In this document: positions 1 through 64,000 of the stretch, in pieces
How positions within the stretch are numbered: the first letter of the stretch is position 1
Layout: each line of letters starts with the position of its first letter
Source: Streptomyces fildesensis
GTDB taxonomy: Bacteria; Actinomycetota; Actinomycetes; Streptomycetales; Streptomycetaceae
DNA length: 64,000 bases
Direction of reading: 5' to 3'
Assembly: GCF_016107395.1 (NCBI RefSeq)
Contig: NZ_JAAIKO010000020.1
Span: 1-64,000 of the forward strand
Position numbers and translations under genes: made by a program
Notes under the pieces: model-generated
Databases searched by the model: none
What the model was told of the DNA's origin: nothing
Seen by the model: only the letters and a program-made list of their open reading frames with translations

Positions 1-1846
1 CGGACTCCACGGAGATGCCCACGTCGGCGGCGTGCAGAGCCAGCGCGTCGTTGACGCCGTCGCCCAGGAACGCGACGTCACCGCCGGTCGTCCGCTGGAT
101 CCGGACGATACGTGCCTTGTGCTCAGGGCTGACCCGGGCGAAGACGGTGGTGCGCACGATCGCCGCGGCGAGTTCGGCGTCGTCCAGCGCGTCGAGATCC
201 ACACCGGTCAGCCCCCGTCCGGCCGGCAGTCCGAGGTCGTCGCAGACCTTGACCGCGACCGCGGGATTGTCCCCCGTGACGACTTTGACCGTGATCCCGA
301 GACCGGCCAGCCTCAGCAGCGCCGCGGCCGCGTCGGGTTTGGGCGGGTCGAGGAAGACCAACAGGCCGGCGAGACGCAGGCCTCGTTCATCCACGGCAGT
401 GGGCCGTTCCTCACCCACCGGGGTACGAGTGGCCACGGCGACCACGCGGTTCCCTGCGGCGAACTCGGCGGCCAGCGCTTCGCGGGCCGCGTCGGGTACG
501 TCCACGCAGCGCTCCAGCACGCTCTCAGGAGCGCCCTTGGTGACCAGCGTCGTCACACCCGCGCTGTCACGCACCACGGCGGAGACCATGCGCCGGTCGT
601 GGTCGAACGGCAGCAAACCGAGCCGAGTACTGCCCGCCAGGGTCCCGCGCAGGCTCTGCGACGCGGCCGACTCCCACAGGGCCGCGTCCAGCGGATTGCC
701 TCCCACCGCCGGACCGCCCGCACCGCCGCTCTCCGTGCACAACAGTCCCCAGCGCAGCAACTCGTCCGCCGTGGAGCCGTCGGCGGGCAGCGCCCGCATG
801 AAGTCGATCCGGCCTTCGGTCAGCGTGCCCGTCTTGTCGGTGAACAGCACATCGACGTCCCCGAGGTCCTCGATGCACACCAGCCGCTTGACCAGCACCT
901 TCCGTCGGCTCATCCGCCGGGACCCGGCGGCCAGACTCGTCGACACCACGGCCGGCAGCAACTGCGGCGTGATCCCGACGGCGATCGCCAGCGAGAACAA
1001 CAGCGCTTCCAGAAGCGGTTTGTGCAGCAGGACGTTGACGGCGAAGATCGACGTGGTCAGCGCACCCGCGACGTAGACCAGCAACATCGAGAACCGGCGC
1101 AGTCCGACTTGGAACTCGGTCTCCAACTGGTGCGTGCCCAGGCCCGCCGCGATCTTCCCGAACTCCGTAGCGGCGCCGGTGGTCACCACCACTCCCCGGC
1201 CGCTGCCGGCATGCACGACCGTGCCCATCAGAGCGCAGCCCGACAACTCGGCCAGCGGAGTACCGGACGGCACCGCGGACGTGCCCTTGGGCAGCGGAAG
1301 CGACTCACCCGTCAGGACCGACTCGTCGCACTCCAGACTGACGACGTCAAGAAGCCGGATGTCGGCCGGAACGATCTCCCCGAGCCTCAGCTCGACCACA
1401 TCGCCCGGCACCAGCTCGGTGACGTCGACCTTGCAGGGGTTTCCGTCCCGCAGCGCCACCGCCTGGTGGTGGATCTGGCCGTGCAGCGCCTCGGCGGCCT
1501 TCTCCGCGCGGTACTCGTTCACGAAGCCGAGCCCCACCGACAGGGCCACGATGGCGCCGATGATCACGGCATCACCGCGTTGCCCGACGAAGTAGGAGGC
1601 CGTCGCCGCCGCGAGCAGCAGCCCCAGCAAGGGAGAGCGCAGCTGACGCCACAGCACCGCCGGCAGCCTGGCCCGGTGGGAGGTGACCGCATTCGGCCCC
1701 CAGGTGCGCAGCCGTTCGGCCGCCTCGCGCGCCGACAGACCGTCGCGCGTCGTATCCGCCGCCCGGAGGGCGTCGTCGCCGGACCGGCCGGCCGCCGCGG
1801 TGATTCCGGAACCGGTGGCCCGCGGTGCGGATGCGAGAACGGTCAC
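1..1846 (-). CDS. P-type ATPase, probably Mg2+-translocating (P3B type), 3' end outside window
   Basis: Membrane cation pump, of which the first 615 residues lie in the window. The phosphorylation motif DKTGTLTEG is at residues 337-345. Before it, GITPQLLP in the fourth membrane segment and a stretch like KVLVKRL resemble MgtA-type pumps (GLTPEMLP, KVIVKHL) more than heavy-metal or Ca2+ pumps. The hinge motif GDGVNDA is in frame close to the window edge, so the reading frame is open throughout. The GTG start at 1846 overlaps the stop of the upstream CBS-BON relic as GTGA, implying translational coupling. The N-terminus before the first membrane helices is shorter than in enterobacterial MgtA. 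P-type ATPase is certain; Mg2+ specificity is inferred. Confidence 0.8.
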   Translation of the reverse strand, partial: MTVLASAPRATGSGITAAAGRSGDDALRAADTTRDGLSAREAAERLRTWGPNAVTSHRARLPAVLWRQLRSPLLGLLLAAATASYFVGQRGDAVIIGAIVALSVGLGFVNEYRAEKAAEALHGQIHHQAVALRDGNPCKVDVTELVPGDVVELRLGEIVPADIRLLDVVSLECDESVLTGESLPLPKGTSAVPSGTPLAELSGCALMGTVVHAGSGRGVVVTTGAATEFGKIAAGLGTHQLETEFQVGLRRFSMLLVYVAGALTTSIFAVNVLLHKPLLEALLFSLAIAVGITPQLLPAVVSTSLAAGSRRMSRRKVLVKRLVCIEDLGDVDVLFTDKTGTLTEGRIDFMRALPADGSTADELLRWGLLCTESGGAGGPAVGGNPLDAALWESAASQSLRGTLAGSTRLGLLPFDHDRRMVSAVVRDSAGVTTLVTKGAPESVLERCVDVPDAAREALAAEFAAGNRVVAVATRTPVGEERPTAVDERGLRLAGLLVFLDPPKPDAAAALLRLAGLGITVKVVTGDNPAVAVKVCDDLGLPAGRGLTGVDLDALDDAELAAAIVRTTVFARVSPEHKARIVRIQRTTGGDVAFLGDGVNDALALHAADVGISVES

Positions 1847-2234
1847 GGGGTCGCCGGCAGCGCGGCCGACGGTTCCAGGGGGGCCGGGGCGTCGTCGACG
1901 TCGAAGAGCATCAGATCGTGGACGTTCACCACCCCGTCGACGCTCTCCGAGAGCCGGACCACGACATCAGGCCGACGGCGGTCTCGGGCTGGACACCTGT
2001 CCGGCCCGAGGGGCCGGCGAGCTGCCGGTGCCCCAGCGGGTCCGGCCGGGAGGCCTGATTCTGCAGCAGATCCCCCTCGGAGACGACACCGACCGGCCTG
2101 CCCTGGCCATCGACCACCGGCACAGCGCTGATGTCGTTGTCGGCCAGCATGCCGACAAGCTCCTTGAAGGAACACTCTGCGTCGGCGCTCACAACCTGGT
2201 GGGTCATGACATCTCGTACGGTGCGGTGCTGCAC
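1843..2234 (-). pseudogene. CBS-BON domain protein, internally deleted and frameshifted
   Basis: The 5' part encodes a good first CBS motif (TVRDVMT, then DNDISAVPVVDGQGRPVGVV and EGDLL). Streptomyces CBS-BON proteins normally continue with a linker, a second CBS and a BON domain. Here the frame runs into nonsense after about residue 70. A second frame supplies only what looks like a BON end (SVDGVVNVHDLMLFDVDD), stopping at 1843 on the P-ATPase start. GTG at 2234 is the probable start. The second CBS motif and most of BON are missing, so nucleotide sensing by a CBS pair is probably lost. Such proteins are often encoded beside ion pumps or stress genes. Confidence 0.6.
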
Positions 2235-2335
2235 GGTCTCACGTCTTCTCGGCAGATGGATCAGGGGGCGACACGACCCGGCGGGAACCGGTCCCACCTT
2301 CCACATTGAGGCAGCCGGAGTGGGCGCAGCAGGGC

Positions 2336-2881
2336 CTACCAGGACCCTCCGGAGGTCCGACCGACCCCATCGACGGACGGTAGGGTGTTCACCCCACTCC
2401 ACAAGCCGCCGCGCCGTCCGACCCGCACCGGCAGCGGCAGCGGCAGCACCGGCAAGGGATCAGATGGACGGTCGGGTCCTTCAACCGACTTCGGGTGTTT
2501 GCGGGTCTTGCTCGTACGTCGCCGGTCGCGGTGCCTCTTCCAGGCCAGGGCGCGCTGGATTTCCAGGTGGCTGAGGCCGGGGGCCGCCTTCAGGTCATCA
2601 CGGGTGAGCGCCTGGGGCTGAGGTGCCAGTGCGCGGTCGATCTGCCCGGCCCACAGCTCCTCGGGCACATACGGACGGTTGCGGTACTCCTGCCGCAGGA
2701 CGGCCAGGTGCTCGGGGGAGCAGGCGACGACCAGTCGCCGGCCGTCGCGCGCCGGGCTCTGGGCGTGGATCACGGAGGAGTCCGGGACGACGCCCAGCTG
2801 GCACCCCTCGGTGAGCCGTCGGCGCACAGGTCGCAGGTGCCCACCGGTGAGCGGTCCCTTCGCATGCCCGTACTCCTGCAC
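2336..2881 (-). CDS. hypothetical protein, probably 5'-truncated
   Basis: Coding character is clear from about residue 1 to 115 (EYGHAKGPLTGGHLRPV, GCQLGVVPDSSVIHAQSP, GRRLVVACSPEHLAVL, EELWAGQIDRAL) and weaker at the C-terminus. I recall similar conserved hypothetical proteins in Streptomyces but no function. The open frame extends upstream to 3019, but those codons come from the adjoining transposase relic, so the native N-terminus seems lost. GTG at 2881 is the first plausible start and lacks a good ribosome site. Confidence 0.4.
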   Translation of the reverse strand: MQEYGHAKGPLTGGHLRPVRRRLTEGCQLGVVPDSSVIHAQSPARDGRRLVVACSPEHLAVLRQEYRNRPYVPEELWAGQIDRALAPQPQALTRDDLKAAPGLSHLEIQRALAWKRHRDRRRTSKTRKHPKSVEGPDRPSDPLPVLPLPLPVRVGRRGGLWSGVNTLPSVDGVGRTSGGSW

Positions 2882-2959
2882 CTTCCGTGCCCTGACGCAC
2901 TTTCTGATCGTGCCGGTAGGGAGCAGTATGCCTGCCCCCCATCGGCACGAAAATCTGCC

Positions 2960-3160
2960 CTGGCCTGCTCTCGCCGGTGAGGCGGCGGACCATGAGGTCG
3001 GCCATGGCAGGTGGATCACGGCTTCGCAGCGGTGGGAAGGGTTTCGTAGTCACGCGCGAGACGCCGGTGGAGCATGGGCCTTCCATAGGTCTACTCGACA
3101 GCCCACCGTTTTCGGGATCGGGGCGAAGCCCCTGGTCCCGGCTCGGCCTGGAGTTCAGGA
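2960..3160 (-). pseudogene. IS5-family transposase 3'-end relic
   Basis: The DNA is plainly related to the transposase ends at 28600-28780 and 31320-31480: the same order of words, such as gaggcggcggaccatgaggt and cgaagcccctggtcccgg, with many substitutions and small indels. It would encode the C-terminal [12 protein letters not shown] region of an IS5-type DDE transposase, but no frame is continuous. Inactive. Confidence 0.65.
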
Positions 3161-3254
3161 TCTCTGAAAGGTTCTCCGTGGGAACTCGGGCTGTTACCTG
3201 CCGTTGTGCCGGGTTGTGACTTTCGGTTCGGCTCCTGATCGGTTCGAAGAGGAG

Positions 3255-3605
3255 TTACCGGGCGGGGATCGCGTACTTCACGGCGTGGTCTCGGAGAGGT
3301 CGAACAGCGTGCTCAGGTGGACTGGGTCGGCTCCGGTGGCGAGAGCCTCGCTGAGGACACGGTCGGCGCGGACCCGGTCGAAGCTGACACCGTGCAGGGT
3401 CAGTTGGCGTTTGAGGAAGTAGGTGCTGACCGGGAGTGCCGTTCGCGCAGCCGCCTCGTCGTACATCACCGACCACGCCGACGCCATCCGCTGGCCAGCC
3501 GCAGGCGAGGCACGCCTAGAGGAGTACCTCGCCCGCATCGATGACTCCCTGAACTCTACGTGCGGGATCAGATCGAGCGAGTGGCCCGCCTCGAGCGCGA
3601 GCGTG
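3255..3605 (-). pseudogene. tyrosine recombinase/integrase C-terminal fragment
   Basis: Encodes KRQLTLHGVSFDRVRADRV, then EALATGADPVHLSTLFDLS. This matches the tail of a family of Streptomyces site-specific integrases in which a second leucine-rich stretch (LERLRIDRQLEEAL, then PLHLAAVFGISDTTAIRYA) follows the catalytic domain. The last residues (AVKYA) are in another frame, so there is a frameshift near 3278-3300. The catalytic Arg/His/Tyr region is absent. An N-terminal fragment of the same broad family lies at 34021-34281. Confidence 0.5.
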
Positions 3606-3749
3606 ACGAACTGACCAGCCGGATGGAACGCACCCACCACAGCGACGTCGGCGTGGCGACTCGCCTCAATCACCTGTACACCACGACCCCTGGCCCCGCT
3701 CTGAAGCGCGTTGCAGATCTCCGCGTATGGACAGGTCAGGGCTCATTTG

Positions 3750-3938
3750 CGGAGGGTCTTGGTCAAGCGGCGAGGGCGAGGTTGTGCATGGGGCTACGGC
3801 TTGTACAGCGTGGTGGAGTCCGTCGCCGCGCTGTCGGCAGTCCCGGAGGATCTTGTAGTTCTTCATGCGGGCGAAGGCGTGCTCGACGCGGGCGCGGAGT
3901 TTTCGGTGCTCAGCATTGTCGGTCTCCTCACCCGGCAA
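3750..3938 (-). pseudogene. IS5-type transposase C-terminal fragment
   Basis: Reads HRKLRARVEHAFARMKNYK and LRDCRQRGDGLHHAVQAVA, the conserved end of DDE endonuclease-type (IS5 group) transposases that normally finish with HNLALAA. Here the last residues lie in another frame because of a 1-base slip near 3790. The catalytic domain is missing. Confidence 0.65.
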
Positions 3939-4043
3939 CAGCGCCCGGCCCGGCCGTTTGCGATGTGGGACGACGAGTCCGGTGTTGATGTACGCGCCGG
4001 GGTATGGATGAGGCGGGATACGCGTGAATTGGGGGATGATGGG

Positions 4044-7000
4044 ATGTCCAGACCGCTGCGATACGCCGACGCCGTCCGACTGCTCGGGGGTAGCGGGCCG
4101 GTGGCGGCCGCTCTGGAAGGGGCGGTCGGAGAGGCGCTGACCATTACCGCAGGGCCCGTACCGGGCCTGGTTCTTGGCTTGTTCGGGGCTGAATCGCAGA
4201 TCATTTCACTCAGCAGATCGCTGGTCAGCGGGCTTGGCGAGCGCTTGAGCGGTCTGGGCCGGTTCGGCCGCACCGAGCGCCTCGCCGCCGCGCACGCGGT
4301 GATCGTCGTGGCGGCGTACGGCGAGGCGCTTGCGGAGACCCCCTTCCCCTTCGACGTCGGCCAACTCACCGTCGGCCGGTTGGACGCGGTGCGGCTGGCA
4401 ACAGGCGACGCACCACTGGACAGGCGGCTGGTAGACGTGGCCGACCACTTGTTGCGCACCGGGGTGCCGTTACCTGCCCCCCACCAGCCCTATGAGTCCA
4501 CACTCCTTGCCCTCCGCGACTTCTACCACGCGGCATCCCGGCGGATGAGCGCCTTCGTGGCCGGCTGCGCGGTCTGGGACACCCTGAACGCAGCGGACCG
4601 GCAGCGGACCCAGGACCTGTTCGAGGGCCAGGTGCTGGACAGAGCGCTGGTCCGCTATGAGGAGCTGTACCGCCAACTGGCGGCACAATTCACTGAGCTG
4701 ACGTTTTGGACGGACCGCACGGATCACCGGGCGACCCGCGAGAGCGTGCGGAGCCTGACCGACATCGTCACCCGCCTCGCCGAGGGCGGCGTTCCGCCCG
4801 CACGGCTCGCGGGACTGGGCCATGCCGGCGCCGCTGCGCTGGATGCTCCGGTGCTGGGCGTTGAGGAGGGCGCCGATGGGATGGCCATCCCCACCCTGCG
4901 CGAGGCCTATCTGAGTCCAGACTTCCGGATCCGTGAGTTCACCACAGGCGACGACCTGACAGTCGAGGAGGAGTGGGCGGCCCGTGACGTTCGACCGGGG
5001 CTCGACGCCTTCCTTGCTGATTTCCTCACCGCGCCCCAGGCCGTCGCCGCACCTGTACTCCTGCTGGGACAGCCCGGCGCTGGCAAGTCCCTCCTGACGA
5101 AGGTCCTGGCCGCCAGTTTGCCCGCTGCCGACTTCCTCGTGGTCCGGGTCACTCTGCGCGCGGTCCCTGCGGACGCCGACATCCAGCGGCAGATCGAAAC
5201 AGCAGTGCGACAGTCCACCGGCGAGCGCCTCGACTGGCCGGACCTGGTGCGTGCCGCCGGGAACGCGCTGCCTGTGGTGCTGCTCGACGGCTTCGACGAA
5301 CTCCTGCAGGCGACCGGCCTGAACCAGTCCGACTACATGGAACGAGTCGCCGACTTCCAGCGCCGGGAGGTCGGCTGCGGCCGGCCGCTCGCCGTCCTGG
5401 TCACCAGTCGGACAGCGGTCGCGGACCGGGCCCGGCTGACTCCCGACGGCGTCGCCATCCGAATCGAGCCCTTCACCCCCCGCCAGACCACCCAATGGTT
5501 GCAGATCTGGAACGGCCGCAACGCCGCCTACTTCGCCGATCGCGGTCTGCTGCCGCTGACACCACACCACGCCCTCGTCCAACCCGACTTGGCCAGTCAA
5601 CCACTACTGCTGCTGCTGCTCGCCCTCTACGATGCTGAGGACAACGCGTTCCAGGGACAGACCCACCATCACCTGGCCAGTTACGAGCTCTACGAAAGGC
5701 TCCTCGCGCGCTTCGCCCGGCGCGAGGTCATCAAGCACGGGCCATCGCTTTCGGAGCAAGCGATAGCGAAGGCGGTCGAACTCGAACTGCTGCGGCTGTC
5801 GGTGGCCGCGCTGGCCATGGCCAACCGCGGACGCCAATGGGTCACGGGTGACGAACTCGACACCGACCTCAAGGCGCTGCTGCCAGAGGAGTCGCTCCCC
5901 GCGGCGGACGCGGGGCTGCGAGCAGGCCTCAGCCGCGGCCAAGTGACCGTCGGACGCTTCTTCTTCGTCCACCGGACCGAGGCCCTTCGCGATGCCGAGA
6001 CACTGCACTCCTACGAGTTCCTGCATGCCACCTTCGGCGAGTACCTTGCAGCCCGGCTCATCGTCAGCGAGCTGACCGCCTTGGCGGAATCGGAGCGGGC
6101 GCAGGCTGGCCGCGTCCGAAAGCCGGCACTCGACGACACCTTCCTGCATGCGTTGTTGTCGTTCTCCGCGCTGTGTACCGGCCGTTACCTCCTCGGCTTC
6201 CTCGAGCAGGGGCTGCACGACCGTGCGGGCCACGTGGCGGACGAGACGCTGTCGCTGCTCCTGTCCTTGTTCAGGGAAGCGATGCAGGAACGCATAGCGG
6301 ATGTCTACACCGACTACCGTCCGGCCCCACGCACCATTCCCGCACGGCATGCGCTGTACGCCGCGAACCTCCTCCTGCTGGTGCACGCCTTGGACAGGCA
6401 TGTAACGGGGTGCGATCTCTTCCCGGACGCCCGCGACCCGGTGGCCGCGTGGCGCGGCATCGCTTTGCTGTTCAAGTCTCAGATGCTGCCGTCGGAGTGG
6501 ACCGCGTTCGCCGGCCTGGTAGACGTGCGGCGGGTGTGGCAGGGCGAGCGCCGTGAGATCCAGGTGCGGCGCCTCGACCCCGCTGACGACGAGCGGCCTC
6601 TGACCGACTGTGCGGATCCGGTCACCCGCACACCCCCTTCCGCCCCGGATGTGTACTGGAGCCAGGGCTGGGGACCCTCCCACCGCTACCGTGACTTCTG
6701 CGGTTGGCGTCACCGCGACCACAGCCGTCTGGTTCACGACGCCGACCTGCTGTGTGACGAGGACACCGACGCGCTGCTGAACTTCGCCCGGGGCCTGGTG
6801 GACGCCGGTGACGGAGTCCTCCTCACCAGTTTCGCCGGGGTGAAAAGCGGCCGGGCACGCTCCGCCGCACAGGTACTGGTGGAGTTGTGGGAGACGGGCG
6901 AGTCGTTCTCCGCCTGCCACAGCGAGGCACTGTGGATCTGCCTGCACAGCCTCAGCCCACGCTCGCCGGGCACCCGCCATCGCTACCTCGACGTGGTCGG

Positions 7001-7145
7001 ACAGCAATGGCGTAGGGCGGGTCGACCGCTGGACCCGCACTGGCTCGAAACGGCCCACTCCGTGATCGAGGCGGACGGCCGCACCGCGCGGCCGCGGCAT
7101 GACCACGAAGCCATGACCCTGCTATACGAGCAGGCCCTTCAATAG
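4044..7145 (+). CDS. NACHT NTPase with N-terminal helical domain (NNH7-like), probable phage-defence sensor
   Basis: 1033 residues from ATG 4044, with GGGGGA 7 bases upstream. An open frame extends back to 3711 but runs through the IS relic, so I reject that start. Residues 1-300 are a helical domain opening with MSRPLRYADAVRLLGG, as in NNH7-type bacterial NACHT proteins. Walker A GQPGAGKS is at 342-349, and Walker B LLDGFDEL with a NACHT-style acidic pair is at 413-420. A winged-helix and helical region follows, containing YEFLHATFGEYLAARL, as in NACHT and STAND proteins. Bacterial NACHT (bNACHT) proteins are known anti-phage sensors that kill or arrest the infected cell. It stands alone between IS debris and the tRNA fragment, with no separate effector beside it. 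Confidence 0.8.
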   Translation: MSRPLRYADAVRLLGGSGPVAAALEGAVGEALTITAGPVPGLVLGLFGAESQIISLSRSLVSGLGERLSGLGRFGRTERLAAAHAVIVVAAYGEALAETPFPFDVGQLTVGRLDAVRLATGDAPLDRRLVDVADHLLRTGVPLPAPHQPYESTLLALRDFYHAASRRMSAFVAGCAVWDTLNAADRQRTQDLFEGQVLDRALVRYEELYRQLAAQFTELTFWTDRTDHRATRESVRSLTDIVTRLAEGGVPPARLAGLGHAGAAALDAPVLGVEEGADGMAIPTLREAYLSPDFRIREFTTGDDLTVEEEWAARDVRPGLDAFLADFLTAPQAVAAPVLLLGQPGAGKSLLTKVLAASLPAADFLVVRVTLRAVPADADIQRQIETAVRQSTGERLDWPDLVRAAGNALPVVLLDGFDELLQATGLNQSDYMERVADFQRREVGCGRPLAVLVTSRTAVADRARLTPDGVAIRIEPFTPRQTTQWLQIWNGRNAAYFADRGLLPLTPHHALVQPDLASQPLLLLLLALYDAEDNAFQGQTHHHLASYELYERLLARFARREVIKHGPSLSEQAIAKAVELELLRLSVAALAMANRGRQWVTGDELDTDLKALLPEESLPAADAGLRAGLSRGQVTVGRFFFVHRTEALRDAETLHSYEFLHATFGEYLAARLIVSELTALAESERAQAGRVRKPALDDTFLHALLSFSALCTGRYLLGFLEQGLHDRAGHVADETLSLLLSLFREAMQERIADVYTDYRPAPRTIPARHALYAANLLLLVHALDRHVTGCDLFPDARDPVAAWRGIALLFKSQMLPSEWTAFAGLVDVRRVWQGERREIQVRRLDPADDERPLTDCADPVTRTPPSAPDVYWSQGWGPSHRYRDFCGWRHRDHSRLVHDADLLCDEDTDALLNFARGLVDAGDGVLLTSFAGVKSGRARSAAQVLVELWETGESFSACHSEALWICLHSLSPRSPGTRHRYLDVVGQQWRRAGRPLDPHWLETAHSVIEADGRTARPRHDHEAMTLLYEQALQ

Positions 7146-7364
7146 AGGTCCAGCGCCGACCCGTCCCACTGCCTCAAGCGGCTGACGGCAGCATGATCAG
7201 GGAGCGGGTGATGCGGAGGAAATGCGTCGCAAGGCCGATACCCTCCCGCCGTCTTGCCCGACTGCGGCCGTAGGCTCCGGATCTCATTTCCGGCCACCGG
7301 TTTCCCAGCGAAGTGCAGCAACTGTGATCACACGATGCCGACCTCCGCGCACGTGTCGGGCTCG

Positions 7365-7450
7365 TAAAGTCATCGCTGCAGGTGGGCGCTGCTCTGAGCT
7401 AGTGGTGGGAGCTAGGATGCTGCGCTGGTGATCATCGCGCTGCTGTACGA
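7365..7450. repeat. diverged direct repeat, copy 1
   Basis: Begins gtcatcgctgcaggtgggcg and ends near gtgatcatcgcgctgctgt. The copy at 8160-8266 has gtcatcgctgcagatgagcg and gtgatgatcgcgtcgctgct in the same order and orientation. The two copies flank the tRNA fragment. Confidence 0.45.
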
Positions 7451-7913
7451 GCTGCCCGGGGTCGCCATCCGGGTTTCCGCTATCCCAGGGTCTGAGCACC
7501 CCCACCGGAGGGCATCGTCTGGGCGTTCACGCCCTGCAATCACGTCGCCGCTCCTGACCCTGCCCCGGACCTGTGTTTCCCCCACCTTGTCGGCGCAGAC
7601 GGCGACCGGCGCGGTCCGCCGGTGGCGCAGACATGGCGGCGAAGACTGCCTTGCAGACCCTGAGAGGTTCGGAGCTACGGGCCTGCGGCGAGCGGAGCGA
7701 GACGCCCTGATCTAGTAGAGAAACTCTGTCCCAAAGCCAACGGGCTTCCTAGCGGGAGCCGTTGAGAGCGTCCACGGCTTGGATCGCCACCCGGTGGTTA
7801 CCTGCAACGAATCAAGTGAATCCCCACCCGAAGGGGCCCTGACCTGCGGAAAGACGGCAGCACACCGCGCCTCTCACAAGCTCTCACATTTGAGATCCGA
7901 CAATACAGACATC

Positions 7914-7948
7914 AGAGGCCGCCTCCGCAATGCGGAGACGGCCTCTGA
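7914..7948 (-). terminator. intrinsic terminator hairpin downstream of tRNA fragment
   Basis: Near-perfect inverted repeat with arms agaggccgcctccgca and tgcggagacggcctct around a tiny loop, 16 bases beyond the 3' end of the tRNA fragment on the minus strand. The position is typical of a tRNA transcript terminator. No T-tract, as is usual in Streptomyces. Confidence 0.6.
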
Positions 7949-7963
7949 CCTGCGCAAACACCG

Positions 7964-8005
7964 TCGGGACGACAGGATTTGAACCTGCGACCCCTTGACC
8001 CCCAG
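7964..8005 (-). tRNA. 3' half of tRNA-Pro (GGG), putative attachment-site remnant
   Basis: From the 3' side: discriminator A and acceptor strand CGTCCCG, T-arm GCAGG-TTCAAAT-CCTGT, variable loop GGGTC, anticodon-stem strand TCAAG, then G37, anticodon GGG and U33. Upstream of C32 the expected CTTGA stem strand and the whole D-arm and 5' acceptor are missing, so it cannot fold. This is the exact shape left when an element integrates in a tRNA 3' end and displaces the chromosomal copy. pSAM2 is known to use a tRNA-Pro gene this way. By this geometry the element would extend to the right of 8005. Confidence 0.7.
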
Positions 8006-8159
8006 CGTCCGAGCCTGACGGACCGTATCCGCGGGTCCGGTGCAGTCCCGATCACCCAGGTCAGGTCCTGTTCCACGGGCACCGCCATGACGGCTGCTCC
8101 GACTCCATGACGCTCCGTCCGTGAGACGCCTGTGAGAGGGCGCTACGGGATCACCGGCC

Positions 8160-8266
8160 CTGCAGCTGTACCGCTCCGGGAGTCATCGCTGCAGATGAGC
8201 GGCCCTGCCCGTGGCTGTCAGCGTTGACTGCAATGCTGAGGTGATGATCGCGTCGCTGCTGTTCCG
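8160..8266. repeat. diverged direct repeat, copy 2
   Basis: Partner of 7365-7450, with the same word order and several indels. It lies on the other side of the tRNA fragment, about 800 bases away. Origin unknown. Confidence 0.45.
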
Positions 8267-8806
8267 CGCCGCCCGCAGCCTGCTGCCCACACCAAAGGTC
8301 CTGCTGCGCCGGAACAATCGCAGCCAACGACCTCACGGGATTGATCAAGGGCCTTGGAGGTGTTGGCTTTCGGTACGCCTCTGACTGGACCGCCACGAAG
8401 CTCCGTTGGGGTCTGACCGTCACTGGCGCCGAGTAGGCCGCTCCCAACAAAACCTGTGCCGGGAGACCGGTACCAGCCGGGCCATCATGAACCGGGCACC
8501 CATCCTCGCTGGGTAGACCAGCATCTCGCTCAGTACGCCAGCGCAAGCACGCCACGCACCCATGGCGACACCTCGATGCTGCCAGCCCCGGCGTCCACGA
8601 ACCCGCCCTCGCCTGGGCGTCCTCGCACGCAGAGGCCTTGCCGAGACGGCCGGAGGTGGGTGGGGGCGGCACTCGAAGTCCCACGCCTGCAGCGGTATGT
8701 GGGGCCCGTGGCGGGCACACCGTCAGTTAGCGGAGACAACTGACCGTACCGCTTGGGATACCAGACGTGTGAAACTCACTACGTAGATCTGCAGACGGGG
8801 GAGACG

Positions 8807-9703
8807 TTGACGACCACTCATCCCATTTCGGACCGGCAGGAGAGCGTCGCAGCCATGCGCGTACTCAAAGCCATCGCCGTGGCTCACCTCCGCAACCAGC
8901 GGGCGCAGACGCTGAGCTTGGGCGTTTCGATCGCCTTGGCAGCCGCCGGCCTCCTGGCGGGCTCGGGTTCGCGGTACGGCACCGCAATCACCCTCGGTGG
9001 CACTCTCTGGGCCGCGCTCTACATGGGATGGATGGCGCCTTGGGCCGAGCGATACCTGCGGATCGCCGCGACTCTTCAAGAGATGTTTGACGCCGACGTA
9101 CTTGGCCTGCCGTGGAACAGCGTCGCGGTCGGCAGCCGGATCGGCGACGACGAGGTGAGCCGACTCAGCCGGCGCTTTCGCGGCGGCGAGGACCGGCTGC
9201 GGGACTACTACCTCGTGGCAGACGCTGCCGCGCCCTACGACGTGCTCTTCTGCCTGGAACAGAACCTGGCCTGGGGATCCCGGATTCGGCTTCGCTTCGC
9301 CCAGCTGATGCTCGGTGTGCTGGTGTTGTGGTCCACGGCGGGTGTCCTGCTTACCCTCGCCACCGCCGCGACGGTAAGTCAGCTGGTTACCGGGTGGTTC
9401 GTTCCCTCGCTCGGCCTGTTGCTCCTGTGTCTGGGGATGTATCGCACGCAGAAGGCGAGCATTCATGAGCGGCTGCGCGTCCTTGGGTTGGTGCGTGCGG
9501 TCATTGACGACCCCACGTTGCCGGTGATCGCCACACCGGGCGCGCTGACCTGTTTCGCCCGCCAGGTGCAGGACACGCTCTATCAGATGAGGCGGCTCCA
9601 GCCGCGCCTGCCGACCTGGTACTTCCGGCGTTACCACGACCAGGACAAGGGCGATTTCCAGATCAGGATGCAAGAGCTGGAATTGAGGTTCCCTCGGTCA
9701 TGA
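8807..9703 (+). CDS. S-4TM family putative pore-forming effector
   Basis: 298 residues from TTG 8807, chosen because GGGGGAG lies 2-8 bases upstream and MTTTHPISDRQ fits the usual start of the family. Upstream in-frame codons to 8753 lack a ribosome site. Four hydrophobic helices occur as two pairs, about residues 37-52 and 57-76, then 164-187 and 193-212. Between them are QEMFDADVLGLPWN and SRRFRGGEDRLRDYY, characteristic of the S-4TM domain known from nucleotide-second-messenger defence systems, where it is predicted to perforate the inner membrane. The stop overlaps the next start as ATGA, so effector and sensor are made together. No cyclic-nucleotide synthase is nearby, so it is probably triggered by the STAND protein. 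Confidence 0.8.
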   Translation: MTTTHPISDRQESVAAMRVLKAIAVAHLRNQRAQTLSLGVSIALAAAGLLAGSGSRYGTAITLGGTLWAALYMGWMAPWAERYLRIAATLQEMFDADVLGLPWNSVAVGSRIGDDEVSRLSRRFRGGEDRLRDYYLVADAAAPYDVLFCLEQNLAWGSRIRLRFAQLMLGVLVLWSTAGVLLTLATAATVSQLVTGWFVPSLGLLLLCLGMYRTQKASIHERLRVLGLVRAVIDDPTLPVIATPGALTCFARQVQDTLYQMRRLQPRLPTWYFRRYHDQDKGDFQIRMQELELRFPRS

Positions 9704-12700
9704 CCACCCTGGAGGAGCTCACTCGCGAGTTCGGAAACGCTGCCGTCGCGTCGGCAATCATCGAGTCTCTGCTCGAAAATGGCCTTGAGATCCGTAGCGG
9801 CAGCATCGAGACACGCCGTCGCGGCTACACGGGGGCGCGGCTGGCGAAGGCGCAGTTGGCTAACGTCAAGGGGCCGCCCAAACCACGTTGGTGCGTGATC
9901 AAATTCTGTCCCCCGGTGCCGGTGAACCGCCAACGTGAGGGTGGGCTCCACTCTGCGGCCTTGCAGGAGGCGCCCACGGAATTCCGCCAACGGCACCTCA
10001 CCGAGATCGCCTTTCCGCCGGTTACATGTCCCCAGGGCGTCCTCGTCATCGGCCAGTCCATTGCCGACGGCATTCCGCTGGGGATTGTGGAACTCGATCA
10101 ACTTGCTGACGCCTGCAAGACGATCTGGGGCGAGATGCTCTTCGGGTGGACTGGTGACTGGTACGACAGCGAGCAGTCGACGGTGGCTGAGCTGCTGAAG
10201 TGCGAACTAGGCGACAGCTTCAAGGTTGGCGGGTGGCTACGCGGTTGGGCGCAACATCGCGGTCTGCTCGAGCCTGCCTTCCTGAAGCTGCCGGACGAGA
10301 AGGAGCCGCTGCCCAACCCATGGCGGCTGTTCGACGAGGACACACCCGCGACACGAAGGAAGATCGACTATCTGGTGGGCCGGACACACGGCGATCTGCA
10401 CGGAGACAACGTCCTCGTACCCAGGCACGACGGGACCGTCGATCCGGCTGGCTTCCGGCTGATCGATCTCGCCACCTACAACGCGCGGGCGCCGCTGAGC
10501 CGGGATCTCGCCACCCTGCTGATCTCGCTCTGCTGGCGCGAGATCGGGGCGTCCTCTCCGGACAGCCGGTCGACGTTTCTCACCTATCTGGAGCGTGACA
10601 AGCACGACGGGCGCCTCGACGACGGCATGCCCGCGAAGGTTCGAAAGATCATTGACGCGCTTCGGGAGCCTACACGTCAGTTCGTTATAGGGAAGAGCTG
10701 GGATTCGGAGCAATGGTATAAGCAGCTGAAGGTGTCCCTACTCGCCCAGGCGATGCTGCACAGCGCATACACGGCCGGCACACCGGATGCTCGTCGCTGG
10801 TGCGCACGGTTGGCAGGCCGGCTTACCCGGGTTCTGCTCGGGCCGATGGACTCACAGGCAGCCCTGCCTAAGCCCTTCGACGCGGCAGAGGTCCTCGGGG
10901 CGACTGGCACGGTGGCGACACGGGCAACCGGTCGGCCGACGCGTGGCGGATCCGTCTTCGTCAACCGCACGGATCAGCGGAGGCGTCTCCGCGCGGCGCT
11001 GGACGATCAGGCCACCTCCGTCATCGTGGTCAGCGGCCCGGCCGGGATAGGCAAGACGGCGCTGGTGCGCGAGGTGCTCGCTGACTTGGGCTGGGCCGAT
11101 CCGGACGACGAGTCCTCGGCGGTACGCTGGCACGACGCCACACCGTACGGGGAGATCGGTGTGCCGACCCTGATCGAGGACATCGAGCCACCCGGGTCGG
11201 GGCAGGTAGCCGGCCCGTTCGCGCGGGCACGCCTGGAGATCGCCCTGGATGGCCTTGACGGAACTGGTGGCTTCCGGCCGGTGATCGTGATCGACTCGGC
11301 GGAGAACCTCCTCAACGATGGGCACGCTCTGCGCGACTCAGAGCTCGACCTTGCGCTGGAGGCCGTGCAAGGTCGGCCGGACCCCCTCGTCAAGGTCGTT
11401 TTCGTGACGCAGCACGTGCCCGAGGCGACGACGGGCGTGGCGTGGACGGAGAAAGCGTTCCATGTCAGCCTCAGGGGACTCAAACCACCGTCTCTGCGGG
11501 AGTATTTCGCCGTACTTGATCCGACCGGAAAGTATGGCCTGGCCGTCCTGCCGGAGGAGGATCTGCGGCGCATTCACGGTCGTCTGGCGGGCAACCCGCG
11601 GCTCGCCGAGGTGCTCTATGCGGTCCTCAGCAGCGATCCGCCGGGGCTACAGGTCCATGAGATCGGAGCGTGGTTGTCTTCTGTGCCGGCGAGCGAGGTG
11701 CACCAGCGCTTGGTACACAAGTTCGTCGACCGCCTTCCCGCTGAACAGCAGCGGGCGGCGGAGGGTCTGGCCGCGCTCGGCCTTCCGGCCGGCACCGAAG
11801 CCATCATCGGCATCCTGGAGCCGTATGTGCCGGCGACACGGATTGAGCCGGCCTTGCGGGCGCTTGTAGCGGCCGGTCTCGTCCTGGAGCGCCGGGACGG
11901 CCGCCGGTACCTGCGAAAGAGCGAGATCGGGGCGGTCCTCAGCCGCCTGGCCGCTGGTGATCGATGGGCGGACGAGGGCGAGCCGCCGACTCGACGCGAC
12001 CTCCTCCTGCGAGCGGCCGGGGTGTTGCAAAGCATGCAGAAGGACGAAGACGACGTCCACGGTATGGTCGACCTGGACGTCCACTTCGCACGCGTCGACG
12101 TCTGGCTCCGGGCCGGATTACCCGAGTACGCGCACAGCCTCATCGAGTCGATGGACGAACTGGTGCACCTCTGGGGCGGCGGCGCCGAGCTGCGTACCCA
12201 GCGGGAAGCCGTGCGTGGTCGGCTCGGTGACGATCGAGAAGGCGAGATGGTGAACCTCGCCGGACTAGGGAACATCTACTCGTACAGCGGCGATTTCCCC
12301 TCTGCTCTGTCGGCTTACAAGGCCGCGCTCGCTATCGCCAAGGAGGAGCAGAATCGTGAAGCGATACGCCGCATCCACATCGGCATGGGCGTCATGTTCT
12401 GGGAACATGGCCACCTCGCGGAGGCTGAGAAGCGCTACGGATGGGCGTTGGCGTTGGCCGGCGAGGACGACGACGGCGGCGACCGTGCCGCCGCATTGAT
12501 CGGATTGGCCGACTGCCGACAGCGGCAGGGCAACTATCGGCGCGCGATCACCGATGCCCTCTCGGCTTTCCGAGTGGCCCGCGAGGCCGATCCCGAACTG
12601 GCGTCCAGCGCCGCGCTGCGGCTGACACGGTGGTACGCCGAGCTGAACGAAATCCGAGACGCGCTGACGATGCTAGCCAGGTGCGACGAGCTGGTCACGG

Positions 12701-13308
12701 CCCGCCCCGATCCCTCGGTGCAGGCGGACCTGCTCAGCTCGACGGCCGAGCTGTACCTCTATCAGGGCAGATACAGCGAGGCGCGATCGGCGGTCGAGCG
12801 GGCAATCGCCATCGCGCGCGATCACCGAGATCCGATCAATCTGGGACGGTCGCTCACCGTACTGGCACTCACTCACGTACACATGGACGATCTCCCTGCG
12901 GCCCGAAAGGCGATCGAGGAGTCGGCCCGCTACCGGGTAGCCGGCAAGGAAACCGCGGAACTCGCTCTGCGGGGGATCATCGCGCACCGCTCAGACCTTC
13001 CTGGGACTGCGAGGGATCTCTTCCAGCAACTCCACGACGAGACGAGCAATCGCACCAGGGCGGATGCGAACGACCTGGCCGCATGGGACTTCACTGGGAT
13101 CGCCCAGTGTTTTTCGGTCCTCGTCGACGGTGCAGAACCTGCGACGGCGCTAGAGGCGTTCCGTCGGGCACGGCCGGAGCCGGCTGAGCGGACGCCCGGG
13201 CTGGACGACCGGCTGAGGTTCATGGTGGAGACCTTGGCCAATAGAGACGCACACCTCGAGCCGGTACTCACGGAGCTGGCGCGCATGCGACCAGGGCGCG
13301 CCGGTTAG
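9700..13308 (+). CDS. kinase-like domain - STAND NTPase - TPR fusion, probable sensor of the S-4TM system
   Basis: 1202 residues. Residues 1-370 resemble an aminoglycoside-phosphotransferase-type kinase fold, with catalytic loop HGDLHGDN at 230-237 and metal-binding LIDLA at 254-258. Residues 430-700 are a STAND ATPase, with Walker A GPAGIGKT at 446-453 and Walker B VIVID at 528-532. Helical TPR repeats run from about 850 to 1130 (GDFPSALSAYKAALAIAKEE, GHLAEAEKRYGWALALAGED). STAND proteins oligomerise when a C-terminal repeat domain meets its trigger. The N-terminal kinase-like part may phosphorylate or merely relay; it resembles domains fused in ternary conflict systems (the TCAD9 type comes to mind, unverified). 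Start ATG is coupled to the S-4TM stop. Catalytic residues appear intact. Confidence 0.75.
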   Translation: MTTLEELTREFGNAAVASAIIESLLENGLEIRSGSIETRRRGYTGARLAKAQLANVKGPPKPRWCVIKFCPPVPVNRQREGGLHSAALQEAPTEFRQRHLTEIAFPPVTCPQGVLVIGQSIADGIPLGIVELDQLADACKTIWGEMLFGWTGDWYDSEQSTVAELLKCELGDSFKVGGWLRGWAQHRGLLEPAFLKLPDEKEPLPNPWRLFDEDTPATRRKIDYLVGRTHGDLHGDNVLVPRHDGTVDPAGFRLIDLATYNARAPLSRDLATLLISLCWREIGASSPDSRSTFLTYLERDKHDGRLDDGMPAKVRKIIDALREPTRQFVIGKSWDSEQWYKQLKVSLLAQAMLHSAYTAGTPDARRWCARLAGRLTRVLLGPMDSQAALPKPFDAAEVLGATGTVATRATGRPTRGGSVFVNRTDQRRRLRAALDDQATSVIVVSGPAGIGKTALVREVLADLGWADPDDESSAVRWHDATPYGEIGVPTLIEDIEPPGSGQVAGPFARARLEIALDGLDGTGGFRPVIVIDSAENLLNDGHALRDSELDLALEAVQGRPDPLVKVVFVTQHVPEATTGVAWTEKAFHVSLRGLKPPSLREYFAVLDPTGKYGLAVLPEEDLRRIHGRLAGNPRLAEVLYAVLSSDPPGLQVHEIGAWLSSVPASEVHQRLVHKFVDRLPAEQQRAAEGLAALGLPAGTEAIIGILEPYVPATRIEPALRALVAAGLVLERRDGRRYLRKSEIGAVLSRLAAGDRWADEGEPPTRRDLLLRAAGVLQSMQKDEDDVHGMVDLDVHFARVDVWLRAGLPEYAHSLIESMDELVHLWGGGAELRTQREAVRGRLGDDREGEMVNLAGLGNIYSYSGDFPSALSAYKAALAIAKEEQNREAIRRIHIGMGVMFWEHGHLAEAEKRYGWALALAGEDDDGGDRAAALIGLADCRQRQGNYRRAITDALSAFRVAREADPELASSAALRLTRWYAELNEIRDALTMLARCDELVTARPDPSVQADLLSSTAELYLYQGRYSEARSAVERAIAIARDHRDPINLGRSLTVLALTHVHMDDLPAARKAIEESARYRVAGKETAELALRGIIAHRSDLPGTARDLFQQLHDETSNRTRADANDLAAWDFTGIAQCFSVLVDGAEPATALEAFRRARPEPAERTPGLDDRLRFMVETLANRDAHLEPVLTELARMRPGRAG

Positions 13309-13877
13309 CTCTCGAACCAGCCCTTGTCGTGCGCCAGCATGATCGCCTCTAGGCGGGTACTGACGCCGATATTCTGGTAGAAGGCCCGGAGCAGCCGGTA
13401 CATCGCTCGCTCCGAGTAGCCGGTCTCCAAGGCCAACCGGGTCATGGTCCAACCATCGGAGAGCCGGCGCAACCAGAGGATTTGCTCCGCGGAGGGAGCC
13501 GACCCGCGTGGGGCCCGGCCGGCCACCAAGAGATCGGCCACATCGGCCGGCATGACGGCCTCGCCGGCAAGGGTCGCGGATACCGTCCGTTGGAGCGCCG
13601 ACACCGACGCCTCGCGCGCCACCACCGACCGGGCACCGGCCCGCATTGCTCGCACGCCCAGGGAGGCATCGTCGGCGGAGGGCAGCGCGACGACGAGTGG
13701 GCGGGGTCGCAGGCAGCAGAGAGCGGCCAGCCGATCCAGGTCCTCTTCGGAGCGGACGGTCAACAGCACCACCCCGCCCGGACGTTCGCGTAACCAGGCT
13801 TCGACGTTCGCAGGCTCCTCTACTAGGTGCCCCAGGCTCGACAATGACGCTGCGACGCCACGGCGGAACATCGGCAA
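13305..13877 (-). CDS. LuxR/response-regulator-like transcription factor, start uncertain
   Basis: 190 residues from TTG 13877. The N-terminal 115 residues resemble a degenerate receiver domain (VVALPSADDASLGVRAMRAG). The C-terminal 65 residues form a LuxR-type helix-turn-helix (WTMTRLALETGYSERAMYRL). The frame stays open upstream and codes VHVAVLDPLPMFRRGV, the missing first receiver strand, and a GGGGAGG ribosome site lies at about 13919-13925. No ATG, GTG or TTG follows it before 13877, so translation may start at an unusual codon or the native start is mutated. The gene is convergent with the STAND gene, their stop codons overlapping by two bases, suggesting joint inheritance and possibly control of the cassette. 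Confidence 0.65.
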   Translation of the reverse strand: MPMFRRGVAASLSSLGHLVEEPANVEAWLRERPGGVVLLTVRSEEDLDRLAALCCLRPRPLVVALPSADDASLGVRAMRAGARSVVAREASVSALQRTVSATLAGEAVMPADVADLLVAGRAPRGSAPSAEQILWLRRLSDGWTMTRLALETGYSERAMYRLLRAFYQNIGVSTRLEAIMLAHDKGWFES

Positions 13878-14046
13878 GGGGTCCAGGACCGCGACATGAA
13901 CGGTTGCCGTGACCTGAACCTCCCCTGCGACTGAAGCGCTACTGGTCGGAACGCAGCCGACAGCTTAGGGCTTGGCAGAACCCCGCCAGCGGACGGTCAT
14001 AGTTGCGCACGATCAGTCATGGACCTGCAACGCTCCGCTCGCCTAG

Positions 14047-14063
14047 CGTCGGATCATCCGACG
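14047..14063. promoter_or_regulatory. operator-like palindrome
   Basis: CGTCGGAT and ATCCGACG arms separated by one base, lying between the divergent regulator gene and the small gene at 14083, just upstream of the latter's ribosome site. Position and symmetry suggest a binding site, perhaps for the LuxR-like regulator. Not tested. Confidence 0.4.
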
Positions 14064-14082
14064 ACGCTTGGGGGAAGTGCGC

Positions 14083-14340
14083 GTGGTCTACTCTGACAAT
14101 TCTGGTCGTCGCATTCGTCGGCCCGTCCGGCGCCGCACCCCACCGACCGATAGCGGACTCGACGACGCCAAGACCCGATACATCCGCCAGGTCGCAGCGG
14201 AAAACCCCAGGTTCACGCCCGACGAGGTGCACGCAGAGATCTACTACGGCCGGCACCGCCACGACATTCCCAAGGACATGGTCCGCAGGGTCCTCGCCAG
14301 GCCTCGTGCCAAACTTTCGCTGTGGCCCTTCCGCCGTTGA
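14083..14340 (+). CDS. small basic hypothetical protein
   Basis: 85 residues from GTG 14083, preceded by GGGGGAAG at a suitable distance. In-frame TTG and GTG codons just upstream overlap that ribosome site. Arg-rich N-terminus (GRRIRRPVRRRTPP) followed by a helical, well-composed stretch (DDAKTRYIRQVAAENPRF, then PDEVHAEIYYGRHRHD). It is not a family I can name. It faces away from the LuxR-like regulator across a palindrome, so it could be under that regulator. Confidence 0.5.
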   Translation: MVYSDNSGRRIRRPVRRRTPPTDSGLDDAKTRYIRQVAAENPRFTPDEVHAEIYYGRHRHDIPKDMVRRVLARPRAKLSLWPFRR

Positions 14341-14494
14341 CGATGGCGTGGGAGCCCGACTTATGGACGGCGGGCCGGATGTGATCGGTGATAGTCATAC
14401 CAACTGAGGGCGACAGCTACCAGCCGCGCTGGCCAGCCAAACCACCAACTCGTGGAGTGCCACAGCCGGAATCGATGCGGATCAGTGCCTGACA

Positions 14495-15736
14495 CTGCGG
14501 GTGCCGATAATTCATCCGCCCAGGTCACGGCCTTGATCGCTGGCCTCCGGAGCTCCCTGCTCCTCGGACCGACGCCCTCACCCACTCTGTGCGCAGAGGG
14601 CATCATGATCTGTCGTGCTGCTCCGCCTGGCCTACCTCGCCGCGATCAACGCCTTCGCCTTCCTTCGGCTGCTGCCGATGAGCGACCGCGACAAGGACAT
14701 CGAGATCCTCGCTCTGCGGCACCAGCTGCTGATCCTGCAACGCCAGGTCGGCAAGCCCGCCTTCACCGACACCGATCGCGCAATCCTCGCCGGTCTGCTC
14801 CACCATCTCCCGATGGGCAAGCTCCGCCAACTCCTGCTGCTTGTACGTCCAGAAACTGTCCTGCGCTGGCACCGCAACCTGCTCAAACGGCGCCATGCTG
14901 CGACCTGCGTACCGAAGCGGCGTGGACGCCCACCCACGATCCGCTCGATCCGCGCCCTGGTCCTGCGCCTCGCCCGCGAGAACCCCTCGTGGGGATACCG
15001 CCGCATCCACGGCGAACTCGCCGCTCTGGGCATCAGGGTCGCAGCCTCCACCGTCTGGGAGATCCTCAAGGAGCACGGCATCCCACCCGCGCCGGAACGA
15101 GCGACAATGACGTGGGCCGACTTCCTTCGCGAGCAGGCCGGCGCCCTGCTCGCCTGCGACTTCTTCGAAACCCGCACCCTCACCGGTGCACACCTGTACG
15201 TCTTCGCCGTCATCGAGCACTCCACCCGGCGCATCCGGATCCTGGGCGCAACCGCACACCCCACCGCACAATGGGTCGTGCAGCTCGGACGCAACCTCGT
15301 CATGGACCTCGAAGACGCCGGCAGCAAGGCCAGCTTCTTGATCCGCGACCGCGACTCCAAGTTCACGGCCGCCTTCGACGCCGTGCTCGCCGACGCCCGA
15401 TTCGGGATCGTCAGGAGCGGCGTCCGGATACCGCGCATGAACTCCATCATGGAGCGCTGGATCCAGACCTGCCGGCGCGAACTCCTCGACAGAACACTGA
15501 TCTGGAACCAGAGCCACCTTCTGCACGCGCTCCGAGAGTTCGAGACCTTCTACAACCAGCACCGACCGCACCGCGCCCTGAAGCAAGCCGCCCCACTCCG
15601 CCCACTACCCGAGCCGATCAGCGTGCCAGGACACATCAGGCACCTGAAGGTCCGCCGACAAGACCGACTCGGCGGAACCCTCCACGAGTACCAACATGTC
15701 GCTTGACCAGCCCGGATGATTAATCGGCACCCGCAG
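14495..15736. mobile_element. insertion sequence with terminal inverted repeats (rve-type transposase)
   Basis: The ends match as inverted repeats: 14 perfect bases (ctgcgggtgccgat at 14495-14508 against 15723-15736), continuing with partial identity to about 30 bases. They bracket the transposase at 14615-15706. No clear target duplication. The right end abuts the truncated DUF5655 gene directly. Confidence 0.7.
14615..15706 (+). CDS. integrase-core (rve, IS481/IS3-like) transposase
   Basis: 363 residues from GTG 14615. The N-terminal half carries a helix-turn-helix with RRGRPPTIRSIRALVLRLA and WGYRRIHGELAALGI. The catalytic core has ACDFFE, RDRDSKF and NSIMERW as DDE positions, then the typical end FYNQHRPHRAL. 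The frame is complete, and the ends of the element are visible, so the element may be functional. Confidence 0.85.
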   Translation: MLLRLAYLAAINAFAFLRLLPMSDRDKDIEILALRHQLLILQRQVGKPAFTDTDRAILAGLLHHLPMGKLRQLLLLVRPETVLRWHRNLLKRRHAATCVPKRRGRPPTIRSIRALVLRLARENPSWGYRRIHGELAALGIRVAASTVWEILKEHGIPPAPERATMTWADFLREQAGALLACDFFETRTLTGAHLYVFAVIEHSTRRIRILGATAHPTAQWVVQLGRNLVMDLEDAGSKASFLIRDRDSKFTAAFDAVLADARFGIVRSGVRIPRMNSIMERWIQTCRRELLDRTLIWNQSHLLHALREFETFYNQHRPHRALKQAAPLRPLPEPISVPGHIRHLKVRRQDRLGGTLHEYQHVA

Positions 15737-16029
15737 AGTTGGATGAGGCCCTCACCGCGTGGGGCGAGGTGGAGGTGGCGCCGCTGCGGCACTACGTCGC
15801 CTACCGGCGGATGGTGAACCTTGCCTCGGTGATCTTCCGGCCGAAGCACGCGGCGATCCTGGTCTACCTCAGAGTCGACCCGGACACGGTCGAGCTGGAC
15901 GAGGGCTTCTCCCGTGACATGCGTGGCATCGGTCATCTCGGAACGGGCGACCTGGAGGTGCGAATCACCTCGGCGGCCGACCTGGAGAAGGCTGAGCCGT
16001 TGATTCGCCGGGCGTTCGAGGCGGCCTGA
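15736..16029 (+). pseudogene. DUF5655 protein, C-terminal half only
   Basis: Encodes a DUF5655 tail: YVAYRRMVNLASVIFRP, LVYLRVDPDTVELDEGF and GIGHLGTGDLEVRI. Family members begin with a NucS-like nuclease or nucleic-acid-binding N-terminal half, absent here because the IS end cuts the gene at 15736. TTG 15739 would be the only start and has no ribosome site. An N-terminal fragment of this kind of protein lies at 34404-34550 on the other strand. Confidence 0.6.
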
Positions 16030-16039
16030 CGCAACGGAG

Positions 16040-16084
16040 AGGGCGGCTGGTGCATCGGTTTCTCGATGCTCCAGCCGCCCTTTT
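16040..16084 (+). terminator. intrinsic terminator
   Basis: Arms agggcggctgg and ccagccgccct, with an inner gcatcg/cgatgc extension, followed by TTTT. Eleven bases after the DUF5655 stop. Confidence 0.75.
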
Positions 16085-16125
16085 GCGTTTGTGGTCACTC
16101 GGCCCCGGTCTGGTCGGTCTCATGC

Positions 16126-16872
16126 TCATGCCTCCGGTCCTGCCAGGTCGAAGTCGTCCTGGGTCAGCTCCGCGCGGAGCCTGCGCTCGGCGACGTCGGC
16201 GTAGTGCGAGGACAGCTCGACGCCCACGAACTGCCGGCCCTCGCGCAGGGCGGCGACGCCCGTGGAGCCGCTGCCGGCGAAGGGGTCGAGGACGGTTCCG
16301 CCCTCGGGACAGACCTGGACGAGCTGCTGCATGACCTCGACGGGCTTCTGGGTGATGTGGACCCGTCCCTTGCGAGGCTGGGAGGCGATGTAGTGACCGG
16401 GCAGGTAGAGGTCGCGGGTGTTGTCGAGGGAGCCCTTAACACCCCAGATGATGAACTCGGAGTCCTGCTTCGGCCCGCCCTTGCGGGGCCGGCTGGCGGG
16501 CTTGATCCAAGGGATGGTGCCGCTCCAGGTCCACCCCGACATCTGCAGGGCGTCGGAGGTGGTCGGCTCCTGGCGCCAGTCGGTGAAGACCATGGCGACC
16601 GCGTGCTCAGTCGAGGCCCGGTACGCCTCGGTGAGCAGTTCGGTCAGCCAGGAGCGGTAGGAACGCTGGTCGCGGTTCTCGCCGGGGAAGTTCTGCAGGT
16701 CGTGCGCGGAATTGCTGGTGACGTACTTGGCGCGTGCGGTGCGGCCGGTGCGGTCCGAACTGGTGCGTCCGCCGGAGTTGTACGGCGGGTCGGTGATGAC
16801 GGCGTGGACGCTCTCGTCGGGCAGGGACTTGAGCACGGTAAGAGCGTCGCCTCGATGCAGCGTGTAGCTCAT
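16126..16872 (-). CDS. DNA adenine-N6/cytosine-N4 methyltransferase (orphan)
   Basis: 248 residues from ATG 16872 (MSYTLHRGDALTVL), with AGAGG upstream; the frame is open further upstream but without family character. Catalytic DPPY at residues 28-31 precedes the SAM-binding DPFAGSGST near residue 200, the beta-class order. ITQKPVEVM, the usual segment before the SAM motif, is intact. No restriction endonuclease adjoins it. Orphan enzymes like this are common on actinomycete plasmids and integrative elements, where they protect incoming DNA. It faces away from the transfer operon. Confidence 0.85.
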   Translation of the reverse strand: MSYTLHRGDALTVLKSLPDESVHAVITDPPYNSGGRTSSDRTGRTARAKYVTSNSAHDLQNFPGENRDQRSYRSWLTELLTEAYRASTEHAVAMVFTDWRQEPTTSDALQMSGWTWSGTIPWIKPASRPRKGGPKQDSEFIIWGVKGSLDNTRDLYLPGHYIASQPRKGRVHITQKPVEVMQQLVQVCPEGGTVLDPFAGSGSTGVAALREGRQFVGVELSSHYADVAERRLRAELTQDDFDLAGPEA

Positions 16873-17358
16873 GTGCAGGGCCTCTTTCAGGGCATAGACG
16901 GGTGTTTCCCCTGCGAAGGGTGTCCCGACGGATCTCCTTCGGTGTGGGGCTGCGCCGGAGGTTAGCCGGTTTTTCCGGCAGCGCCGTTGAGCGGCCGGGG
17001 TCCTTCGAGGGCTCGTTTGGCGCGACCGGAATTCGCGTCTACTGTCTGGCCACGTCACCGAGTCGGAACCCAACTCCACCCCGGTTGACCTGTGTTCTTT
17101 TGTGTTGCCGCGTCCATATGAGCGGTGCGGAGGTCACGTTCATTTCCCTGTTCCCGCCCGTTGAGGAGGTCCTGTGTACCGGCGGAGATTACGAGCGCGG
17201 CTGGCTGCCGCGCAGGATCTGAGACCGGCGTCCGGGAGCTACCAACTCCTCTGACCCGGGCCCGCCCCCGTGGGGCGGATTCACACCGGCGCGGTGCCGG
17301 CGGCTTTGCACGAGGAGCCGGCACCGCGCCTCCTACAACCCCGCAAGGAGCCGCAGCG
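16873..17358. other. divergent intergenic region, upstream of the transfer operon
   Basis: No gene recognised. It must hold the promoters of the methyltransferase and the transfer operon; I cannot place them confidently. It includes the 14-base inverted repeat at 17288-17330. Confidence 0.5.
17288..17330 (+). promoter_or_regulatory. perfect 14-base inverted repeat in the transfer-operon leader
   Basis: Arms ggcgcggtgccggc and gccggcaccgcgcc separated by 15 bases, 28 bases upstream of the leader-peptide start. No T-tract follows. It could be an attenuator, a T-less terminator or an operator. Confidence 0.5.
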
Positions 17359-17442
17359 ATGCTGCACGCCCTGACACACCCACGCCCCAACCCACCACCG
17401 TTCGCCCGCGCTGTTCGCCCCGGCACGGGACAGCGGCGATGA
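17359..17442 (+). CDS. 27-residue leader peptide of the transfer operon
   Basis: MLHALTHPRPNPPP and 13 further residues, with AAGGAG 8 bases before the ATG. Its TGA overlaps the ATG of the wall hydrolase gene as ATGA, so ribosomes finishing here could re-initiate directly. Pro/His/Arg-rich composition. It could set operon expression together with the hairpin just upstream. Confidence 0.45.
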   Translation: MLHALTHPRPNPPPFARAVRPGTGQRR

Positions 17443-18578
17443 GCAAGACCGCTGGAGCCGCAGTCGGGCTGCTCGCCGCAGTACCGATGCTCTTCGCTGT
17501 TCCGATCCTGGCCATCGCAGCCGGAAGCGCCTCCGCCTCATGCCACAGCGACGGTGCACAGGATGTGGATGCCGCGGCCGTGGCCGAGCAGGTGACGGCG
17601 ATCCTGAACGGCGGCGGCAAGGGCACCGTCGCTGTTGCCGGCTTGGACGAACCGGCGGAGCAGATTCCATATGTCAAGACCATCCAGGCCACCGGTGTCG
17701 CGATGCACCTCCCGGTACGAGGGCAGATCGTGGCCCTGGCGACAGCTTTGCAGGAGAGCGGCCTGCACAACCTGACCTACGGCGACCGCGACAGCCTGGG
17801 GCTGTTCCAACAGCGCCCGTCGCAGGAGTGGGGAACCGCGGCGCAGATTCTCGACCCGGTACACGCCAGCACCAGCTTCTACACGGCCCTGAAGGAGGTG
17901 TCTGGGTGGGAGTCGATGACGGTCACCCAAGCCGCCCAGGCGGTGCAGCGCTCCGGCTTCCCCAACGCGTACGCCAAGTGGGAGCCACTGGCCACGGCGC
18001 TGCAGACGGCGATTGCTCCGCTGCTCAGCCCCAGCGGCGACTCGCCCTCGCCCAGTCCCACAGGTTCTGGTGCTCCGCCTGCTGCCGGTAGTACCGGAAC
18101 CGGTTGTGGCACGGGGAGTGACTGGCACGACTTCGGAACCATCCCTGCCGGGTCAGTGCCCGCCGAATACGTCATCCCGGCAGACGCGCCACCGAAGGTG
18201 CAAACGGCGATCCGCTGGGCCATGGGCCAACTCGGCACTCCATACCAATGGGGCGGCACCTGCACGGACTCCCACGGGCCGGACCCGATGGGCCGCTGTG
18301 ACTGCTCCTCGCTGATGCAAGGGGCCTACAAAGCGGCCGGGATCACCCTGACCCGGACAACCTATACGCAGGTCACCGAGGGTCACGCGGTGTCGGTCGA
18401 TGCGCTGCGGCCCGGCGATCTGCTGTTCACCGAGGGCACCGCCCAAGTCCCCGAGCACGTAGGCATGTTCATCGGCTCGGGCCTGATCATCCAGGCCCCG
18501 CACACCGGCGACGTGGTCAAGATCTCGACCCTCGCCTCCTGGAAGCCGCAGATCCTCGCGGCCCGCCGACTCCTCTGA
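17439..18578 (+). CDS. NlpC/P60 peptidoglycan hydrolase of the conjugation apparatus
   Basis: 379 residues, secreted or membrane-anchored through an N-terminal hydrophobic segment (about residues 7-33). Residues 90-175 resemble a lytic-transglycosylase fold with ALQESGL and LGLFQQRPSQEWG. A Ser/Pro/Gly linker follows, then an NlpC/P60 domain with catalytic CDCSSL, EHVGMF and APHTGD. As with VirB1-type enzymes, it should open the cell wall for DNA transfer. First main gene of the operon and coupled to the leader peptide. Confidence 0.8.
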   Translation: MSKTAGAAVGLLAAVPMLFAVPILAIAAGSASASCHSDGAQDVDAAAVAEQVTAILNGGGKGTVAVAGLDEPAEQIPYVKTIQATGVAMHLPVRGQIVALATALQESGLHNLTYGDRDSLGLFQQRPSQEWGTAAQILDPVHASTSFYTALKEVSGWESMTVTQAAQAVQRSGFPNAYAKWEPLATALQTAIAPLLSPSGDSPSPSPTGSGAPPAAGSTGTGCGTGSDWHDFGTIPAGSVPAEYVIPADAPPKVQTAIRWAMGQLGTPYQWGGTCTDSHGPDPMGRCDCSSLMQGAYKAAGITLTRTTYTQVTEGHAVSVDALRPGDLLFTEGTAQVPEHVGMFIGSGLIIQAPHTGDVVKISTLASWKPQILAARRLL

Positions 18579-18664
18579 CGGCGCTTCCCTCCCTCCCCCT
18601 TCACCGCACTGCCGCACCGCCCCTCCCGGGCTTTGGCGCGCCCTCATTCGAACTGGAATTCCCT

Positions 18665-18973
18665 ATGTATCTCGCTGACAAGGCCCTACAGCTCGCCTAT
18701 GACCCCGGAATCAAGCCCAACGAGGGCGGACTGCCAGGACTGTCGGTTCTCAAGCAGGTGATCGGCTCGATCAACCTGTTCGGGCTGGTCGCCGTGGTCG
18801 GTGCCCTCGCGGTCAGTGGGTGCGTGTGGGCTTGGGGCCACCACTCCGGCGGTCACCAAGCTGAAGCCAACGGGAAGAAGGGCGTGCTCGTCGCTTCGGC
18901 CGCAGCCCTCCTGCTGGGCGCGGCGAACGGCGTGGTCGTGTTCTTCTCGAACCTGGGAACGCAGGTCCACTGA
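18665..18973 (+). CDS. small two-helix membrane protein, DUF6112 type (VirB2-like)
   Basis: 102 residues with two hydrophobic helices (about 36-56 and 74-95) separated by a basic/His loop (HHSGGHQAEANGKKG). This size and layout fit the DUF6112 proteins of Streptomyces transfer clusters, likely counterparts of VirB2 pilin-type subunits. Its TGA overlaps the next ATG (TGATG). Confidence 0.7.
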   Translation: MYLADKALQLAYDPGIKPNEGGLPGLSVLKQVIGSINLFGLVAVVGALAVSGCVWAWGHHSGGHQAEANGKKGVLVASAAALLLGAANGVVVFFSNLGTQVH

Positions 18974-19677
18974 TGAAGAAACGCTTCCTCTCCTCCGTTT
19001 CCTCCAGCGATGAGGCCGGCGGCGCATCACGCGTGCGCCGCCGGGCGCTGCTCGGCACCGCCCTCTTGGCCGTCCTCGTCGTCCTCGCCGGACTGGGTGC
19101 CTACCTCACCCGCGACGGCCGGAACGAATCCAAGGTCCCTGCACAGCAGTCGAGTTCTCCGTCTGTCTCCCCGTCGGGCACTGGGTCATCGGCGCCCACG
19201 GCCGGGAGCCGGGCTGTGCTGCCTGTGCCGCCGTCCACACACGATCCGATCGTCTTCGGGAAAGCGGCAGCCGTTGCGCTGTGGTCCTACGACACCCGCT
19301 CCTCGTCCCAGCCGGAGCTCCTGGCTGCCCTGCACAACTGGTTGACCGGCGAGGCCAAGTACGCCGATGCGGCTTCGGTCGATCGACTGGTTGTCTCTCC
19401 AGTGCTGTGGGGGCGGATGGCCGACAACGGCCAGCACGCCACCGCCACCGTGAACGAGGGTCACTTCCCCGAAGCGTTCACCCGGACCCTGCAGGCGGAT
19501 CCCGGCGCGATCACCACCGCGTACGTCTACGCCGTGACGGTCTCCGGCAAGCAGGCCATCGCCTGGACCGGATCACCCACCGGTGGTGCTGAAAATCGCG
19601 TGATCACCCTCGCGGTCCAGTGCCGCCCCTCGCAGCCCTGCGCCCTGGCCGGTGTCCTGCCGGCCGTCGCGCCCTGA
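18973..19677 (+). CDS. TcpC/VirB8-like transfer protein
   Basis: 234 residues: a short cytoplasmic Arg-rich start, one membrane helix (about 28-47), a Ser/Pro linker, then an extracytoplasmic domain (FGKAAAVALWSYDTRS, ending in QCRPSQPCALAGVLP). This bitopic layout and position fit TcpC/VirB8-like scaffold proteins of Gram-positive conjugation systems. Assignment is by layout and context, not by a signature motif. Translationally coupled to the upstream gene. Confidence 0.6.
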   Translation: MKKRFLSSVSSSDEAGGASRVRRRALLGTALLAVLVVLAGLGAYLTRDGRNESKVPAQQSSSPSVSPSGTGSSAPTAGSRAVLPVPPSTHDPIVFGKAAAVALWSYDTRSSSQPELLAALHNWLTGEAKYADAASVDRLVVSPVLWGRMADNGQHATATVNEGHFPEAFTRTLQADPGAITTAYVYAVTVSGKQAIAWTGSPTGGAENRVITLAVQCRPSQPCALAGVLPAVAP

Positions 19678-19707
19678 CCCCGCCCCGAACAGAAAGGAGG
19701 TACTGCC

Positions 19708-21021
19708 ATGGGAGTCTGTGACCTCCCCCTGATGGGCAGCGTCTGCGACGCCGTCGATTTCGTCAGCAACCCCGCGGGAACCGTCACCGACGGCATCGGC
19801 GCGTGGATCGCGAAATCCGCAGGAGAACTGGCGGCCAGCGCCGCCGACCTCGCGGCCAAGGCCGTCAACGAAACCACCGCCATCAACCTCAACGCCCCGT
19901 GGTTCCGCGAGAACTACGAGCTGCTGCTACCCATCGGTCTCGCCCTGACCGTGGGCACGTTCTGCCTGCAGCTGATGTCCGCCGCCTGGCGACGCGACGA
20001 ACGCGCCCTCGCCCAAGCCGTCATCGGCACGATGACCGGCGTCCTGTTCTCCTTCTGCGCCATCGCCTTCACCTCGGTGGCCATCACCGTGGTCGACGCA
20101 CTGTCCGACGGGTTGTTCCAAGCAGCCAACACCTCCACCGACGACGCGATCCGCCGCGTCATCAAGGTCAACGAACTGGGGGCGATGTACGGCCTGGGCT
20201 GGACGGTCCCAGCCGTGGTCGCCGTGGGCTGCGCGATCGGCGCGTTCATGTACTGGGGCGTCATGGTCGCCCGCAAGGTCGGCGTCCTGGTCCTGGTCGC
20301 CCTCGCGGTCTTCGCCGGATCCGGCGGCGGCTGGGAGGTCGCCAAACGCTGGCGGCGGGGCTGGATCGAAGCCACCGCCACCCTGGTCGTCTCGAAGCTC
20401 CTGATGACGGTGGTCTTCCTGATCGGCGTCTCCGCGATGGGCAAGTCGGACCCGCAGGACGGCATGGCCGCCCTGTCCGACGCGATGGCCGGCATCGTCG
20501 TCATGATCCTGGTGCTGCTCTGCCCGTACACCACCTACAAGTTCGTGCACTGGGCCACCGACGGCAGCGGCCACGACGACCTGCATCGCACCGGCGTCGC
20601 CGGGATAGCTGTCGCCGCCGGAGCAGCCAAGACCGCGGGCAGCCTCGCCATGCAGGCCAGCACCGGCACCCCCGCCCCCCAGGGACCCAGCCAGGTCCCC
20701 GGCACCGGCGCCGATGGCGTCGCCTCCGGCATCGACCCCTCCGGCAACACCAGCGAAGAGGGCATCGACCCCGGACCGCCGCAGCCCCAGACCAACTTCC
20801 GCTTCGGCGAAGACCCGGGCGCACCGGGTGACAAGGGCCAGCCCCTCATCCAGCGCCCCGGCCTCCCGCCGCTGATCAACCGACCTGCCGAAAGCCCTGA
20901 TGGCGGACCTACCGCCCAGCCCGCTATGGCACCGCCCACGCCCGAAACCGGTCCGCCAGCGACCGGCTCCCCGTCCCCCACGAGCTGGGTCTTCCCCACC
21001 CAGCCACCGTCCGGGTCCTAA
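19708..21021 (+). CDS. TrbL/VirB6-like polytopic membrane protein
   Basis: 437 residues with a textbook ribosome site (AAAGGAGGT). After an N-terminal helical part come five or six membrane helices between residues 70 and 290, containing NAPWFRENYELLLPIG and WATDGSGHDD. A long Pro/Gly-rich cytoplasmic or surface tail occupies residues 310-437. TrbL/VirB6 proteins form the inner-membrane channel of type IV systems. Followed by a strong hairpin at 21032-21070. Confidence 0.75.
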   Translation: MGVCDLPLMGSVCDAVDFVSNPAGTVTDGIGAWIAKSAGELAASAADLAAKAVNETTAINLNAPWFRENYELLLPIGLALTVGTFCLQLMSAAWRRDERALAQAVIGTMTGVLFSFCAIAFTSVAITVVDALSDGLFQAANTSTDDAIRRVIKVNELGAMYGLGWTVPAVVAVGCAIGAFMYWGVMVARKVGVLVLVALAVFAGSGGGWEVAKRWRRGWIEATATLVVSKLLMTVVFLIGVSAMGKSDPQDGMAALSDAMAGIVVMILVLLCPYTTYKFVHWATDGSGHDDLHRTGVAGIAVAAGAAKTAGSLAMQASTGTPAPQGPSQVPGTGADGVASGIDPSGNTSEEGIDPGPPQPQTNFRFGEDPGAPGDKGQPLIQRPGLPPLINRPAESPDGGPTAQPAMAPPTPETGPPATGSPSPTSWVFPTQPPSGS

Positions 21022-21031
21022 CCACCACCCC

Positions 21032-21070
21032 GGGGGCGGGCTGCAGCGCACCAACGTGCAGCCCGCCCCC
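21032..21070 (+). terminator. perfect 14-base hairpin between transfer genes
   Basis: Arms gggggcgggctgca and tgcagcccgccccc with an 11-base loop, 10 bases past the TrbL-like stop. No T-tract. Being inside the operon it may cause partial termination or protect the upstream mRNA. Confidence 0.6.
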
Positions 21071-21158
21071 ACTCCCCCACAACGGAGTCCCTCGATGACC
21101 TCCAGAAGAGCGCCGCGCCCGTGCCCTTCCCCGCCCGTTCCCACTGTTTGGAACCGCC

Positions 21159-22628
21159 ATGCCCGACAACCTCCAGGCCGTAGCCGCGGCCACCGTGAAG
21201 TTCCCCCACCGCTCCCGCCGCGGCGTCCTGCTCGGCCTGACCGTCCCGCAGCTGCTCGTCGTGGGCCTCACCGGTCTGCTGCTGCTCGCCGTCATCCTCA
21301 CCAGTGGTGTGGTCGGCGCGCTTGAACTCATCCCCCTGTGGGCCGCCATCGCCCTGGGCGTCTTCCTCCTCCACCGCGGCAGGTCCTTGGCCGACTGGGC
21401 ACCGATCGTCACCCGCTACCTGCTGCGTCGGTTGCGCGGTCAGCTGATCTGGCTGACCCGTCCCGCGCACCGCCCGGTGCGCGAGGGTCTGCTGCACCTG
21501 CCCGGCACCGCCGCCAGCCTGCGCGTGGTCACCGCCCCCGACCGCCGATACGGCGCGGTCCACAACCCGCACACCGGAACACTGACCGCCGTCGTCAAGG
21601 TCTCCTCCCGCGCCTACGCCCTACTCGACCCCGTCACCCAGAACCGCAACGTCTCCGGGTGGGGTCGCGCGCTGGCCGCGCTGGCACGCACCGGGCAGGT
21701 CGCCCGGATCCAGGTCATCGAGCGCACCGTGCCGGACTCCGGCGACGCGCTGCGCCGGTACTGGGCCGAGCACGGCAACCCCCACGCCCCGATGGCAGGG
21801 AAGATCTACAGCGAGCTGATCGCCTCCGCCGGACCGGCCGCCGCCCCGCACGAGGCGTACGTCGCGATTTCCCTGGATGCCAAGGCCGCACGCCGGTTGA
21901 TCAACCAGGCCGGTGGCGGCCTGACCGGAGGGTTCAGCGTCCTGTCCCAGCTGACCTCGACGTTCGACCAGGCTGCCCGCACCGCGGGACTCAACCCCAC
22001 CGGCTGGCTGTCGGCAACCGAGATCGCGGCCGTCGTCCGGACCGCCTACGACCCCGCCTCCGGTGCGGCCCTCGACCGCTGGTCCGCCTCTGGCCGCCCC
22101 GCCGCCGACCCTGCGGCTGCCGGCCCCGTGGTCGTCGTTGAGAAGGCCGACCACATCGCGACCGACACCGCGTTCCACACCACGTACTGGGTGGAGAACT
22201 GGCCCCGCATCGAGACCAGCGCGGGCTTCCTGCACCAGTTGCTGTTCACCGCCGGGGTGCGGCGGACGATGTCGCTGTCCTACGCGCCGAAGGGCCTGGA
22301 TGCCGCGCTGCGCGATGTCCAGCGCAAGAAGTCGTCCGTGATCGCGGACGCCGCCGAACGGGCCCGGCGCGGCCAGGTCGACTCCGAGGCCGACTCGATC
22401 GAGTACCAGGACATCAAGACCCGCGAACGCCAGCTCATCGCCGGCCACGCCGATGTCGCCCTGACCGGCCTGATGACCGTCTCCGCCGACTCCGAAGAGC
22501 AACTGCGCTCCGCCTGCGCCGTGGTGGAGACCGCGGCGGTCGGAGCCCAGCTCGACCTGCGCCCGCTCACCTGGCAGCAGGCCGAAGCCTTCACCGCCGC
22601 CGCCATGCCCCTCACCCTCGCCGCCTAA
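21159..22628 (+). CDS. SCO6880-family transfer protein
   Basis: 489 residues. Two membrane helices near the N-terminus (about 23-65) follow FPHRSRRGVLLGLTVPQL. The soluble remainder contains TAPDRRYGAVHNPHTGTLTA and SYAPKGLDAALRDVQRKKS. This is the SCO6880 family found beside VirB4 in Streptomyces transfer clusters; it appears to combine PrgI/VirB3-like and VirB4-N-terminal features and contacts the ATPase. Complete and in good frame. Confidence 0.8.
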   Translation: MPDNLQAVAAATVKFPHRSRRGVLLGLTVPQLLVVGLTGLLLLAVILTSGVVGALELIPLWAAIALGVFLLHRGRSLADWAPIVTRYLLRRLRGQLIWLTRPAHRPVREGLLHLPGTAASLRVVTAPDRRYGAVHNPHTGTLTAVVKVSSRAYALLDPVTQNRNVSGWGRALAALARTGQVARIQVIERTVPDSGDALRRYWAEHGNPHAPMAGKIYSELIASAGPAAAPHEAYVAISLDAKAARRLINQAGGGLTGGFSVLSQLTSTFDQAARTAGLNPTGWLSATEIAAVVRTAYDPASGAALDRWSASGRPAADPAAAGPVVVVEKADHIATDTAFHTTYWVENWPRIETSAGFLHQLLFTAGVRRTMSLSYAPKGLDAALRDVQRKKSSVIADAAERARRGQVDSEADSIEYQDIKTRERQLIAGHADVALTGLMTVSADSEEQLRSACAVVETAAVGAQLDLRPLTWQQAEAFTAAAMPLTLAA

Positions 22629-22661
22629 CCGGCCACTACCCCGCTTCGAAAGGGCACCTCC

Positions 22662-23114
22662 ATGTCCCGCACCGCCACCCCGACCGCGCAGGACTTCGTG
22701 CCCTTCGCCACCGCCGCACTCGACTTCCACCGCACACTCAACGTCCCCGGCGGTCCGCTGGTCACCACCCGCGCCGAGCTTGACACCCTGCACGCCCACC
22801 TCATCTCCCTGCACGGCCTGTTCGACGCCCATACCGCCCGCACCGGGCAACTCGTCCCGATCGAAGGCAACCAGCTGCGCGTGGCCCGGACCCGGATCTG
22901 GCAGGCCGCCGAACACGTCCACACCGCCTACCACGCGGCTCCCCGAACCGAATCGGGCGAGATCCCCGACCGCGAAGCGTGCCGGGCCCGGGTGCCAGAG
23001 GGCGCTCCGGAGCTGACCATCTGCCAGCGCCACCAGCGCACCGCGCACCTGGTCCGCCGCCAGACCACCCCAGCGGACCTCCAGGCGCCGTTCACCGGCC
23101 TCGTCCGCTACTGA
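22662..23114 (+). CDS. DUF6238-type transfer-cluster protein
   Basis: 150 residues, soluble, with GAAAGG ahead of the ATG. It contains ALDFHRTLNVPGGPLVTTRA and HLISLHGLFDAHT, then CQRHQRTAHLVRR. It matches my memory of DUF6238 proteins found between SCO6880 and VirB4. Function unknown. Confidence 0.6.
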   Translation: MSRTATPTAQDFVPFATAALDFHRTLNVPGGPLVTTRAELDTLHAHLISLHGLFDAHTARTGQLVPIEGNQLRVARTRIWQAAEHVHTAYHAAPRTESGEIPDREACRARVPEGAPELTICQRHQRTAHLVRRQTTPADLQAPFTGLVRY

Positions 23115-23141
23115 CCTCGACACCGCACCGGAGAAACGTTC

Positions 23142-24644
23142 ATGCCCCGGACTCGCGCCAGCGCCTCCCACCTGTTCGTCCCCCGCAAGTCCTCGCGCGC
23201 CGAGCAGCGAGCCGCCCGTGCCGGTTTCGCCACCGCCCGCCGCCAGGCCCGCCTCGCCGAAACCCCGACCACGAGCCGCGACCAGGAGACCTTCGATCCG
23301 GACCTACGGCCCACCTACCCCCTGTCCGGGCGCCCCGGCCCCTCCTCGGCGCGCGGTGGCAAGCTCGCTCTGCCCGCTCACCGGATGACCACCGCCACCG
23401 TCTCCGGCGCCTATCCGTTTCTCGCCGAGGGCGGCCTGGGCTCGGACGGCATCTACATCGGCCGCGACGTCCACGCCGAGGCCGCATTCTGCTACGACCC
23501 GTTCTCCCTCTACAGCAGCGGGCGCATCGAAGGGTTCACCAACCCCAACGCGGTGCTCGCCGGGATCATTGGCATGGGCAAGTCCGCGCTGGCCAAGTCC
23601 ATCGCAATGCGGGCGATCGCCCACGGCTACCGGGTCTACGTGCCCTGCGACCCCAAGGGCGAATGGACAACCGTCGCGCACGCGCTCGGCGGCTACACCA
23701 TCGCCCTGGGCCCGGGGCTGCCCGGCCGCCTTAACCCGTTGGACGCCCCGGCCCGCCCCGCCTCGGTACGGGAAGAGGACTGGTCGACCGAGATCCGCAA
23801 GCGGCGCCTTCTGCTCCTAGCCGGCCTCGCGCGCACCGTCCTCAAGCGGGACCTGCTGCCCATGGAACACACCGCCCTGGACCTGGCCCTGGACGTGGTC
23901 GTCACCGACGCGGCAGCACGCGGCACCGTGCCGCTGCTCGGCGACATCGCCCACATCCTCGGTTCCCCCGAACGCCTCGACCAAGCCCTCGGCGACCAGA
24001 CCGGACGCATCGGACCCGCAGCCCAAGACCTCGCGCACGCCGTACGCCGCCTCGTCCACGGCGACCTGTCCGGCATGTTCGACGCCCCCAGCACCGTGGC
24101 CTTCGACCCGACCACACCGATGCTGTCCATCGACCTGTCCCGCCTCGGCGGCTCCGGCGACGACACCGCACTGGTCCTGGCCATGACCTGCGCGAGCGCC
24201 TGGATGGAATCCGCCCTCTCCGACCCCGACGGAGGCAGGCGCTGGGTGATCTATGACGAGGCATGGCGCGTGATGCGTCACGTCGGTCTTCTGGAGCGCA
24301 TGCAGTCCCAGTGGAAGCTCTCCCGCGGCCTCGGCATCGCCAACCTGATGGTGATCCACCGCCTGTCCGACCTGCTCTCCGCAGGCAGTGCCGGCTCACG
24401 CGGCCGAGTCCTGGCCGAGGGGCTCCTGGCCGACTGCTCCACCCGGATCATCTACCGCCAAGAACCCGACCAGCTCGCCGCCGCAGCCTCCCTACTTGGC
24501 CTGACCGGCGTCGAAACCCAGGCCGTCTCCGCCCTCACCAAAGGCCGTGGGCTGTGGAAAGTCGCAGGTCGGAGCTTCATCACGCAACACATCCTCCACC
24601 CAGCCGAGCGCCAACTGTTCGACACTGACGCCCGGATGCGGTGA
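23142..24644 (+). CDS. VirB4-like ATPase of the transfer system
   Basis: 500 residues. Walker A GIIGMGKS at 141-148 and Walker B RWVIYDEAW near 367-375. Further VirB4 features are YVPCDPKGEW, GRLNPLD and ANLMVIHRLSDLL. The N-terminal domain of classical VirB4 is short here and is probably supplied by the SCO6880 protein. It powers substrate transfer at the inner membrane. This is the only complete transfer ATPase in the window; no TraB/VirD4-type coupling protein is seen. Confidence 0.85.
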   Translation: MPRTRASASHLFVPRKSSRAEQRAARAGFATARRQARLAETPTTSRDQETFDPDLRPTYPLSGRPGPSSARGGKLALPAHRMTTATVSGAYPFLAEGGLGSDGIYIGRDVHAEAAFCYDPFSLYSSGRIEGFTNPNAVLAGIIGMGKSALAKSIAMRAIAHGYRVYVPCDPKGEWTTVAHALGGYTIALGPGLPGRLNPLDAPARPASVREEDWSTEIRKRRLLLLAGLARTVLKRDLLPMEHTALDLALDVVVTDAAARGTVPLLGDIAHILGSPERLDQALGDQTGRIGPAAQDLAHAVRRLVHGDLSGMFDAPSTVAFDPTTPMLSIDLSRLGGSGDDTALVLAMTCASAWMESALSDPDGGRRWVIYDEAWRVMRHVGLLERMQSQWKLSRGLGIANLMVIHRLSDLLSAGSAGSRGRVLAEGLLADCSTRIIYRQEPDQLAAAASLLGLTGVETQAVSALTKGRGLWKVAGRSFITQHILHPAERQLFDTDARMR

Positions 24645-24860
24645 AAACCCCGTGAGTTCACTCCAACTGCCCGCTTCCCTGTCCCGGTGCCGCCCCGGAG
24701 AAGTGCGGTTGTTCAAAGCGCTACTGACCCCTGCATCCAGCGGGACCGGCACCACCGCGAACCCAAGAGCGCCCGCACCTCCCGCATCGCCTAGCGAGCC
24801 AACCCCACGACCAGCCCTGCCCGAGCATCGGCGGCAATTCTGAAACAGGAGTGCACCCAC

Positions 24861-25256
24861 ATGCCCCACTCGCCCGCCCATCCCGACCTTGTTCGCTTCG
24901 CAGCCCAGATCGCCGCACGCCTGCCTGGCACCTGGGCCGCCACTGCCCACCGCCCAGATCCCCGCCCCGACTGGGAGGATCCGTTCCACGAGGTATGGGA
25001 TGACCAAACGCTGGAATGGGCCATCTCCGAGTATCGGCCCCATCGGGCCGCCGTCATGACCGCTGGCAACGATCGTCTGCTCGTCACTACCCATCCGCAG
25101 CGGGGTGCGGAGTTCATCGTCGGAGCGCTGGCTCCTGCAGGGCTGGGCAAGGACTCGGTCGGTGACGCGAACGCGCCGAGGGCCATCGTGGTCGGCGCCG
25201 ACCCCGTCCGGGCCGCAACCGACATCGCTCGCCGCTTCCTCCCCCGGTACGAATAG
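24861..25256 (+). CDS. hypothetical protein of the transfer operon
   Basis: 131 residues from ATG 24861, with an ACAGGAG ribosome site. Soluble, with DWEDPFHEVWDDQTLEWAI and DRLLVTTHPQRGAEFIVGAL. No family recognised. Same strand as VirB4, separated by 216 bases that contain only low-quality open frames. Confidence 0.6.
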   Translation: MPHSPAHPDLVRFAAQIAARLPGTWAATAHRPDPRPDWEDPFHEVWDDQTLEWAISEYRPHRAAVMTAGNDRLLVTTHPQRGAEFIVGALAPAGLGKDSVGDANAPRAIVVGADPVRAATDIARRFLPRYE

Positions 25257-25268
25257 GCGGTGTGGCCG

Positions 25269-25893
25269 GTGCGGATCCGGGCGTTGACCGCCGCAGCCGA
25301 AGGCATCCAGCAGGCAACGGCCCGCTGGGATGCGGTCTCGGATTCCTTCTGCGACCAGGACGGCTGGCCAGTCGACGAAATCGGCTAAGCCGAGGGCAAG
25401 GTGGCACGCGACGCAGCTGCTTGGGAGCACGTCGAGATGTTCCTCGCGCACGGACCCGCCGTACTCGCCAGCGTCCAGGCTGCGGCAACCGCGGCCGACT
25501 ACTTCGACGGGCCGATCAGCGCCGACCTGCGGCGCCTGCGCGAGATCGGAACCCATCTCGAAGGGGCGGCTCAGCTCCAACGCGACTGGCAGGAGACCAC
25601 GGCGCAGCTCACAGCCTCGCTGCCCTGGGTGCAGGAGATCTACCAGAACCGGGAACGGGAGTTTCCGCAACGCCGAGGGCTGGCACCACGCCGACGAACT
25701 GGGGGGAAGCAGGCTGGCCTTGGTGCGTGCCGCCCAGCACCTGACCGGACGGACTGACAGCAAACCCTCCGAATCCGAACAGCGTTTGCAGGCGGCCCTC
25801 GCCCGCTCCGCGCCCACGCTCCACAACGCCCCACCCAGTGCATCGGCCTCACCGGGCAGGCCGAGTTCGGATGCCATACGCCGCCCGCGCTGA
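25269..25893 (+). pseudogene. hypothetical operon gene broken by a stop and a frameshift
   Basis: From GTG 25269 (RIRALTAAAEGIQQATARW) coding runs 39 codons to an in-frame TAA at 25386. It continues in the same frame (KVARDAAAWEHVEMFLAHG) to about 25660, then shifts frame into RNAEGWHHADELGGSRLALV and ends at 25893. The pieces join into one sensible helical protein of about 205 residues. GTG 25401 could still give a shortened product. Confidence 0.55.
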
Positions 25894-26031
25894 CGTTCCG
25901 AATATCACCCATGTCCGGCCGGGCCAAACCGCGCCACAGCCACATCCTGGACCCACCATCCGCCCACACCACCACTCGGCTGCGGCTGTTCGCCACACAC
26001 TGCCGGACAGTTCAGCCACATAGGAGTCGCC

Positions 26032-27158
26032 ATGTATCCCGACCGGATCACGGTCACCTTTCAGCGTGAGGGCCCCCACGTCACCGCCCGCACCACCGGC
26101 CCCTCCCCCCGGCCGGATGGCCCGGGGTACCCCTACACCCACCTGATCGATCCCTTGCGTGAACGTGGTCTGACCTGCTCCGTTGAATACGGCCTGAGCG
26201 ACCGCATCGTGCGCGCGGACCTTCCCGACGGCAGCGTCCTGATCATTTCCCCGCCCCAGGAGCCGGCCACCAACCACCCTCCTGGGTACCCCGGGGGCTG
26301 GACGGCGACCCGCGGACACCCGGACGACGCGTTCCCCCACGACGTGCTCTACGACTCCGAGCCGGGCGGTTCCGACGCCCGGTACGGCGGCAGCATCGCG
26401 CCCCTGCTCGCGCGCATCGACATCCGCCTGGACCAGCTCGGCCTGCCGCCCCGGCCCGAACCGGGGCCGGGTCGGGTCGGGAAAGGGCGGCCGACGCGGC
26501 ACTCCACCGTGCGGGCTTCGTACCCGTGTTGTTCCGCGAGTTCTATCACCGGCTTCCCACTGGTATGACCGACCCGCACGAGCAGCGCCAGGCGGTCACC
26601 CGCGCCGTAGGCATCGTGCGGGGCGAGGGTTTCGACGTCTCCTGCGATCCCCGCCTGCTCGATCGCAGCCTGCCGGTGCGCACCCACGACGAGTTGAGTG
26701 CCGGTAGCCGGATCGGCTCCCTCTCTCAGACCATCACCACTGCCGGTCATACCCGCGAGGTCGTCGCTGCCCTGAGCGAGCTGACGGCCCCGGACGACGG
26801 AGTCCTGCACGCCGTCGCGGATGTCCTCAACGCGACGGCCGACTGGTGGCAGGGCTTGGGCGAACCGGCCGATCCTCACTACGCGAACCGGCTGCGCTAC
26901 CTCACCAAGCAGCTGGACACCTACGCCCTGGAGATCCGTTCCCTGCGCGGTGACCTGGCCGACCGACACACCGGCCACCCCCAGCGGTCACAAAGCGCAG
27001 CCGTTCGCCACGCTCCCACCGCGCCCGGGGAAGCGATTCGCCGGGCGCAGGCCGCCGCCGCTTCCTCCCCCAGCCGTGCCGGCACTCGCCTGCCGGCCAC
27101 CCCGTCGGCCGTAACACTGCCGGGCAGTACGACGCCTGTGGCCCATCGCCGCCGCTGA
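26032..27158 (+). pseudogene. hypothetical operon gene split by a 5-base tandem duplication
   Basis: From ATG 26032 (MYPDRITVTFQREGPHV) the protein is sensible up to PPRPEPGPG near 26470, where the DNA reads gggtcgggtcggg. Removing one 5-base unit joins it in frame to ERAADAALHRAGFVPVLF, FYHRLPTGMTDPHEQRQAV and onward to 27158. The downstream part alone has only a TTG at 26526 and no ribosome site. Original length about 373 residues. Function unknown; the N-terminal half resembles small DUF domains common in these operons. Confidence 0.55.
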
Positions 27159-27176
27159 CCATCAGGAGAGTCCCCG

Positions 27177-27632
27177 ATGTCTGTTCCCGATCACGCCCAG
27201 GTGGCACGGACCGCGCTGCGCGAATTGTCCGAGCAGGTGGAGGACGCCGAGACCTGGGAGCAGGTGGCCCAGCTGATCGCGGCCTACTTCGACCCGAAGG
27301 GCGGTGCCCTGGCCGAAGCAACGTCAGTCCTGTGGGCGGTGTCCCGGCACTTCGAGAGCCGCGTCCAGGCCTACCACGAGGACGAACCGGCCTACGCACT
27401 GTGGCACCGGCTCGTCGCAGCCGCCGAAGCCCTCGGAGACATCACCACCGAGGTGAGCACGACCTGCCAGTTCCTCCGTACGCCCGTCCCCGGACCGCCC
27501 GAGCCCACCGCACTACAGCAGGCCGCCTACGCGACCTCACCTGCGCACACCGACCCGATGCCTCCCGACCGATACGGTCCGCCAGCCGTTCCGCAGAACG
27601 CCGTCCGTTCCTCGTCCGCTACCGGTCGCTGA
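27177..27632 (+). CDS. hypothetical protein of the transfer operon
   Basis: 151 residues, with CAGGAGAG before ATG 27177. Helical (ARTALRELSEQVEDAETWEQ), containing YHEDEPAYALWHRLVAAAEA and a Pro-rich tail. Not recognised. 18 bases after the preceding stop, so cotranscribed. Confidence 0.55.
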   Translation: MSVPDHAQVARTALRELSEQVEDAETWEQVAQLIAAYFDPKGGALAEATSVLWAVSRHFESRVQAYHEDEPAYALWHRLVAAAEALGDITTEVSTTCQFLRTPVPGPPEPTALQQAAYATSPAHTDPMPPDRYGPPAVPQNAVRSSSATGR

Positions 27633-27731
27633 CCGTGCCCCTTCCTGGAGATCCCGCGATGACCCGCACCCGCAGAACCCCGCCCGCCCCCGCCCCCTTC
27701 CTCGTTCAGCTCCCTTCCGAATGGATCCGCC

Positions 27732-28502
27732 ATGCCCACCTCCGAGCACGACCTGCTGCCCGACATCGCGATCGGCCACCACCCTGACTTCGGCATCGTC
27801 GCCAGCAACCCCAAGCACCTGGCCGCAAGCGCCTGGATGCTGAACGGCTTCGACTTCCGCCCCGTCCCCAACGAGCCCGCCCTGTACGCGCTCGCTGATC
27901 AGCAGCGCGATGGGCAGGGCAGGGCGACGCGGGCCGTCGCGATTCTGCGCAAGGCCGGCTACCAGGTCGAAGCGGATGCCGCATACGACCCCGAGCTGTC
28001 CGCCGACGCACATCCCGTGCGTGACCGCTCCCAGCGCGCCGAGCCCCACGTGGCGTTCGCCGAACACCCCCAGCTCGGCATCGTCGCCGCCACCGCCGAC
28101 AACGCCTTCCGCGGCGGTCAGCTCCTCGAAACGCACGGCTGGCAGCACGACCAGCGACTCGACATCTACACGCTGCCCCGCGAAACCGACCGCGGCGCGG
28201 CCCTGGGCGCGGTGGCACGGGCCACGGTGTCCATGAACCGGGCCGATCTGCGGGTAGCCGTACACACGCGTCTCGCCCAGGACATTGCCGCGCACCGCCC
28301 ACCAGCTCCTGCCGCCACAGCGCGCCAAGACCGCGCCCAGAGCAGCGCGGATCCCAGGTTTCCCGTCATGAACGCCGCCGCGCTCGCCGCCAGCCCCGCC
28401 CGCGCCGGACTCCCCGGCAAGACGCCGGTCCCCGCCCCCGCCATCTCGGCCCCCGCAGCCAGTGCGCCGGATCCACGCATCGCGTTCTCCCGCAACCGCT
28501 GA
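27732..28502 (+). CDS. hypothetical protein with an internally duplicated domain
   Basis: 256 residues. Two similar units of about 45 residues occur: IAIGHHPDFGIVASNPK with NGFDFRPVPNEPALYAL, and VAFAEHPQLGIVAATAD with HGWQHDQRLDIYTLP. Both end in a strand motif, so the protein is probably a tandem alpha/beta repeat. The Ala/Pro-rich tail is unstructured. Function unknown. Last gene before the IS5-type element, so any downstream operon genes have been cut away. Confidence 0.55.
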   Translation: MPTSEHDLLPDIAIGHHPDFGIVASNPKHLAASAWMLNGFDFRPVPNEPALYALADQQRDGQGRATRAVAILRKAGYQVEADAAYDPELSADAHPVRDRSQRAEPHVAFAEHPQLGIVAATADNAFRGGQLLETHGWQHDQRLDIYTLPRETDRGAALGAVARATVSMNRADLRVAVHTRLAQDIAAHRPPAPAATARQDRAQSSADPRFPVMNAAALAASPARAGLPGKTPVPAPAISAPAASAPDPRIAFSRNR

Positions 28503-28999
28503 CCCACAGACCCCGTAAGAGGTCGTTTCGTCCCGTGATTTCATCCCTGAATACGGCTTTGGTGTGCTGCTGCCGGGTCACGCCAGGAGATGGTGTTCTC
28601 GCCGGCGAGGCGGCGGGCCATGAGGTCGGTCATGGCGAGGTGGATCATGGCCTCGGAGCGGTGTGGGTGGGTTTCGTAGTCGCGGGCCAGGCGGCGGTGC
28701 AGCATCAGCCAGCCGTAGGTGCGCTCCACCGCCCAGCGCTTCGGGATAGGGGTAAATCCCCTGGTCCCGGGTGTGCGTTGGACGATTTCGGCGTCGACTC
28801 CGAAGGTGGCGGCGTGCTCGACGAAATGCTTGCGGTAGCCGCCGTCGACCCAGACCTTGCGCAGGCCGGGGTGGTTGGCAGCAGCCTGCTCCAGGAGAGT
28901 CCGGCCGGCGGTGGAGTCTTGGACGCTGGCCGCGGTGACCAGCACCGCCAGCAGCAGGCCGAGGGTGTCGGTGAGGATGCTGCGCTTGCGGCCCACGAT

Positions 29000-30625
29000 C
29001 TAATGGGCGGTAGCTGAGCCCGGTGAAGCGCCTCGATACCGACCGCTGGCGTCAGCACAACGTCCACCGACGATCGGGGCCGTGAGCCCTCAAAGAAGAC
29101 TGACGTGTGCTGGCGCTTGCCGTTGGCATCGAGAGCAAACCCTTGGTCACCGATGATGATCGTGGTCCAAGCCCCCTGCGGGGACTACCTCTTACGCGCT
29201 CGGGAGCCAACAGCTCCGACCAAGACCGAGGGCCCCGCAGGTCGCTGGGGTCATGAACGGCTAATCGGATGTCGGGCCATCGAGCCCTTCCATTAGAGAG
29301 ACGCATGCCCTGCATGGCTGTGACCAGCCGCAACACAGGTTCGATGAGAAGGGTGAGGCGAGTGAGAGCGTTCTGCGGCATCGACTGGGCCAGCGACCAC
29401 CACGACATAGCCGTCGTCGACGAAACGGGTTCGCTGCTGGCCCGGGCTCGCATCGATGACTCCGCGGAAGGGTTCGACCAGCTGCTTCAGATGCTCGCCG
29501 AGCATGGCGATAGTCCGCAGGATCCCATCCCCGTAGCTATTGAGACCTCCCGCGGACTTCTGGTCGCCTGCCTTCGGGCAACCGGCCGCCCCGTCTACGC
29601 CATCAACCCGATGGCCGCCGCACGATACCGGGACCGTCACGCGGTCTCCCGGAAGAAGTCCGACCACTTGGACGCCATGGTCCTGGCGAACATTCTCCGC
29701 ACCGACGCGGCCGCGCACCGCATGCTTCCCGCCGACTCGGAGGTGGCCCAGGCCGTCGCCGTCCTTGCCCGCGCACAGCAGAACGCCGTCTGGGACCGAA
29801 CGCAGGCCGGCAACAAGCTGACCTCCCACCTGCGCGAGTACTTCCCCAGCTACCTGGCCGCCGTCGGAAACCGCCGCGAGGGCATCTATCACCCCATAGC
29901 CCGGGCTCTCCTGGCCGCGGCGCCGGCTCCGCGCCAAGCGGCCAAACTGACCAGGACGCAGCTGCGAGCCGTGCTGAAGAAGGCCGGCCGCAAGAACACC
30001 ATCGACAGGGAGATCGAGCGTCTGCACAGCGCGCTTCGCGCAACGCAGATGCGCCATCGACCCCTGGTCGAGGAGGCAATGGGTCGCCAGGCACTCGCGC
30101 TGCTCCGGCAGTTGGAAGCCGCCTGCACGAGCGCCGATGATCTTGCCGAAGCTGCAGTGCAGGCGTTTGAGGCACATGCTGATGCCAGCATCATCACCAG
30201 TTTCCCAGGGCTGGGTCCGCTCAGCGGGGCTCGGGTCCTGGCCGAGATCGGCGACGACAGGACTCGGTTCGCCGATGCCAGAGGACTGAAGGCGTACGCA
30301 GGTTCCGCGCCGGTCACCCGGGCCTCCGGCAAGAGCGTGTCCGTCGCGGCCCGCAGGGTGAAAAACCAGCGCCTGGCCGGAGTCGGCTACATGTGGGCCT
30401 TCTCAGCGATGGCCCACTCAGACGGAGCACGGGCTCACTATGACCGCCGACGTGAGGGGGGAGACCGGCACACGGCCGCCCAGAGGAACCTCTTCAATCG
30501 AATGATCGGCTGCCTACACCACTGCCTGACTCACCGCGTCCCGTTCAACGAGAACGTAGCCTTCCCGACCTCGCCAGAACCCCGTCTCACCCTCGCAGCT
30601 TGACACGTTCTTCGCATCGGATGTC
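29000..30625. mobile_element. IS110-family element nested in the IS5 transposase
   Basis: Boundaries deduced from the point where IS5 coding stops (gcccacgatct at 28991-29001) and resumes (tcttcttgcccgc from about 30624). No long terminal repeats or target duplication are evident, as expected for IS110. About 360 bases precede the transposase and only about 20 follow it. Confidence 0.65.
29362..30603 (+). CDS. IS110-family transposase (DEDD recombinase)
   Basis: 413 residues from GTG 29362, with AAGGGTGAGG upstream; ATG 29344 is an alternative. The N-terminal RuvC-like domain starts AFCGIDWASDHHDIAVVD and holds the acidic residues, including KKSDHLDAMVLA. The C-terminal transposase_20 domain has SFPGLGPLSGARVLAEIGDD and AGSAPVTRASGKS with its serine. 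The frame is intact, so it could be active. A decayed IS110 tail with a related end lies at 45008-45640. Confidence 0.85.
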   Translation: MRAFCGIDWASDHHDIAVVDETGSLLARARIDDSAEGFDQLLQMLAEHGDSPQDPIPVAIETSRGLLVACLRATGRPVYAINPMAAARYRDRHAVSRKKSDHLDAMVLANILRTDAAAHRMLPADSEVAQAVAVLARAQQNAVWDRTQAGNKLTSHLREYFPSYLAAVGNRREGIYHPIARALLAAAPAPRQAAKLTRTQLRAVLKKAGRKNTIDREIERLHSALRATQMRHRPLVEEAMGRQALALLRQLEAACTSADDLAEAAVQAFEAHADASIITSFPGLGPLSGARVLAEIGDDRTRFADARGLKAYAGSAPVTRASGKSVSVAARRVKNQRLAGVGYMWAFSAMAHSDGARAHYDRRREGGDRHTAAQRNLFNRMIGCLHHCLTHRVPFNENVAFPTSPEPRLTLAA

Positions 30626-31305
30626 TTCTTGCCCGCGTCGATGCCCTGGCTTCTGGCGGGGACACTCGTGGAGGTCTTGACGCTCTGCGCGTCGATTATC
30701 CCGGCGGATGGAGCGGCTTTGCGGCCCTCCTGCCGTCGCACCAGCTCCCTGAGGAGACCGTTGAGCTGGGCGAAGACACCGTCCTTCTGCCAGTTGGCGA
30801 AGTAGCCGTAGACGCTTTGATGCGGCGGGAAGTCGTGCGGGAGGTATGCCCACTGGCAGCCCGTGCGGTCCACATACAAGATCGCGTTCATGATCTCGCG
30901 CAGATCATGCCGTGGTGGTCGGCCGAAATCCAGGGCCCGGCCGCGACGTTCGAAGCGCCAGGCGGCCAGCACCGGCTCAATCAACTCCCAGCGGGCATCG
31001 GACAGATCACTTGGATACGCGCGACGTTCTGTCATAGCCCGGTCATACCGCCGCCAAGGGGCGTGCGCCCAGGCGTGCATCTTGTCGCGTCGAAGCACGG
31101 GCATACCCGGGCGTCCTGGAATGAGACAGGCGCAGGCCAACCTCTACCCCAGCAATCACACCACCAGTCCCGCTAGCAAGAACCACCTCCACCGACCCAT
31201 ACACACCGCGTCACGAGAAGAGATAATCGCCCAAAATCAGGGCACCTAAGATGAAAACGACCTCTAAGTGGGCGTTTGGTTCTATGTTGTCCGTTTCATT
31301 TAGAG

Positions 31306-31490
31306 TCAGGCGCCCCGCCAAGTGAGTGTGTTTTCGGCGGTGAGCCGGCGGATCATGAGGTTGATGGCTGCGATGTGGATCATGGCTTCGGAGCGGTGCG
31401 GGAGGGCTTCGTAGTCGCGGGCAAGGCGGCGGTGCTGCATGAGCCAACCGAGGGTGCGTTCGACGACCCAGCGCCGGGGAAGCACGGTAG
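31306..31490 (-). pseudogene. IS5-family transposase 3'-end relic
   Basis: Encodes [40 protein letters not shown] and a normal stop at 31306. Upstream of about 31490 the frame turns to nonsense. Third copy of this type of end in the window (see 2960-3160 and 28541-28780), and from a different element, judging by residue differences. Confidence 0.7.
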
Positions 31491-31817
31491 GGTCCGGGTT
31501 GTTCGCGCCTCGCACACCCCACGGACGGTGAGGTCTCGCGGCGTCCAGTTGGTGGGTGGCCCACCAGAGGCGAAGGGGGCCTCCGCCCGCAATTAGCGGT
31601 GAGTGCGCCCGGTGAGCGCGTAGCCGTAGGCGAGATCGGAGATCCGGATGCCGATGGATGCCCTCGCGCACCTCAACCGTGGCCGTGGGCTCTAGCCTCG
31701 GGCTTTCACGAGGCGGGTTGTCCGATGCGTGATCGGAAACGCGAAGAGTGCCCCTGACCTGTAACGATGGGACTTGTCTAGGGTCCAGGTCGTCGCGTGG
31801 AAAGAAGCACTCCTCAG

Positions 31818-33194
31818 GTGAAGAAGCGTATCGGGTCCTACCCTCGTGTCCGTATCGAGGGCGGCGGTCAGGGGGTGGTTTCACAGGCCGGCGGGGTGCT
31901 GCTGGTCGAGACCGCCCGCAAGACCGGCCTGGACACGGCGATATCGGCGGCGTTGGCTCCGGGGCGGCGGCCGAGGGCGGTGCATGATCCGGGCAAGATC
32001 CTGCTGGATGTGGCCCTGGCGGTCGCGCTCGGCGGGGACTGCCTGGCCGATGTTGGCGTACTGCGGGCCGAGCCGGCCGTGTTCGGTCCGGTGGCCTCCG
32101 ACCCCACCGTCTCTCGTCTCATCGATGCTCTCGCCGCTTCCGGACCAAGGGCTCTGGTCGCGATCCGCTCCGCGCGGGCCGAAGTACGGCAACGCGTATG
32201 GAAGTTGGCCCGCACCTCATCACCGGACGCCACGGGAGAGGTGATCGTGGACCTGGACGGAGTGCTGATGCTCGCGCACTCCGAGAAGCAGGATGCGGCC
32301 GCGACCTGGAAGAAGACCTTTGGCCACCACCCGCTGATGGGCTTCGTCGACCACGGCAGCGGCGGCACCGGAGAACCGGTGGCAGCTCTGCTGAGGCCGG
32401 GGAACGCAGGATCCAATACCGCCGCCGACCACGTCACCGCCACGCAACTTGCCCTGGCCCAGCTCCCCAAAAAGTACCGGCGGGGCCGCAGCACACTGAT
32501 CCGTACCGACTCCGCGGGCGGCACCCATGAGTTCCTCGCCTGGCTCTCGAAACGAGGACGGTGGCTGTCGTATTCGGTCGGGATGACCATCACCGAGCAG
32601 ATCCATCAGGCCGTGCTGAAGGTCCCGGCCTCCGCCTGGACGCCCGCGATCGAGCCCGGTGGGGAGATCCGCGAAGGGGCCTGGACCGCCGAGCTCGACG
32701 GAGACGTCCTCAAGGGCTGGCCGAAGGGGATGCGGCTGATCGTCCGCAAGGAACGGCCCCACCCCGGAGCCCAGTTGCGCCTCACCAACGCCGACGGACT
32801 ACGCCTCACCGCCTTCGCCACCAACACCGCAGACGGAAAGATCGCGGACCTGGAGCTGCGGCACCGCAGGCGAGCACGGGCCGAAGACCGTATTCGAAAC
32901 GCGCGGGCCACCGGCCTGCGCAACCTGCCCCTGCACGATGCCGCGCAGAACCGGATCTGGCTGGAGATCGTCTCCCTCGCGCTCGACCTGCTGGCCTGGC
33001 TGCCGATGCTCGCGCTGACCGGCAAACCCCGGCTCTGGGAGCCCCGCCGCCTGCGGCTACGGCTGTTCTCCGCCGCCGCCCAGCTCGTCACCACCGCCCG
33101 CCGCCGACACCTCAGATTCGCACGGCACTGGCCCTGGACCGACGTGATCACAGACGCGGTCCACCGGCTCGACACTCTCCCGAACCCCACCTGA
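31818..33194 (+). CDS. IS1380-family transposase
   Basis: 458 residues from GTG 31818 ([20 protein letters not shown]), chosen over GTG 31797 because GGAAAGAAG precedes it. DDE residues lie in [29 protein letters not shown] and the C-terminal [16 protein letters not shown] region. The length is normal for IS1380, and the frame is intact. A heavily decayed relative is at 56878-58260. Confidence 0.85.
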
Positions 33195-33518
33195 CCAGCA
33201 CCAACCCAACCCGCCGAGCAGAAGAACCACCTACCGGAACCGTGGAAACCGGCGCCCACCCGACGCGACATCGGGCCATCGGCCCGCCCACACTCCGATC
33301 CCGAACGAGAAACGGCCGCCAACCGAGGCTGACGGCCGATCACGAAAGATCGAGGCTAGAGGGTCGCCGGACGATCATTCATCTTGCAACACCTGCTTTA
33401 CCAGCACGAATTCTCACTATCCGACACAGATGCCCGGATACACTGAAAGATCCGCGAGTTCACGAATACCGACGTCTTTGATCCCCATGAACCGAAGGGC
33501 AGTGGAGCGATGCTGGGC
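33195..33518. other. intergenic region downstream of IS1380
   Basis: No gene recognised. Probably contains the right end of the IS1380 element and a short AT-richer stretch (about 33370-33480) before the NUDIX gene's 3' end. Confidence 0.4.
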
Positions 33519-34028
33519 CTAACCGAGGGGGTGGATCGGGGCGCCCGTGGCTCGATATCGGTCGAACGCCTCGCGGGCATCCGGGACGAACTCGGAGCGG
33601 CGGACGGTCTCTTCGAGTTCAGCCTCGGTCAGCCAATCGAACCAGGCGACTTCCTGGGGGTTGGGCTGAACCGGTGCTGTGATCACGGCTTCATGGAGGC
33701 CCAGCCAGTAGGGGCTGATCGCGCCGTCGCACAGGAACTTGAGCACGAAGCGGGGATCAGCACGAACCCCGAGCTCCTCCGCCAGTTCCCTGGCTGCGGC
33801 CTCCTCGTACGACTCGCCAACTTCGACGGCGCCGCCGAGCATCCAGTTGAATTGCCCGGGGAAGCGGGATACCTCGTCCGGACGACGGTGTACGAGGATC
33901 CGCCCGGCGCCGTCGCGGCACACGATTGTCGCGATGCGGTGCAGCCAGCGTTGCCGAATTGCCTCTCCCCGGCTGACGACCGACACGACGTGGTCGTACT
34001 CATCGACCCGTTCAACCAGTTCACCCAT
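33519..34028 (-). CDS. NUDIX hydrolase
   Basis: 169 residues from ATG 34028 (MGELVERVDEYDHVVSVV). The full NUDIX box is present: GGAVEVGES, then EEAAARELAEELGV with REL and EE in register, so it should hydrolyse a nucleoside-diphosphate-linked substrate using Mg2+. The start resembles isopentenyl-diphosphate isomerase-like NUDIX proteins (ELVERVDEYDHVVSVVSRGE, RIATIVCRDGAGRILVHRRP). It is followed upstream by an integrase fragment. The substrate cannot be told from sequence. Confidence 0.85.
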   Translation of the reverse strand: MGELVERVDEYDHVVSVVSRGEAIRQRWLHRIATIVCRDGAGRILVHRRPDEVSRFPGQFNWMLGGAVEVGESYEEAAARELAEELGVRADPRFVLKFLCDGAISPYWLGLHEAVITAPVQPNPQEVAWFDWLTEAELEETVRRSEFVPDAREAFDRYRATGAPIHPLG

Positions 34029-34281
34029 GCGACACACGATCGCAGGGGCCGATCACGGGGTCGCGCTCGGGTGTCTGCACTACTTCACTATAGCTACCCG
34101 AGGTATATTTTACGAAGAAGATCACCATCGTCCGGTTACCTCCGATGTAGCCATCGGTCAGGCCGGCGGCAGTCCTCGCCAACGCGTATTGATCGACGGT
34201 CTCCTGTTCAACGACCTCGATCTCCTCCGCGGTACGCAACGCTCGGGCCGAGGCCAGATTGCGGACGACAGCAAGAGTCAT
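34021..34281 (-). pseudogene. tyrosine recombinase N-terminal fragment
   Basis: MTLAVVRNLASARALRTAEE, then VEQETVDQYALARTAAGLTD and MVIFFVKY match the SAM-like core-binding start of Streptomyces tyrosine recombinases. After about 60 residues the sequence loses character, and a stop comes at 34021 over the NUDIX start. The catalytic domain is absent. Confidence 0.55.
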
Positions 34282-34403
34282 CGGCCGCTCGGTTCACAGA
34301 ATTGGCGCATGCGTAAGGGATACAGCCAAAGCTTCGGGATTCCCGACTGAACGATGAATTTCTCATGCGGTCGTGTGAACTCCCGCCGACCTGCACCTGC
34401 AGG

Positions 34404-34550
34404 TCACAACAACGTGCCGTCAGCGCAGCCGATGACGTACTCGCTCGCCAGGAACGTGACGCCCAGCATCGTCTCCATGTGGGACTCGACGAAGTTCTGT
34501 ACATCCGCCTCGACCTCAGCCAGACGCGGCACGACCTCGGTCACACGGCT
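34404..34550 (-). pseudogene. NucS-like/DUF5655 protein N-terminal fragment
   Basis: The frame reads EVEADVQNFVESHMETMLGV and TFLASEY, close to the start of NucS-like DUF5655 proteins (LEKNLEAMLGVRFLASEYSTG). It breaks off before the catalytic region, at about 34415. The upstream start is uncertain. The only other DUF5655 DNA here is the C-terminal piece at 15736-16029. Confidence 0.45.
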
Positions 34551-34599
34551 GTGCGCGTTGAACGGTTTCCGCCCCACCACTCCCCCTGCACGACCACGA

Positions 34600-35175
34600 C
34601 CCCGGAGAGCCAAACGCCGCAGGGCTCAGGAACGGGTGCCAGCGATCGCCGTGGAAATGGACTGCAACGAGGAAACGGTCCGGTGCTGGCTCCACCGCTT
34701 CAACCGTTCGGGCCTGCAAGGGCTGGATGATCTGGGCGGTCATGACCGCAGGCGGCGGATCACCGAGGAGGAACGGTCGAGGTCCATTGCTCTGGCCAAG
34801 ACCGTGCCGCCTGGGCGGCTGATGTGGGAGCCGGTCAGGGAGCCGTGGCCTTCGACGAGTCCGAGACACCCGAGTGGACTCTGGATTCCCTGGCCGCGGC
34901 GGCGCGGGCCGAGGGGATCGAGGTGGGTCGCTCGCAGGTCAGGCGCATCCTGCTCGCCTAGGACGTGCGCTGGCGCCGCACCCGGCCCTGGACACGTTCG
35001 AAGGACCCGGACTTCGTCCCAAAAAGATAAGGATCACCGGCCTCTACACCTACCCGCCCGTCGGTTCGACGGTGATCTGCGCCGACGAGTTGGGGCCGGT
35101 GAATCCCGGACCTTCCCATCCGCACCTGCCTGGTCACCGGACGGGCGCCGGATCAAAGCGGAGCTCGACTAGAGC
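34600..35175 (+). pseudogene. IS630-family transposase, N-terminal half, decayed
   Basis: PAIAVEMDCNEETVRCWLHR, FNRSGLQGLDDLGGHDRRRR and TLDSLAAAARAEGIEVGRSQ come from at least three frames. An in-frame stop follows ILLA near 34959. Then DPDFVPK and STVICADELGPV, the first catalytic Asp region. The rest of the gene is missing after AELD near 35170. Confidence 0.7.
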
Positions 35176-35330
35176 CGCGGTCGGCGGCCGACTTCGAGAT
35201 GCCGAATCGCGGGGGAACCTGGCGCATCGTCAAGTTTCGTGCGCTAGTGGGCCGCGACCAGCAGGATGTGGTCCTCCAACGGCAGGCTCCACGACCGACC
35301 GTGCCTGTAACGTCGCTCCGGAGGGTCTGG
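35175..35330 (-). pseudogene. IS5-type transposase HTH fragment
   Basis: Reads CRW...DHILLVAAH, a stop, then NLTMRQVPPRFGISKSAADR, the helix-turn-helix of an IS5-group transposase whose usual text is LPLEDRVLLVAAYWRTNLTM. The same fragment type appears at 44745-45000. Confidence 0.5.
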
Positions 35331-35462
35331 CACAAGTTCGTGAGACGACTACGCGTTGTAGTTGTTGATCTCCTCTTGTACAGAGTGTGGAAGTCGCCTT
35401 GAACTCGCTCCTCGTGCTGATGATACGGCCGCACGCGGTCTTAGTTGAACTCCAATTGGCTG

Positions 35463-36673
35463 TCAAGCGGCGGTGAGCCAGTCGCCGTAGGCGTTGGCGA
35501 GGTGGTCGTCGCGGCGGGTGCCGCGTTCCATGCAGGAGATGACCGCGGGCCAGACGCCGAAGTGGTGGGCGACGGCGGTGAGGGTGATGTTCTTGGCCTG
35601 GCGTGTGGGCCGCAGGTCCGCGATCTCGGAGACTGCGACGGTGGTGGTCAGGTAGCAGAACGCTTCCCGGGCGATGGCGCGTTTGAGAAGCCGGATGATC
35701 TCCTTCTCGTCCGGCCGGCCGCGGTCTGCCAGGCCACGTAGTCGCGGGTGCGGCGGTCGCTGGCCATGCGGACGAGTGCTATCCGGTAGAGGGCAGCGTT
35801 GGCAGCGCGGTCGCCGCCGCGTGAGAGGCGGTGGCGGGTGGTCCTGCCGCTGGAGGCAGCCCACTGTCGCGACACCGCACAGAGCTGCGAACGATGCCTC
35901 GGCGCGGAAGCGGTCGGGGTTGCCGCCCGCGGTGATCAGCAGCTGGGCCGCGGCGTCAGGGCTGACGCCGTGAGCGGCCCGCAGGCCAGGGTTGAGCTCG
36001 GTGACGGCGTCGTCCAGCGTGGCCGTGAGTTCCTGGTGCTCGGCGGCCAGGGCCTGGACGCGTCGGGCCAGGCTCTCCAAGGCGGTCAGGACGGCGTTGT
36101 AGATGGCGTCTCCCGTGGGACGCAGGCGTGCAAGGGCCTCGATCAGCAGTTTGCCGTGCAGCGTCCGGTAGCGGGCCCGGATGGTGTCGGGCGCACTGAT
36201 GAGGACGTGCCCGATCTGGTTCATCGCGGCGGTGCAGGCTTTGACCGCGGACCGGGCAGCGTTGTGGGGGGCGCGGACGCGGTGACGGTGTCGTCCTTGG
36301 GTGCGCTCGATGCGCGCCCGGACAGCGCGGCGCGGGCGGCGGCGTAGGCGTCGATGGGGTCTGATTTGCCGCTGCGGCGGCGTTCGGCGCGGTCGGGGCG
36401 GTTGACCTCGACGACGGTCAGGCCGTCGGCGCGGGCGGCGCGGGTGAAGCCGGTTCCGTAGGATGCGGTGCCTTCCACGCCGATCGCGCTCACGTTTCCG
36501 TGGGCGCTCAGGAACGCGAGGGCTGCCGTGTGTCCGGTGGTGGTGGGGAATTCGGCATCGGCGAGGTGCCCGCCGTTGTCGGTGACGACCGCGACGTGGA
36601 TGGTGGCGGCGTGGGAGTCCACGCCGCTGAACACACCCTGACCGACCGTGCCTGCTCTGCCTGCTGCTGTCAT
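35463..36673 (-). pseudogene. IS110-family transposase with C-terminal HTH, frameshifted
   Basis: The start GVFSGVDSHAATIHVAVVTD, the DEDD region SDPIDAYAAARAALSG and the middle PHNAARSAVKACTAAMNQIG are spread over three frames, with slips near 36280, 35870 and 35740. The end carries an added helix-turn-helix-like segment (RPTRQAKNITLTAVAHHFGV, WPAVISCMERGTRRDD), as I recall in one Streptomyces IS110 subgroup. Transposase inactive. Confidence 0.7.
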
Positions 36674-36992
36674 GCTGGAGGTGCCTTCCTAGCCGGAGGC
36701 GGCACCCGGTCGGGTGGGGCAGACAGGACATTGAGGGGGCTTCTGGCCAAGCTCCTGACTTGTTGAATTGACCCCAGACGCTCGGTCTGCAGCCGTAGCG
36801 TCCAGGGTGTCGGTCGGCATGGGCCCGCAGTGCTCCTTGCCGCCCTCGGGCTGGCTCACTGATAGCGTGCCGCCGCTGGCCGACACCCGCGCGGCGTGGC
36901 TCGACAGAGGCATGAGGGTGACGCAGTGACTTCAAGTCAGGGTGCCCACCGCACTTCCCTTCCCGTCTCATCGAGTGCGAGGGCAGCAGCCT
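36674..36992. other. intergenic region between two IS110-type genes
   Basis: Probably the non-coding 5' ends of both divergent elements. No gene recognised. Confidence 0.4.
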
Positions 36993-38027
36993 GTGATCCT
37001 GATCGGTGTCGATCCCCACAAGTCGTCCCACACCGCCGTCGCCGTGGACGCCGCAGGCCATCAGGTGGCCCAGCGCCGGTTCGTCGTCAACGCGGGCACG
37101 TTCCGCCAGCTGATGCGCTGGTGCGAGCAGTGGCCCGAACGCCGTTTCGCGGTCGAGGGTGCCGGCGGCCTGGGCCGCTCGCTCGCCCAGCAGCTGGCAG
37201 CCGCGGGCGAGAGCGTGGTCGACGTGCCCTCCACCCTTTCGGCCCGAGCCCGGCTGCTGGCCACCGGCGGAGACCGCAAGACCGATGCCAAGGACGCCCT
37301 CCACGTCGCCCAGGTCGCCCTCTTCCGCCACGACCTGCGACCCGTGGTCCAGGAAGACCAGACCACGATCCTGCGACTGCTCACCGAACGGCGCGACGAC
37401 CTGGTCCACGAACGCACCCGCGTCCTGAACCGGCTCCACGCCGTCCTGCGCGATCTCCTGCCCGGCGGAGCACCCACCGGACTGTCGGCCGACAAGGCCG
37501 CCGCCTTGATAAAGGGCATCCGCCCGGTCACCGCCACCGACAACTGCCGCCGGGACATAGCCCGTGACCTGCTGGCCGACCTGCGCCGACTGGACCGGCA
37601 GGTCAAGGACAACGAAGCCGAAATGCGCGAGGCCGTCGCCGCGACCCGCACCACGCTGACCACCCTGCCGGGCCTGGGCACCGTCCTGGCCGCCAAGGTC
37701 ATCGGCCACATCGGGGACGTCGGCCGCTTCCCCACCGAGCACCACTTCGCCAGCTACACCGGCAGCGCACCCCTGGATGCCTCCAGCGGCAACAACGTCC
37801 GCCACAGGCTCAACACCGGCGGCAACCGCGCGCTGAACTCGGTGCTGCACACCATCGCCGTCTGCCAGATCCGCGACGGCGGGCCCGGGCAGGACTACTA
37901 CCTCCGCAAGATCAGCGAGGGCAAGACGCCTTCGGAGGCCCGCCGAGCCCTCAAGCGACGCCTGTCCAACGTGGTCGACCGGATCATGAAACGCGACCAA
38001 CGGAACCACCTCGCCCAAGCCGCTTGA
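36993..38027 (+). CDS. IS110-family transposase
   Basis: 344 residues from GTG 36993 (MILIGVDPHKSSHTAVAVD); the open frame upstream to 36942 has no family character. DEDD domain with TDAKDALHVAQVAL. C-terminal domain with TTLPGLGTVLAAKVIGHIGD and YTGSAPLDASSGNN. The frame is complete. It belongs to a different IS110 subgroup from the transposases at 29362 and 59436. Confidence 0.85.
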   Translation: MILIGVDPHKSSHTAVAVDAAGHQVAQRRFVVNAGTFRQLMRWCEQWPERRFAVEGAGGLGRSLAQQLAAAGESVVDVPSTLSARARLLATGGDRKTDAKDALHVAQVALFRHDLRPVVQEDQTTILRLLTERRDDLVHERTRVLNRLHAVLRDLLPGGAPTGLSADKAAALIKGIRPVTATDNCRRDIARDLLADLRRLDRQVKDNEAEMREAVAATRTTLTTLPGLGTVLAAKVIGHIGDVGRFPTEHHFASYTGSAPLDASSGNNVRHRLNTGGNRALNSVLHTIAVCQIRDGGPGQDYYLRKISEGKTPSEARRALKRRLSNVVDRIMKRDQRNHLAQAA

Positions 38028-38205
38028 CACACAGAGGCGCTATCAGGTCATGTTCCGCCCGGCCGGAGCCATGGAGAACAGGCCCCGGCAGCCGGACGGT
38101 ACAACCCGAAGACAACCCAGCAGGGCGTCAGTCAGTGGCAGAGCCACGACCACCGGAACCCGCCTACGAGTATCAATGTCAGTGAGCCCCTGTAAGCTCG
38201 CACGC

Positions 38206-40524
38206 GTGTCGCCTCTCGCGCTGTACCGCCGCTATCGCCCGGAGTCGTTCGCCGAGGTCATCGGGCAGGAGCAGGTTACCGCCCCGTTGTCGCAGGCGCT
38301 GCGGAACAACCGGGTGAATCACGCGTACCTGTTCAGCGGGCCGCGTGGGTGTGGCAAGACGACCAGCGCGCGGATTCTGGCCCGGTCCCTGAACTGCGAG
38401 CAGGGGCCGACGCCGACCCCGTGCGGCGAGTGCCAGTCCTGCCGGGACCTGGCCAGGAACGGGCCGGGTTCAATCGACGTCATCGAGATCGACGCCGCTT
38501 CCCACGGTGGTGTGGACGACGCCCGTGAGCTGCGCGAGAAAGCATTCTTCGGCCCCGCGAGCAGCCGTTACAAGATCTACATTATCGACGAGGCCCACAT
38601 GGTCTCGTCGGCGGGGTTCAACGCGCTGCTAAAGGTCGTCGAGGAGCCCCCGGAGCACCTCAAGTTCATCTTCGCCACGACCGAGCCCGAGAAGGTCATC
38701 GGAACCATTCGGTCGCGGACCCACCACTACCCGTTCCGGCTCATGCCGCCCGGCACCCTACGCGATTACCTCGGCGAGGTCTGCGGGCGTGAGAACATCC
38801 CGGTCGAGGAAGGTGTGCTGCCGCTCGTGGTCCGCGCCGGCGCCGGCTTCGTGCGTGACGCCATGTCCGTCATGGACCAGCTGCTCGCCGCTGCCGGGCC
38901 CGACGGCGTGACGTACGCCATGGCCACCTCCCTCCTCGGCTACACCGACGGTTCCCTCCTCGACTCGGTCGTTGAGGCCTTCGCCACCGGCGACGGCGCC
39001 GCCGCCTTCGAGGTGGTGGACCGCGTCATCGAAGGGGGCACCGACCCGCGCCGTTTCGCCACCGACCTGCTGGAGCGCCTGCGCGACCTCGTCATCCTCG
39101 CCGCTGTGCCGGACGCCGCAGAGAAGGGCCTCATCGACGCCCCCGCCGACGTCATCGAGCGGATGCAGGCCCAGGCAAGCGCCTTCGGCGACGCCGAGCT
39201 CAGCCGCGCAGCCAACCTGGTCAGCGAGGGCCTGACCGAGATGCGCGGTGCCAACTCCCCCCGCCTCCTGCTCGAACTCATCTGCGCCCGCATCGTGCTC
39301 CCCGCCGCCTACGGCGACGAGCGCTCAATGATGGCCCGCCTAGACCGCCTGGAACGGACGGTGAGCTTCGCGGCCGGCGGCGGCATTCCCCCCATGGGGT
39401 ACTTGCCGAGTCCGGATGCCCACGGGGGTGCGGCGCAGACCGCTTCCGCCAGTGGTCCTCCCGTCCCGCCCGGCGGCGGTCCGGCCGCCGCTCGTGCGGC
39501 GGCACGGGCATCCGGCGCACCGAACGGTCGCGGTACACCGCCCGGGGCCATGGGAACGCCTGCCGCAGCGCCGTACGGCCAGGAAGCGCCCGCACCCGCG
39601 GCGGCCGTCGCCCAAGCTCCTGCGGTTCCCGTAACCCCTGCGGCTCCTGCGGGCCCCGTGGCTCCCACGTCCCCGCCGGCGGCTGCCCAGCTGACGGCCC
39701 CGGAGCCGTCGGCACCCGCACACGCCACCGCCCAGCAGCCCCAACCCCAGTCACAGTCCCTCGCCCTCACCCCTGGCGCCTGGCCCATCGCAGGCCCGGT
39801 CGGCAGCGGCCGACACCCCGGCGGTTGGCCCACCGCGGCCCCGGGGGGCGGCAGCCAGCCCCAGCCCCCATCCCTCCCCCAGTCGCCCTCTCCCGCCTCC
39901 TCCGCACCCCCGAGTGGCGGCCTCGACCCCCGTACGCTCTGGCCGAACATCCTGGAAGCGGTCAAGAATCGCCGCCGCTTCACCTGGATCCTCCTCAGCC
40001 AAAACGCCCAGGTGGCCGGCTTCGATGGCACGACCCTCCAGCTAGGCTTCGTCAACGCTGGCGCCCGCGACAACTTCGCCAGCAGCGGCAGCGAGGACGT
40101 CCTGAAGCGGGCACTGGCCGAGCAGTTCGACGTCCAGTGGAAGATCGAGGCGATCGTCGACCCATCCGGCGGCTCGGTTTCCGCAGCGATGGCCGCCCCG
40201 ACAGGCTTCAACGGCGGCGGAGGCGGGGCAAGCGGCTACGGCAGCGGCCCGGCCACGCAACGCCCGGTACCCGCACAGCCCACCGTCTCCGCCTCCGCAC
40301 CCGAATCGGGGTCCGGATTCGCTCCCACACCGGCGGCCCCGCTCACCGTAGCCCCCGCCTCCGCACCGACGGGCCCCGCCCAGGACACCGCCCCCCCGGT
40401 CTCCATCGAGGACGACATCCCCGAGGACGACGACCCCGACCTGAATGAATCGGCCCTCTCGGGCTACGAACTGATCGTGAAGGAGCTCGGGGCGACGGTG
40501 AAGGAAGAGTTCACGAACGAGTAG
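38206..40524 (+). CDS. dnaX: DNA polymerase III subunits gamma/tau
   Basis: 772 residues from GTG 38206 (MSPLALYRRYRPESFAEVIG), the standard start; the open frame reaches back to 38050 without conservation. Walker A SGPRGCGKTT at 44-53, zinc cysteines C64, C73, C76, C79, and Walker B IYIIDEAHM around 124-132. A long Ala/Pro-rich linker and the tau C-terminus ending DDDPDLNESALSGYEL are as in Streptomyces. The protein loads the sliding clamp and couples polymerase to helicase. It is a housekeeping gene, normally single-copy, here embedded among IS elements and followed by a dead purD start, so it may be a duplicate. Confidence 0.9.
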   Translation: MSPLALYRRYRPESFAEVIGQEQVTAPLSQALRNNRVNHAYLFSGPRGCGKTTSARILARSLNCEQGPTPTPCGECQSCRDLARNGPGSIDVIEIDAASHGGVDDARELREKAFFGPASSRYKIYIIDEAHMVSSAGFNALLKVVEEPPEHLKFIFATTEPEKVIGTIRSRTHHYPFRLMPPGTLRDYLGEVCGRENIPVEEGVLPLVVRAGAGFVRDAMSVMDQLLAAAGPDGVTYAMATSLLGYTDGSLLDSVVEAFATGDGAAAFEVVDRVIEGGTDPRRFATDLLERLRDLVILAAVPDAAEKGLIDAPADVIERMQAQASAFGDAELSRAANLVSEGLTEMRGANSPRLLLELICARIVLPAAYGDERSMMARLDRLERTVSFAAGGGIPPMGYLPSPDAHGGAAQTASASGPPVPPGGGPAAARAAARASGAPNGRGTPPGAMGTPAAAPYGQEAPAPAAAVAQAPAVPVTPAAPAGPVAPTSPPAAAQLTAPEPSAPAHATAQQPQPQSQSLALTPGAWPIAGPVGSGRHPGGWPTAAPGGGSQPQPPSLPQSPSPASSAPPSGGLDPRTLWPNILEAVKNRRRFTWILLSQNAQVAGFDGTTLQLGFVNAGARDNFASSGSEDVLKRALAEQFDVQWKIEAIVDPSGGSVSAAMAAPTGFNGGGGGASGYGSGPATQRPVPAQPTVSASAPESGSGFAPTPAAPLTVAPASAPTGPAQDTAPPVSIEDDIPEDDDPDLNESALSGYELIVKELGATVKEEFTNE

Positions 40525-40609
40525 CCCAGCCGCCCCGGCTTGGAGGAACGTACAGGTCGCTACTCCCCGGCCCCTAATCGGCCCGCACAAAGACCTCGTT
40601 AGGCTGACC

Positions 40610-40830
40610 CCGGGAGGGTCCTCGTCGTCGGAACGGCGCCCGCGAACACGCCCTGTGCCGCTCTCTGTCCCTCGAGCCCGACGTCACCGCCCTGCACTGC
40701 GCCCCCGGCATCGCCGAGCTGCACGCGGTCGACTCCCTCGACGGTGCAGCCGTAGCCGCACTGGCCGGACAGCTGGCGCCGGCCTCGTAGTCGTGGGCCC
40801 GGGGGGCGCCCCTCGTCGCTGCCGCCCACG
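40610..40830 (+). pseudogene. purD: purD 5' fragment (phosphoribosylamine-glycine ligase), decayed
   Basis: After a GGGAGG ribosome site the start codon is missing. Then VLVVG, a 1-base slip, and REHALCRSLSLEPDVTALHC correspond to the PurD N-terminus, followed by a short deletion (APG then IAELHAVDSLDGAAVAALAG), another slip and VVVGPG. The remaining 85 percent of the gene is gone, replaced by an ISL3 relic. dnaX and purD are neighbours in Streptomyces chromosomes such as S. coelicolor (from memory). Confidence 0.7.
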
Positions 40831-40834
40831 ACGA

Positions 40835-41440
40835 TGGCCTCCGCACCGTCGACCGATACTCCGACATCCGCCACCTGCTCCGGGAGAAATGCTTCTTCTC
40901 CGCGATCGCCCGCCACCTGCACCTGGACCGCACGACCGGCCGCCGCTTCCGCGATACCGACCTCGACACCCGCTCGCCTCGTCGCGCATGGGACGCGCCA
41001 AAAGGGGTGCTTGAGTGCTACACCACCTACGTTACCGAGCGGTTCAGCGATGGTGTGACAAGCCCGGCTGACCTCTATCTCGAGATCCGTGACCGTGTAG
41101 ACGAGGGCAGTGACCTGCCTGTGCGCCACTACGTCGCCGGACTGCGGGCCGGCACCGTCAAACCCGCCCGCGGCGCTGTCCCCCGCCCACGCAAGATCAC
41201 CAAATGGATCAAGCTGCCCCGCGGTGCCCTGACGCGCCGCGAGGAGGACGAACTCCTGACCGTGCGCCTGGCCTTCCTCGATATCGCACGAGCCTGTGAC
41301 CTCGCCCGCACGTTCCATGACTTGCTCCAACACCGACGTGGTGACCAGATGGTGGCGTGGGTGCGCGAGTTCGAGCAGGAGGCGCCCGCCCCAATCCTCG
41401 CCCTCGCACAGAGGGCCCGCAACCAAGACATATACCCAAC
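40835..41440 (+). pseudogene. ISL3-family transposase fragment
   Basis: SDIRHLLREKCFFSAIARHL and HLDRTTGRRF form the central helix-turn-helix. Then, in another frame, GVTSPADLYLEIRDRV, PRPRKITKWIKLPRGALTRR and TFHDLLQHRRGDQMVAWVRE occur, as in ISL3 transposases. The ends and the main catalytic part are absent. Confidence 0.65.
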
Positions 41441-41645
41441 GAAAGAGGAACCCAGCAGTACCGAGTCCAGTTCGGTTCCCTGATCGACGAGATCGTCCGT
41501 GAGGGCGCTCGACGGATGCTGGCGGCTGAGGTCGACCAGTACATCGCCGAGCTCGTTGATCAGCGTGACGAGGTCGACCGCCATCAGGTGGTGCGCAATG
41601 GCCGCCATCGGGAATGGGCGGTGGTCACTGCGGCCTCCGTGCCGC
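41440..41645 (+). pseudogene. IS256-family (mutator) transposase N-terminal fragment
   Basis: FGSLIDEIVREGARRMLAAE followed by VDQYIAELVDQRDEVDRHQV and VRNGRHREWAV matches the start of IS256-type transposases. It breaks off near 41645, next to the 3' end of the peptide cluster. Confidence 0.65.
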
Positions 41646-41784
41646 GTCTATGCCGGAGGCGTTCGCGCTGGTCATAAGGGGGGTTCTCCTGTCGTGCCCT
41701 CTCGGACCAACCCGGCAAACCGCGACTCATCCGAGGCTGGCAGTAACCAAGTTTCCCTGCGCCAGGCGTGAACTATCACAGCAG

Positions 41785-42936
41785 TCAGGCACGCTGACCC
41801 CTCACCGCTCCGACCAGGCCATCGAGGCCAGCACGGTCGAGACCAGTGAAGAACACTGCATACTCCGAAGCGCATGGATGAGGAGGGACCTGACCCCGAG
41901 CCAAATTGCCGCGCCGCGTGCCGATGATGCCAGGCAGTCGCTCGGCATCGGTTTGAGCCAACGGCGCACGGCCGTCTTCCGCAAGCCTTGCCATCACGAG
42001 TCCGGTCAGCGGCAGTGCTGCCCGGGTCGGGGTGGCGTCGCGCGGCTCCACCCCTACTTGGGCTGATATATGCGCTTTCCACAAGCCGGAGCCGAGCGTA
42101 ACGTCGAGAAGTTCGGCCAGGCCGCTGCCAGCAGGGCGCAACCCGACCTCTCCGAAGTGGAGCTCCCCGTTCTGTACCAGGAACTCCATGTGAAAGACGC
42201 TTGTAGTGACAGCCATTGCCGTCAGCGCGGCCTGAGCCATCTCTCTCAGCGACTCCCGTCGAGGATCGGCCGCCGGCAGGATCAGCGATGTGCGCACCCC
42301 CCGTCGCGCAGACAGCACCGGGCGGTCGTAGGCGGAACACTCCAACCACACGAGTTCCCCGTTGACCGTCAGGCCCTCGGCGTGAAGTTCCTGTTCGACA
42401 TGGATCGCTTCTTCCACGACGAAGAACTCAGTAGCTCCAGTAAGCCACTCCTGTGCTGCAGGCACACTCATTCGTTGCACACCACGCGAGGACGACGAAG
42501 TAAGCGGCTTGATAACGACGTCGTTGACGCCGATCTCGTCAGGTCCCATCGCCAAAAACGAACGTATTGACCATGCTCGCGGTGCTCGCACCGCCCCGGC
42601 TGTGGCCTGCCTCATCCGAAGCTTGTTGGTTCCTACCGCCGTTTCGTCCAGACCCGGCCCAGGCAGTCCGTAGCGCGAACGCAGATGAGCTGCAGTCATC
42701 AGGGTGCCGTCCGACGTCGCCACAACGCCCGCAGCGCCGTTGCGCGCCTGCCAACTGTCGGCGGTTTTTACCAGTTCGGGGTAAACTTGATCAGTTGGGT
42801 CTCCGCCCAGCAGGTCGCCGAGGTACTCACGCTTGGCAATGCCGAGGGCGTCAAGCGCTTCCTCGGCTACAGATTTTCGACTACCCACGACCAAGACCCG
42901 CTCAGGCATCGCCAGGCCATGACTTTCACTTGTCAT
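41785..42936 (-). CDS. ATP-grasp ligase 2 of the peptide cluster
   Basis: 383 residues, start overlapping the stop of the preceding ligase gene (ATGA). ATP-grasp features: DVVIKPLTSSSSRGVQRMSV (ATP-binding Lys and loop), FFVVEEAIHVEQELHAEGL, and FHMEFLVQNGELHFGEVGLR carrying the metal-binding acidic residues. ATP-grasp enzymes form acyl-phosphates and couple a carboxylate to an amine, so the pair may join amino acids to the NRPS product. Last gene of the cluster, ending near an IS256 relic. Confidence 0.75.
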   Translation of the reverse strand: MTSESHGLAMPERVLVVGSRKSVAEEALDALGIAKREYLGDLLGGDPTDQVYPELVKTADSWQARNGAAGVVATSDGTLMTAAHLRSRYGLPGPGLDETAVGTNKLRMRQATAGAVRAPRAWSIRSFLAMGPDEIGVNDVVIKPLTSSSSRGVQRMSVPAAQEWLTGATEFFVVEEAIHVEQELHAEGLTVNGELVWLECSAYDRPVLSARRGVRTSLILPAADPRRESLREMAQAALTAMAVTTSVFHMEFLVQNGELHFGEVGLRPAGSGLAELLDVTLGSGLWKAHISAQVGVEPRDATPTRAALPLTGLVMARLAEDGRAPLAQTDAERLPGIIGTRRGNLARGQVPPHPCASEYAVFFTGLDRAGLDGLVGAVRGQRA

Positions 42937-44087
42937 TCACGACCTCCAGCGCAGGCGGCAACGGCACGCAGGGATGCCATTACTGAATCGTGATCGACAC
43001 CGTGGACATAGGCGTGCCCCCAATGGCCGTACACCCCTGTCCGTCCTTTGTCCCCGGGCGGGTAGTAGCACTCGTCCAAATCGAACCGCTGTAGCAAATC
43101 GTTCTCGGTAACAGCGTCCTCCGGGTGACGCGTGAGGAGGGCGCACCCATAGACGGGCGACGCGACGCGGTCGCTCAGCGACGCGGCCGGTTCAAGCCCG
43201 AGCGCAATATCGATGGCCGCACCGTAGAGGTCGATACCGTAGGTTCGCGCCAGTATCTCCGGAATCAGGGGGCCTCCAGGCCGTGAGGCGACTTCGCCGA
43301 AGGTCACAGTGCCATCACAACTCACGTAGCCCTCGAGGTGAAAGACGCAGTCGGGTGCCTCGAGGGCGGACATCACACGCCGCGTCATCGCCCGCGCCTC
43401 GTCGTCGAGCAGCAACTGCTGCCCTGCGAGCGGCGCACTGCCGGGGGCGCTACCCTCGACCCAGCTCATATTCAACGTGGTGTAGCGAGAGACGGTCATC
43501 CACGTTGCGGCGCCGCGCCGCCAGATGCCATCGACATGGAACTCCTCGCCCTGGACATACGACTCGCCGACCAGGTCGACGTCACCGCTCGTAGGATTGT
43601 GCCGCCTATAGGCCTCAAGGTCCGTGGACGAGCTGACCAATGCCGTCGCTCTTGCGCCGTAGCCGTCCGCCGGCTTAAGCACGAATCTCGACCCCAGATC
43701 ACTACACAGCGTTGCGTAGTTGTCACTACTCAACACGTAGCGGCACGTGGCACGCCGTACCTCCCCGAGCAGTGACTTCTGCACTTGCTTGTCACGGAAC
43801 CGTATGACCGTCTCGAAGTCGGACGCCGCGGGCAGGCCGAAGGCCAAACGCAGCACGTTGACTGAGAACACGGCGCGCTCGTTCCCGGTGACTGCCCCAT
43901 CAGGCTCGGGTACGGCCGCCCGAACGGTTCGTAGCACCTGCTGAGCATCGCCTAGGTCGCTGACCAGTGAGAACTGATGGTCGGCCAACCCCGGCCTTAC
44001 CCGATCGACCACGAAATGCAGCGGTATGCCTCGCTCACGGGCCGCCGCCGCAAAGCCAGCCCGGTAACCCAAACAGACCAAAGTCAT
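42933..44087 (-). CDS. ATP-grasp ligase 1 of the peptide cluster
   Basis: 384 residues from ATG 44087 (MTLVCLGYRAGFAAAARERG), with GAGGAG upstream. Contains FVLKPADGYGARATALV, VGESYVQGEEFHVDGIW and FHLEGYVSCDGTVTFGEVAS with RPGG, the ATP-grasp order seen in L-amino-acid ligases of the BacD/TabS type. A hydrophobic N-terminal Rossmann-like strand fits. Translationally coupled to the second ligase. It is separated from the NRPS genes by 2 kb of transposase debris, so the operon was probably continuous before the insertions. Confidence 0.8.
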   Translation of the reverse strand: MTLVCLGYRAGFAAAARERGIPLHFVVDRVRPGLADHQFSLVSDLGDAQQVLRTVRAAVPEPDGAVTGNERAVFSVNVLRLAFGLPAASDFETVIRFRDKQVQKSLLGEVRRATCRYVLSSDNYATLCSDLGSRFVLKPADGYGARATALVSSSTDLEAYRRHNPTSGDVDLVGESYVQGEEFHVDGIWRRGAATWMTVSRYTTLNMSWVEGSAPGSAPLAGQQLLLDDEARAMTRRVMSALEAPDCVFHLEGYVSCDGTVTFGEVASRPGGPLIPEILARTYGIDLYGAAIDIALGLEPAASLSDRVASPVYGCALLTRHPEDAVTENDLLQRFDLDECYYPPGDKGRTGVYGHWGHAYVHGVDHDSVMASLRAVAACAGGRE

Positions 44088-44744
44088 TGCTCTGACTCCT
44101 CATGCAGCCCCAAAAAACTGCCTGTGCTCGCCGGCACTATCCCGCGCGCGACGCCTCGACGGCCGACTCAGCAACCCCAACCGCCCAGGCGACATAGGGG
44201 ATCTTGTGACGCTCGAGCTCAACCTTGTCGGAAAAGACGTCGCAAGCCAACACTTCCAGCCCTCGGGGACTTACCGGATCTCGACTCCTTCAGACGAGTA
44301 AGTACTCCGCCGACTCCGGGCTGGTCCCCGGAAACTGGACACGAGGGTTGATCACGCGGCTTCGGCGAGGGTAGCAGCGTGGGTGGATTCGCAGGTTCTC
44401 GGGGTCTGACTGTCCGCACCATCAGCGGGTGCCTTGGTCACCCGCTGAAGCAGGTCGGAATCCACGGCAAGGAAACACTGGGTGAAGTTGGTCAGCGCGA
44501 AGCCGATCCCGAGGTGTGCAAGCCGAGCTCCATCTGGGTCTCGAGCAGTCCCAGCGACCAAGCATCGTCCACGGTCCGGGCGAAGATTCTCCCGTAACGG
44601 CTGATCACACATGAGATGACCTTGATGTGCAAGGGCGATCTCGGCGCCGGAGCCGTCCCGAACAGCCCCGTTCACCTGACTTAGCCCGCGTAAGCGGGGA
44701 ACTGCGGTACGCCGCGGGACCGTGGCCGGCGGGCATCGCGGTCG
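44088..44744. other. intergenic region upstream of the ATP-grasp genes
   Basis: No gene I can support. A minus-strand frame (44352-44774) has weak protein-like character (GIGFALTNFTQCFLAVDSDL) but no recognised family. It should contain the present promoter of the ligase genes. Confidence 0.4.
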
Positions 44745-45000
44745 GTCGTGGAGCCTGCCGTTGGAGGAGCGCATCCAGCTGGTCGCGGCCTACTAACGCA
44801 CGAACTTGACGATGCGCCAGCTCGCCCCGCCGTTCGGCATCTCGAAGTCGGCCGTCGACCGCCTCGGGCCGCTGCGCGCACTAACCGCGCAAGCGGTTCC
44901 GCTAGGACACCGTACTGATCATGGACGGCACCCTGGTCCCCACCCGCGACCGCTCGATCACCAAGCAGTCGGAGACATCTCATGTCCCCGGTTGGTCAAG
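44745..45000 (+). pseudogene. IS5-type transposase HTH fragment
   Basis: SLPLEERIQLVAAY, a TAA, NLTMRQLAPPFGISKSAVDR, a slip, then MDGTLVPTRDRSITKQSE, the first catalytic Asp region of the same IS5 group whose HTH lies at 35175-35330. Multiple frame breaks. Confidence 0.65.
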
Positions 45001-45007
45001 TAGGTAC

Positions 45008-45640
45008 TCAGGCTGCGAGAGCCACGGGTGCTACGAAGGCCCGGTTGGGGTCGAACAGCGTGCGGTGCTGTCGGCAGTAGTAGAGGCAGCCGGGCAAATT
45101 GTTGAACAGGTTTCTGAAAGCCGCAGTGTGGCGTTCTCCGCCGGCGCGTCGTCGGTCGCAGTGGGCGCGTGGGGCCTCAGTGCGAGGGGCGGCGAGGGCC
45201 CACATGTATCCGGCGGCGGCCAGACGCTGATTCTTGACCGTTCGGGCGACGACGACGTGGCTGCGGCCATGCCCGGGTAACGGGAGCCGCGCCAGCCAAG
45301 GCCTTTACCGCTCTGGCATCCGCGAAGCGTCCGCGGTCGTCGCCGATTTCTGCGAGGACCCGCGCTCCGGACAGTACGGACAGGCCCGGGAAGCCAGTGA
45401 TGACCTCGGCATCCGGGTGCGCGAGGAACGCTTACTCGGTTGCTACCGGGAGCTGAGCGACCGAGATGCAGGCGGCGTCGACCTGCTGAATGAGCGCCAC
45501 TACTTGGTGGCCCAGGGGCTGTTCGACCTGTGGCAACTGGCGAAGGTGTTCCGCGCGGGAGATCTCTCGAAGCCGCTCGACCTCGGCTTCAATGCCACAG
45601 CGTGGACGCTCGCCGCGTTTGAGTAGCGCGCGTAGTTGAC
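45008..45640 (-). pseudogene. IS110-family transposase C-terminal fragment
   Basis: CGIEAEVERLREISRAEHLR and QLPQVEQPLGHQVVALIQQV come first, then a disrupted helix-hairpin-helix part. The end is YMWALAA and HCDRRRAGGERHTAAFRNLF, stopping at 45008. Equivalent to residues about 220-413 of the IS110 transposase at 29362, but diverged and frameshifted. Confidence 0.65.
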
Positions 45641-45649
45641 ACAGCCTAG

Positions 45650-45885
45650 CCCCTTCCAACCTGCGCTCCAGGAAGCGCCGCCGCCTCTTGCCCACGCCCT
45701 GCGGCCAGATAGCAAGCTCCTCGGCGACCTATCGGTTCAACTTGCCGTCCGCGCACCCCAGCACGATCCGGCACCGCTGAGCCAACCCCTGCTAGAACTT
45801 CGCCCGTCGGGACCACCGCACCAGCGTCATTCACCCGTCCACGGACAACACCAACTCGGCCACCGGCCGCCCCATCTTCGCCATG
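45650..45885 (-). pseudogene. IS630-family transposase N-terminal fragment
   Basis: MGRPVAELVLSVDG, a stop, TLVRWSRRAKF, a stop, QGLAQRCRIVLGCADGKLNR and VGKRRRRFLERRLEG: the DNA-binding start of an IS630 transposase with several nonsense codons. Truncated after about 75 codons. Confidence 0.65.
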
Positions 45886-46168
45886 TTGGAGAGCCTACTA
45901 CGTCAACGAACTCGCAGCGCGAGACACTAGACGGCCGATTCACGCTCCCAGGGCAGTCGCACTGAATTACTCCGGATGCCCAGGGCGTACAGGTTCTTGC
46001 AGCTGCCTCGGCCAGTTGGCCCTGGCCGTCGACGTGCAGATCAGCACATCGACGGCCTCGGCGCGGGGAGCCTCCGATCCTGGGAATACCAGAGATCAGC
46101 GGCGATAATTGAGATTACACGTCATATGGTCACTGACTCATGGATCGTCGGCTCATTCAAAGGGTGCG
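45886..46168. other. spacer between IS debris and the NRPS 3' end
   Basis: No gene seen. Lower GC from about 46080 onward, as in the NRPS genes. No thioesterase fragment recognised. Confidence 0.4.
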
Positions 46169-49100
46169 TCATTCCGTGCAATCCAAAGCTCTGTGCAGGT
46201 GGTCGCGGAAATCCGAGGCGAACCGATTGGATACACGGTCCGTCTGATAAGTTACGTCGATAACCATTCCCCCATCAGCCTGGGGCCATACTTCCGTCAC
46301 CACCTCGCAGACGCCCGCAGGAACCTGCAGGCGGACCGGCACGGCGCGCGCCGATCCGAGAACGAGATGGGCTGCTGGAGCGTCCTGGTAGACGAATAGG
46401 AACTGATAGATCGGATCCCGCACGGTCCTCGGCGGATTCACCAAGCGTACGACCTCGCCGAAAGGAATGGCCTGATGCGCAAGCGCTGCTGTGGCCGCTT
46501 CGGCTACGTTGCGGATAGCCTCATCCCAGTTCTCATAGGCCACGGGGAACCGCACACAGACCGTATCAACCAAACAGCCGACGGCCGCCGCAAGTAGACT
46601 GGAGCTCCGCCTCGACACTGGCACCCCGACAGCGAAATCATCCTGCCCTGTGAGCGCCCGAAGCGTAGTCACACTTAGGGCCAATAGGACGGTGAACGGC
46701 GTGGTGGCGTGCCTCCGCGCGAGGTGGTGCACCTTGTCGGTCTCTGAGTTGCTTAGCCGGAAGCTGACAGTGTCGGCAGCGCTCTGAACTGGCTGGGACC
46801 CGCCAGGCGGCGTGGGTAGAGCCAACGCAGGGGTGTCGGTCAGCTCCCGTTGCCAGTAGATGCGGTGAGCATCCGAGTCAGTCAGCTCCTCGAGTTGCTG
46901 CATCTCGCGATGTACCCCGCGAAGAGTCGGAGCAGCAACGTCAAAGAAGGGTTCCCTTTCCTGCGCGCGGGCCGCGTACGCGGTGGCGAGTTCCGAAAGC
47001 AACACCGGTTCCGAGTGGCCGTCAAAGGCGATGTGGTGGAACGCGAACCCGAAGAACGACCCAGAAGTCCCCGCCAGGGGCACGAACCCCGCCCGCCAGA
47101 CTTCGCCCTGCTGCGGATCGAGCGGTCGTGTGAGCGTCTGTTGCAGCGACCGAAGGGCTTCTGCCTCGCTGTCGCACGGGGCGAGCAGACTGAAGCAGCG
47201 CTCTTCGTTCGTCTCGGAACAGGAGTACGAGGGGACAGCAACGAGTTGCAGCGCATCCGACTCGTTGTCTGGGCCGTAGACCGAGTGGAGTGACTCGTGG
47301 CGGGCTGCAAGATCGCCGAGTGCAGCCTCCAGTGCTACAGCGTTAATGTCGCCCTCAAGGCGCCACGCCAGTAGGCAAAGCCCGGAGAGGTCGCCGGGTT
47401 TTATGGCCTGTCGGGTCCAGAAAGCCATCTGGCTCTCGCTGAGCGGGACCGGCCCGCCCGGGCCGATCTCCAGCGGATGTTCAGCCGAGATATCATGGTC
47501 GTCGATCCACCGCGCCAGCTCACGCACGGACGCATGCCGGATCACCTCGGAGATTGGCAATGGCCTTCCGAGAGAGGTGGAGAGTCTGGTGCATACAGCT
47601 GCAAGGCCGAGTGATGTGCCTCCGAGGGCGAAGAATTTCTGCTCAAGCGGGACTGGGTCTAGGCCAAGCACGGAGGCGAAGACCCCAGCAACCGTGCGTT
47701 CGGTTTCACCGGCCGGCTCCTCGACATGAGGAGTTCGCCGGGCCGCAACAGGACGACTCTTGAGAAGCTTTACGATCTCATTCGAATCGGTCTTGCCATT
47801 CGCATTGAGGGGAAGGGCTGTCAGTCGGACTGCCGCGCGAGGAACCAGATAACCTGGGAGGCGGTGTTCCAGGAATGAGAGCAATTCTTCTTCCGAGGGG
47901 CCATGGGCGACTGCCGTGAAGGCGAGCCCTAGAGCGCCGTAGCCGCCAGATCCGTTGCCCAGCGCCACCACGCTGCACTGTGTGACCCCAGACAGCGAGC
48001 AGGCCACCCCTTCGATCTCGCCCGGCTCGATCCGGTGTCCGCGGATCTTCACCTGTCGGTCCGCTCGCCCGATGAAGTGCAACCGTCCTTCTTCGGTCCG
48101 CCGCACCAGATCACCTGTGCGGTATACCCGTGTGGCGACGCCCTCCAACTCCAGGGTGGGGAAGCTTTGCGCAGTCTTCTCGGGGTCACCGAGGTATCCG
48201 ACCGCCAGTCCCGCTCCGGAGATCAACAGTTCCCCTATCTCACCGAGACGACACAGCCGCTCCCCATTCCAGATGTGCAGGCCAGTTGCGGGGACGGCCT
48301 CGCCCAGGGGCAGGCCCTCGCTAAGCTCGCAATCTCCCGGGCGGACCTGATGGGTTGTCACAAAAAGCGTGGCCTCGACCGGTCCGTAGCCGTGCACCAC
48401 GCGGATCGCCGGAAAGCGCCGGAGTAGTGCGGCAACATGCCGCGACGAGACTTTCTCACCTGCAACAAAAATCTGGCGGACGCCCTCAAAAGCTTCGATA
48501 TCCTCGTCCACGAAGACATTGAAAAGGGTCGGAGTCAGAAAAACACAGTTGACCCCGTCCGCCGACACAAGCTCACGCAGAGTACCTGGCAGAAGGTGCG
48601 GCTCGTCAACCACGACCGAGCAGCCGCCGTTCAGTAGAACGCTCCACAATTCCAGGGTTAGGCCGTCCCAGGGCACAGCAGCTGTGAGCGGCATTACCGT
48701 ATCCTGACCAAGGTCAGCAAATTCGCAGTCCTTGAACAACCGTACAGTTCCGCTGTGTGGCGTAAGCGCACCCTTGGGTGCCCCGGTGCTGCCCGAGGTG
48801 AAGAACACCGACGCTGGCGCGTGAGGGGTGACCCGCACCGGGGTTGCTGCGTGAGTTACCCCAATGTATTCGGTAGGAGCAATGGCATCCGTTCCGGCCG
48901 GGGGGTCTGCCCTGTCCGTGATAGTCCACACCGCTCCCATGACCTTGACGAGCGCGTCGATCCGTACGCTCGGCCACGCGGGGTCAAGCGCCGCATAAGC
49001 GGCTCCGCGTTTGAGGATGGCAAGAAAAGCAATCACGAGCCCAATGGATCGGGGCAGGAGCACCGGAACGATATCGCCGGGACCCACACCAGCTCTCTCC

Positions 49101-49258
49101 AGACGCGTCGCCAGCTGGTTGGACGCCACCTCTAGATCGCCGTAAGTAAATACGGTGCTGCCATGTTTCAGTGCGGGCGCCTGGGGCGCCTCGACGACTC
49201 GCTGCGAAAAGATTTCGTGAATAAGACATGCGTCCTGAACACTGCCGCGCGGAGACAT
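46169..49258 (-). CDS. nonribosomal peptide synthetase, A-T-C
   Basis: 1029 residues from ATG 49258 with GAGGAGG upstream. Adenylation domain (about 1-510): FFTSGSTGAPKGAL, WDGLTLELW with the Asp that binds alpha-amino groups, GYGPVEATLF and YRTGDLVRR. Carrier domain (about 530-610): FFALGGTSLG with phosphopantetheine Ser. Condensation domain (about 620-1029): AFHHIAFDGHS, matching HHxxxDG, so it should be active. Domain order A-T-C with no thioesterase is unusual: the condensation domain is C-terminal and probably accepts the amino acid of the A-T protein or a downstream nucleophile. Release may rely on the ATP-grasp enzymes. Confidence 0.85.
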   Translation of the reverse strand: MSPRGSVQDACLIHEIFSQRVVEAPQAPALKHGSTVFTYGDLEVASNQLATRLERAGVGPGDIVPVLLPRSIGLVIAFLAILKRGAAYAALDPAWPSVRIDALVKVMGAVWTITDRADPPAGTDAIAPTEYIGVTHAATPVRVTPHAPASVFFTSGSTGAPKGALTPHSGTVRLFKDCEFADLGQDTVMPLTAAVPWDGLTLELWSVLLNGGCSVVVDEPHLLPGTLRELVSADGVNCVFLTPTLFNVFVDEDIEAFEGVRQIFVAGEKVSSRHVAALLRRFPAIRVVHGYGPVEATLFVTTHQVRPGDCELSEGLPLGEAVPATGLHIWNGERLCRLGEIGELLISGAGLAVGYLGDPEKTAQSFPTLELEGVATRVYRTGDLVRRTEEGRLHFIGRADRQVKIRGHRIEPGEIEGVACSLSGVTQCSVVALGNGSGGYGALGLAFTAVAHGPSEEELLSFLEHRLPGYLVPRAAVRLTALPLNANGKTDSNEIVKLLKSRPVAARRTPHVEEPAGETERTVAGVFASVLGLDPVPLEQKFFALGGTSLGLAAVCTRLSTSLGRPLPISEVIRHASVRELARWIDDHDISAEHPLEIGPGGPVPLSESQMAFWTRQAIKPGDLSGLCLLAWRLEGDINAVALEAALGDLAARHESLHSVYGPDNESDALQLVAVPSYSCSETNEERCFSLLAPCDSEAEALRSLQQTLTRPLDPQQGEVWRAGFVPLAGTSGSFFGFAFHHIAFDGHSEPVLLSELATAYAARAQEREPFFDVAAPTLRGVHREMQQLEELTDSDAHRIYWQRELTDTPALALPTPPGGSQPVQSAADTVSFRLSNSETDKVHHLARRHATTPFTVLLALSVTTLRALTGQDDFAVGVPVSRRSSSLLAAAVGCLVDTVCVRFPVAYENWDEAIRNVAEAATAALAHQAIPFGEVVRLVNPPRTVRDPIYQFLFVYQDAPAAHLVLGSARAVPVRLQVPAGVCEVVTEVWPQADGGMVIDVTYQTDRVSNRFASDFRDHLHRALDCTE

Positions 49259-49598
49259 TGCTGAAAATCCTCCTCGGCCGCCTCGATTTTCGGCGGGGCC
49301 TTTGGTGTAGGTGGGCTACTCTGATATCAAGCTGAGTATCTCTGCAATACGCTCATTAGCTGAAAGGCCGCCTAGAATCGATGTGTCAGCCGAACGAGTT
49401 CTCGACGGAATATGGCCCATTCACCGATCGCGTCTCCATCAATGCAGGCTCGCGCCCTGTCAGCTCGCAACCCGTGCCGCAGGGCATGGGCGCGCGGGCT
49501 GGACGAACGACCGCCTGGAGCTCCCCTGACACGCCTCCCTCAATCTGGATGTTAGGTGTCACTCCGCGATAGCGACGTGGCAAGCGGATCGAAGGTCC
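49259..49598. other. intergenic region between P450 and NRPS genes
   Basis: No gene seen. Probably contains a promoter or processing site for the A-T-C NRPS gene. Confidence 0.4.
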
Positions 49599-50825
49599 CT
49601 ATTGGACTTCCAATGGCATATGAGTGGTTCCCAATATAAAGTTGGAGCGCAACTTGCGTGGCGCCCCGCCTGAACGGAACCGTATTCCCCTCGAAAGCAG
49701 CGTCCCAAACAAGTACGACAACTCTATCTGGGCCACCGGCGCCCCGATGCACCGATGGATACCTGCACCATAGGAAAGATGACGATTGGGAGTCCTCGCT
49801 ACATCGAATATGTCGGCATCAGGAAATTGTGCATCGTCCCGGTTGGCCGAGACATTCCACAATGTGACCGAATCACCCTTGCTGATTTGCGCACTACCTC
49901 GTACCATGCTGGCCTGCGCGACTCTCTGAACATATGCGTTGGTCGAACTCCATCGGATCATCTCCTCGATCCCCGTCCCTATAAGCGCCGGCTCAACAAG
50001 CAGTCTGTCGTACTCGTCCGGATGCTCGATCAGCGCCTGAAGCCCGCTACAAGCCGTGTACGAGGAGGTCTCGTTACCGCCCACCGCAAGGTTCATGCAG
50101 TTGTAGAAAATCTCTTCCTCCGTCAGCGGTCGGCCGTTGATTTTCGCGCCGAGCAACACACTGATGAAATCCTCTTGGGGCGAACGGCGACGCTCTTCTA
50201 GGATGTCGACGAAGAATTCAAAGATCTCGGCCTGGAGCCAGACCAGGCGGAGCCGCTGGTCGCTTCCTAGATCGACGAAGGTCTCGTCCCTGAAGCCAAC
50301 CATGCGGCGGGTCAGGCCGATCAATTCGTGTGCCTGCTTGTGCCCGACGCCGAGAAGGACCATCAGGGCCCCAGCCGGCAGTTCAGTAGCGATCTCGCTG
50401 GCGAAATCACAGCCACCCTCAGCCAATGCGCGCTCGATCGCGCGATCCACCAATGCACGCACCTGGTCGCGGACTCGAGCGACTATGTGCGTGGAGAAGG
50501 CAGGGTGAATCTGCTGTTTGAGTAGCCGGTGCCTCGGAAGGTCGGAAGCCACGAGCATTTTTCCGCCCGCGGAATCGTCTTCGCTGCGGAATGAGCCGCC
50601 GAGGATCGCGCCGCGCGCCGAGCTGAACAGGCTGTGCTCGCGGTAGGCCCAGAGCACATCCTCGTAACGTGTTAGGGCCCAAAAATTGTTGCCGTCCCCA
50701 CCCTTATTCCAGTACACCGGCTCCTCGGCCCGCAACCGGGAGAAAGCCTCGTGATGACGGCCCTCGACAAAAAGGTCGATGTCAGTCAGGTCGATATGCG
50801 CGCTGGTGCTCGGGGTTGTCATCAC
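49599..50825 (-). CDS. cytochrome P450, probable beta-hydroxylase of a carrier-bound amino acid
   Basis: 408 residues. I-helix NLAVGGNETSS, ExxR in IEEMIRW, heme loop SYGAGIHRCIG with Cys359. The ATG overlaps the stop of the A-T NRPS gene (ATGA), so the two are made in tandem. Stand-alone A-T proteins paired with a P450 are known to load and beta-hydroxylate an amino acid before transfer (NovH/NovI, NikP1/NikQ). The same role is inferred here. The redox partner is not in the window. Confidence 0.85.
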   Translation of the reverse strand: MMTTPSTSAHIDLTDIDLFVEGRHHEAFSRLRAEEPVYWNKGGDGNNFWALTRYEDVLWAYREHSLFSSARGAILGGSFRSEDDSAGGKMLVASDLPRHRLLKQQIHPAFSTHIVARVRDQVRALVDRAIERALAEGGCDFASEIATELPAGALMVLLGVGHKQAHELIGLTRRMVGFRDETFVDLGSDQRLRLVWLQAEIFEFFVDILEERRRSPQEDFISVLLGAKINGRPLTEEEIFYNCMNLAVGGNETSSYTACSGLQALIEHPDEYDRLLVEPALIGTGIEEMIRWSSTNAYVQRVAQASMVRGSAQISKGDSVTLWNVSANRDDAQFPDADIFDVARTPNRHLSYGAGIHRCIGAPVAQIELSYLFGTLLSRGIRFRSGGAPRKLRSNFILGTTHMPLEVQ

Positions 50826-52606
50826 TTACCTTCACCACGGGCAGCATCAAGCACGGAGGCCAGGTCAGATAGGATTGAATTGCTAAGGAGAACTTCGTAC
50901 TCCAGCTCGACGCCCAGTTCTCGCTTAATTCTGGTATGGACTCGGAAGATTAGGAGCGAGTGTCCCCCCAAGGTGAAAAAGTCGTCGTTCCGGCCGACAT
51001 TTTCCACACCCAGCAATGCCTCCCAGAGCCCAGCGAGGTAGCGTTCGCTCTCGGTTGCCGGCGAAGTCTGTCCTACGTGGCGTTCCTGATAGCTGATCAG
51101 CAGCAGGCGTAGAGCGTCAACGTCCCGCTTGCCGTTCTGGGTCGCGGGGATCTTGTTCAAAGCGATAAAGTGGCTGGGCACCATAAAATCGGGCAAATCT
51201 GCCTCGGCGCCGTTGCGCAATTCCCTTAGCGACAAGCCCTCGTCCAGCACGACGAAGGCCACCAATTGCCGGTCGTTGCCCTCACCCGCGGCCAACACCA
51301 CAGCCTGATTGACCCGTTGATCGCGGAGTAGGCCGCGTTCCACCTCTCCCGGTTCGACCCGATAGCCGCGAACCTTGACCTGGGAGTCGCCGCGACCGAT
51401 GAAATCTAGGGTACCGTCACCGCGATCCCGCACCAGATCGCCGGTACGGTACAGACGGGAGGGCACAGCTGCACAGGGATTGGGCAAAAAGCGCTCGTCG
51501 GTTAGGTCAGGTGCGTCGAGGTAGCCGCGGGCCACACCGGGTCCGCCGACGAACAATTCTCCCGTCTCTCCCAGGGCTGCCGGCTGAAGGTCGGGCTTGA
51601 GAATGTACAAGGTAACGCCATTGAGGGGGCGGCCGATTGGGATAGCGTCGAGCGTGGCCTCGGCATCGGTCACTCGCTGGGCGGTACACGCCGTGGTGAT
51701 CTCGGCCGGGCCGTAGAGATTGTAGAGCTCGCCCTGGAATCGGCCGGCCAACAGGTCCCGGCAAGCTGACGGCAGGAGTACGTCGCCTCCGGCTTGGAGA
51801 ATGCGGAGTGAAGCGAAGGCGTCGCGGTCCTCGCGCACCACATGGTTGACGACCATCGTCGGGACTAGCATGGTGGTGATCCCACGTCGGCGCATCTCCC
51901 GCTGGAAGTCGGCGGCAAGAAGTTCGGGGACGTCAGGTAGCACAGCAACCTCGGCGCCGTGCAGAAGCGTTGTCCACATCTCGAAATGGAAGGCGTCGAA
52001 GGACAGGCTAGAGATTTGGCCTGTACGGTCCTCCGGACGAACCTGCGGAAGACTCGGGTTGCAGGCGAAAGACACAATATTGCCGTGCTCTAGGACGATG
52101 GCCTTGGGTGAGCCGGTCGACCCTGAGGTGAAAAGCACGCTGGCGGCGCTCGATGGCAGCGGGCCGCCAGCTGGGGCATGCACCACACCGTTCGACGGTT
52201 GGCTGCGGAACGGAAATATCTCCGCCCCCAAATGACTCAACGCGCCCTGCCAATCCGGCCGAGTGATGATCAACTTGGCTCCGCTGTGGGCGAACATGAA
52301 GTCTCGTCGCGCATCAGGGTAGCGCACCTCCACGGCAACATAGGCAGCGCCCGCTTTGAGGATGCCGAGAATTGCGACGAACACCTCGACGGAGCGGTCC
52401 AGGTACAGGCCCACTCGATCCTCAGAGTCGATACCCCGCTCCCGCAGCTGCCCGGCCAAAACGCTGGAGCGCCGGTCCAACTCCGTGTATGTGAGGGTCT
52501 GCCCTTCGTCGGAGACTGCGGGTCGGTCGGGAAACCGGGCCGCGGCGACGGCGAAGATGCCGGTGAGGGTGCGGGTCTCGAGAGTAGCGTTAAGGGCGGA
52601 ATGCAT
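50822..52606 (-). CDS. nonribosomal peptide synthetase, A-T didomain
   Basis: 594 residues from ATG 52606, chosen because GGAGG lies 5 bases before it; the frame is open to 52717. Adenylation domain: LFTSGSTGSPKAIVLEH, FDAFHFEMW with the substrate-binding Asp, LYNLYGPAEITTACT, YRTGDLVRD and NGKRD with catalytic Lys. Carrier domain: FFTLGGHSLL. No condensation or thioesterase domain, so the protein loads a free amino acid for modification by the coupled P450. No MbtH-like partner gene is in the window. The residue loaded cannot be predicted safely by eye. Confidence 0.85.
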   Translation of the reverse strand: MHSALNATLETRTLTGIFAVAAARFPDRPAVSDEGQTLTYTELDRRSSVLAGQLRERGIDSEDRVGLYLDRSVEVFVAILGILKAGAAYVAVEVRYPDARRDFMFAHSGAKLIITRPDWQGALSHLGAEIFPFRSQPSNGVVHAPAGGPLPSSAASVLFTSGSTGSPKAIVLEHGNIVSFACNPSLPQVRPEDRTGQISSLSFDAFHFEMWTTLLHGAEVAVLPDVPELLAADFQREMRRRGITTMLVPTMVVNHVVREDRDAFASLRILQAGGDVLLPSACRDLLAGRFQGELYNLYGPAEITTACTAQRVTDAEATLDAIPIGRPLNGVTLYILKPDLQPAALGETGELFVGGPGVARGYLDAPDLTDERFLPNPCAAVPSRLYRTGDLVRDRGDGTLDFIGRGDSQVKVRGYRVEPGEVERGLLRDQRVNQAVVLAAGEGNDRQLVAFVVLDEGLSLRELRNGAEADLPDFMVPSHFIALNKIPATQNGKRDVDALRLLLISYQERHVGQTSPATESERYLAGLWEALLGVENVGRNDDFFTLGGHSLLIFRVHTRIKRELGVELEYEVLLSNSILSDLASVLDAARGEGK

Positions 52607-53262
52607 GGCGGCCTCCATAAGGCTCTGTGTGCATTTTTGAGGAAAGTGGCAGCCACCATGGCGTCCGGATCCGCGGTGTTGCGCTGCAGAACGCCACGGG
52701 CGACTGCACTCAAACAACCGTTCAGGCGGGTAGCCGAATGTTGCCTTGGCGGGTCAAAGCGAGATTAATTTTCAGGCAGTTCTTGCACAATGCGCTTTGG
52801 CAGGGACGCGCATTTGGGTGAAGGATTTGCGTTTCTGGAATGGGTTGGCTCAAAGTCGTAGCCAACCGCTTGGTCTGATCCCGGTAAAGGCGGACAGCCG
52901 GAGTGGGGCGATGCGAGGACAGACGACGGGTGTTGGGCGAATACAGAAACTAGCGTTGGCGATCCCGGAACGATCCCTGCTCTCGGCCAGCCAGCCGAGG
53001 ATGGTAGTTTGCCTTCGCAGCGAAAACAAATTGACCCCCAGTGCCATGGTGGGCGCTTCGTTGACAGCTGATGCCCTCTTTCGCGTTGAATCTCGGGCAT
53101 CAGTGGCAGCGCGATTACGGTAAAGAGTTCGGTGCTGGCTCATCTACAGTCCCCCATTGCTGCGGTCAGCTGGACCGGAGGCTGCCCCAGGCCTCTGCGA
53201 TCGGGCCGGCGATCCGGACAAAGGCCGCATGGTCTCCGCACCAGCCTCCACCAGCAGAATCT
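52607..53262. other. intergenic region upstream of the NRPS operon
   Basis: No gene supported; the short open frames are weak. It should hold the main promoter of the A-T/P450 operon and the 3' end of the caspase-like gene. I found no clear -35/-10 pair. Confidence 0.4.
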
Positions 53263-55227
53263 TTACGGCTGAACGATACGGATCGGACGAGCGAGGGAAT
53301 GTATTTCCCCAGCCAAAGAAACTGACCCGATCAGGTAGTGGATACCGATTGGGGCTGAGTCGATCCGGATTGTAAGACTTGGTACTCCTCCCAAGAAGTC
53401 CACCGTCTCAGAGTGGCTTACTACCTCCCACGGGACCGCCTTGACAGCTAGCTTCGCCGCCCCACGAACGCCGGGTAGGGGTTTCCGTACTCCGTCTACA
53501 CCAAGCCAGGTCAGCTCGTAGTGCGCGGATTCACCCAGCCGGATATCAAGGGGTCCGTCGAGCGCGAGAGGTTCGCCCCTGTCGGAGCCATCGTAAATCA
53601 AATCGCACTGCCAGCAAGAAAATTCGCTTCTTGTGTGGCCAAGCGCCGGTATCTGCAATCTGGTCCGCGATACCGGATCTCCGCAGTAGGGGCATACTAT
53701 TCCGCTAGTTTCACCGTTTGTGCCCAAAACCTTCCGATCCGAATGCCGATCGGTCCGCATCGTATTACTGGTTCGCGCGTGGAGGGCACCGTAATTAGCG
53801 ACCTCGCGCTGCAATTGCACCCACTGGGCCTCCCTCCTCTCGCCAGCGGCCGCGATCATTTCCGCCGCCCCGCTCACCAGAACCTCGGCCCGGCCAGCGC
53901 TCTGAGTGGAAGCGATGTCCTCTAGGCGATCTTCAAGCGCGGCGCTGAGGCGTTCCCCATCTTCCTTTCCATGTACATCCAAGAAGAAGCTCGACTTCCG
54001 TACCGCATGAAGCGAATATGAAATACCTGGCGTAGCGAATACTTCTTCCTGTATGGTGCGGAACAATGGAATATCTTGAGGGTCGCAGGCTACTGGTTTG
54101 TCGCTGTCAGAAAGTCCTTCTGCAACGACTATCGCCCGACAAGTCCCAGGTACTGCTTCAACCCAGATTTGCCGCCTCTCCAGATTTTTTGTAACTCCAT
54201 TCAGTAGAAGTGCCCGTTCCGTAGGGGTGGATACCGATTGTTCGAACTCCGAAACGCTCCAGAGCTGATTGGTGACGTCGCCAATCTGCCTATCACCATC
54301 GGGAACGACTGCCAATGGATCGCCGATCAGGAGCCACGGTGACGTATTACCGACATGACTATGAACGCGATTGAGTAGTGAACAAGCTACGTGAGCAGGC
54401 TTCCCAGATCGGAGATCATTCAGTATCAGTAGATGTGCACTTACTATGCCCTCAGTCGCGCCCAAACTGGTAAATAGCACGTTTCCATAAGGACCCGTCA
54501 CGATTCCTGCCGAAACTGAGGCGCCTGCATCGCGCGGCCCGGAGCCGGTCGTAAGTGCTCTACAGCTGTCAAGGACAATGACATCTGAAGCAATATCCTG
54601 TGGTGCCACTCGATTCGGTAGCGCGATACCACCACCTTGAACGGGTTGGCTCCGCCCGCAGGGGCCGTTTTGGTGCGCGCAGGTCCAGGACGCACTGTCG
54701 AGCTCTCGAGGTGCCCGCCGGAGCATACTGCAAACCACGGCGCTCCCGACGCGCATATCAATGCCGATCCCCCCGTGGGCACAAAGTCCAGTAAATCGGC
54801 GCCGTTCCATCAATCGACGTTCAAGGTCTGATCGCGGTCCACTTGCTACAGTGATCCCGTCTCCGCTTACATCACGAACAGTGCCCAATGGTTGCACCGA
54901 CCAAATAAATGCATCCCTAGAATGCTGCCACTCGTATGTAGTCAGCTTTTCGGCATGACGCTCTGCTATTTCGATTCCAGCCCATCCAAATATGAAACCG
55001 ATCCCCGTCCGGCCTGTGCGGGCAGCAGAAGTTATTGACAGGATGTTGGCAGTGCTTACCGAACCGAGAGACAGGAATGCCGTGCCGAACAATCCAGCTG
55101 CAAGAAGGCTCACGACATGAGATACATCTCCCGCTCGGCATATCTCAGAGTCCCGACGCGATTGTAGAATACGCGCTGCAGGCAAACCCTCTGACGTGGC
55201 AATGATTACATTCGGGCGATTCGGCAT
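53263..55227 (-). CDS. caspase/CHAT-like cysteine peptidase with zinc ribbon
   Basis: 654 residues. The first 300 residues resemble a clan CD peptidase: the His motif FTGLCAHGGIGIDM near residue 150, the Cys motif DVIVLDSCRALTTG near 222, then NVLFTSLGATEGIVSAHLLI and PWLLIGDPLA, as in CHAT and gingipain-type proteases. A zinc ribbon near residue 525 has CPYC and CWQC pairs. The C-terminal 110 residues look beta-rich (YELTWLGVDGVRKP), perhaps an Ig-like binding domain. Both catalytic residues are present. It follows the HExxH gene by 147 bases on the same strand. GC is lower than in the neighbours. Peptidase assignment by motif only. Confidence 0.6.
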   Translation of the reverse strand: MPNRPNVIIATSEGLPAARILQSRRDSEICRAGDVSHVVSLLAAGLFGTAFLSLGSVSTANILSITSAARTGRTGIGFIFGWAGIEIAERHAEKLTTYEWQHSRDAFIWSVQPLGTVRDVSGDGITVASGPRSDLERRLMERRRFTGLCAHGGIGIDMRVGSAVVCSMLRRAPRELDSASWTCAHQNGPCGRSQPVQGGGIALPNRVAPQDIASDVIVLDSCRALTTGSGPRDAGASVSAGIVTGPYGNVLFTSLGATEGIVSAHLLILNDLRSGKPAHVACSLLNRVHSHVGNTSPWLLIGDPLAVVPDGDRQIGDVTNQLWSVSEFEQSVSTPTERALLLNGVTKNLERRQIWVEAVPGTCRAIVVAEGLSDSDKPVACDPQDIPLFRTIQEEVFATPGISYSLHAVRKSSFFLDVHGKEDGERLSAALEDRLEDIASTQSAGRAEVLVSGAAEMIAAAGERREAQWVQLQREVANYGALHARTSNTMRTDRHSDRKVLGTNGETSGIVCPYCGDPVSRTRLQIPALGHTRSEFSCWQCDLIYDGSDRGEPLALDGPLDIRLGESAHYELTWLGVDGVRKPLPGVRGAAKLAVKAVPWEVVSHSETVDFLGGVPSLTIRIDSAPIGIHYLIGSVSLAGEIHSLARPIRIVQP

Positions 55228-55374
55228 ATTTTCAGCATTCTCAATCGTGTCGCTTCAGGGCATGTCGCTTAGTGCTAGAGGTCGTTCCGTGAGGCCAACC
55301 CCCAGTTGCATCTCCGCGTCAGCACCACCGAAGACAGACAGGTCACGCGAGGGATTGACTTACTACAACAGATA

Positions 55375-56496
55375 TCAGACTTCCAGTTTCTCTTTGATTT
55401 CCGCAAAGAATGGAATGTGTCGATAATCCTTTGCCTCAGGGTCGAAATCCGTGTAGTCGTTGGTGAAGGACAGCAGCCTAGTTCGCACTTGATCCACAGA
55501 TTCATGATGAATTAGCTTTTCAATTCCAGTAATTTCGCCAAGGAATTGATATAGAACGATAGGCAAGGGAGGCAGCAGCTTGATTCGTCCATTTTTGAGG
55601 CTGATGCCCCCGTGCTCAGTAAGGTATTTGAAGAGTAGCTGTGATGCAACCGCATCGTAATTAGGGCGCGGGATCCCTTCTACGGCATAACGAAGGAGGC
55701 GCTCCGCCAAAATGTACTCAAAGGTCAAGGTAGCCTCACGTCGAGAGAGGTCCTCGTCATGCAGGCAAACCAACATTGCGGAGACGTCTACGCGCAGCTC
55801 TTCCAGGCCGGCCAGCGGCTTGCTGCTCTTCGCCGAGAGAAAATTGGGTATGGGCATATCTCCATGTCGATGATGGTATTCGTGGAGGTGCACCCACCAG
55901 GACGAAGCTTGCTCAACCTCAAGTTTTGTCGCGTTTCGCAAGTTAGGGAAACTGCCCTCGGCCATCACGGACGATATAAGCTTGCGCGTAATCCGCTGAT
56001 GACGCTCTACGAACTTGTCTATGAAATAGAAGATCAGATCTTCGTCGTCCTGGCTACCATCCAAATGATTTTCGGGAAATAGTGCTACCACAACCCTGGA
56101 TTGGAACCCCTGCGACATCTGCGTCATGTTGACAGGAAGCGTGTTACTTGCATATCGATCTACGAGATAATCGTTCGAAGGGAGCGCATCGTAAAATAGA
56201 TGATCAAGAGAAAGCGCAGGGAAATATGAGGCATTGAAAAGGGAAAAAATTTGATTATCTCTGCGCTCGTTGATGTGTAGCTTCGTCTCGACCAATCGAC
56301 CGACGGACGAGAAGTTCTGTGCATCGTTGATGAAAGCTTGAACGATCGGCTGGTGCCGAAGATAGCGAGTTCTCTTGAGATTTTGGACAAGCTCTGCCAG
56401 CGCCTCTGGGCTAACCCAAGTAGCTCTAGATCCCAATGATTCGCGCACATAATTCACTTCACGAATGCACTCTGAGAAATCATCACTTATCAACAT
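55375..56496 (-). CDS. HExxH-motif protein, DUF6421-like
   Basis: 373 residues from ATG 56496, with GGAGG 7 bases upstream. The central segment WWVHLHEYHHRHGDMPIPNF contains HExxH (HEYHH), followed 29 residues later by GLEELRVDVSAMLVCL, which could give the third metal ligand. This resembles DUF6421 proteins (HEYFHQ...GLLEEIKVD) from memory. Probably a metal-dependent hydrolase or protease-like enzyme, cytoplasmic. DNA visibly lower in GC (about half by eye) than Streptomyces genes, implying recent transfer. Likely first gene of a two-gene unit with the caspase-like protein. Confidence 0.6.
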   Translation of the reverse strand: MLISDDFSECIREVNYVRESLGSRATWVSPEALAELVQNLKRTRYLRHQPIVQAFINDAQNFSSVGRLVETKLHINERRDNQIFSLFNASYFPALSLDHLFYDALPSNDYLVDRYASNTLPVNMTQMSQGFQSRVVVALFPENHLDGSQDDEDLIFYFIDKFVERHQRITRKLISSVMAEGSFPNLRNATKLEVEQASSWWVHLHEYHHRHGDMPIPNFLSAKSSKPLAGLEELRVDVSAMLVCLHDEDLSRREATLTFEYILAERLLRYAVEGIPRPNYDAVASQLLFKYLTEHGGISLKNGRIKLLPPLPIVLYQFLGEITGIEKLIHHESVDQVRTRLLSFTNDYTDFDPEAKDYRHIPFFAEIKEKLEV

Positions 56497-56877
56497 TTTC
56501 AGCCTCCATGCTAGATTAGTCTTGAATTTCGCCGTGAAATTAGCCGTGAATCGCTAGGATCCCGATCCAGTTGAAGGTAACTGTCGCGTGGGGTGTTAAT
56601 CGAAATTTTTAGCGGATATTGCCGCAGATATCCAGGGACATAGCGTGACCGCAAGGATCGCGAGCCCAACCTGCCCGAATAGATGACGGCTTACTCGGCC
56701 CACGCGACGTCCTCATAGAACCATGACGCGGCCTCTTAAAGGTGCTTCTCCACCTCGTCCTCACTAGCCTGCCCGTTTCACTTGGCTTTGGTCCGGATCA
56801 TGAGCGATAGCACGAAAGTTCCTTCTGTACTGGGACGATGAACTTTGTCGAGGGGTTCTGCCGGTCCAGATGGAAGG
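56497..56877. other. intergenic region upstream of the HExxH gene
   Basis: No gene seen. AT-richer near 56500-56640, where the promoter of the HExxH/caspase-like pair should lie. Confidence 0.4.
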
Positions 56878-58260
56878 CACTTTCTGCGTGCAGGGTATCG
56901 GTTCACGTCCCAGGCTTCATATTTCCGCTGACGGTGCGGGGGTGGTCGGCCACGCTGGGGCACAGTTGCTGGCTGGCCTCGCCGATGTCACCGGACTGAC
57001 CAGCGCGCATTCCACCGCGCTCGGGGCGCTCCGACCACGCGGAACTGGTCATGACCCGGGCCGGGTTGCCACCGACTTCGCGGTGATGGCGGCGAGAGCA
57101 TCACGAATCTGGCCGTGCTGCGCGACCAGGGCGAGATGTTCGGTCCGCCTCGACACCGACGACCTGGCGTCCGTCGTCCGTCGTCCGTCGTCCGTCGTCC
57201 GTCGTCCGTCGTCCGTCGTCCGTCGTCAAAAGCGTACTGGACCGCCTGCGCTCAGCGCGCGCTCAGGCCCGAGAAGTGGCCTGGTTGCAGGCATCGGAGA
57301 CCCGCTGCGGCATCCCGGCAGCGACAGCCGGCGGACGGGAAATGCCCGGCCTGATCCTGGACATCGACGCCACACTGATCGCCTGCCATTCGGACAAGGA
57401 CCAGGCCGCACCCACCTATAGAGGCGGCTTCGGCTTCCATCCCTGCTGTGTCTCTTAACCAACACCGGCGAGGGCCTGTCCGGGCGCCTTCGGCCCGGGA
57501 ACGCCGGAGCCAATACCGCCGCCGATCACATCACAGGGCTTAACGACGCTCTCGCACAGATCCCCGACGCCAACCGGCACGGCACCGACATCCTCATCCG
57601 CACCGACAGCGCCGGATCCGCGAAGGCCTTCCTCACCCAGGTCCGAGACCTGCGAACACGCGGAATCCGCAGCTTCTTCTCGGTTGGCTACACGGTCGCC
57701 GTACCGGTCCGCCGCGCGATCCGAGTCCTGCCCGAACAGCTCTGGCACCCCGCCCTGAACCAGGACGACACCCTGCGCGATTCCGCCGAGGTCGCCGAAC
57801 TGACCGGCATGCTGGACCTTGTCGGCTATCCGGACGCCACCCGCATCATCGCCCGCCGCGAACGCCCCCACCTCGGCGCCCAACTCTCGCTCTTCGACCG
57901 CGACCAGGGCATGCGACACCAGGTGCTCACCAATGCCCCGTTCGCCTCCGGCTCAGCGCAGTTCCTGGAGGTCCGCCACCGGGCACACGTCACACTTGAG
58001 GACCACATCCGGTGCGGCAAGTCCGCTGGCTTCGGCCGCTTCCCCTTCACGCCGCTTCCCCTTCAGCGCCGCCTGAATCGAACTCAGCCTCGCGGCCCTC
58101 GACCTTCTCGCCTGGACCCGCCTCCTCCTGCTGGACCGCGAACTCGCCACCGCCGAACCCAGAAAGTCCGCTACCGAATTCCTGCACGTCGCGGCCAGGA
58201 TCATCCGCGGCGGCCGCCGCCTGCGCCTTCGAATATCGGCGACCTGACCCTGGCGACATG
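56878..58260 (+). pseudogene. IS1380-family transposase, multiply frameshifted
   Basis: Pieces in order: GVVGHAGAQLLAGLADVTGL, HDPGRVATDFAVMAARAS, DTDDLASVV, then a 7-base repeat expansion, RSARAQAREVAWLQAS, MPGLILDIDATLIACHSDKD, a slip, [35 protein letters not shown] and a decayed C-terminus. The expansion and at least three other slips destroy the frame. Only distantly related to the intact IS1380 transposase at 31818. Confidence 0.75.
57169..57227 (+). repeat. tandem repeat of 7 bases (gtccgtc), about 8.4 copies
   Basis: 59 perfect bases of the unit gtccgtc. A single copy would fit the IS1380 coding sequence as LASVVKSVL; seven extra copies add 49 bases and shift the frame by one. Confidence 0.9.
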
Positions 58261-58439
58261 AACTCACGGCCGCATTCCACCGCCTGGTCGCGCTGCCCTG
58301 CCCCCCGAGCCGACCAGCGACTCCTGCCCACCTCGACTCAAGGATCTGGAGAACCCAACCTCGCGTCGGGTCCTCACCATGCCCACCAACCAGCCAACAC
58401 GACCTCGAACAACTTCGCTCAGCCACCCAGCTGACCCAA

Positions 58440-58538
58440 CGGTAGGGTCGGGGGCTGGCGAGGTGGCATAGTACGTATGCTCCGTTTCCAAGCCCCACCA
58501 CATCGAACCGTGCGTGCGGTTCTCCCCGCACACGGCTC
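58440..58538 (-). ncRNA. group II intron 3' end (domains V and VI)
   Basis: Positions 58505-58538 on the minus strand are exactly 34 bases and fold as intron domain V: strands GAGCCGTG and CACGGTTC, a two-base CG bulge, TGCGG/CCGCA and a GGAGAA-type cap, with the AGC triad in place. Directly downstream, GGGGCT...AGCCCC can form domain VI, placing the intron end near 58440. The rest of the intron and its reverse transcriptase are missing; the IS21 fragment lies about 300 bases upstream. Confidence 0.7.
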
Positions 58539-58854
58539 ACCGACGCCGTTCATCACCGGCAATCGGCCTGCCCCGCCAGTCCCTGAAGGGTCTGGGTGCG
58601 ACGACGTCCCGTGAAGAGCGATCAGCCCCAGGGAGTCCCGGGAGCCGAAGGTAACCGTCGCCCAGCCGAACTTCCCATCCTCCAGTGCTTCTTGGCGAGA
58701 ACCCCGCCAATCCGCATCCGGGCGTACGAGTGTCGGCGTACACGTGAGCGTCCCCAGCCTCGTACGAATAAGTAGGGACGGTTGCTGATGCGGTGAGATC
58801 CACTGCTCGGCACTCTGCTGCTTGGTCAATTTCGGGCGGCGGAGGGGGCTGGCA
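58539..58854. other. region between intron domain V and the IS21 gene
   Basis: Possibly the decayed tail of intron domain IV or its maturase gene (minus strand), but I cannot recognise reverse-transcriptase motifs. Contains the ribosome site of the IS21 gene (GGAGGGGG at 58841-58848). Confidence 0.4.
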
Positions 58855-59390
58855 GTGGTCTTGGATCCGCAGCGTTGGCTGGAGCTCCTGCGCTTTCGTG
58901 GTCTGCTGGAGTCCGGGACGATGAGCCTGTCGGAGATCTCCAGGGAAACCGGCCTGGACCGTAAGACGGTCCGCAAATACCTGTCGGCGCCGGGGCCGGC
59001 GACGCCTCCGCGGCGGTCGCCGAGCGGGCGGTCGCGAGCGAGGGTGATCGACGAGTTCGGGCCGGTGGTCGACTCGATGCTCCGGGCCGAGGTCCTGATG
59101 AAGGCCGCGGTCATCCACGAGCGGCTAGCCCAGCAGTACGGCTTCACCGGTAACTACCAGCGGGTCAAACTCTACGCAGACGGCCCGGTCGAGGATCGCC
59201 GAGGAACTCGGGATCACATCCAAGGAACTGGCGGCGATGCACCGCCAGTTTGAAATGATCTCCGGGGCCCAGGTCGACTGGGGAGACGAAGGAAAGATCC
59301 TCGCCCACATGGGTATCGCGAAGGTCTACTCCTTCCACATGACGCTCTCATCCTCGCGCGACCCGTTCTGCTGCTTCACCACTACTGATT
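58855..59390 (+). pseudogene. istA: IS21-family transposase IstA, truncated
   Basis: From GTG 58855 (VLDPQRWLELLRFRGLLESG), with GGAGGGGG 6 bases before. Continues with the HTH SLSEISRETGLDRKTVRKYL and EVLMKAAVIHERLAQQYGF. A frameshift near 59185 leads to RIAEELGITSKELAAMHRQF and QVDWGDEGKILAH (first catalytic Asp). It stops after about 175 codons at the edge of the IS110 relic. No istB nearby. Confidence 0.75.
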
Positions 59391-59435
59391 CCCAATGAGG
59401 TTGTCAACGCGGGTTGGTGACTTGCTGTGAGCGTG

Positions 59436-60641
59436 TCAGCCCAAGGCGACCGGGTTGAGTGGCGGGGTGGTTTCGAAGGTACGGCCGTCGCGTATGAGGG
59501 CCCATAGGACGTTCAGACGGCGTCGCGCGAGGGCGATGACAGCCTGCTTATGGGTCTTGTTCTCGGCTTTCTTGCGGTCGTAGTAAGCCTTCGAGGTGGG
59601 GCAGCATCGGGACGCGACCTGCGCGGATATGTAGAAGACACGCAGCAGGCGCCGGCAGTAGCGGCGAGGCTGGCGCATATTGCCGCTGATACGTCCCGAG
59701 TCCTTCGGAACCGGAGCCAGGCCGGCGACGCCGGCGAGGCGGTCGGGGCTGCCGAAGACACTCATGTCGCCGCCGGTATGTGCGACGAACTCGGCGCCCA
59801 GAATTGCGCCGATGCCGGGCATGCTCACGATGGCGGCGGCGTGCGGGTGGTCGCGAAACCGGGCCTCGATCTGGGCGTCGGTCTCGGCGATCTCCTCATC
59901 AAGGGCCATCACCTCCCTCGCCAGCTTGGCCACTACAACCGCGGCCAGTCTCTCTCCGGCGACGGCGGTGTGCTGAGCTTCGGCGGCTTGGATGGCGGAG
60001 GCCGCGACGAGCTTGGAGTTGCGGACCGTGCGGTTCTTCAGCCAGGTCGCGAGACGGTTCTTGCCGATACGTCGTAGGGCGGCCGGGGTCTGGTAGCCGG
60101 TCAGCAGAACCAACGAGGCCTTCGAGGTGCTGTAGTCGAAGGCCCGTTCCAGGGCCGGGAATTATTCCAGCATCTGGGCCCGCATCCGGTTGATCGCTCT
60201 CGTGCGGTCCGCGGCCAGGTCCAGGCGGCGTGAGGTCAGGATCCGCAGGTCAACGGTAATGTCGTCCCCCCGGTGCAGTGTCTGGAGGTCCCGGCGCATG
60301 CGGGCCTGGTCCGCGATGACGAAGGCGTCCTTCGCGTCGGTCTTCCCGTCACCCCGGTAGGAGCCCGAAGCGTGATGGACGGTGCGGCCTGGGATATAGA
60401 GGACCTGCTGCCCGTTGTCGGTCAGCAGCGCGATCATCAACGCGGCCCCGCCGGCATTGAGGTCGATAGCCCAGGTCACCGGCTCGCTCTCGCTCAGCAC
60501 GAGAACATCGGCGATCAATTTGAGCAGGGCAGTGTCGTCGTTGGCCACCCGCCGCGACAGCCTGCGCTTGCCATCGGCGTCGAGCACTACACAGTGGTGT
60601 TCGGCTTTGCCCGCGTCTGTTCCAGCCCACAGTTCGGGCAC
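59436..60641 (-). pseudogene. IS110-family transposase with one nonsense codon
   Basis: From GTG 60641 (VPELWAGTDAGKAEHHCVV), with GGAGG upstream, the frame is perfect except for a TAA at 60164-60162. It reads RAQMLE-stop-FPALERAFDYSTSK, where the family has LEYFPALERAF. So Tyr TAC/TAT became TAA by one substitution. The DEDD region DGKTDAKDAFVIADQARM and C-terminal SMPGIGAILGAEFVAHTGGD are intact. 401 codons in all. Recently inactivated, judging by the lack of other damage. Confidence 0.8.
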
Positions 60642-61071
60642 GGCCACCTCCGGAGTCGTTCCTGTACTGGTCCCAGCAGACGACCTCGCCAGCGTGTCCT
60701 TACCAAGCGACCGTGTTGCGCGCATCCCAATCAGTGGCCGAGTCGTCGCGGGGCACCGGGCGGCCAATCAGTAGAAGCCACTCCAACGGCATGAACTTGA
60801 CAGCCACACCCAGTGCCCCTGGGCCTCCCGATCCTACGAGTGACCGGAGTCAACCCACCTACAACGTGCGGAACTTGAACGCGTGATGTCGGGAAGCGGT
60901 GAGCATTGCGTTGCCCACGCTGGCTCCTGGGTAGGCGCCACGGCAGGATGAGTGCATAACCGAAGACGACGCGGATCTGCTGGTCTTGCTACATGAGCTC
61001 GAGGGTCTGCCGCACGATCGGGTGACATCTGAAGTGGCTTGCCCTGCGGGGCAGGTGGGAAGGATGTCGCT

Positions 61072-61380
61072 GTGCCCAAGCCTTATCCGGAAGAGTTCCG
61101 CCAGGACGTCGTGCGAGTCGCGCGGAACCGTGGCCCGGGTGTGACGGTCGAGCAGGTGGCTACCGATTTCGGAGTCCATCCGATGACGTTGTGGAAGTGG
61201 ATGCGCCGGGCGGACATCGATGACGGCTCGAAGCCCGGAACTTCCAGCCAGGAGAGCGTGGAACTGCGGGAAGCACGTCGGCGGATCAAGTTGCTGGAGC
61301 AGGAGAACGAGGTCCTGCGTCGGGCCGCGGCTTATTTGTCGCAGGCGCATCTGCCGGGAAAAGGATCTACCCGCTCGTGA
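61072..61380 (+). CDS. IS3-family OrfA (transposase helix-turn-helix subunit)
   Basis: 102 residues from GTG 61072, with GGGAAGGA upstream. HTH VEQVATDFGVHPMTLWKWMR and a leucine-zipper helix RIKLLEQENEVLRRAAAYLS. Its stop overlaps the OrfB start as GTGA. Intact itself, but its OrfB partner is broken. Confidence 0.85.
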   Translation: MPKPYPEEFRQDVVRVARNRGPGVTVEQVATDFGVHPMTLWKWMRRADIDDGSKPGTSSQESVELREARRRIKLLEQENEVLRRAAAYLSQAHLPGKGSTRS

Positions 61381-62224
61381 AGGAGCTGGCCGGGGACGGG
61401 GTGCCCGTCACGGTGACGTGCCGGGTGCTGCAGCTCGCCAGACAGCCGCTGGCTCGACAATCCGGTGGCCGACGCCGTGCTGGAGGAGGCCTATCGCGCG
61501 AACGCGCTGTTCGACGCCCACCGCGACGACCCGGAGTTCGGCTACCGGTTCCTGGCCGATGCAGCGCGTGGTGCCGGGTCCGCGATGGGATCGGACCGCG
61601 TGGCGGATCTGCCGGGACAACCGCTGGTGGAGCGTGTTCGGTAAGAAGCGCGGCCGGGGCAGGAAGGCCGGCCTGCTGGTGCACGACGATCTCGTGAGCC
61701 GCAACTTCACCGCGACCGGCCCGAACCGGCTGTGGCTCGCCGACATCACCGAACATGCCACCGGCGACGGCAAGCTGTATCTCTGCGCGATCAAGGATGT
61801 CTTCAGCAACAGGATCGTGGGCTACTCCATCGAAGCGCGGATGAAGTCCCGCCTGGCCGTGACCGCCCTGGACAACGCCGTGGCCCGGCGCGAGCACGTC
61901 CACGGATGCATCCTGCACAGCGATCGCGGATCGCAGTTCCGGTCCCGGAAATTCGTCCGGGCGCTCGACCGGCACCGGATGGCCGGATCGATAGGGAGAG
62001 TCGGGGCAGCCGGCGACAACGCGGCCATGGAGTCCTTCTTCAGCCTGCTGCAGAAGAACGTCCTCAACCGCCGGAGCTGGACCACCCGCGAGGAACTGCG
62101 GATCGCGATCGTGACCTGGATCGAGCGGACCTACCACCGCCGCCGCCGACAAGCCGCACTCGGCCGGCTGACCCCCGTCGAATTCGAGACCGTCATGACC
62201 ACACCGGCCCTCCAGGCCGCGTGA
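61377..62224 (+). pseudogene. IS3-family OrfB (rve transposase), frameshifted
   Basis: Starts KELAGDGVPVTVTCRVLQLA, slips near 61440 into WLDNPVADAVLEEAYRANAL, slips again near 61590, then reads in one frame DRTAWRICRDNRWWSVFGKK, LWLADITEHATGDGKLYLCA, CILHSDRGSQFRSRKF and NAAMESFFSLLQKNVL (the DDE residues) to 62224. Two frameshifts in the N-terminal part make it inactive without correction. Confidence 0.8.
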
Positions 62225-62233
62225 CCGAACCTG

Positions 62234-62710
62234 TCACCCGAACCTGCACCAGACCCCGATGATCCCGAGTGGCTGGAGTGGCCGCGGGACTTCGACCGTC
62301 GCGAGATCGCCGTGCGCTTCGGGCTGGTAGACCGACTCGAAGGTGACTTCGCAGCTCACTGCACGACCGTGGCCGGGCAGGAGAATCAGGAGTCCAGCGA
62401 ATACGGACGTATTTGCGTGCCCGGGGACGCGACTGTGTGCGGGACCCGGATCGTCGTCTGTGTGAGCCAGTTCGGCTCACTGGCGCTGGTGTGCGCGGAC
62501 AATCCTGGTGCCTTCCTCGGGACGGGCAACGCCCAGGCTGAGGGTGAGCTGGACGGTGCTGACCTCGCCAGGGTCAACCGGGCGCTAGAAGAGCTCGGCT
62601 ACGTCGTGGTTCCCGAGGAACTGCTGGAGAGCGACTACGACGGGCCGAGTCGACTGCACCCGCACGTTCAGCGGCCCACCTGGTGGAATCGCTTCTTCGG
62701 CGACTTCTGA
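62234..62710 (+). CDS. hypothetical protein, 5'-truncated by IS3
   Basis: In-frame coding from the IS3 edge: PEWLEWPRDFDRREIAVRFG, GRICVPGDATVCGTRIVVCV and RVNRALEELGYVVVPEELLE. No ATG or GTG with a ribosome site; GTG 62312 is internal to the conserved part. Acidic, soluble, not recognised. The native N-terminus was probably replaced by the IS3 element. Confidence 0.5.
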   Translation, partial: SPEPAPDPDDPEWLEWPRDFDRREIAVRFGLVDRLEGDFAAHCTTVAGQENQESSEYGRICVPGDATVCGTRIVVCVSQFGSLALVCADNPGAFLGTGNAQAEGELDGADLARVNRALEELGYVVVPEELLESDYDGPSRLHPHVQRPTWWNRFFGDF

Positions 62711-62713
62711 CGA

Positions 62714-63768
62714 TTACCCCGATAGGTTCAGGCCGGTGCCCGCCAGGCAGCCGTCGATGGCCCCCGGTCGGTACGGAAGCATTTTGAGCTTGCGTTTCAC
62801 CGCGCGGGTGATCTGGCCGAGGTTGGCGGCGGCGAGGTTGCCGATATCGCGTTTGACCAGTGACCAGATACCTTCCTGCGGGTTGAGGTCCGGGGCATAT
62901 GTCGGTAACTGGAACACGGTCAGCCAGGCGGTATTGGCTTCGAAGAACTCCCGCAGAGGTGCGACCAGGTGCATGCGCAGGTTGTCCCAGACCAGGACGA
63001 TCGGGCCGCCGAGCTGGGCGTGGGCGCGGATGATCAAATTGCGATAGTCCTTCCAGTCGAAGCCCTTCGGGTCGTCGTTGCGGCCCCGGTACTCGCGGAT
63101 CGCGTAGATCAGCCGGGACCGCTCGCCGGGTTTGTAGCAGCTCATCCCCGCCATGGAGACGCGGCCCGAGCCACGTCCGCGTACACGGACGACGGGGTGC
63201 TGCCCTGGCGGCCCCAGGTTCTGGCTCGCGGCGGCGTCATCGACCGGCCGGCTTCGTCCTCGAAGACCACCCAGGCGTTGTTCACCGCCGCGGTGCTCTT
63301 ACCCGCGGCCAGGTCTCCCGTTCCATAGTTCCACCGCGTCGTCGTCGCGCTCGATCGCGCGCCGGGCGGGCTGCTGCCAAGACCAGCCGTGCCGTCGTAG
63401 CAGCCGCCACGTACCCTCCACGGTGTATGAGACGTGGAACAGGCGGCCAATCATCGTCTTCACCCGGGCCAGCGTCCACCGCTGGTCGGCCCATCCGTGA
63501 GCCAGCGGGCCGCGCTCCAACTCTCGTGCCAGCCTGGCTATCTGCTTGTCCGACAGTCGCGACCGGCCAGGCGATCCCTTCGACGCCAACCCGGCCAAGC
63601 CCTCCTCGCGCCACTGGCGCCGCCAGCGTTCCACCGACTGCTCCGAGACACGCAACGAGGCAGCGATCTCCCGGTTCTTCTCGCCGCCCTCGAAGCCAGT
63701 CACGGCCGGACCCGCTCCCGCCCGGCCCTCTCGGCGTCGGTCAAGCCGCCGCCCTGCGGATATCTCAC
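62714..63768 (-). pseudogene. IS630-family transposase, frameshifted
   Basis: From GTG 63768 (RYPQGGGLTDAERAGRERVR) a slip near 63700 leads to EKNREIAASLRVSEQSVERW. Another near 63310 leads to NNAWVVFEDEAGRSMTPPRA (first catalytic Asp). A third near 63150 leads to LVWDNLRMHLVAPLREFFEA and YAPDLNPQEGIWSLVKRDIG (second Asp and Glu). All domains of the element are present but in four frames. Confidence 0.75.
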
Positions 63769-64000
63769 TCCACCAGGACTACCGAAGCCACCCACACGCT
63801 GTCCGGCATACAGCCCGAAATCACCCAATCAAGTTCGGTGGGCAGCCCGAGGCTCAAGGAAACCGCGTTCAGCCGCCCAGCGAATCGTGATAGGGAGACT
63901 TTCTGGTCTCCACGATTCCGGATGCACGCCCCCTACAGATTCAACACCGCCGCCCTGAGTTTGCGCAGCGTTTTCACCTTCGGCCTGGCGCGGCAACCCC
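63769..64000. other. right edge of window, no gene recognised
   Basis: A minus-strand frame entering from the edge ends at about 63945 (KTLRKLRAAVLNL), perhaps a gene end from outside the window. Nothing else seen. Confidence 0.3.

Follow-up and report, generated by a model that had tools for sequence, protein, structure and literature searches.

Five biosynthetic genes lie on the minus strand between positions 41785 and 52606 of the window (the whole 64,000-nucleotide stretch analysed, part of contig C117), and their ORF positions together with Pfam and structure matches confirm the gene set drawn up in an earlier sequence-only reading: an A-T didomain protein, a cytochrome P450, an A-T-C NRPS protein and two ATP-grasp ligases. 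These core genes share an island with insertion-sequence (IS) remnants and further genes, given here in order of position.

41785-42936, minus strand: ATP-grasp ligase 2, L-amino-acid-ligase type (4wd3, E 5.3e-17), overlapping ligase 1 by 4 nt
42933-44087, minus strand: ATP-grasp ligase 1, L-amino-acid-ligase type (4wd3, E 5.9e-14; relatives in the same family at 35-39%)
44088-46168, no strand assigned: IS debris without an intact coding frame, between the A-T-C gene and the ligases
46169-49258, minus strand: A-T-C NRPS protein (Pfam AMP-binding 2.4e-57, PP-binding, then Condensation 7.3e-46)
49599-50825, minus strand: cytochrome P450 (Pfam p450 1.1e-22), overlapping the A-T stop
50822-52606, minus strand: A-T didomain (Pfam AMP-binding 1.3e-74, PP-binding 6.6e-9; code DAFLQGLTAK; carrier Ser in LGGHSL)
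53263-55227, minus strand: protein encoded directly upstream of the A-T didomain, with a VLDSCR motif and a C-terminal CxxC..CxxC; no Pfam match; cluster membership uncertain
55375-56496, minus strand: DUF6421 protein (Pfam DUF6421 4e-13), next gene upstream in the same island; cluster membership uncertain
59436-60767, minus strand: broken IS110 transposase (NCBIfam IS110), its N- and C-terminal halves lying in different ORFs
62714-63703, minus strand: broken IS630 transposase in two ORFs of locus L051 (NCBIfam IS630 1.1e-15 and 3.6e-25), preceding the distal half of the island

All five core proteins are full length and keep their catalytic motifs intact, and their matches, motifs and overlaps together go far beyond chance. 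The Pfam search for the A-T didomain was run on its longest ORF (50822-52717), which starts with TTG; 52606 is the better start because its ATG is preceded by GGAGG. The proposed coupling of this gene to the P450 is borne out by their overlap (50822-52606 and 49599-50825), and the P450 retains its I-helix GGNETS, ExxR and heme-Cys (YGAGIHRCIG) motifs. The A-T-C protein indeed lacks a thioesterase: its Pfam domain order ends in the condensation domain, with neither a terminal TE nor an R domain. It carries the code DGLFFAGLFK, the carrier motif LGGTSL and an intact condensation motif (HHIAFDG), its full-length relatives stand at 34-37% identity, and it runs collinear with residues 12-965 of linear gramicidin synthetase A (LgrA), the A-T-C part of that enzyme, an alignment that fits an ordinary condensation domain placed after its own carrier.

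The two ligases match Pfam ATP-grasp models at E 2e-4 and 6e-4, below the curated cut-offs, and the sole solved-structure match of either is, at low similarity, the L-amino acid ligase 4wd3 (RizA). When the ligases were aligned with seven relatives, the ATP-grasp catalytic residues K138, E252, E265 and R269 (ligase 1 numbering) proved invariant, and both are assigned to the amino-acid-ligase type. Their coupling, as first described, holds through the 4-nt overlap. Coupling does not extend across the full set, as 340 nt separate the P450 from the A-T-C gene and about 2.08 kb of IS debris precedes the ligases. Contig C117 has no thioesterase (PF00975) match and no MbtH gene; other thioesterases and MbtH proteins are encoded elsewhere in the genome.

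An island of lower GC content

The island has a lower GC content than the flank around dnaX, and the debris at 44088-46168 matches IS5/IS630-type transposases of Streptomyces plasmids at 74-84%. The P450 was not found in plasmid records. Besides the core, the island takes in 53263-56496 and, past the window end, C117:64003 to about 85000. This distal half opens with an NAD_binding_4 stand-alone reductase (C117:64003-65067), an AMP-ligase, a carrier protein and an MFS gene, continues with NTP_transf_5, class-III aminotransferase, carbamoyltransferase and APH-like genes, and further holds CYTH, nucleotide-kinase-like, pyruvate-kinase-like, OTCase/ATCase-like and FAD oxidase genes. The cluster, originally called small, is probably larger than 41785-52606 and part of this IS-riddled low-GC island. 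A gene set at C117:75.7-85.1 kb (L050, L052), encoding carbamoyltransferase, OTCase/ATCase-like, pyruvate-kinase-like, nucleotide-kinase-like, CYTH, APH-like and acyl-CoA-dehydrogenase-like proteins, is possibly a second biosynthetic cluster. The distal kinase-like and carbamoyltransferase genes prompted us to consider a peptidyl-nucleoside product, a candidate rejected when no nucleoside-forming enzyme was identified.

At the island border, after dnaX, the plus-strand stretch 40655-41483 looks by eye like a transposase fragment, its part 41007-41483 giving no NCBIfam match; no tRNA was found in 30000-64000. On the other side of the core, the protein at 53263-55227 may be the counterpart of a Micromonospora chokoriensis gene (L028:6071-8146; BLASTP E 0.008, motifs in common), which stands in the same place upstream of an A-T gene and encodes a protein of similar size with the same VLDSCR/CxxC motifs. 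By eye, the window protein is possibly caspase-like with a zinc ribbon. A search of 297 genomes of the class returned only the protein itself, with no homolog in the 296 others, and structure prediction for it and its one weak relative gave a mean pLDDT of 29.6, too low for use.

Recurrence of the A-T/P450 pair in actinobacteria

Scanning the species-genome collection with the P450 yielded two loci, in Saccharopolyspora shandongensis (69%) and M. chokoriensis (67%), and in both an A-T protein at 63% identity precedes the P450. Further loci came from searches of sampled whole genomes, in which the neighbourhoods of the stronger matches were read by a simple ORF picker that may choose wrong overlapping frames; with these included, the P450 relatives stand at 69, 67 and 66% identity, and the A-T/P450 pair is found in at least 15 actinobacterial loci. 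The adenylation codes, read by MAFFT alignment against the GrsA pocket region with Lys517 assumed, are nearly invariant at D[AT][FY]L[QHAC]GL[TV]AK in 16 A-T proteins, 15 of which adjoin such a P450 (in genome G594 the A-T gene lies about 7 kb from the P450). DAFLQGLTAK is the code in the window, Saccharopolyspora, Micromonospora and genome G115. It matches no adenylation code known to us, and the first eight letters of six A-T code variants had no match in the literature searched. Pairwise identities of the A-T and P450 proteins correlate at r = 0.89 (45 pairs, ten loci), a value that fits joint inheritance of the two genes, although the comparisons depend on one another and common descent by itself produces a degree of correlation.

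The A-T-C protein is associated with the pair unevenly. It stands beside the pair in M. chokoriensis (34% identity to that of the window over 1031 aa), G115, G918 and G882; in G921, what lies near the pair is a match to its A domain. The code check proposed in the sequence-only reading thus yields DAFLQGLTAK for the A-T protein and DGLFFAGLFK for the A-T-C protein; the latter belongs with DAMWLGGIFK, DGLWLGGIFK and similar codes among the A-T-C relatives, which by our own reading suggest an aliphatic residue. No A-T-C code of this kind was printed in the literature searched.

Other genes accompany the cassette at some loci. A thioesterase is encoded nearby in M. chokoriensis, G115 and G865. 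SnoaL-like small proteins adjoin the A-T-C gene in G115 and G882 (by Pfam) and lie near it in G918 (by sequence), at L068:16651-17037, L072:14094-14459 and L074:6150-6515; none was seen in the window's 340-nt P450/A-T-C gap or the 2-kb gap before the ligases. Diaminopropionate-type genes also occur near the cassette: OCD in Saccharopolyspora and G115 (L027:14197-16353 and L069:1607-3544, with 51% identity between both loci), joined in Saccharopolyspora by a PALP gene. dCTP-deaminase-like (DCD) genes lie near the cassette in M. chokoriensis and G921 (L028:17019-18118, L078:19575-20003, L082:7551-8093), G921 having an AurF-like oxygenase and an AAA_18 kinase as well. The protein at L028:18051-19178, flanked by the DCD genes on one side and an MFS transporter on the other, gives a weak class II alanyl-tRNA synthetase match (Pfam E 0.048).

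For the ligases, a profile built from nine ATP-grasp sequences found 61 matches in 14 P450-carrying genomes, 7 of them within 20 kb of the P450 and spread over 4 of the 14 genomes. Against 0.29 loci expected at random, this corresponds to a Poisson P of about 2e-4; without the window genome the figures are 3 of 13 where 0.25 are expected (P about 2e-3). G921 had supplied sequence to the profile, and once it too is removed there remain 2 of 12 where 0.21 are expected (P about 0.02). All of these values overstate the association, since the 20-kb radius was our own choice and biosynthetic regions are probably rich in such ligases. Both loci found by the P450 alone, S. shandongensis and M. chokoriensis, have an ATP-grasp gene nearby. 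In Saccharopolyspora and G781 it directly follows the P450, and the window ligases are distantly related to these. Within the genus, a ligase at high identity was found in the window genome only. Homologs of ligase 1 (35-39%) also adjoin AMP-ligase-type NRPS-like proteins in G143, G145, G041 and G256 (L031-L036), apparently a different recurring cluster; a carbamoyltransferase-like protein was seen by eye beside the homolog in G143 and G145.

The association of ligases and NRPS genes is thus one of co-occurrence in relatives, without an intact operon in the window, and it bears on an alternative that we consider unlikely, namely that two unrelated remnants, an A-T/P450/A-T-C building-block cassette and a ligase pair belonging to another peptide pathway, were joined by insertion sequences in a hotspot beside dnaX. 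About 2 kb of transposase debris does part the ligases from the NRPS genes, and genome G116 has ligase 1 and ligase 2 in the window order, with GNAT and methyltransferase genes and no NRPS homolog in the flanks examined. Several cassette loci also do without a ligase: none lies within 20 kb of the cassette in G115, G918, G882, G577, G132 or G1010, in several of which the cassette sits among larger NRPS genes. Against two remnants stand the shared strand and similar composition of both gene sets, the enrichment of ligases near cassettes in other genomes, and G921, which has the cassette and a ligase 1-ligase 2 pair in the window order about 11 kb from its P450.

Proposed pathway and its alternatives

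The P450 matches the solved structures 4l0e (E 1.1e-71) and 3mgx (E 1.2e-54), the beta-hydroxylases P450sky and OxyD. Of the solved structures with an NRPS role 4l0e is the closest, although one CYP125 construct scores higher; because CYP125-type sequences score as high or higher, the relation marks a branch of the superfamily and is no proof of function. The prediction that the P450 belongs with carrier-tethered amino-acid hydroxylases is nonetheless supported. As the P450 is nearest 4l0e and NikQ acts only on carrier-loaded histidine (PMC10099666), oxidation of a residue on the A-T carrier would be the natural reading, with the beta carbon as its most likely site. The original proposal that the A-T/P450 pair acts on an amino acid gains from the relation to 4l0e and from the recurrence of the pair with correlated identities; homology of the P450 cannot tell beta-hydroxylation from other oxidations. 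An alternative we hold to be quite unlikely is that the tethered residue is altered in another way, by alpha,beta-desaturation, N-hydroxylation or epoxidation: the A-T code, having no match among known codes or in the literature searched, indicates no substrate, and carrier-acting P450s that desaturate exist in the WS9326A pathway, whereas the nearest NRPS-acting structures are the beta-hydroxylases P450sky and OxyD.

We propose, with about an even chance of being right, that the five genes form the NRPS/ligase core of an uncharacterised cluster and act together on one product. The A-T protein would adenylate one amino acid and tether it on its own carrier, where the partner P450 would oxidise it, most likely by beta-hydroxylation. 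The A-T-C protein would load a second, probably aliphatic residue. Since its condensation domain follows its own carrier and the A-T protein is the obvious partner, the A-T-C residue would serve as donor and the residue on the other carrier as acceptor; the condensation domain would join the two into a dipeptidyl thioester whose C-terminal residue is the hydroxylated one. A trans-acting enzyme encoded away from these genes would free the chain, and the two ligases would then add residues via free carboxylates to give a short peptide. ATP-grasp ligases work by turning carboxylates into acyl phosphates (PMC11641026), a route that requires an already released chain, so the ligases would act after release and are unlikely to be the release enzymes that the sequence-only reading had allowed them to be. 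Nor is there a complete NRPS line with its own release domain at the locus; a stand-alone reductase (C117:64003-65067) lies nearby. That the cluster is decaying, its release or supply genes removed by IS elements and no product now made, would accord with the several IS families of the island (some copies broken) and with a contig devoid of thioesterase and MbtH genes, when the loci of M. chokoriensis, G115 and G865 each have a thioesterase close by, but seems improbable given five full-length core genes with intact catalytic motifs and the thioesterases and MbtH proteins elsewhere in the genome.

Short-peptide assembly by tethered oxidation, A-T-C bond formation and ligase additions thus remains our preferred reading, and a wider version of it can be offered tentatively, as one that is possible but rather less likely than not. 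The A-T/P450 pair with its D[AT][FY]L[QHAC]GL[TV]AK code, the A-T-C protein and the ligases may mark out a class of actinobacterial hybrid thiotemplate/ATP-grasp peptides, so far undescribed, that share one specific oxidised residue as their basis. Together with its distal half, which supplies reductase, AMP-ligase, carrier protein, carbamoyltransferases and the nucleotide-kinase-like and pyruvate-kinase-like proteins, the island may join such a peptide to a non-peptide, possibly carbamoylated part. If true, the adenylation code and its dedicated P450 would offer a genome-mining handle for orphan clusters across several actinobacterial families. The clusters so flagged would share one unusual oxidised building block, some passing it to ATP-grasp ligases and not to a modular NRPS, and would present both a natural meeting point of the thiotemplate and ligase routes to peptides and a new A-domain specificity.

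Comparison with known systems

Like the window, the nikkomycin pathway combines a stand-alone A-T protein (NikP1), a partner P450 (NikQ) and an ATP-grasp ligase (NikS). NikP1 reportedly loads the amino acid, and we know of no A-T-C protein in that pathway. The histidine adenylation code is DSELTAEVCK, against which the window's DAFLQGLTAK predicts an A-T protein other than the histidine-activating nikkomycin type. NikQ, which beta-hydroxylates the loaded residue, acts only on carrier-bound histidine (PMC10099666), and the ATP-grasp ligase NikS belongs to that pathway too (PMC11641026). The nikkomycin ligase makes the final amide, whereas the window has two ligases and an A-T-C protein, lacks a local thioesterase and MbtH, and has yielded no nucleoside-forming genes; a nikkomycin-type thioesterase beside the A-T/P450 pair is likewise absent, with no PF00975 match on C117.

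In the dapdiamide pathway (DdaD/DdaC/DdaF/DdaG), the residue to be oxidised is held on an NRPS carrier, and amide formation falls to an ATP-grasp ligase (PMC12568646). The oxidase there is Fe(II)/2-oxoglutarate dependent, whereas that of the window is a P450, and no Fe(II)/2-oxoglutarate oxygenase of the dapdiamide type was identified among the genes examined. The likeness extends to the Saccharopolyspora relative, with its diaminopropionate-type OCD and PALP genes; none was seen next to the window core.

Other systems share single features. In the polyoxypeptin/aurantimycin pathways (PlyC, PlyD/PlyQ, PlyR, PlyS), a NikQ-like P450 working with discrete A and carrier domains is proposed to form 3-hydroxyleucine (PMC3943440). 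The A and carrier proteins there are separate, dedicated TEs feed a large modular NRPS, and no ATP-grasp ligases are described (PMC3943440). AMB biosynthesis (AmbB/AmbE) makes a very short thiotemplated peptide with few modules and tailoring while tethered (PMC4357302). Unlike the window, it uses 2-oxoglutarate oxygenases and a terminal TE, and has neither a P450 nor an ATP-grasp ligase. Among the L-amino acid ligases, which include 4wd3 and TabS, 4wd3 is the sole solved-structure relative of both window ligases; its similarity to them is low, and substrates are not inferable from it.

By analogy, nikkomycin and dapdiamide are the nearest precedents in logic, and the window would work like them without being a member of either family, since it lacks the histidine code, a local thioesterase and a 2-oxoglutarate oxidase. 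The composition had been judged unusual and unmatched. The combination indeed found no match, and a literature query for ATP-grasp ligases together with an A-T/P450 pair returned no paper; the cluster is an orphan within reach of the comparisons made, though its logic does have precedent. The first interpretation was partly right. Each step is known from these pathways and the parts are ordinary; what is new in comparison is a recurring A-T/P450 cassette with its own code, unevenly associated with A-T-C proteins and ATP-grasp ligases.
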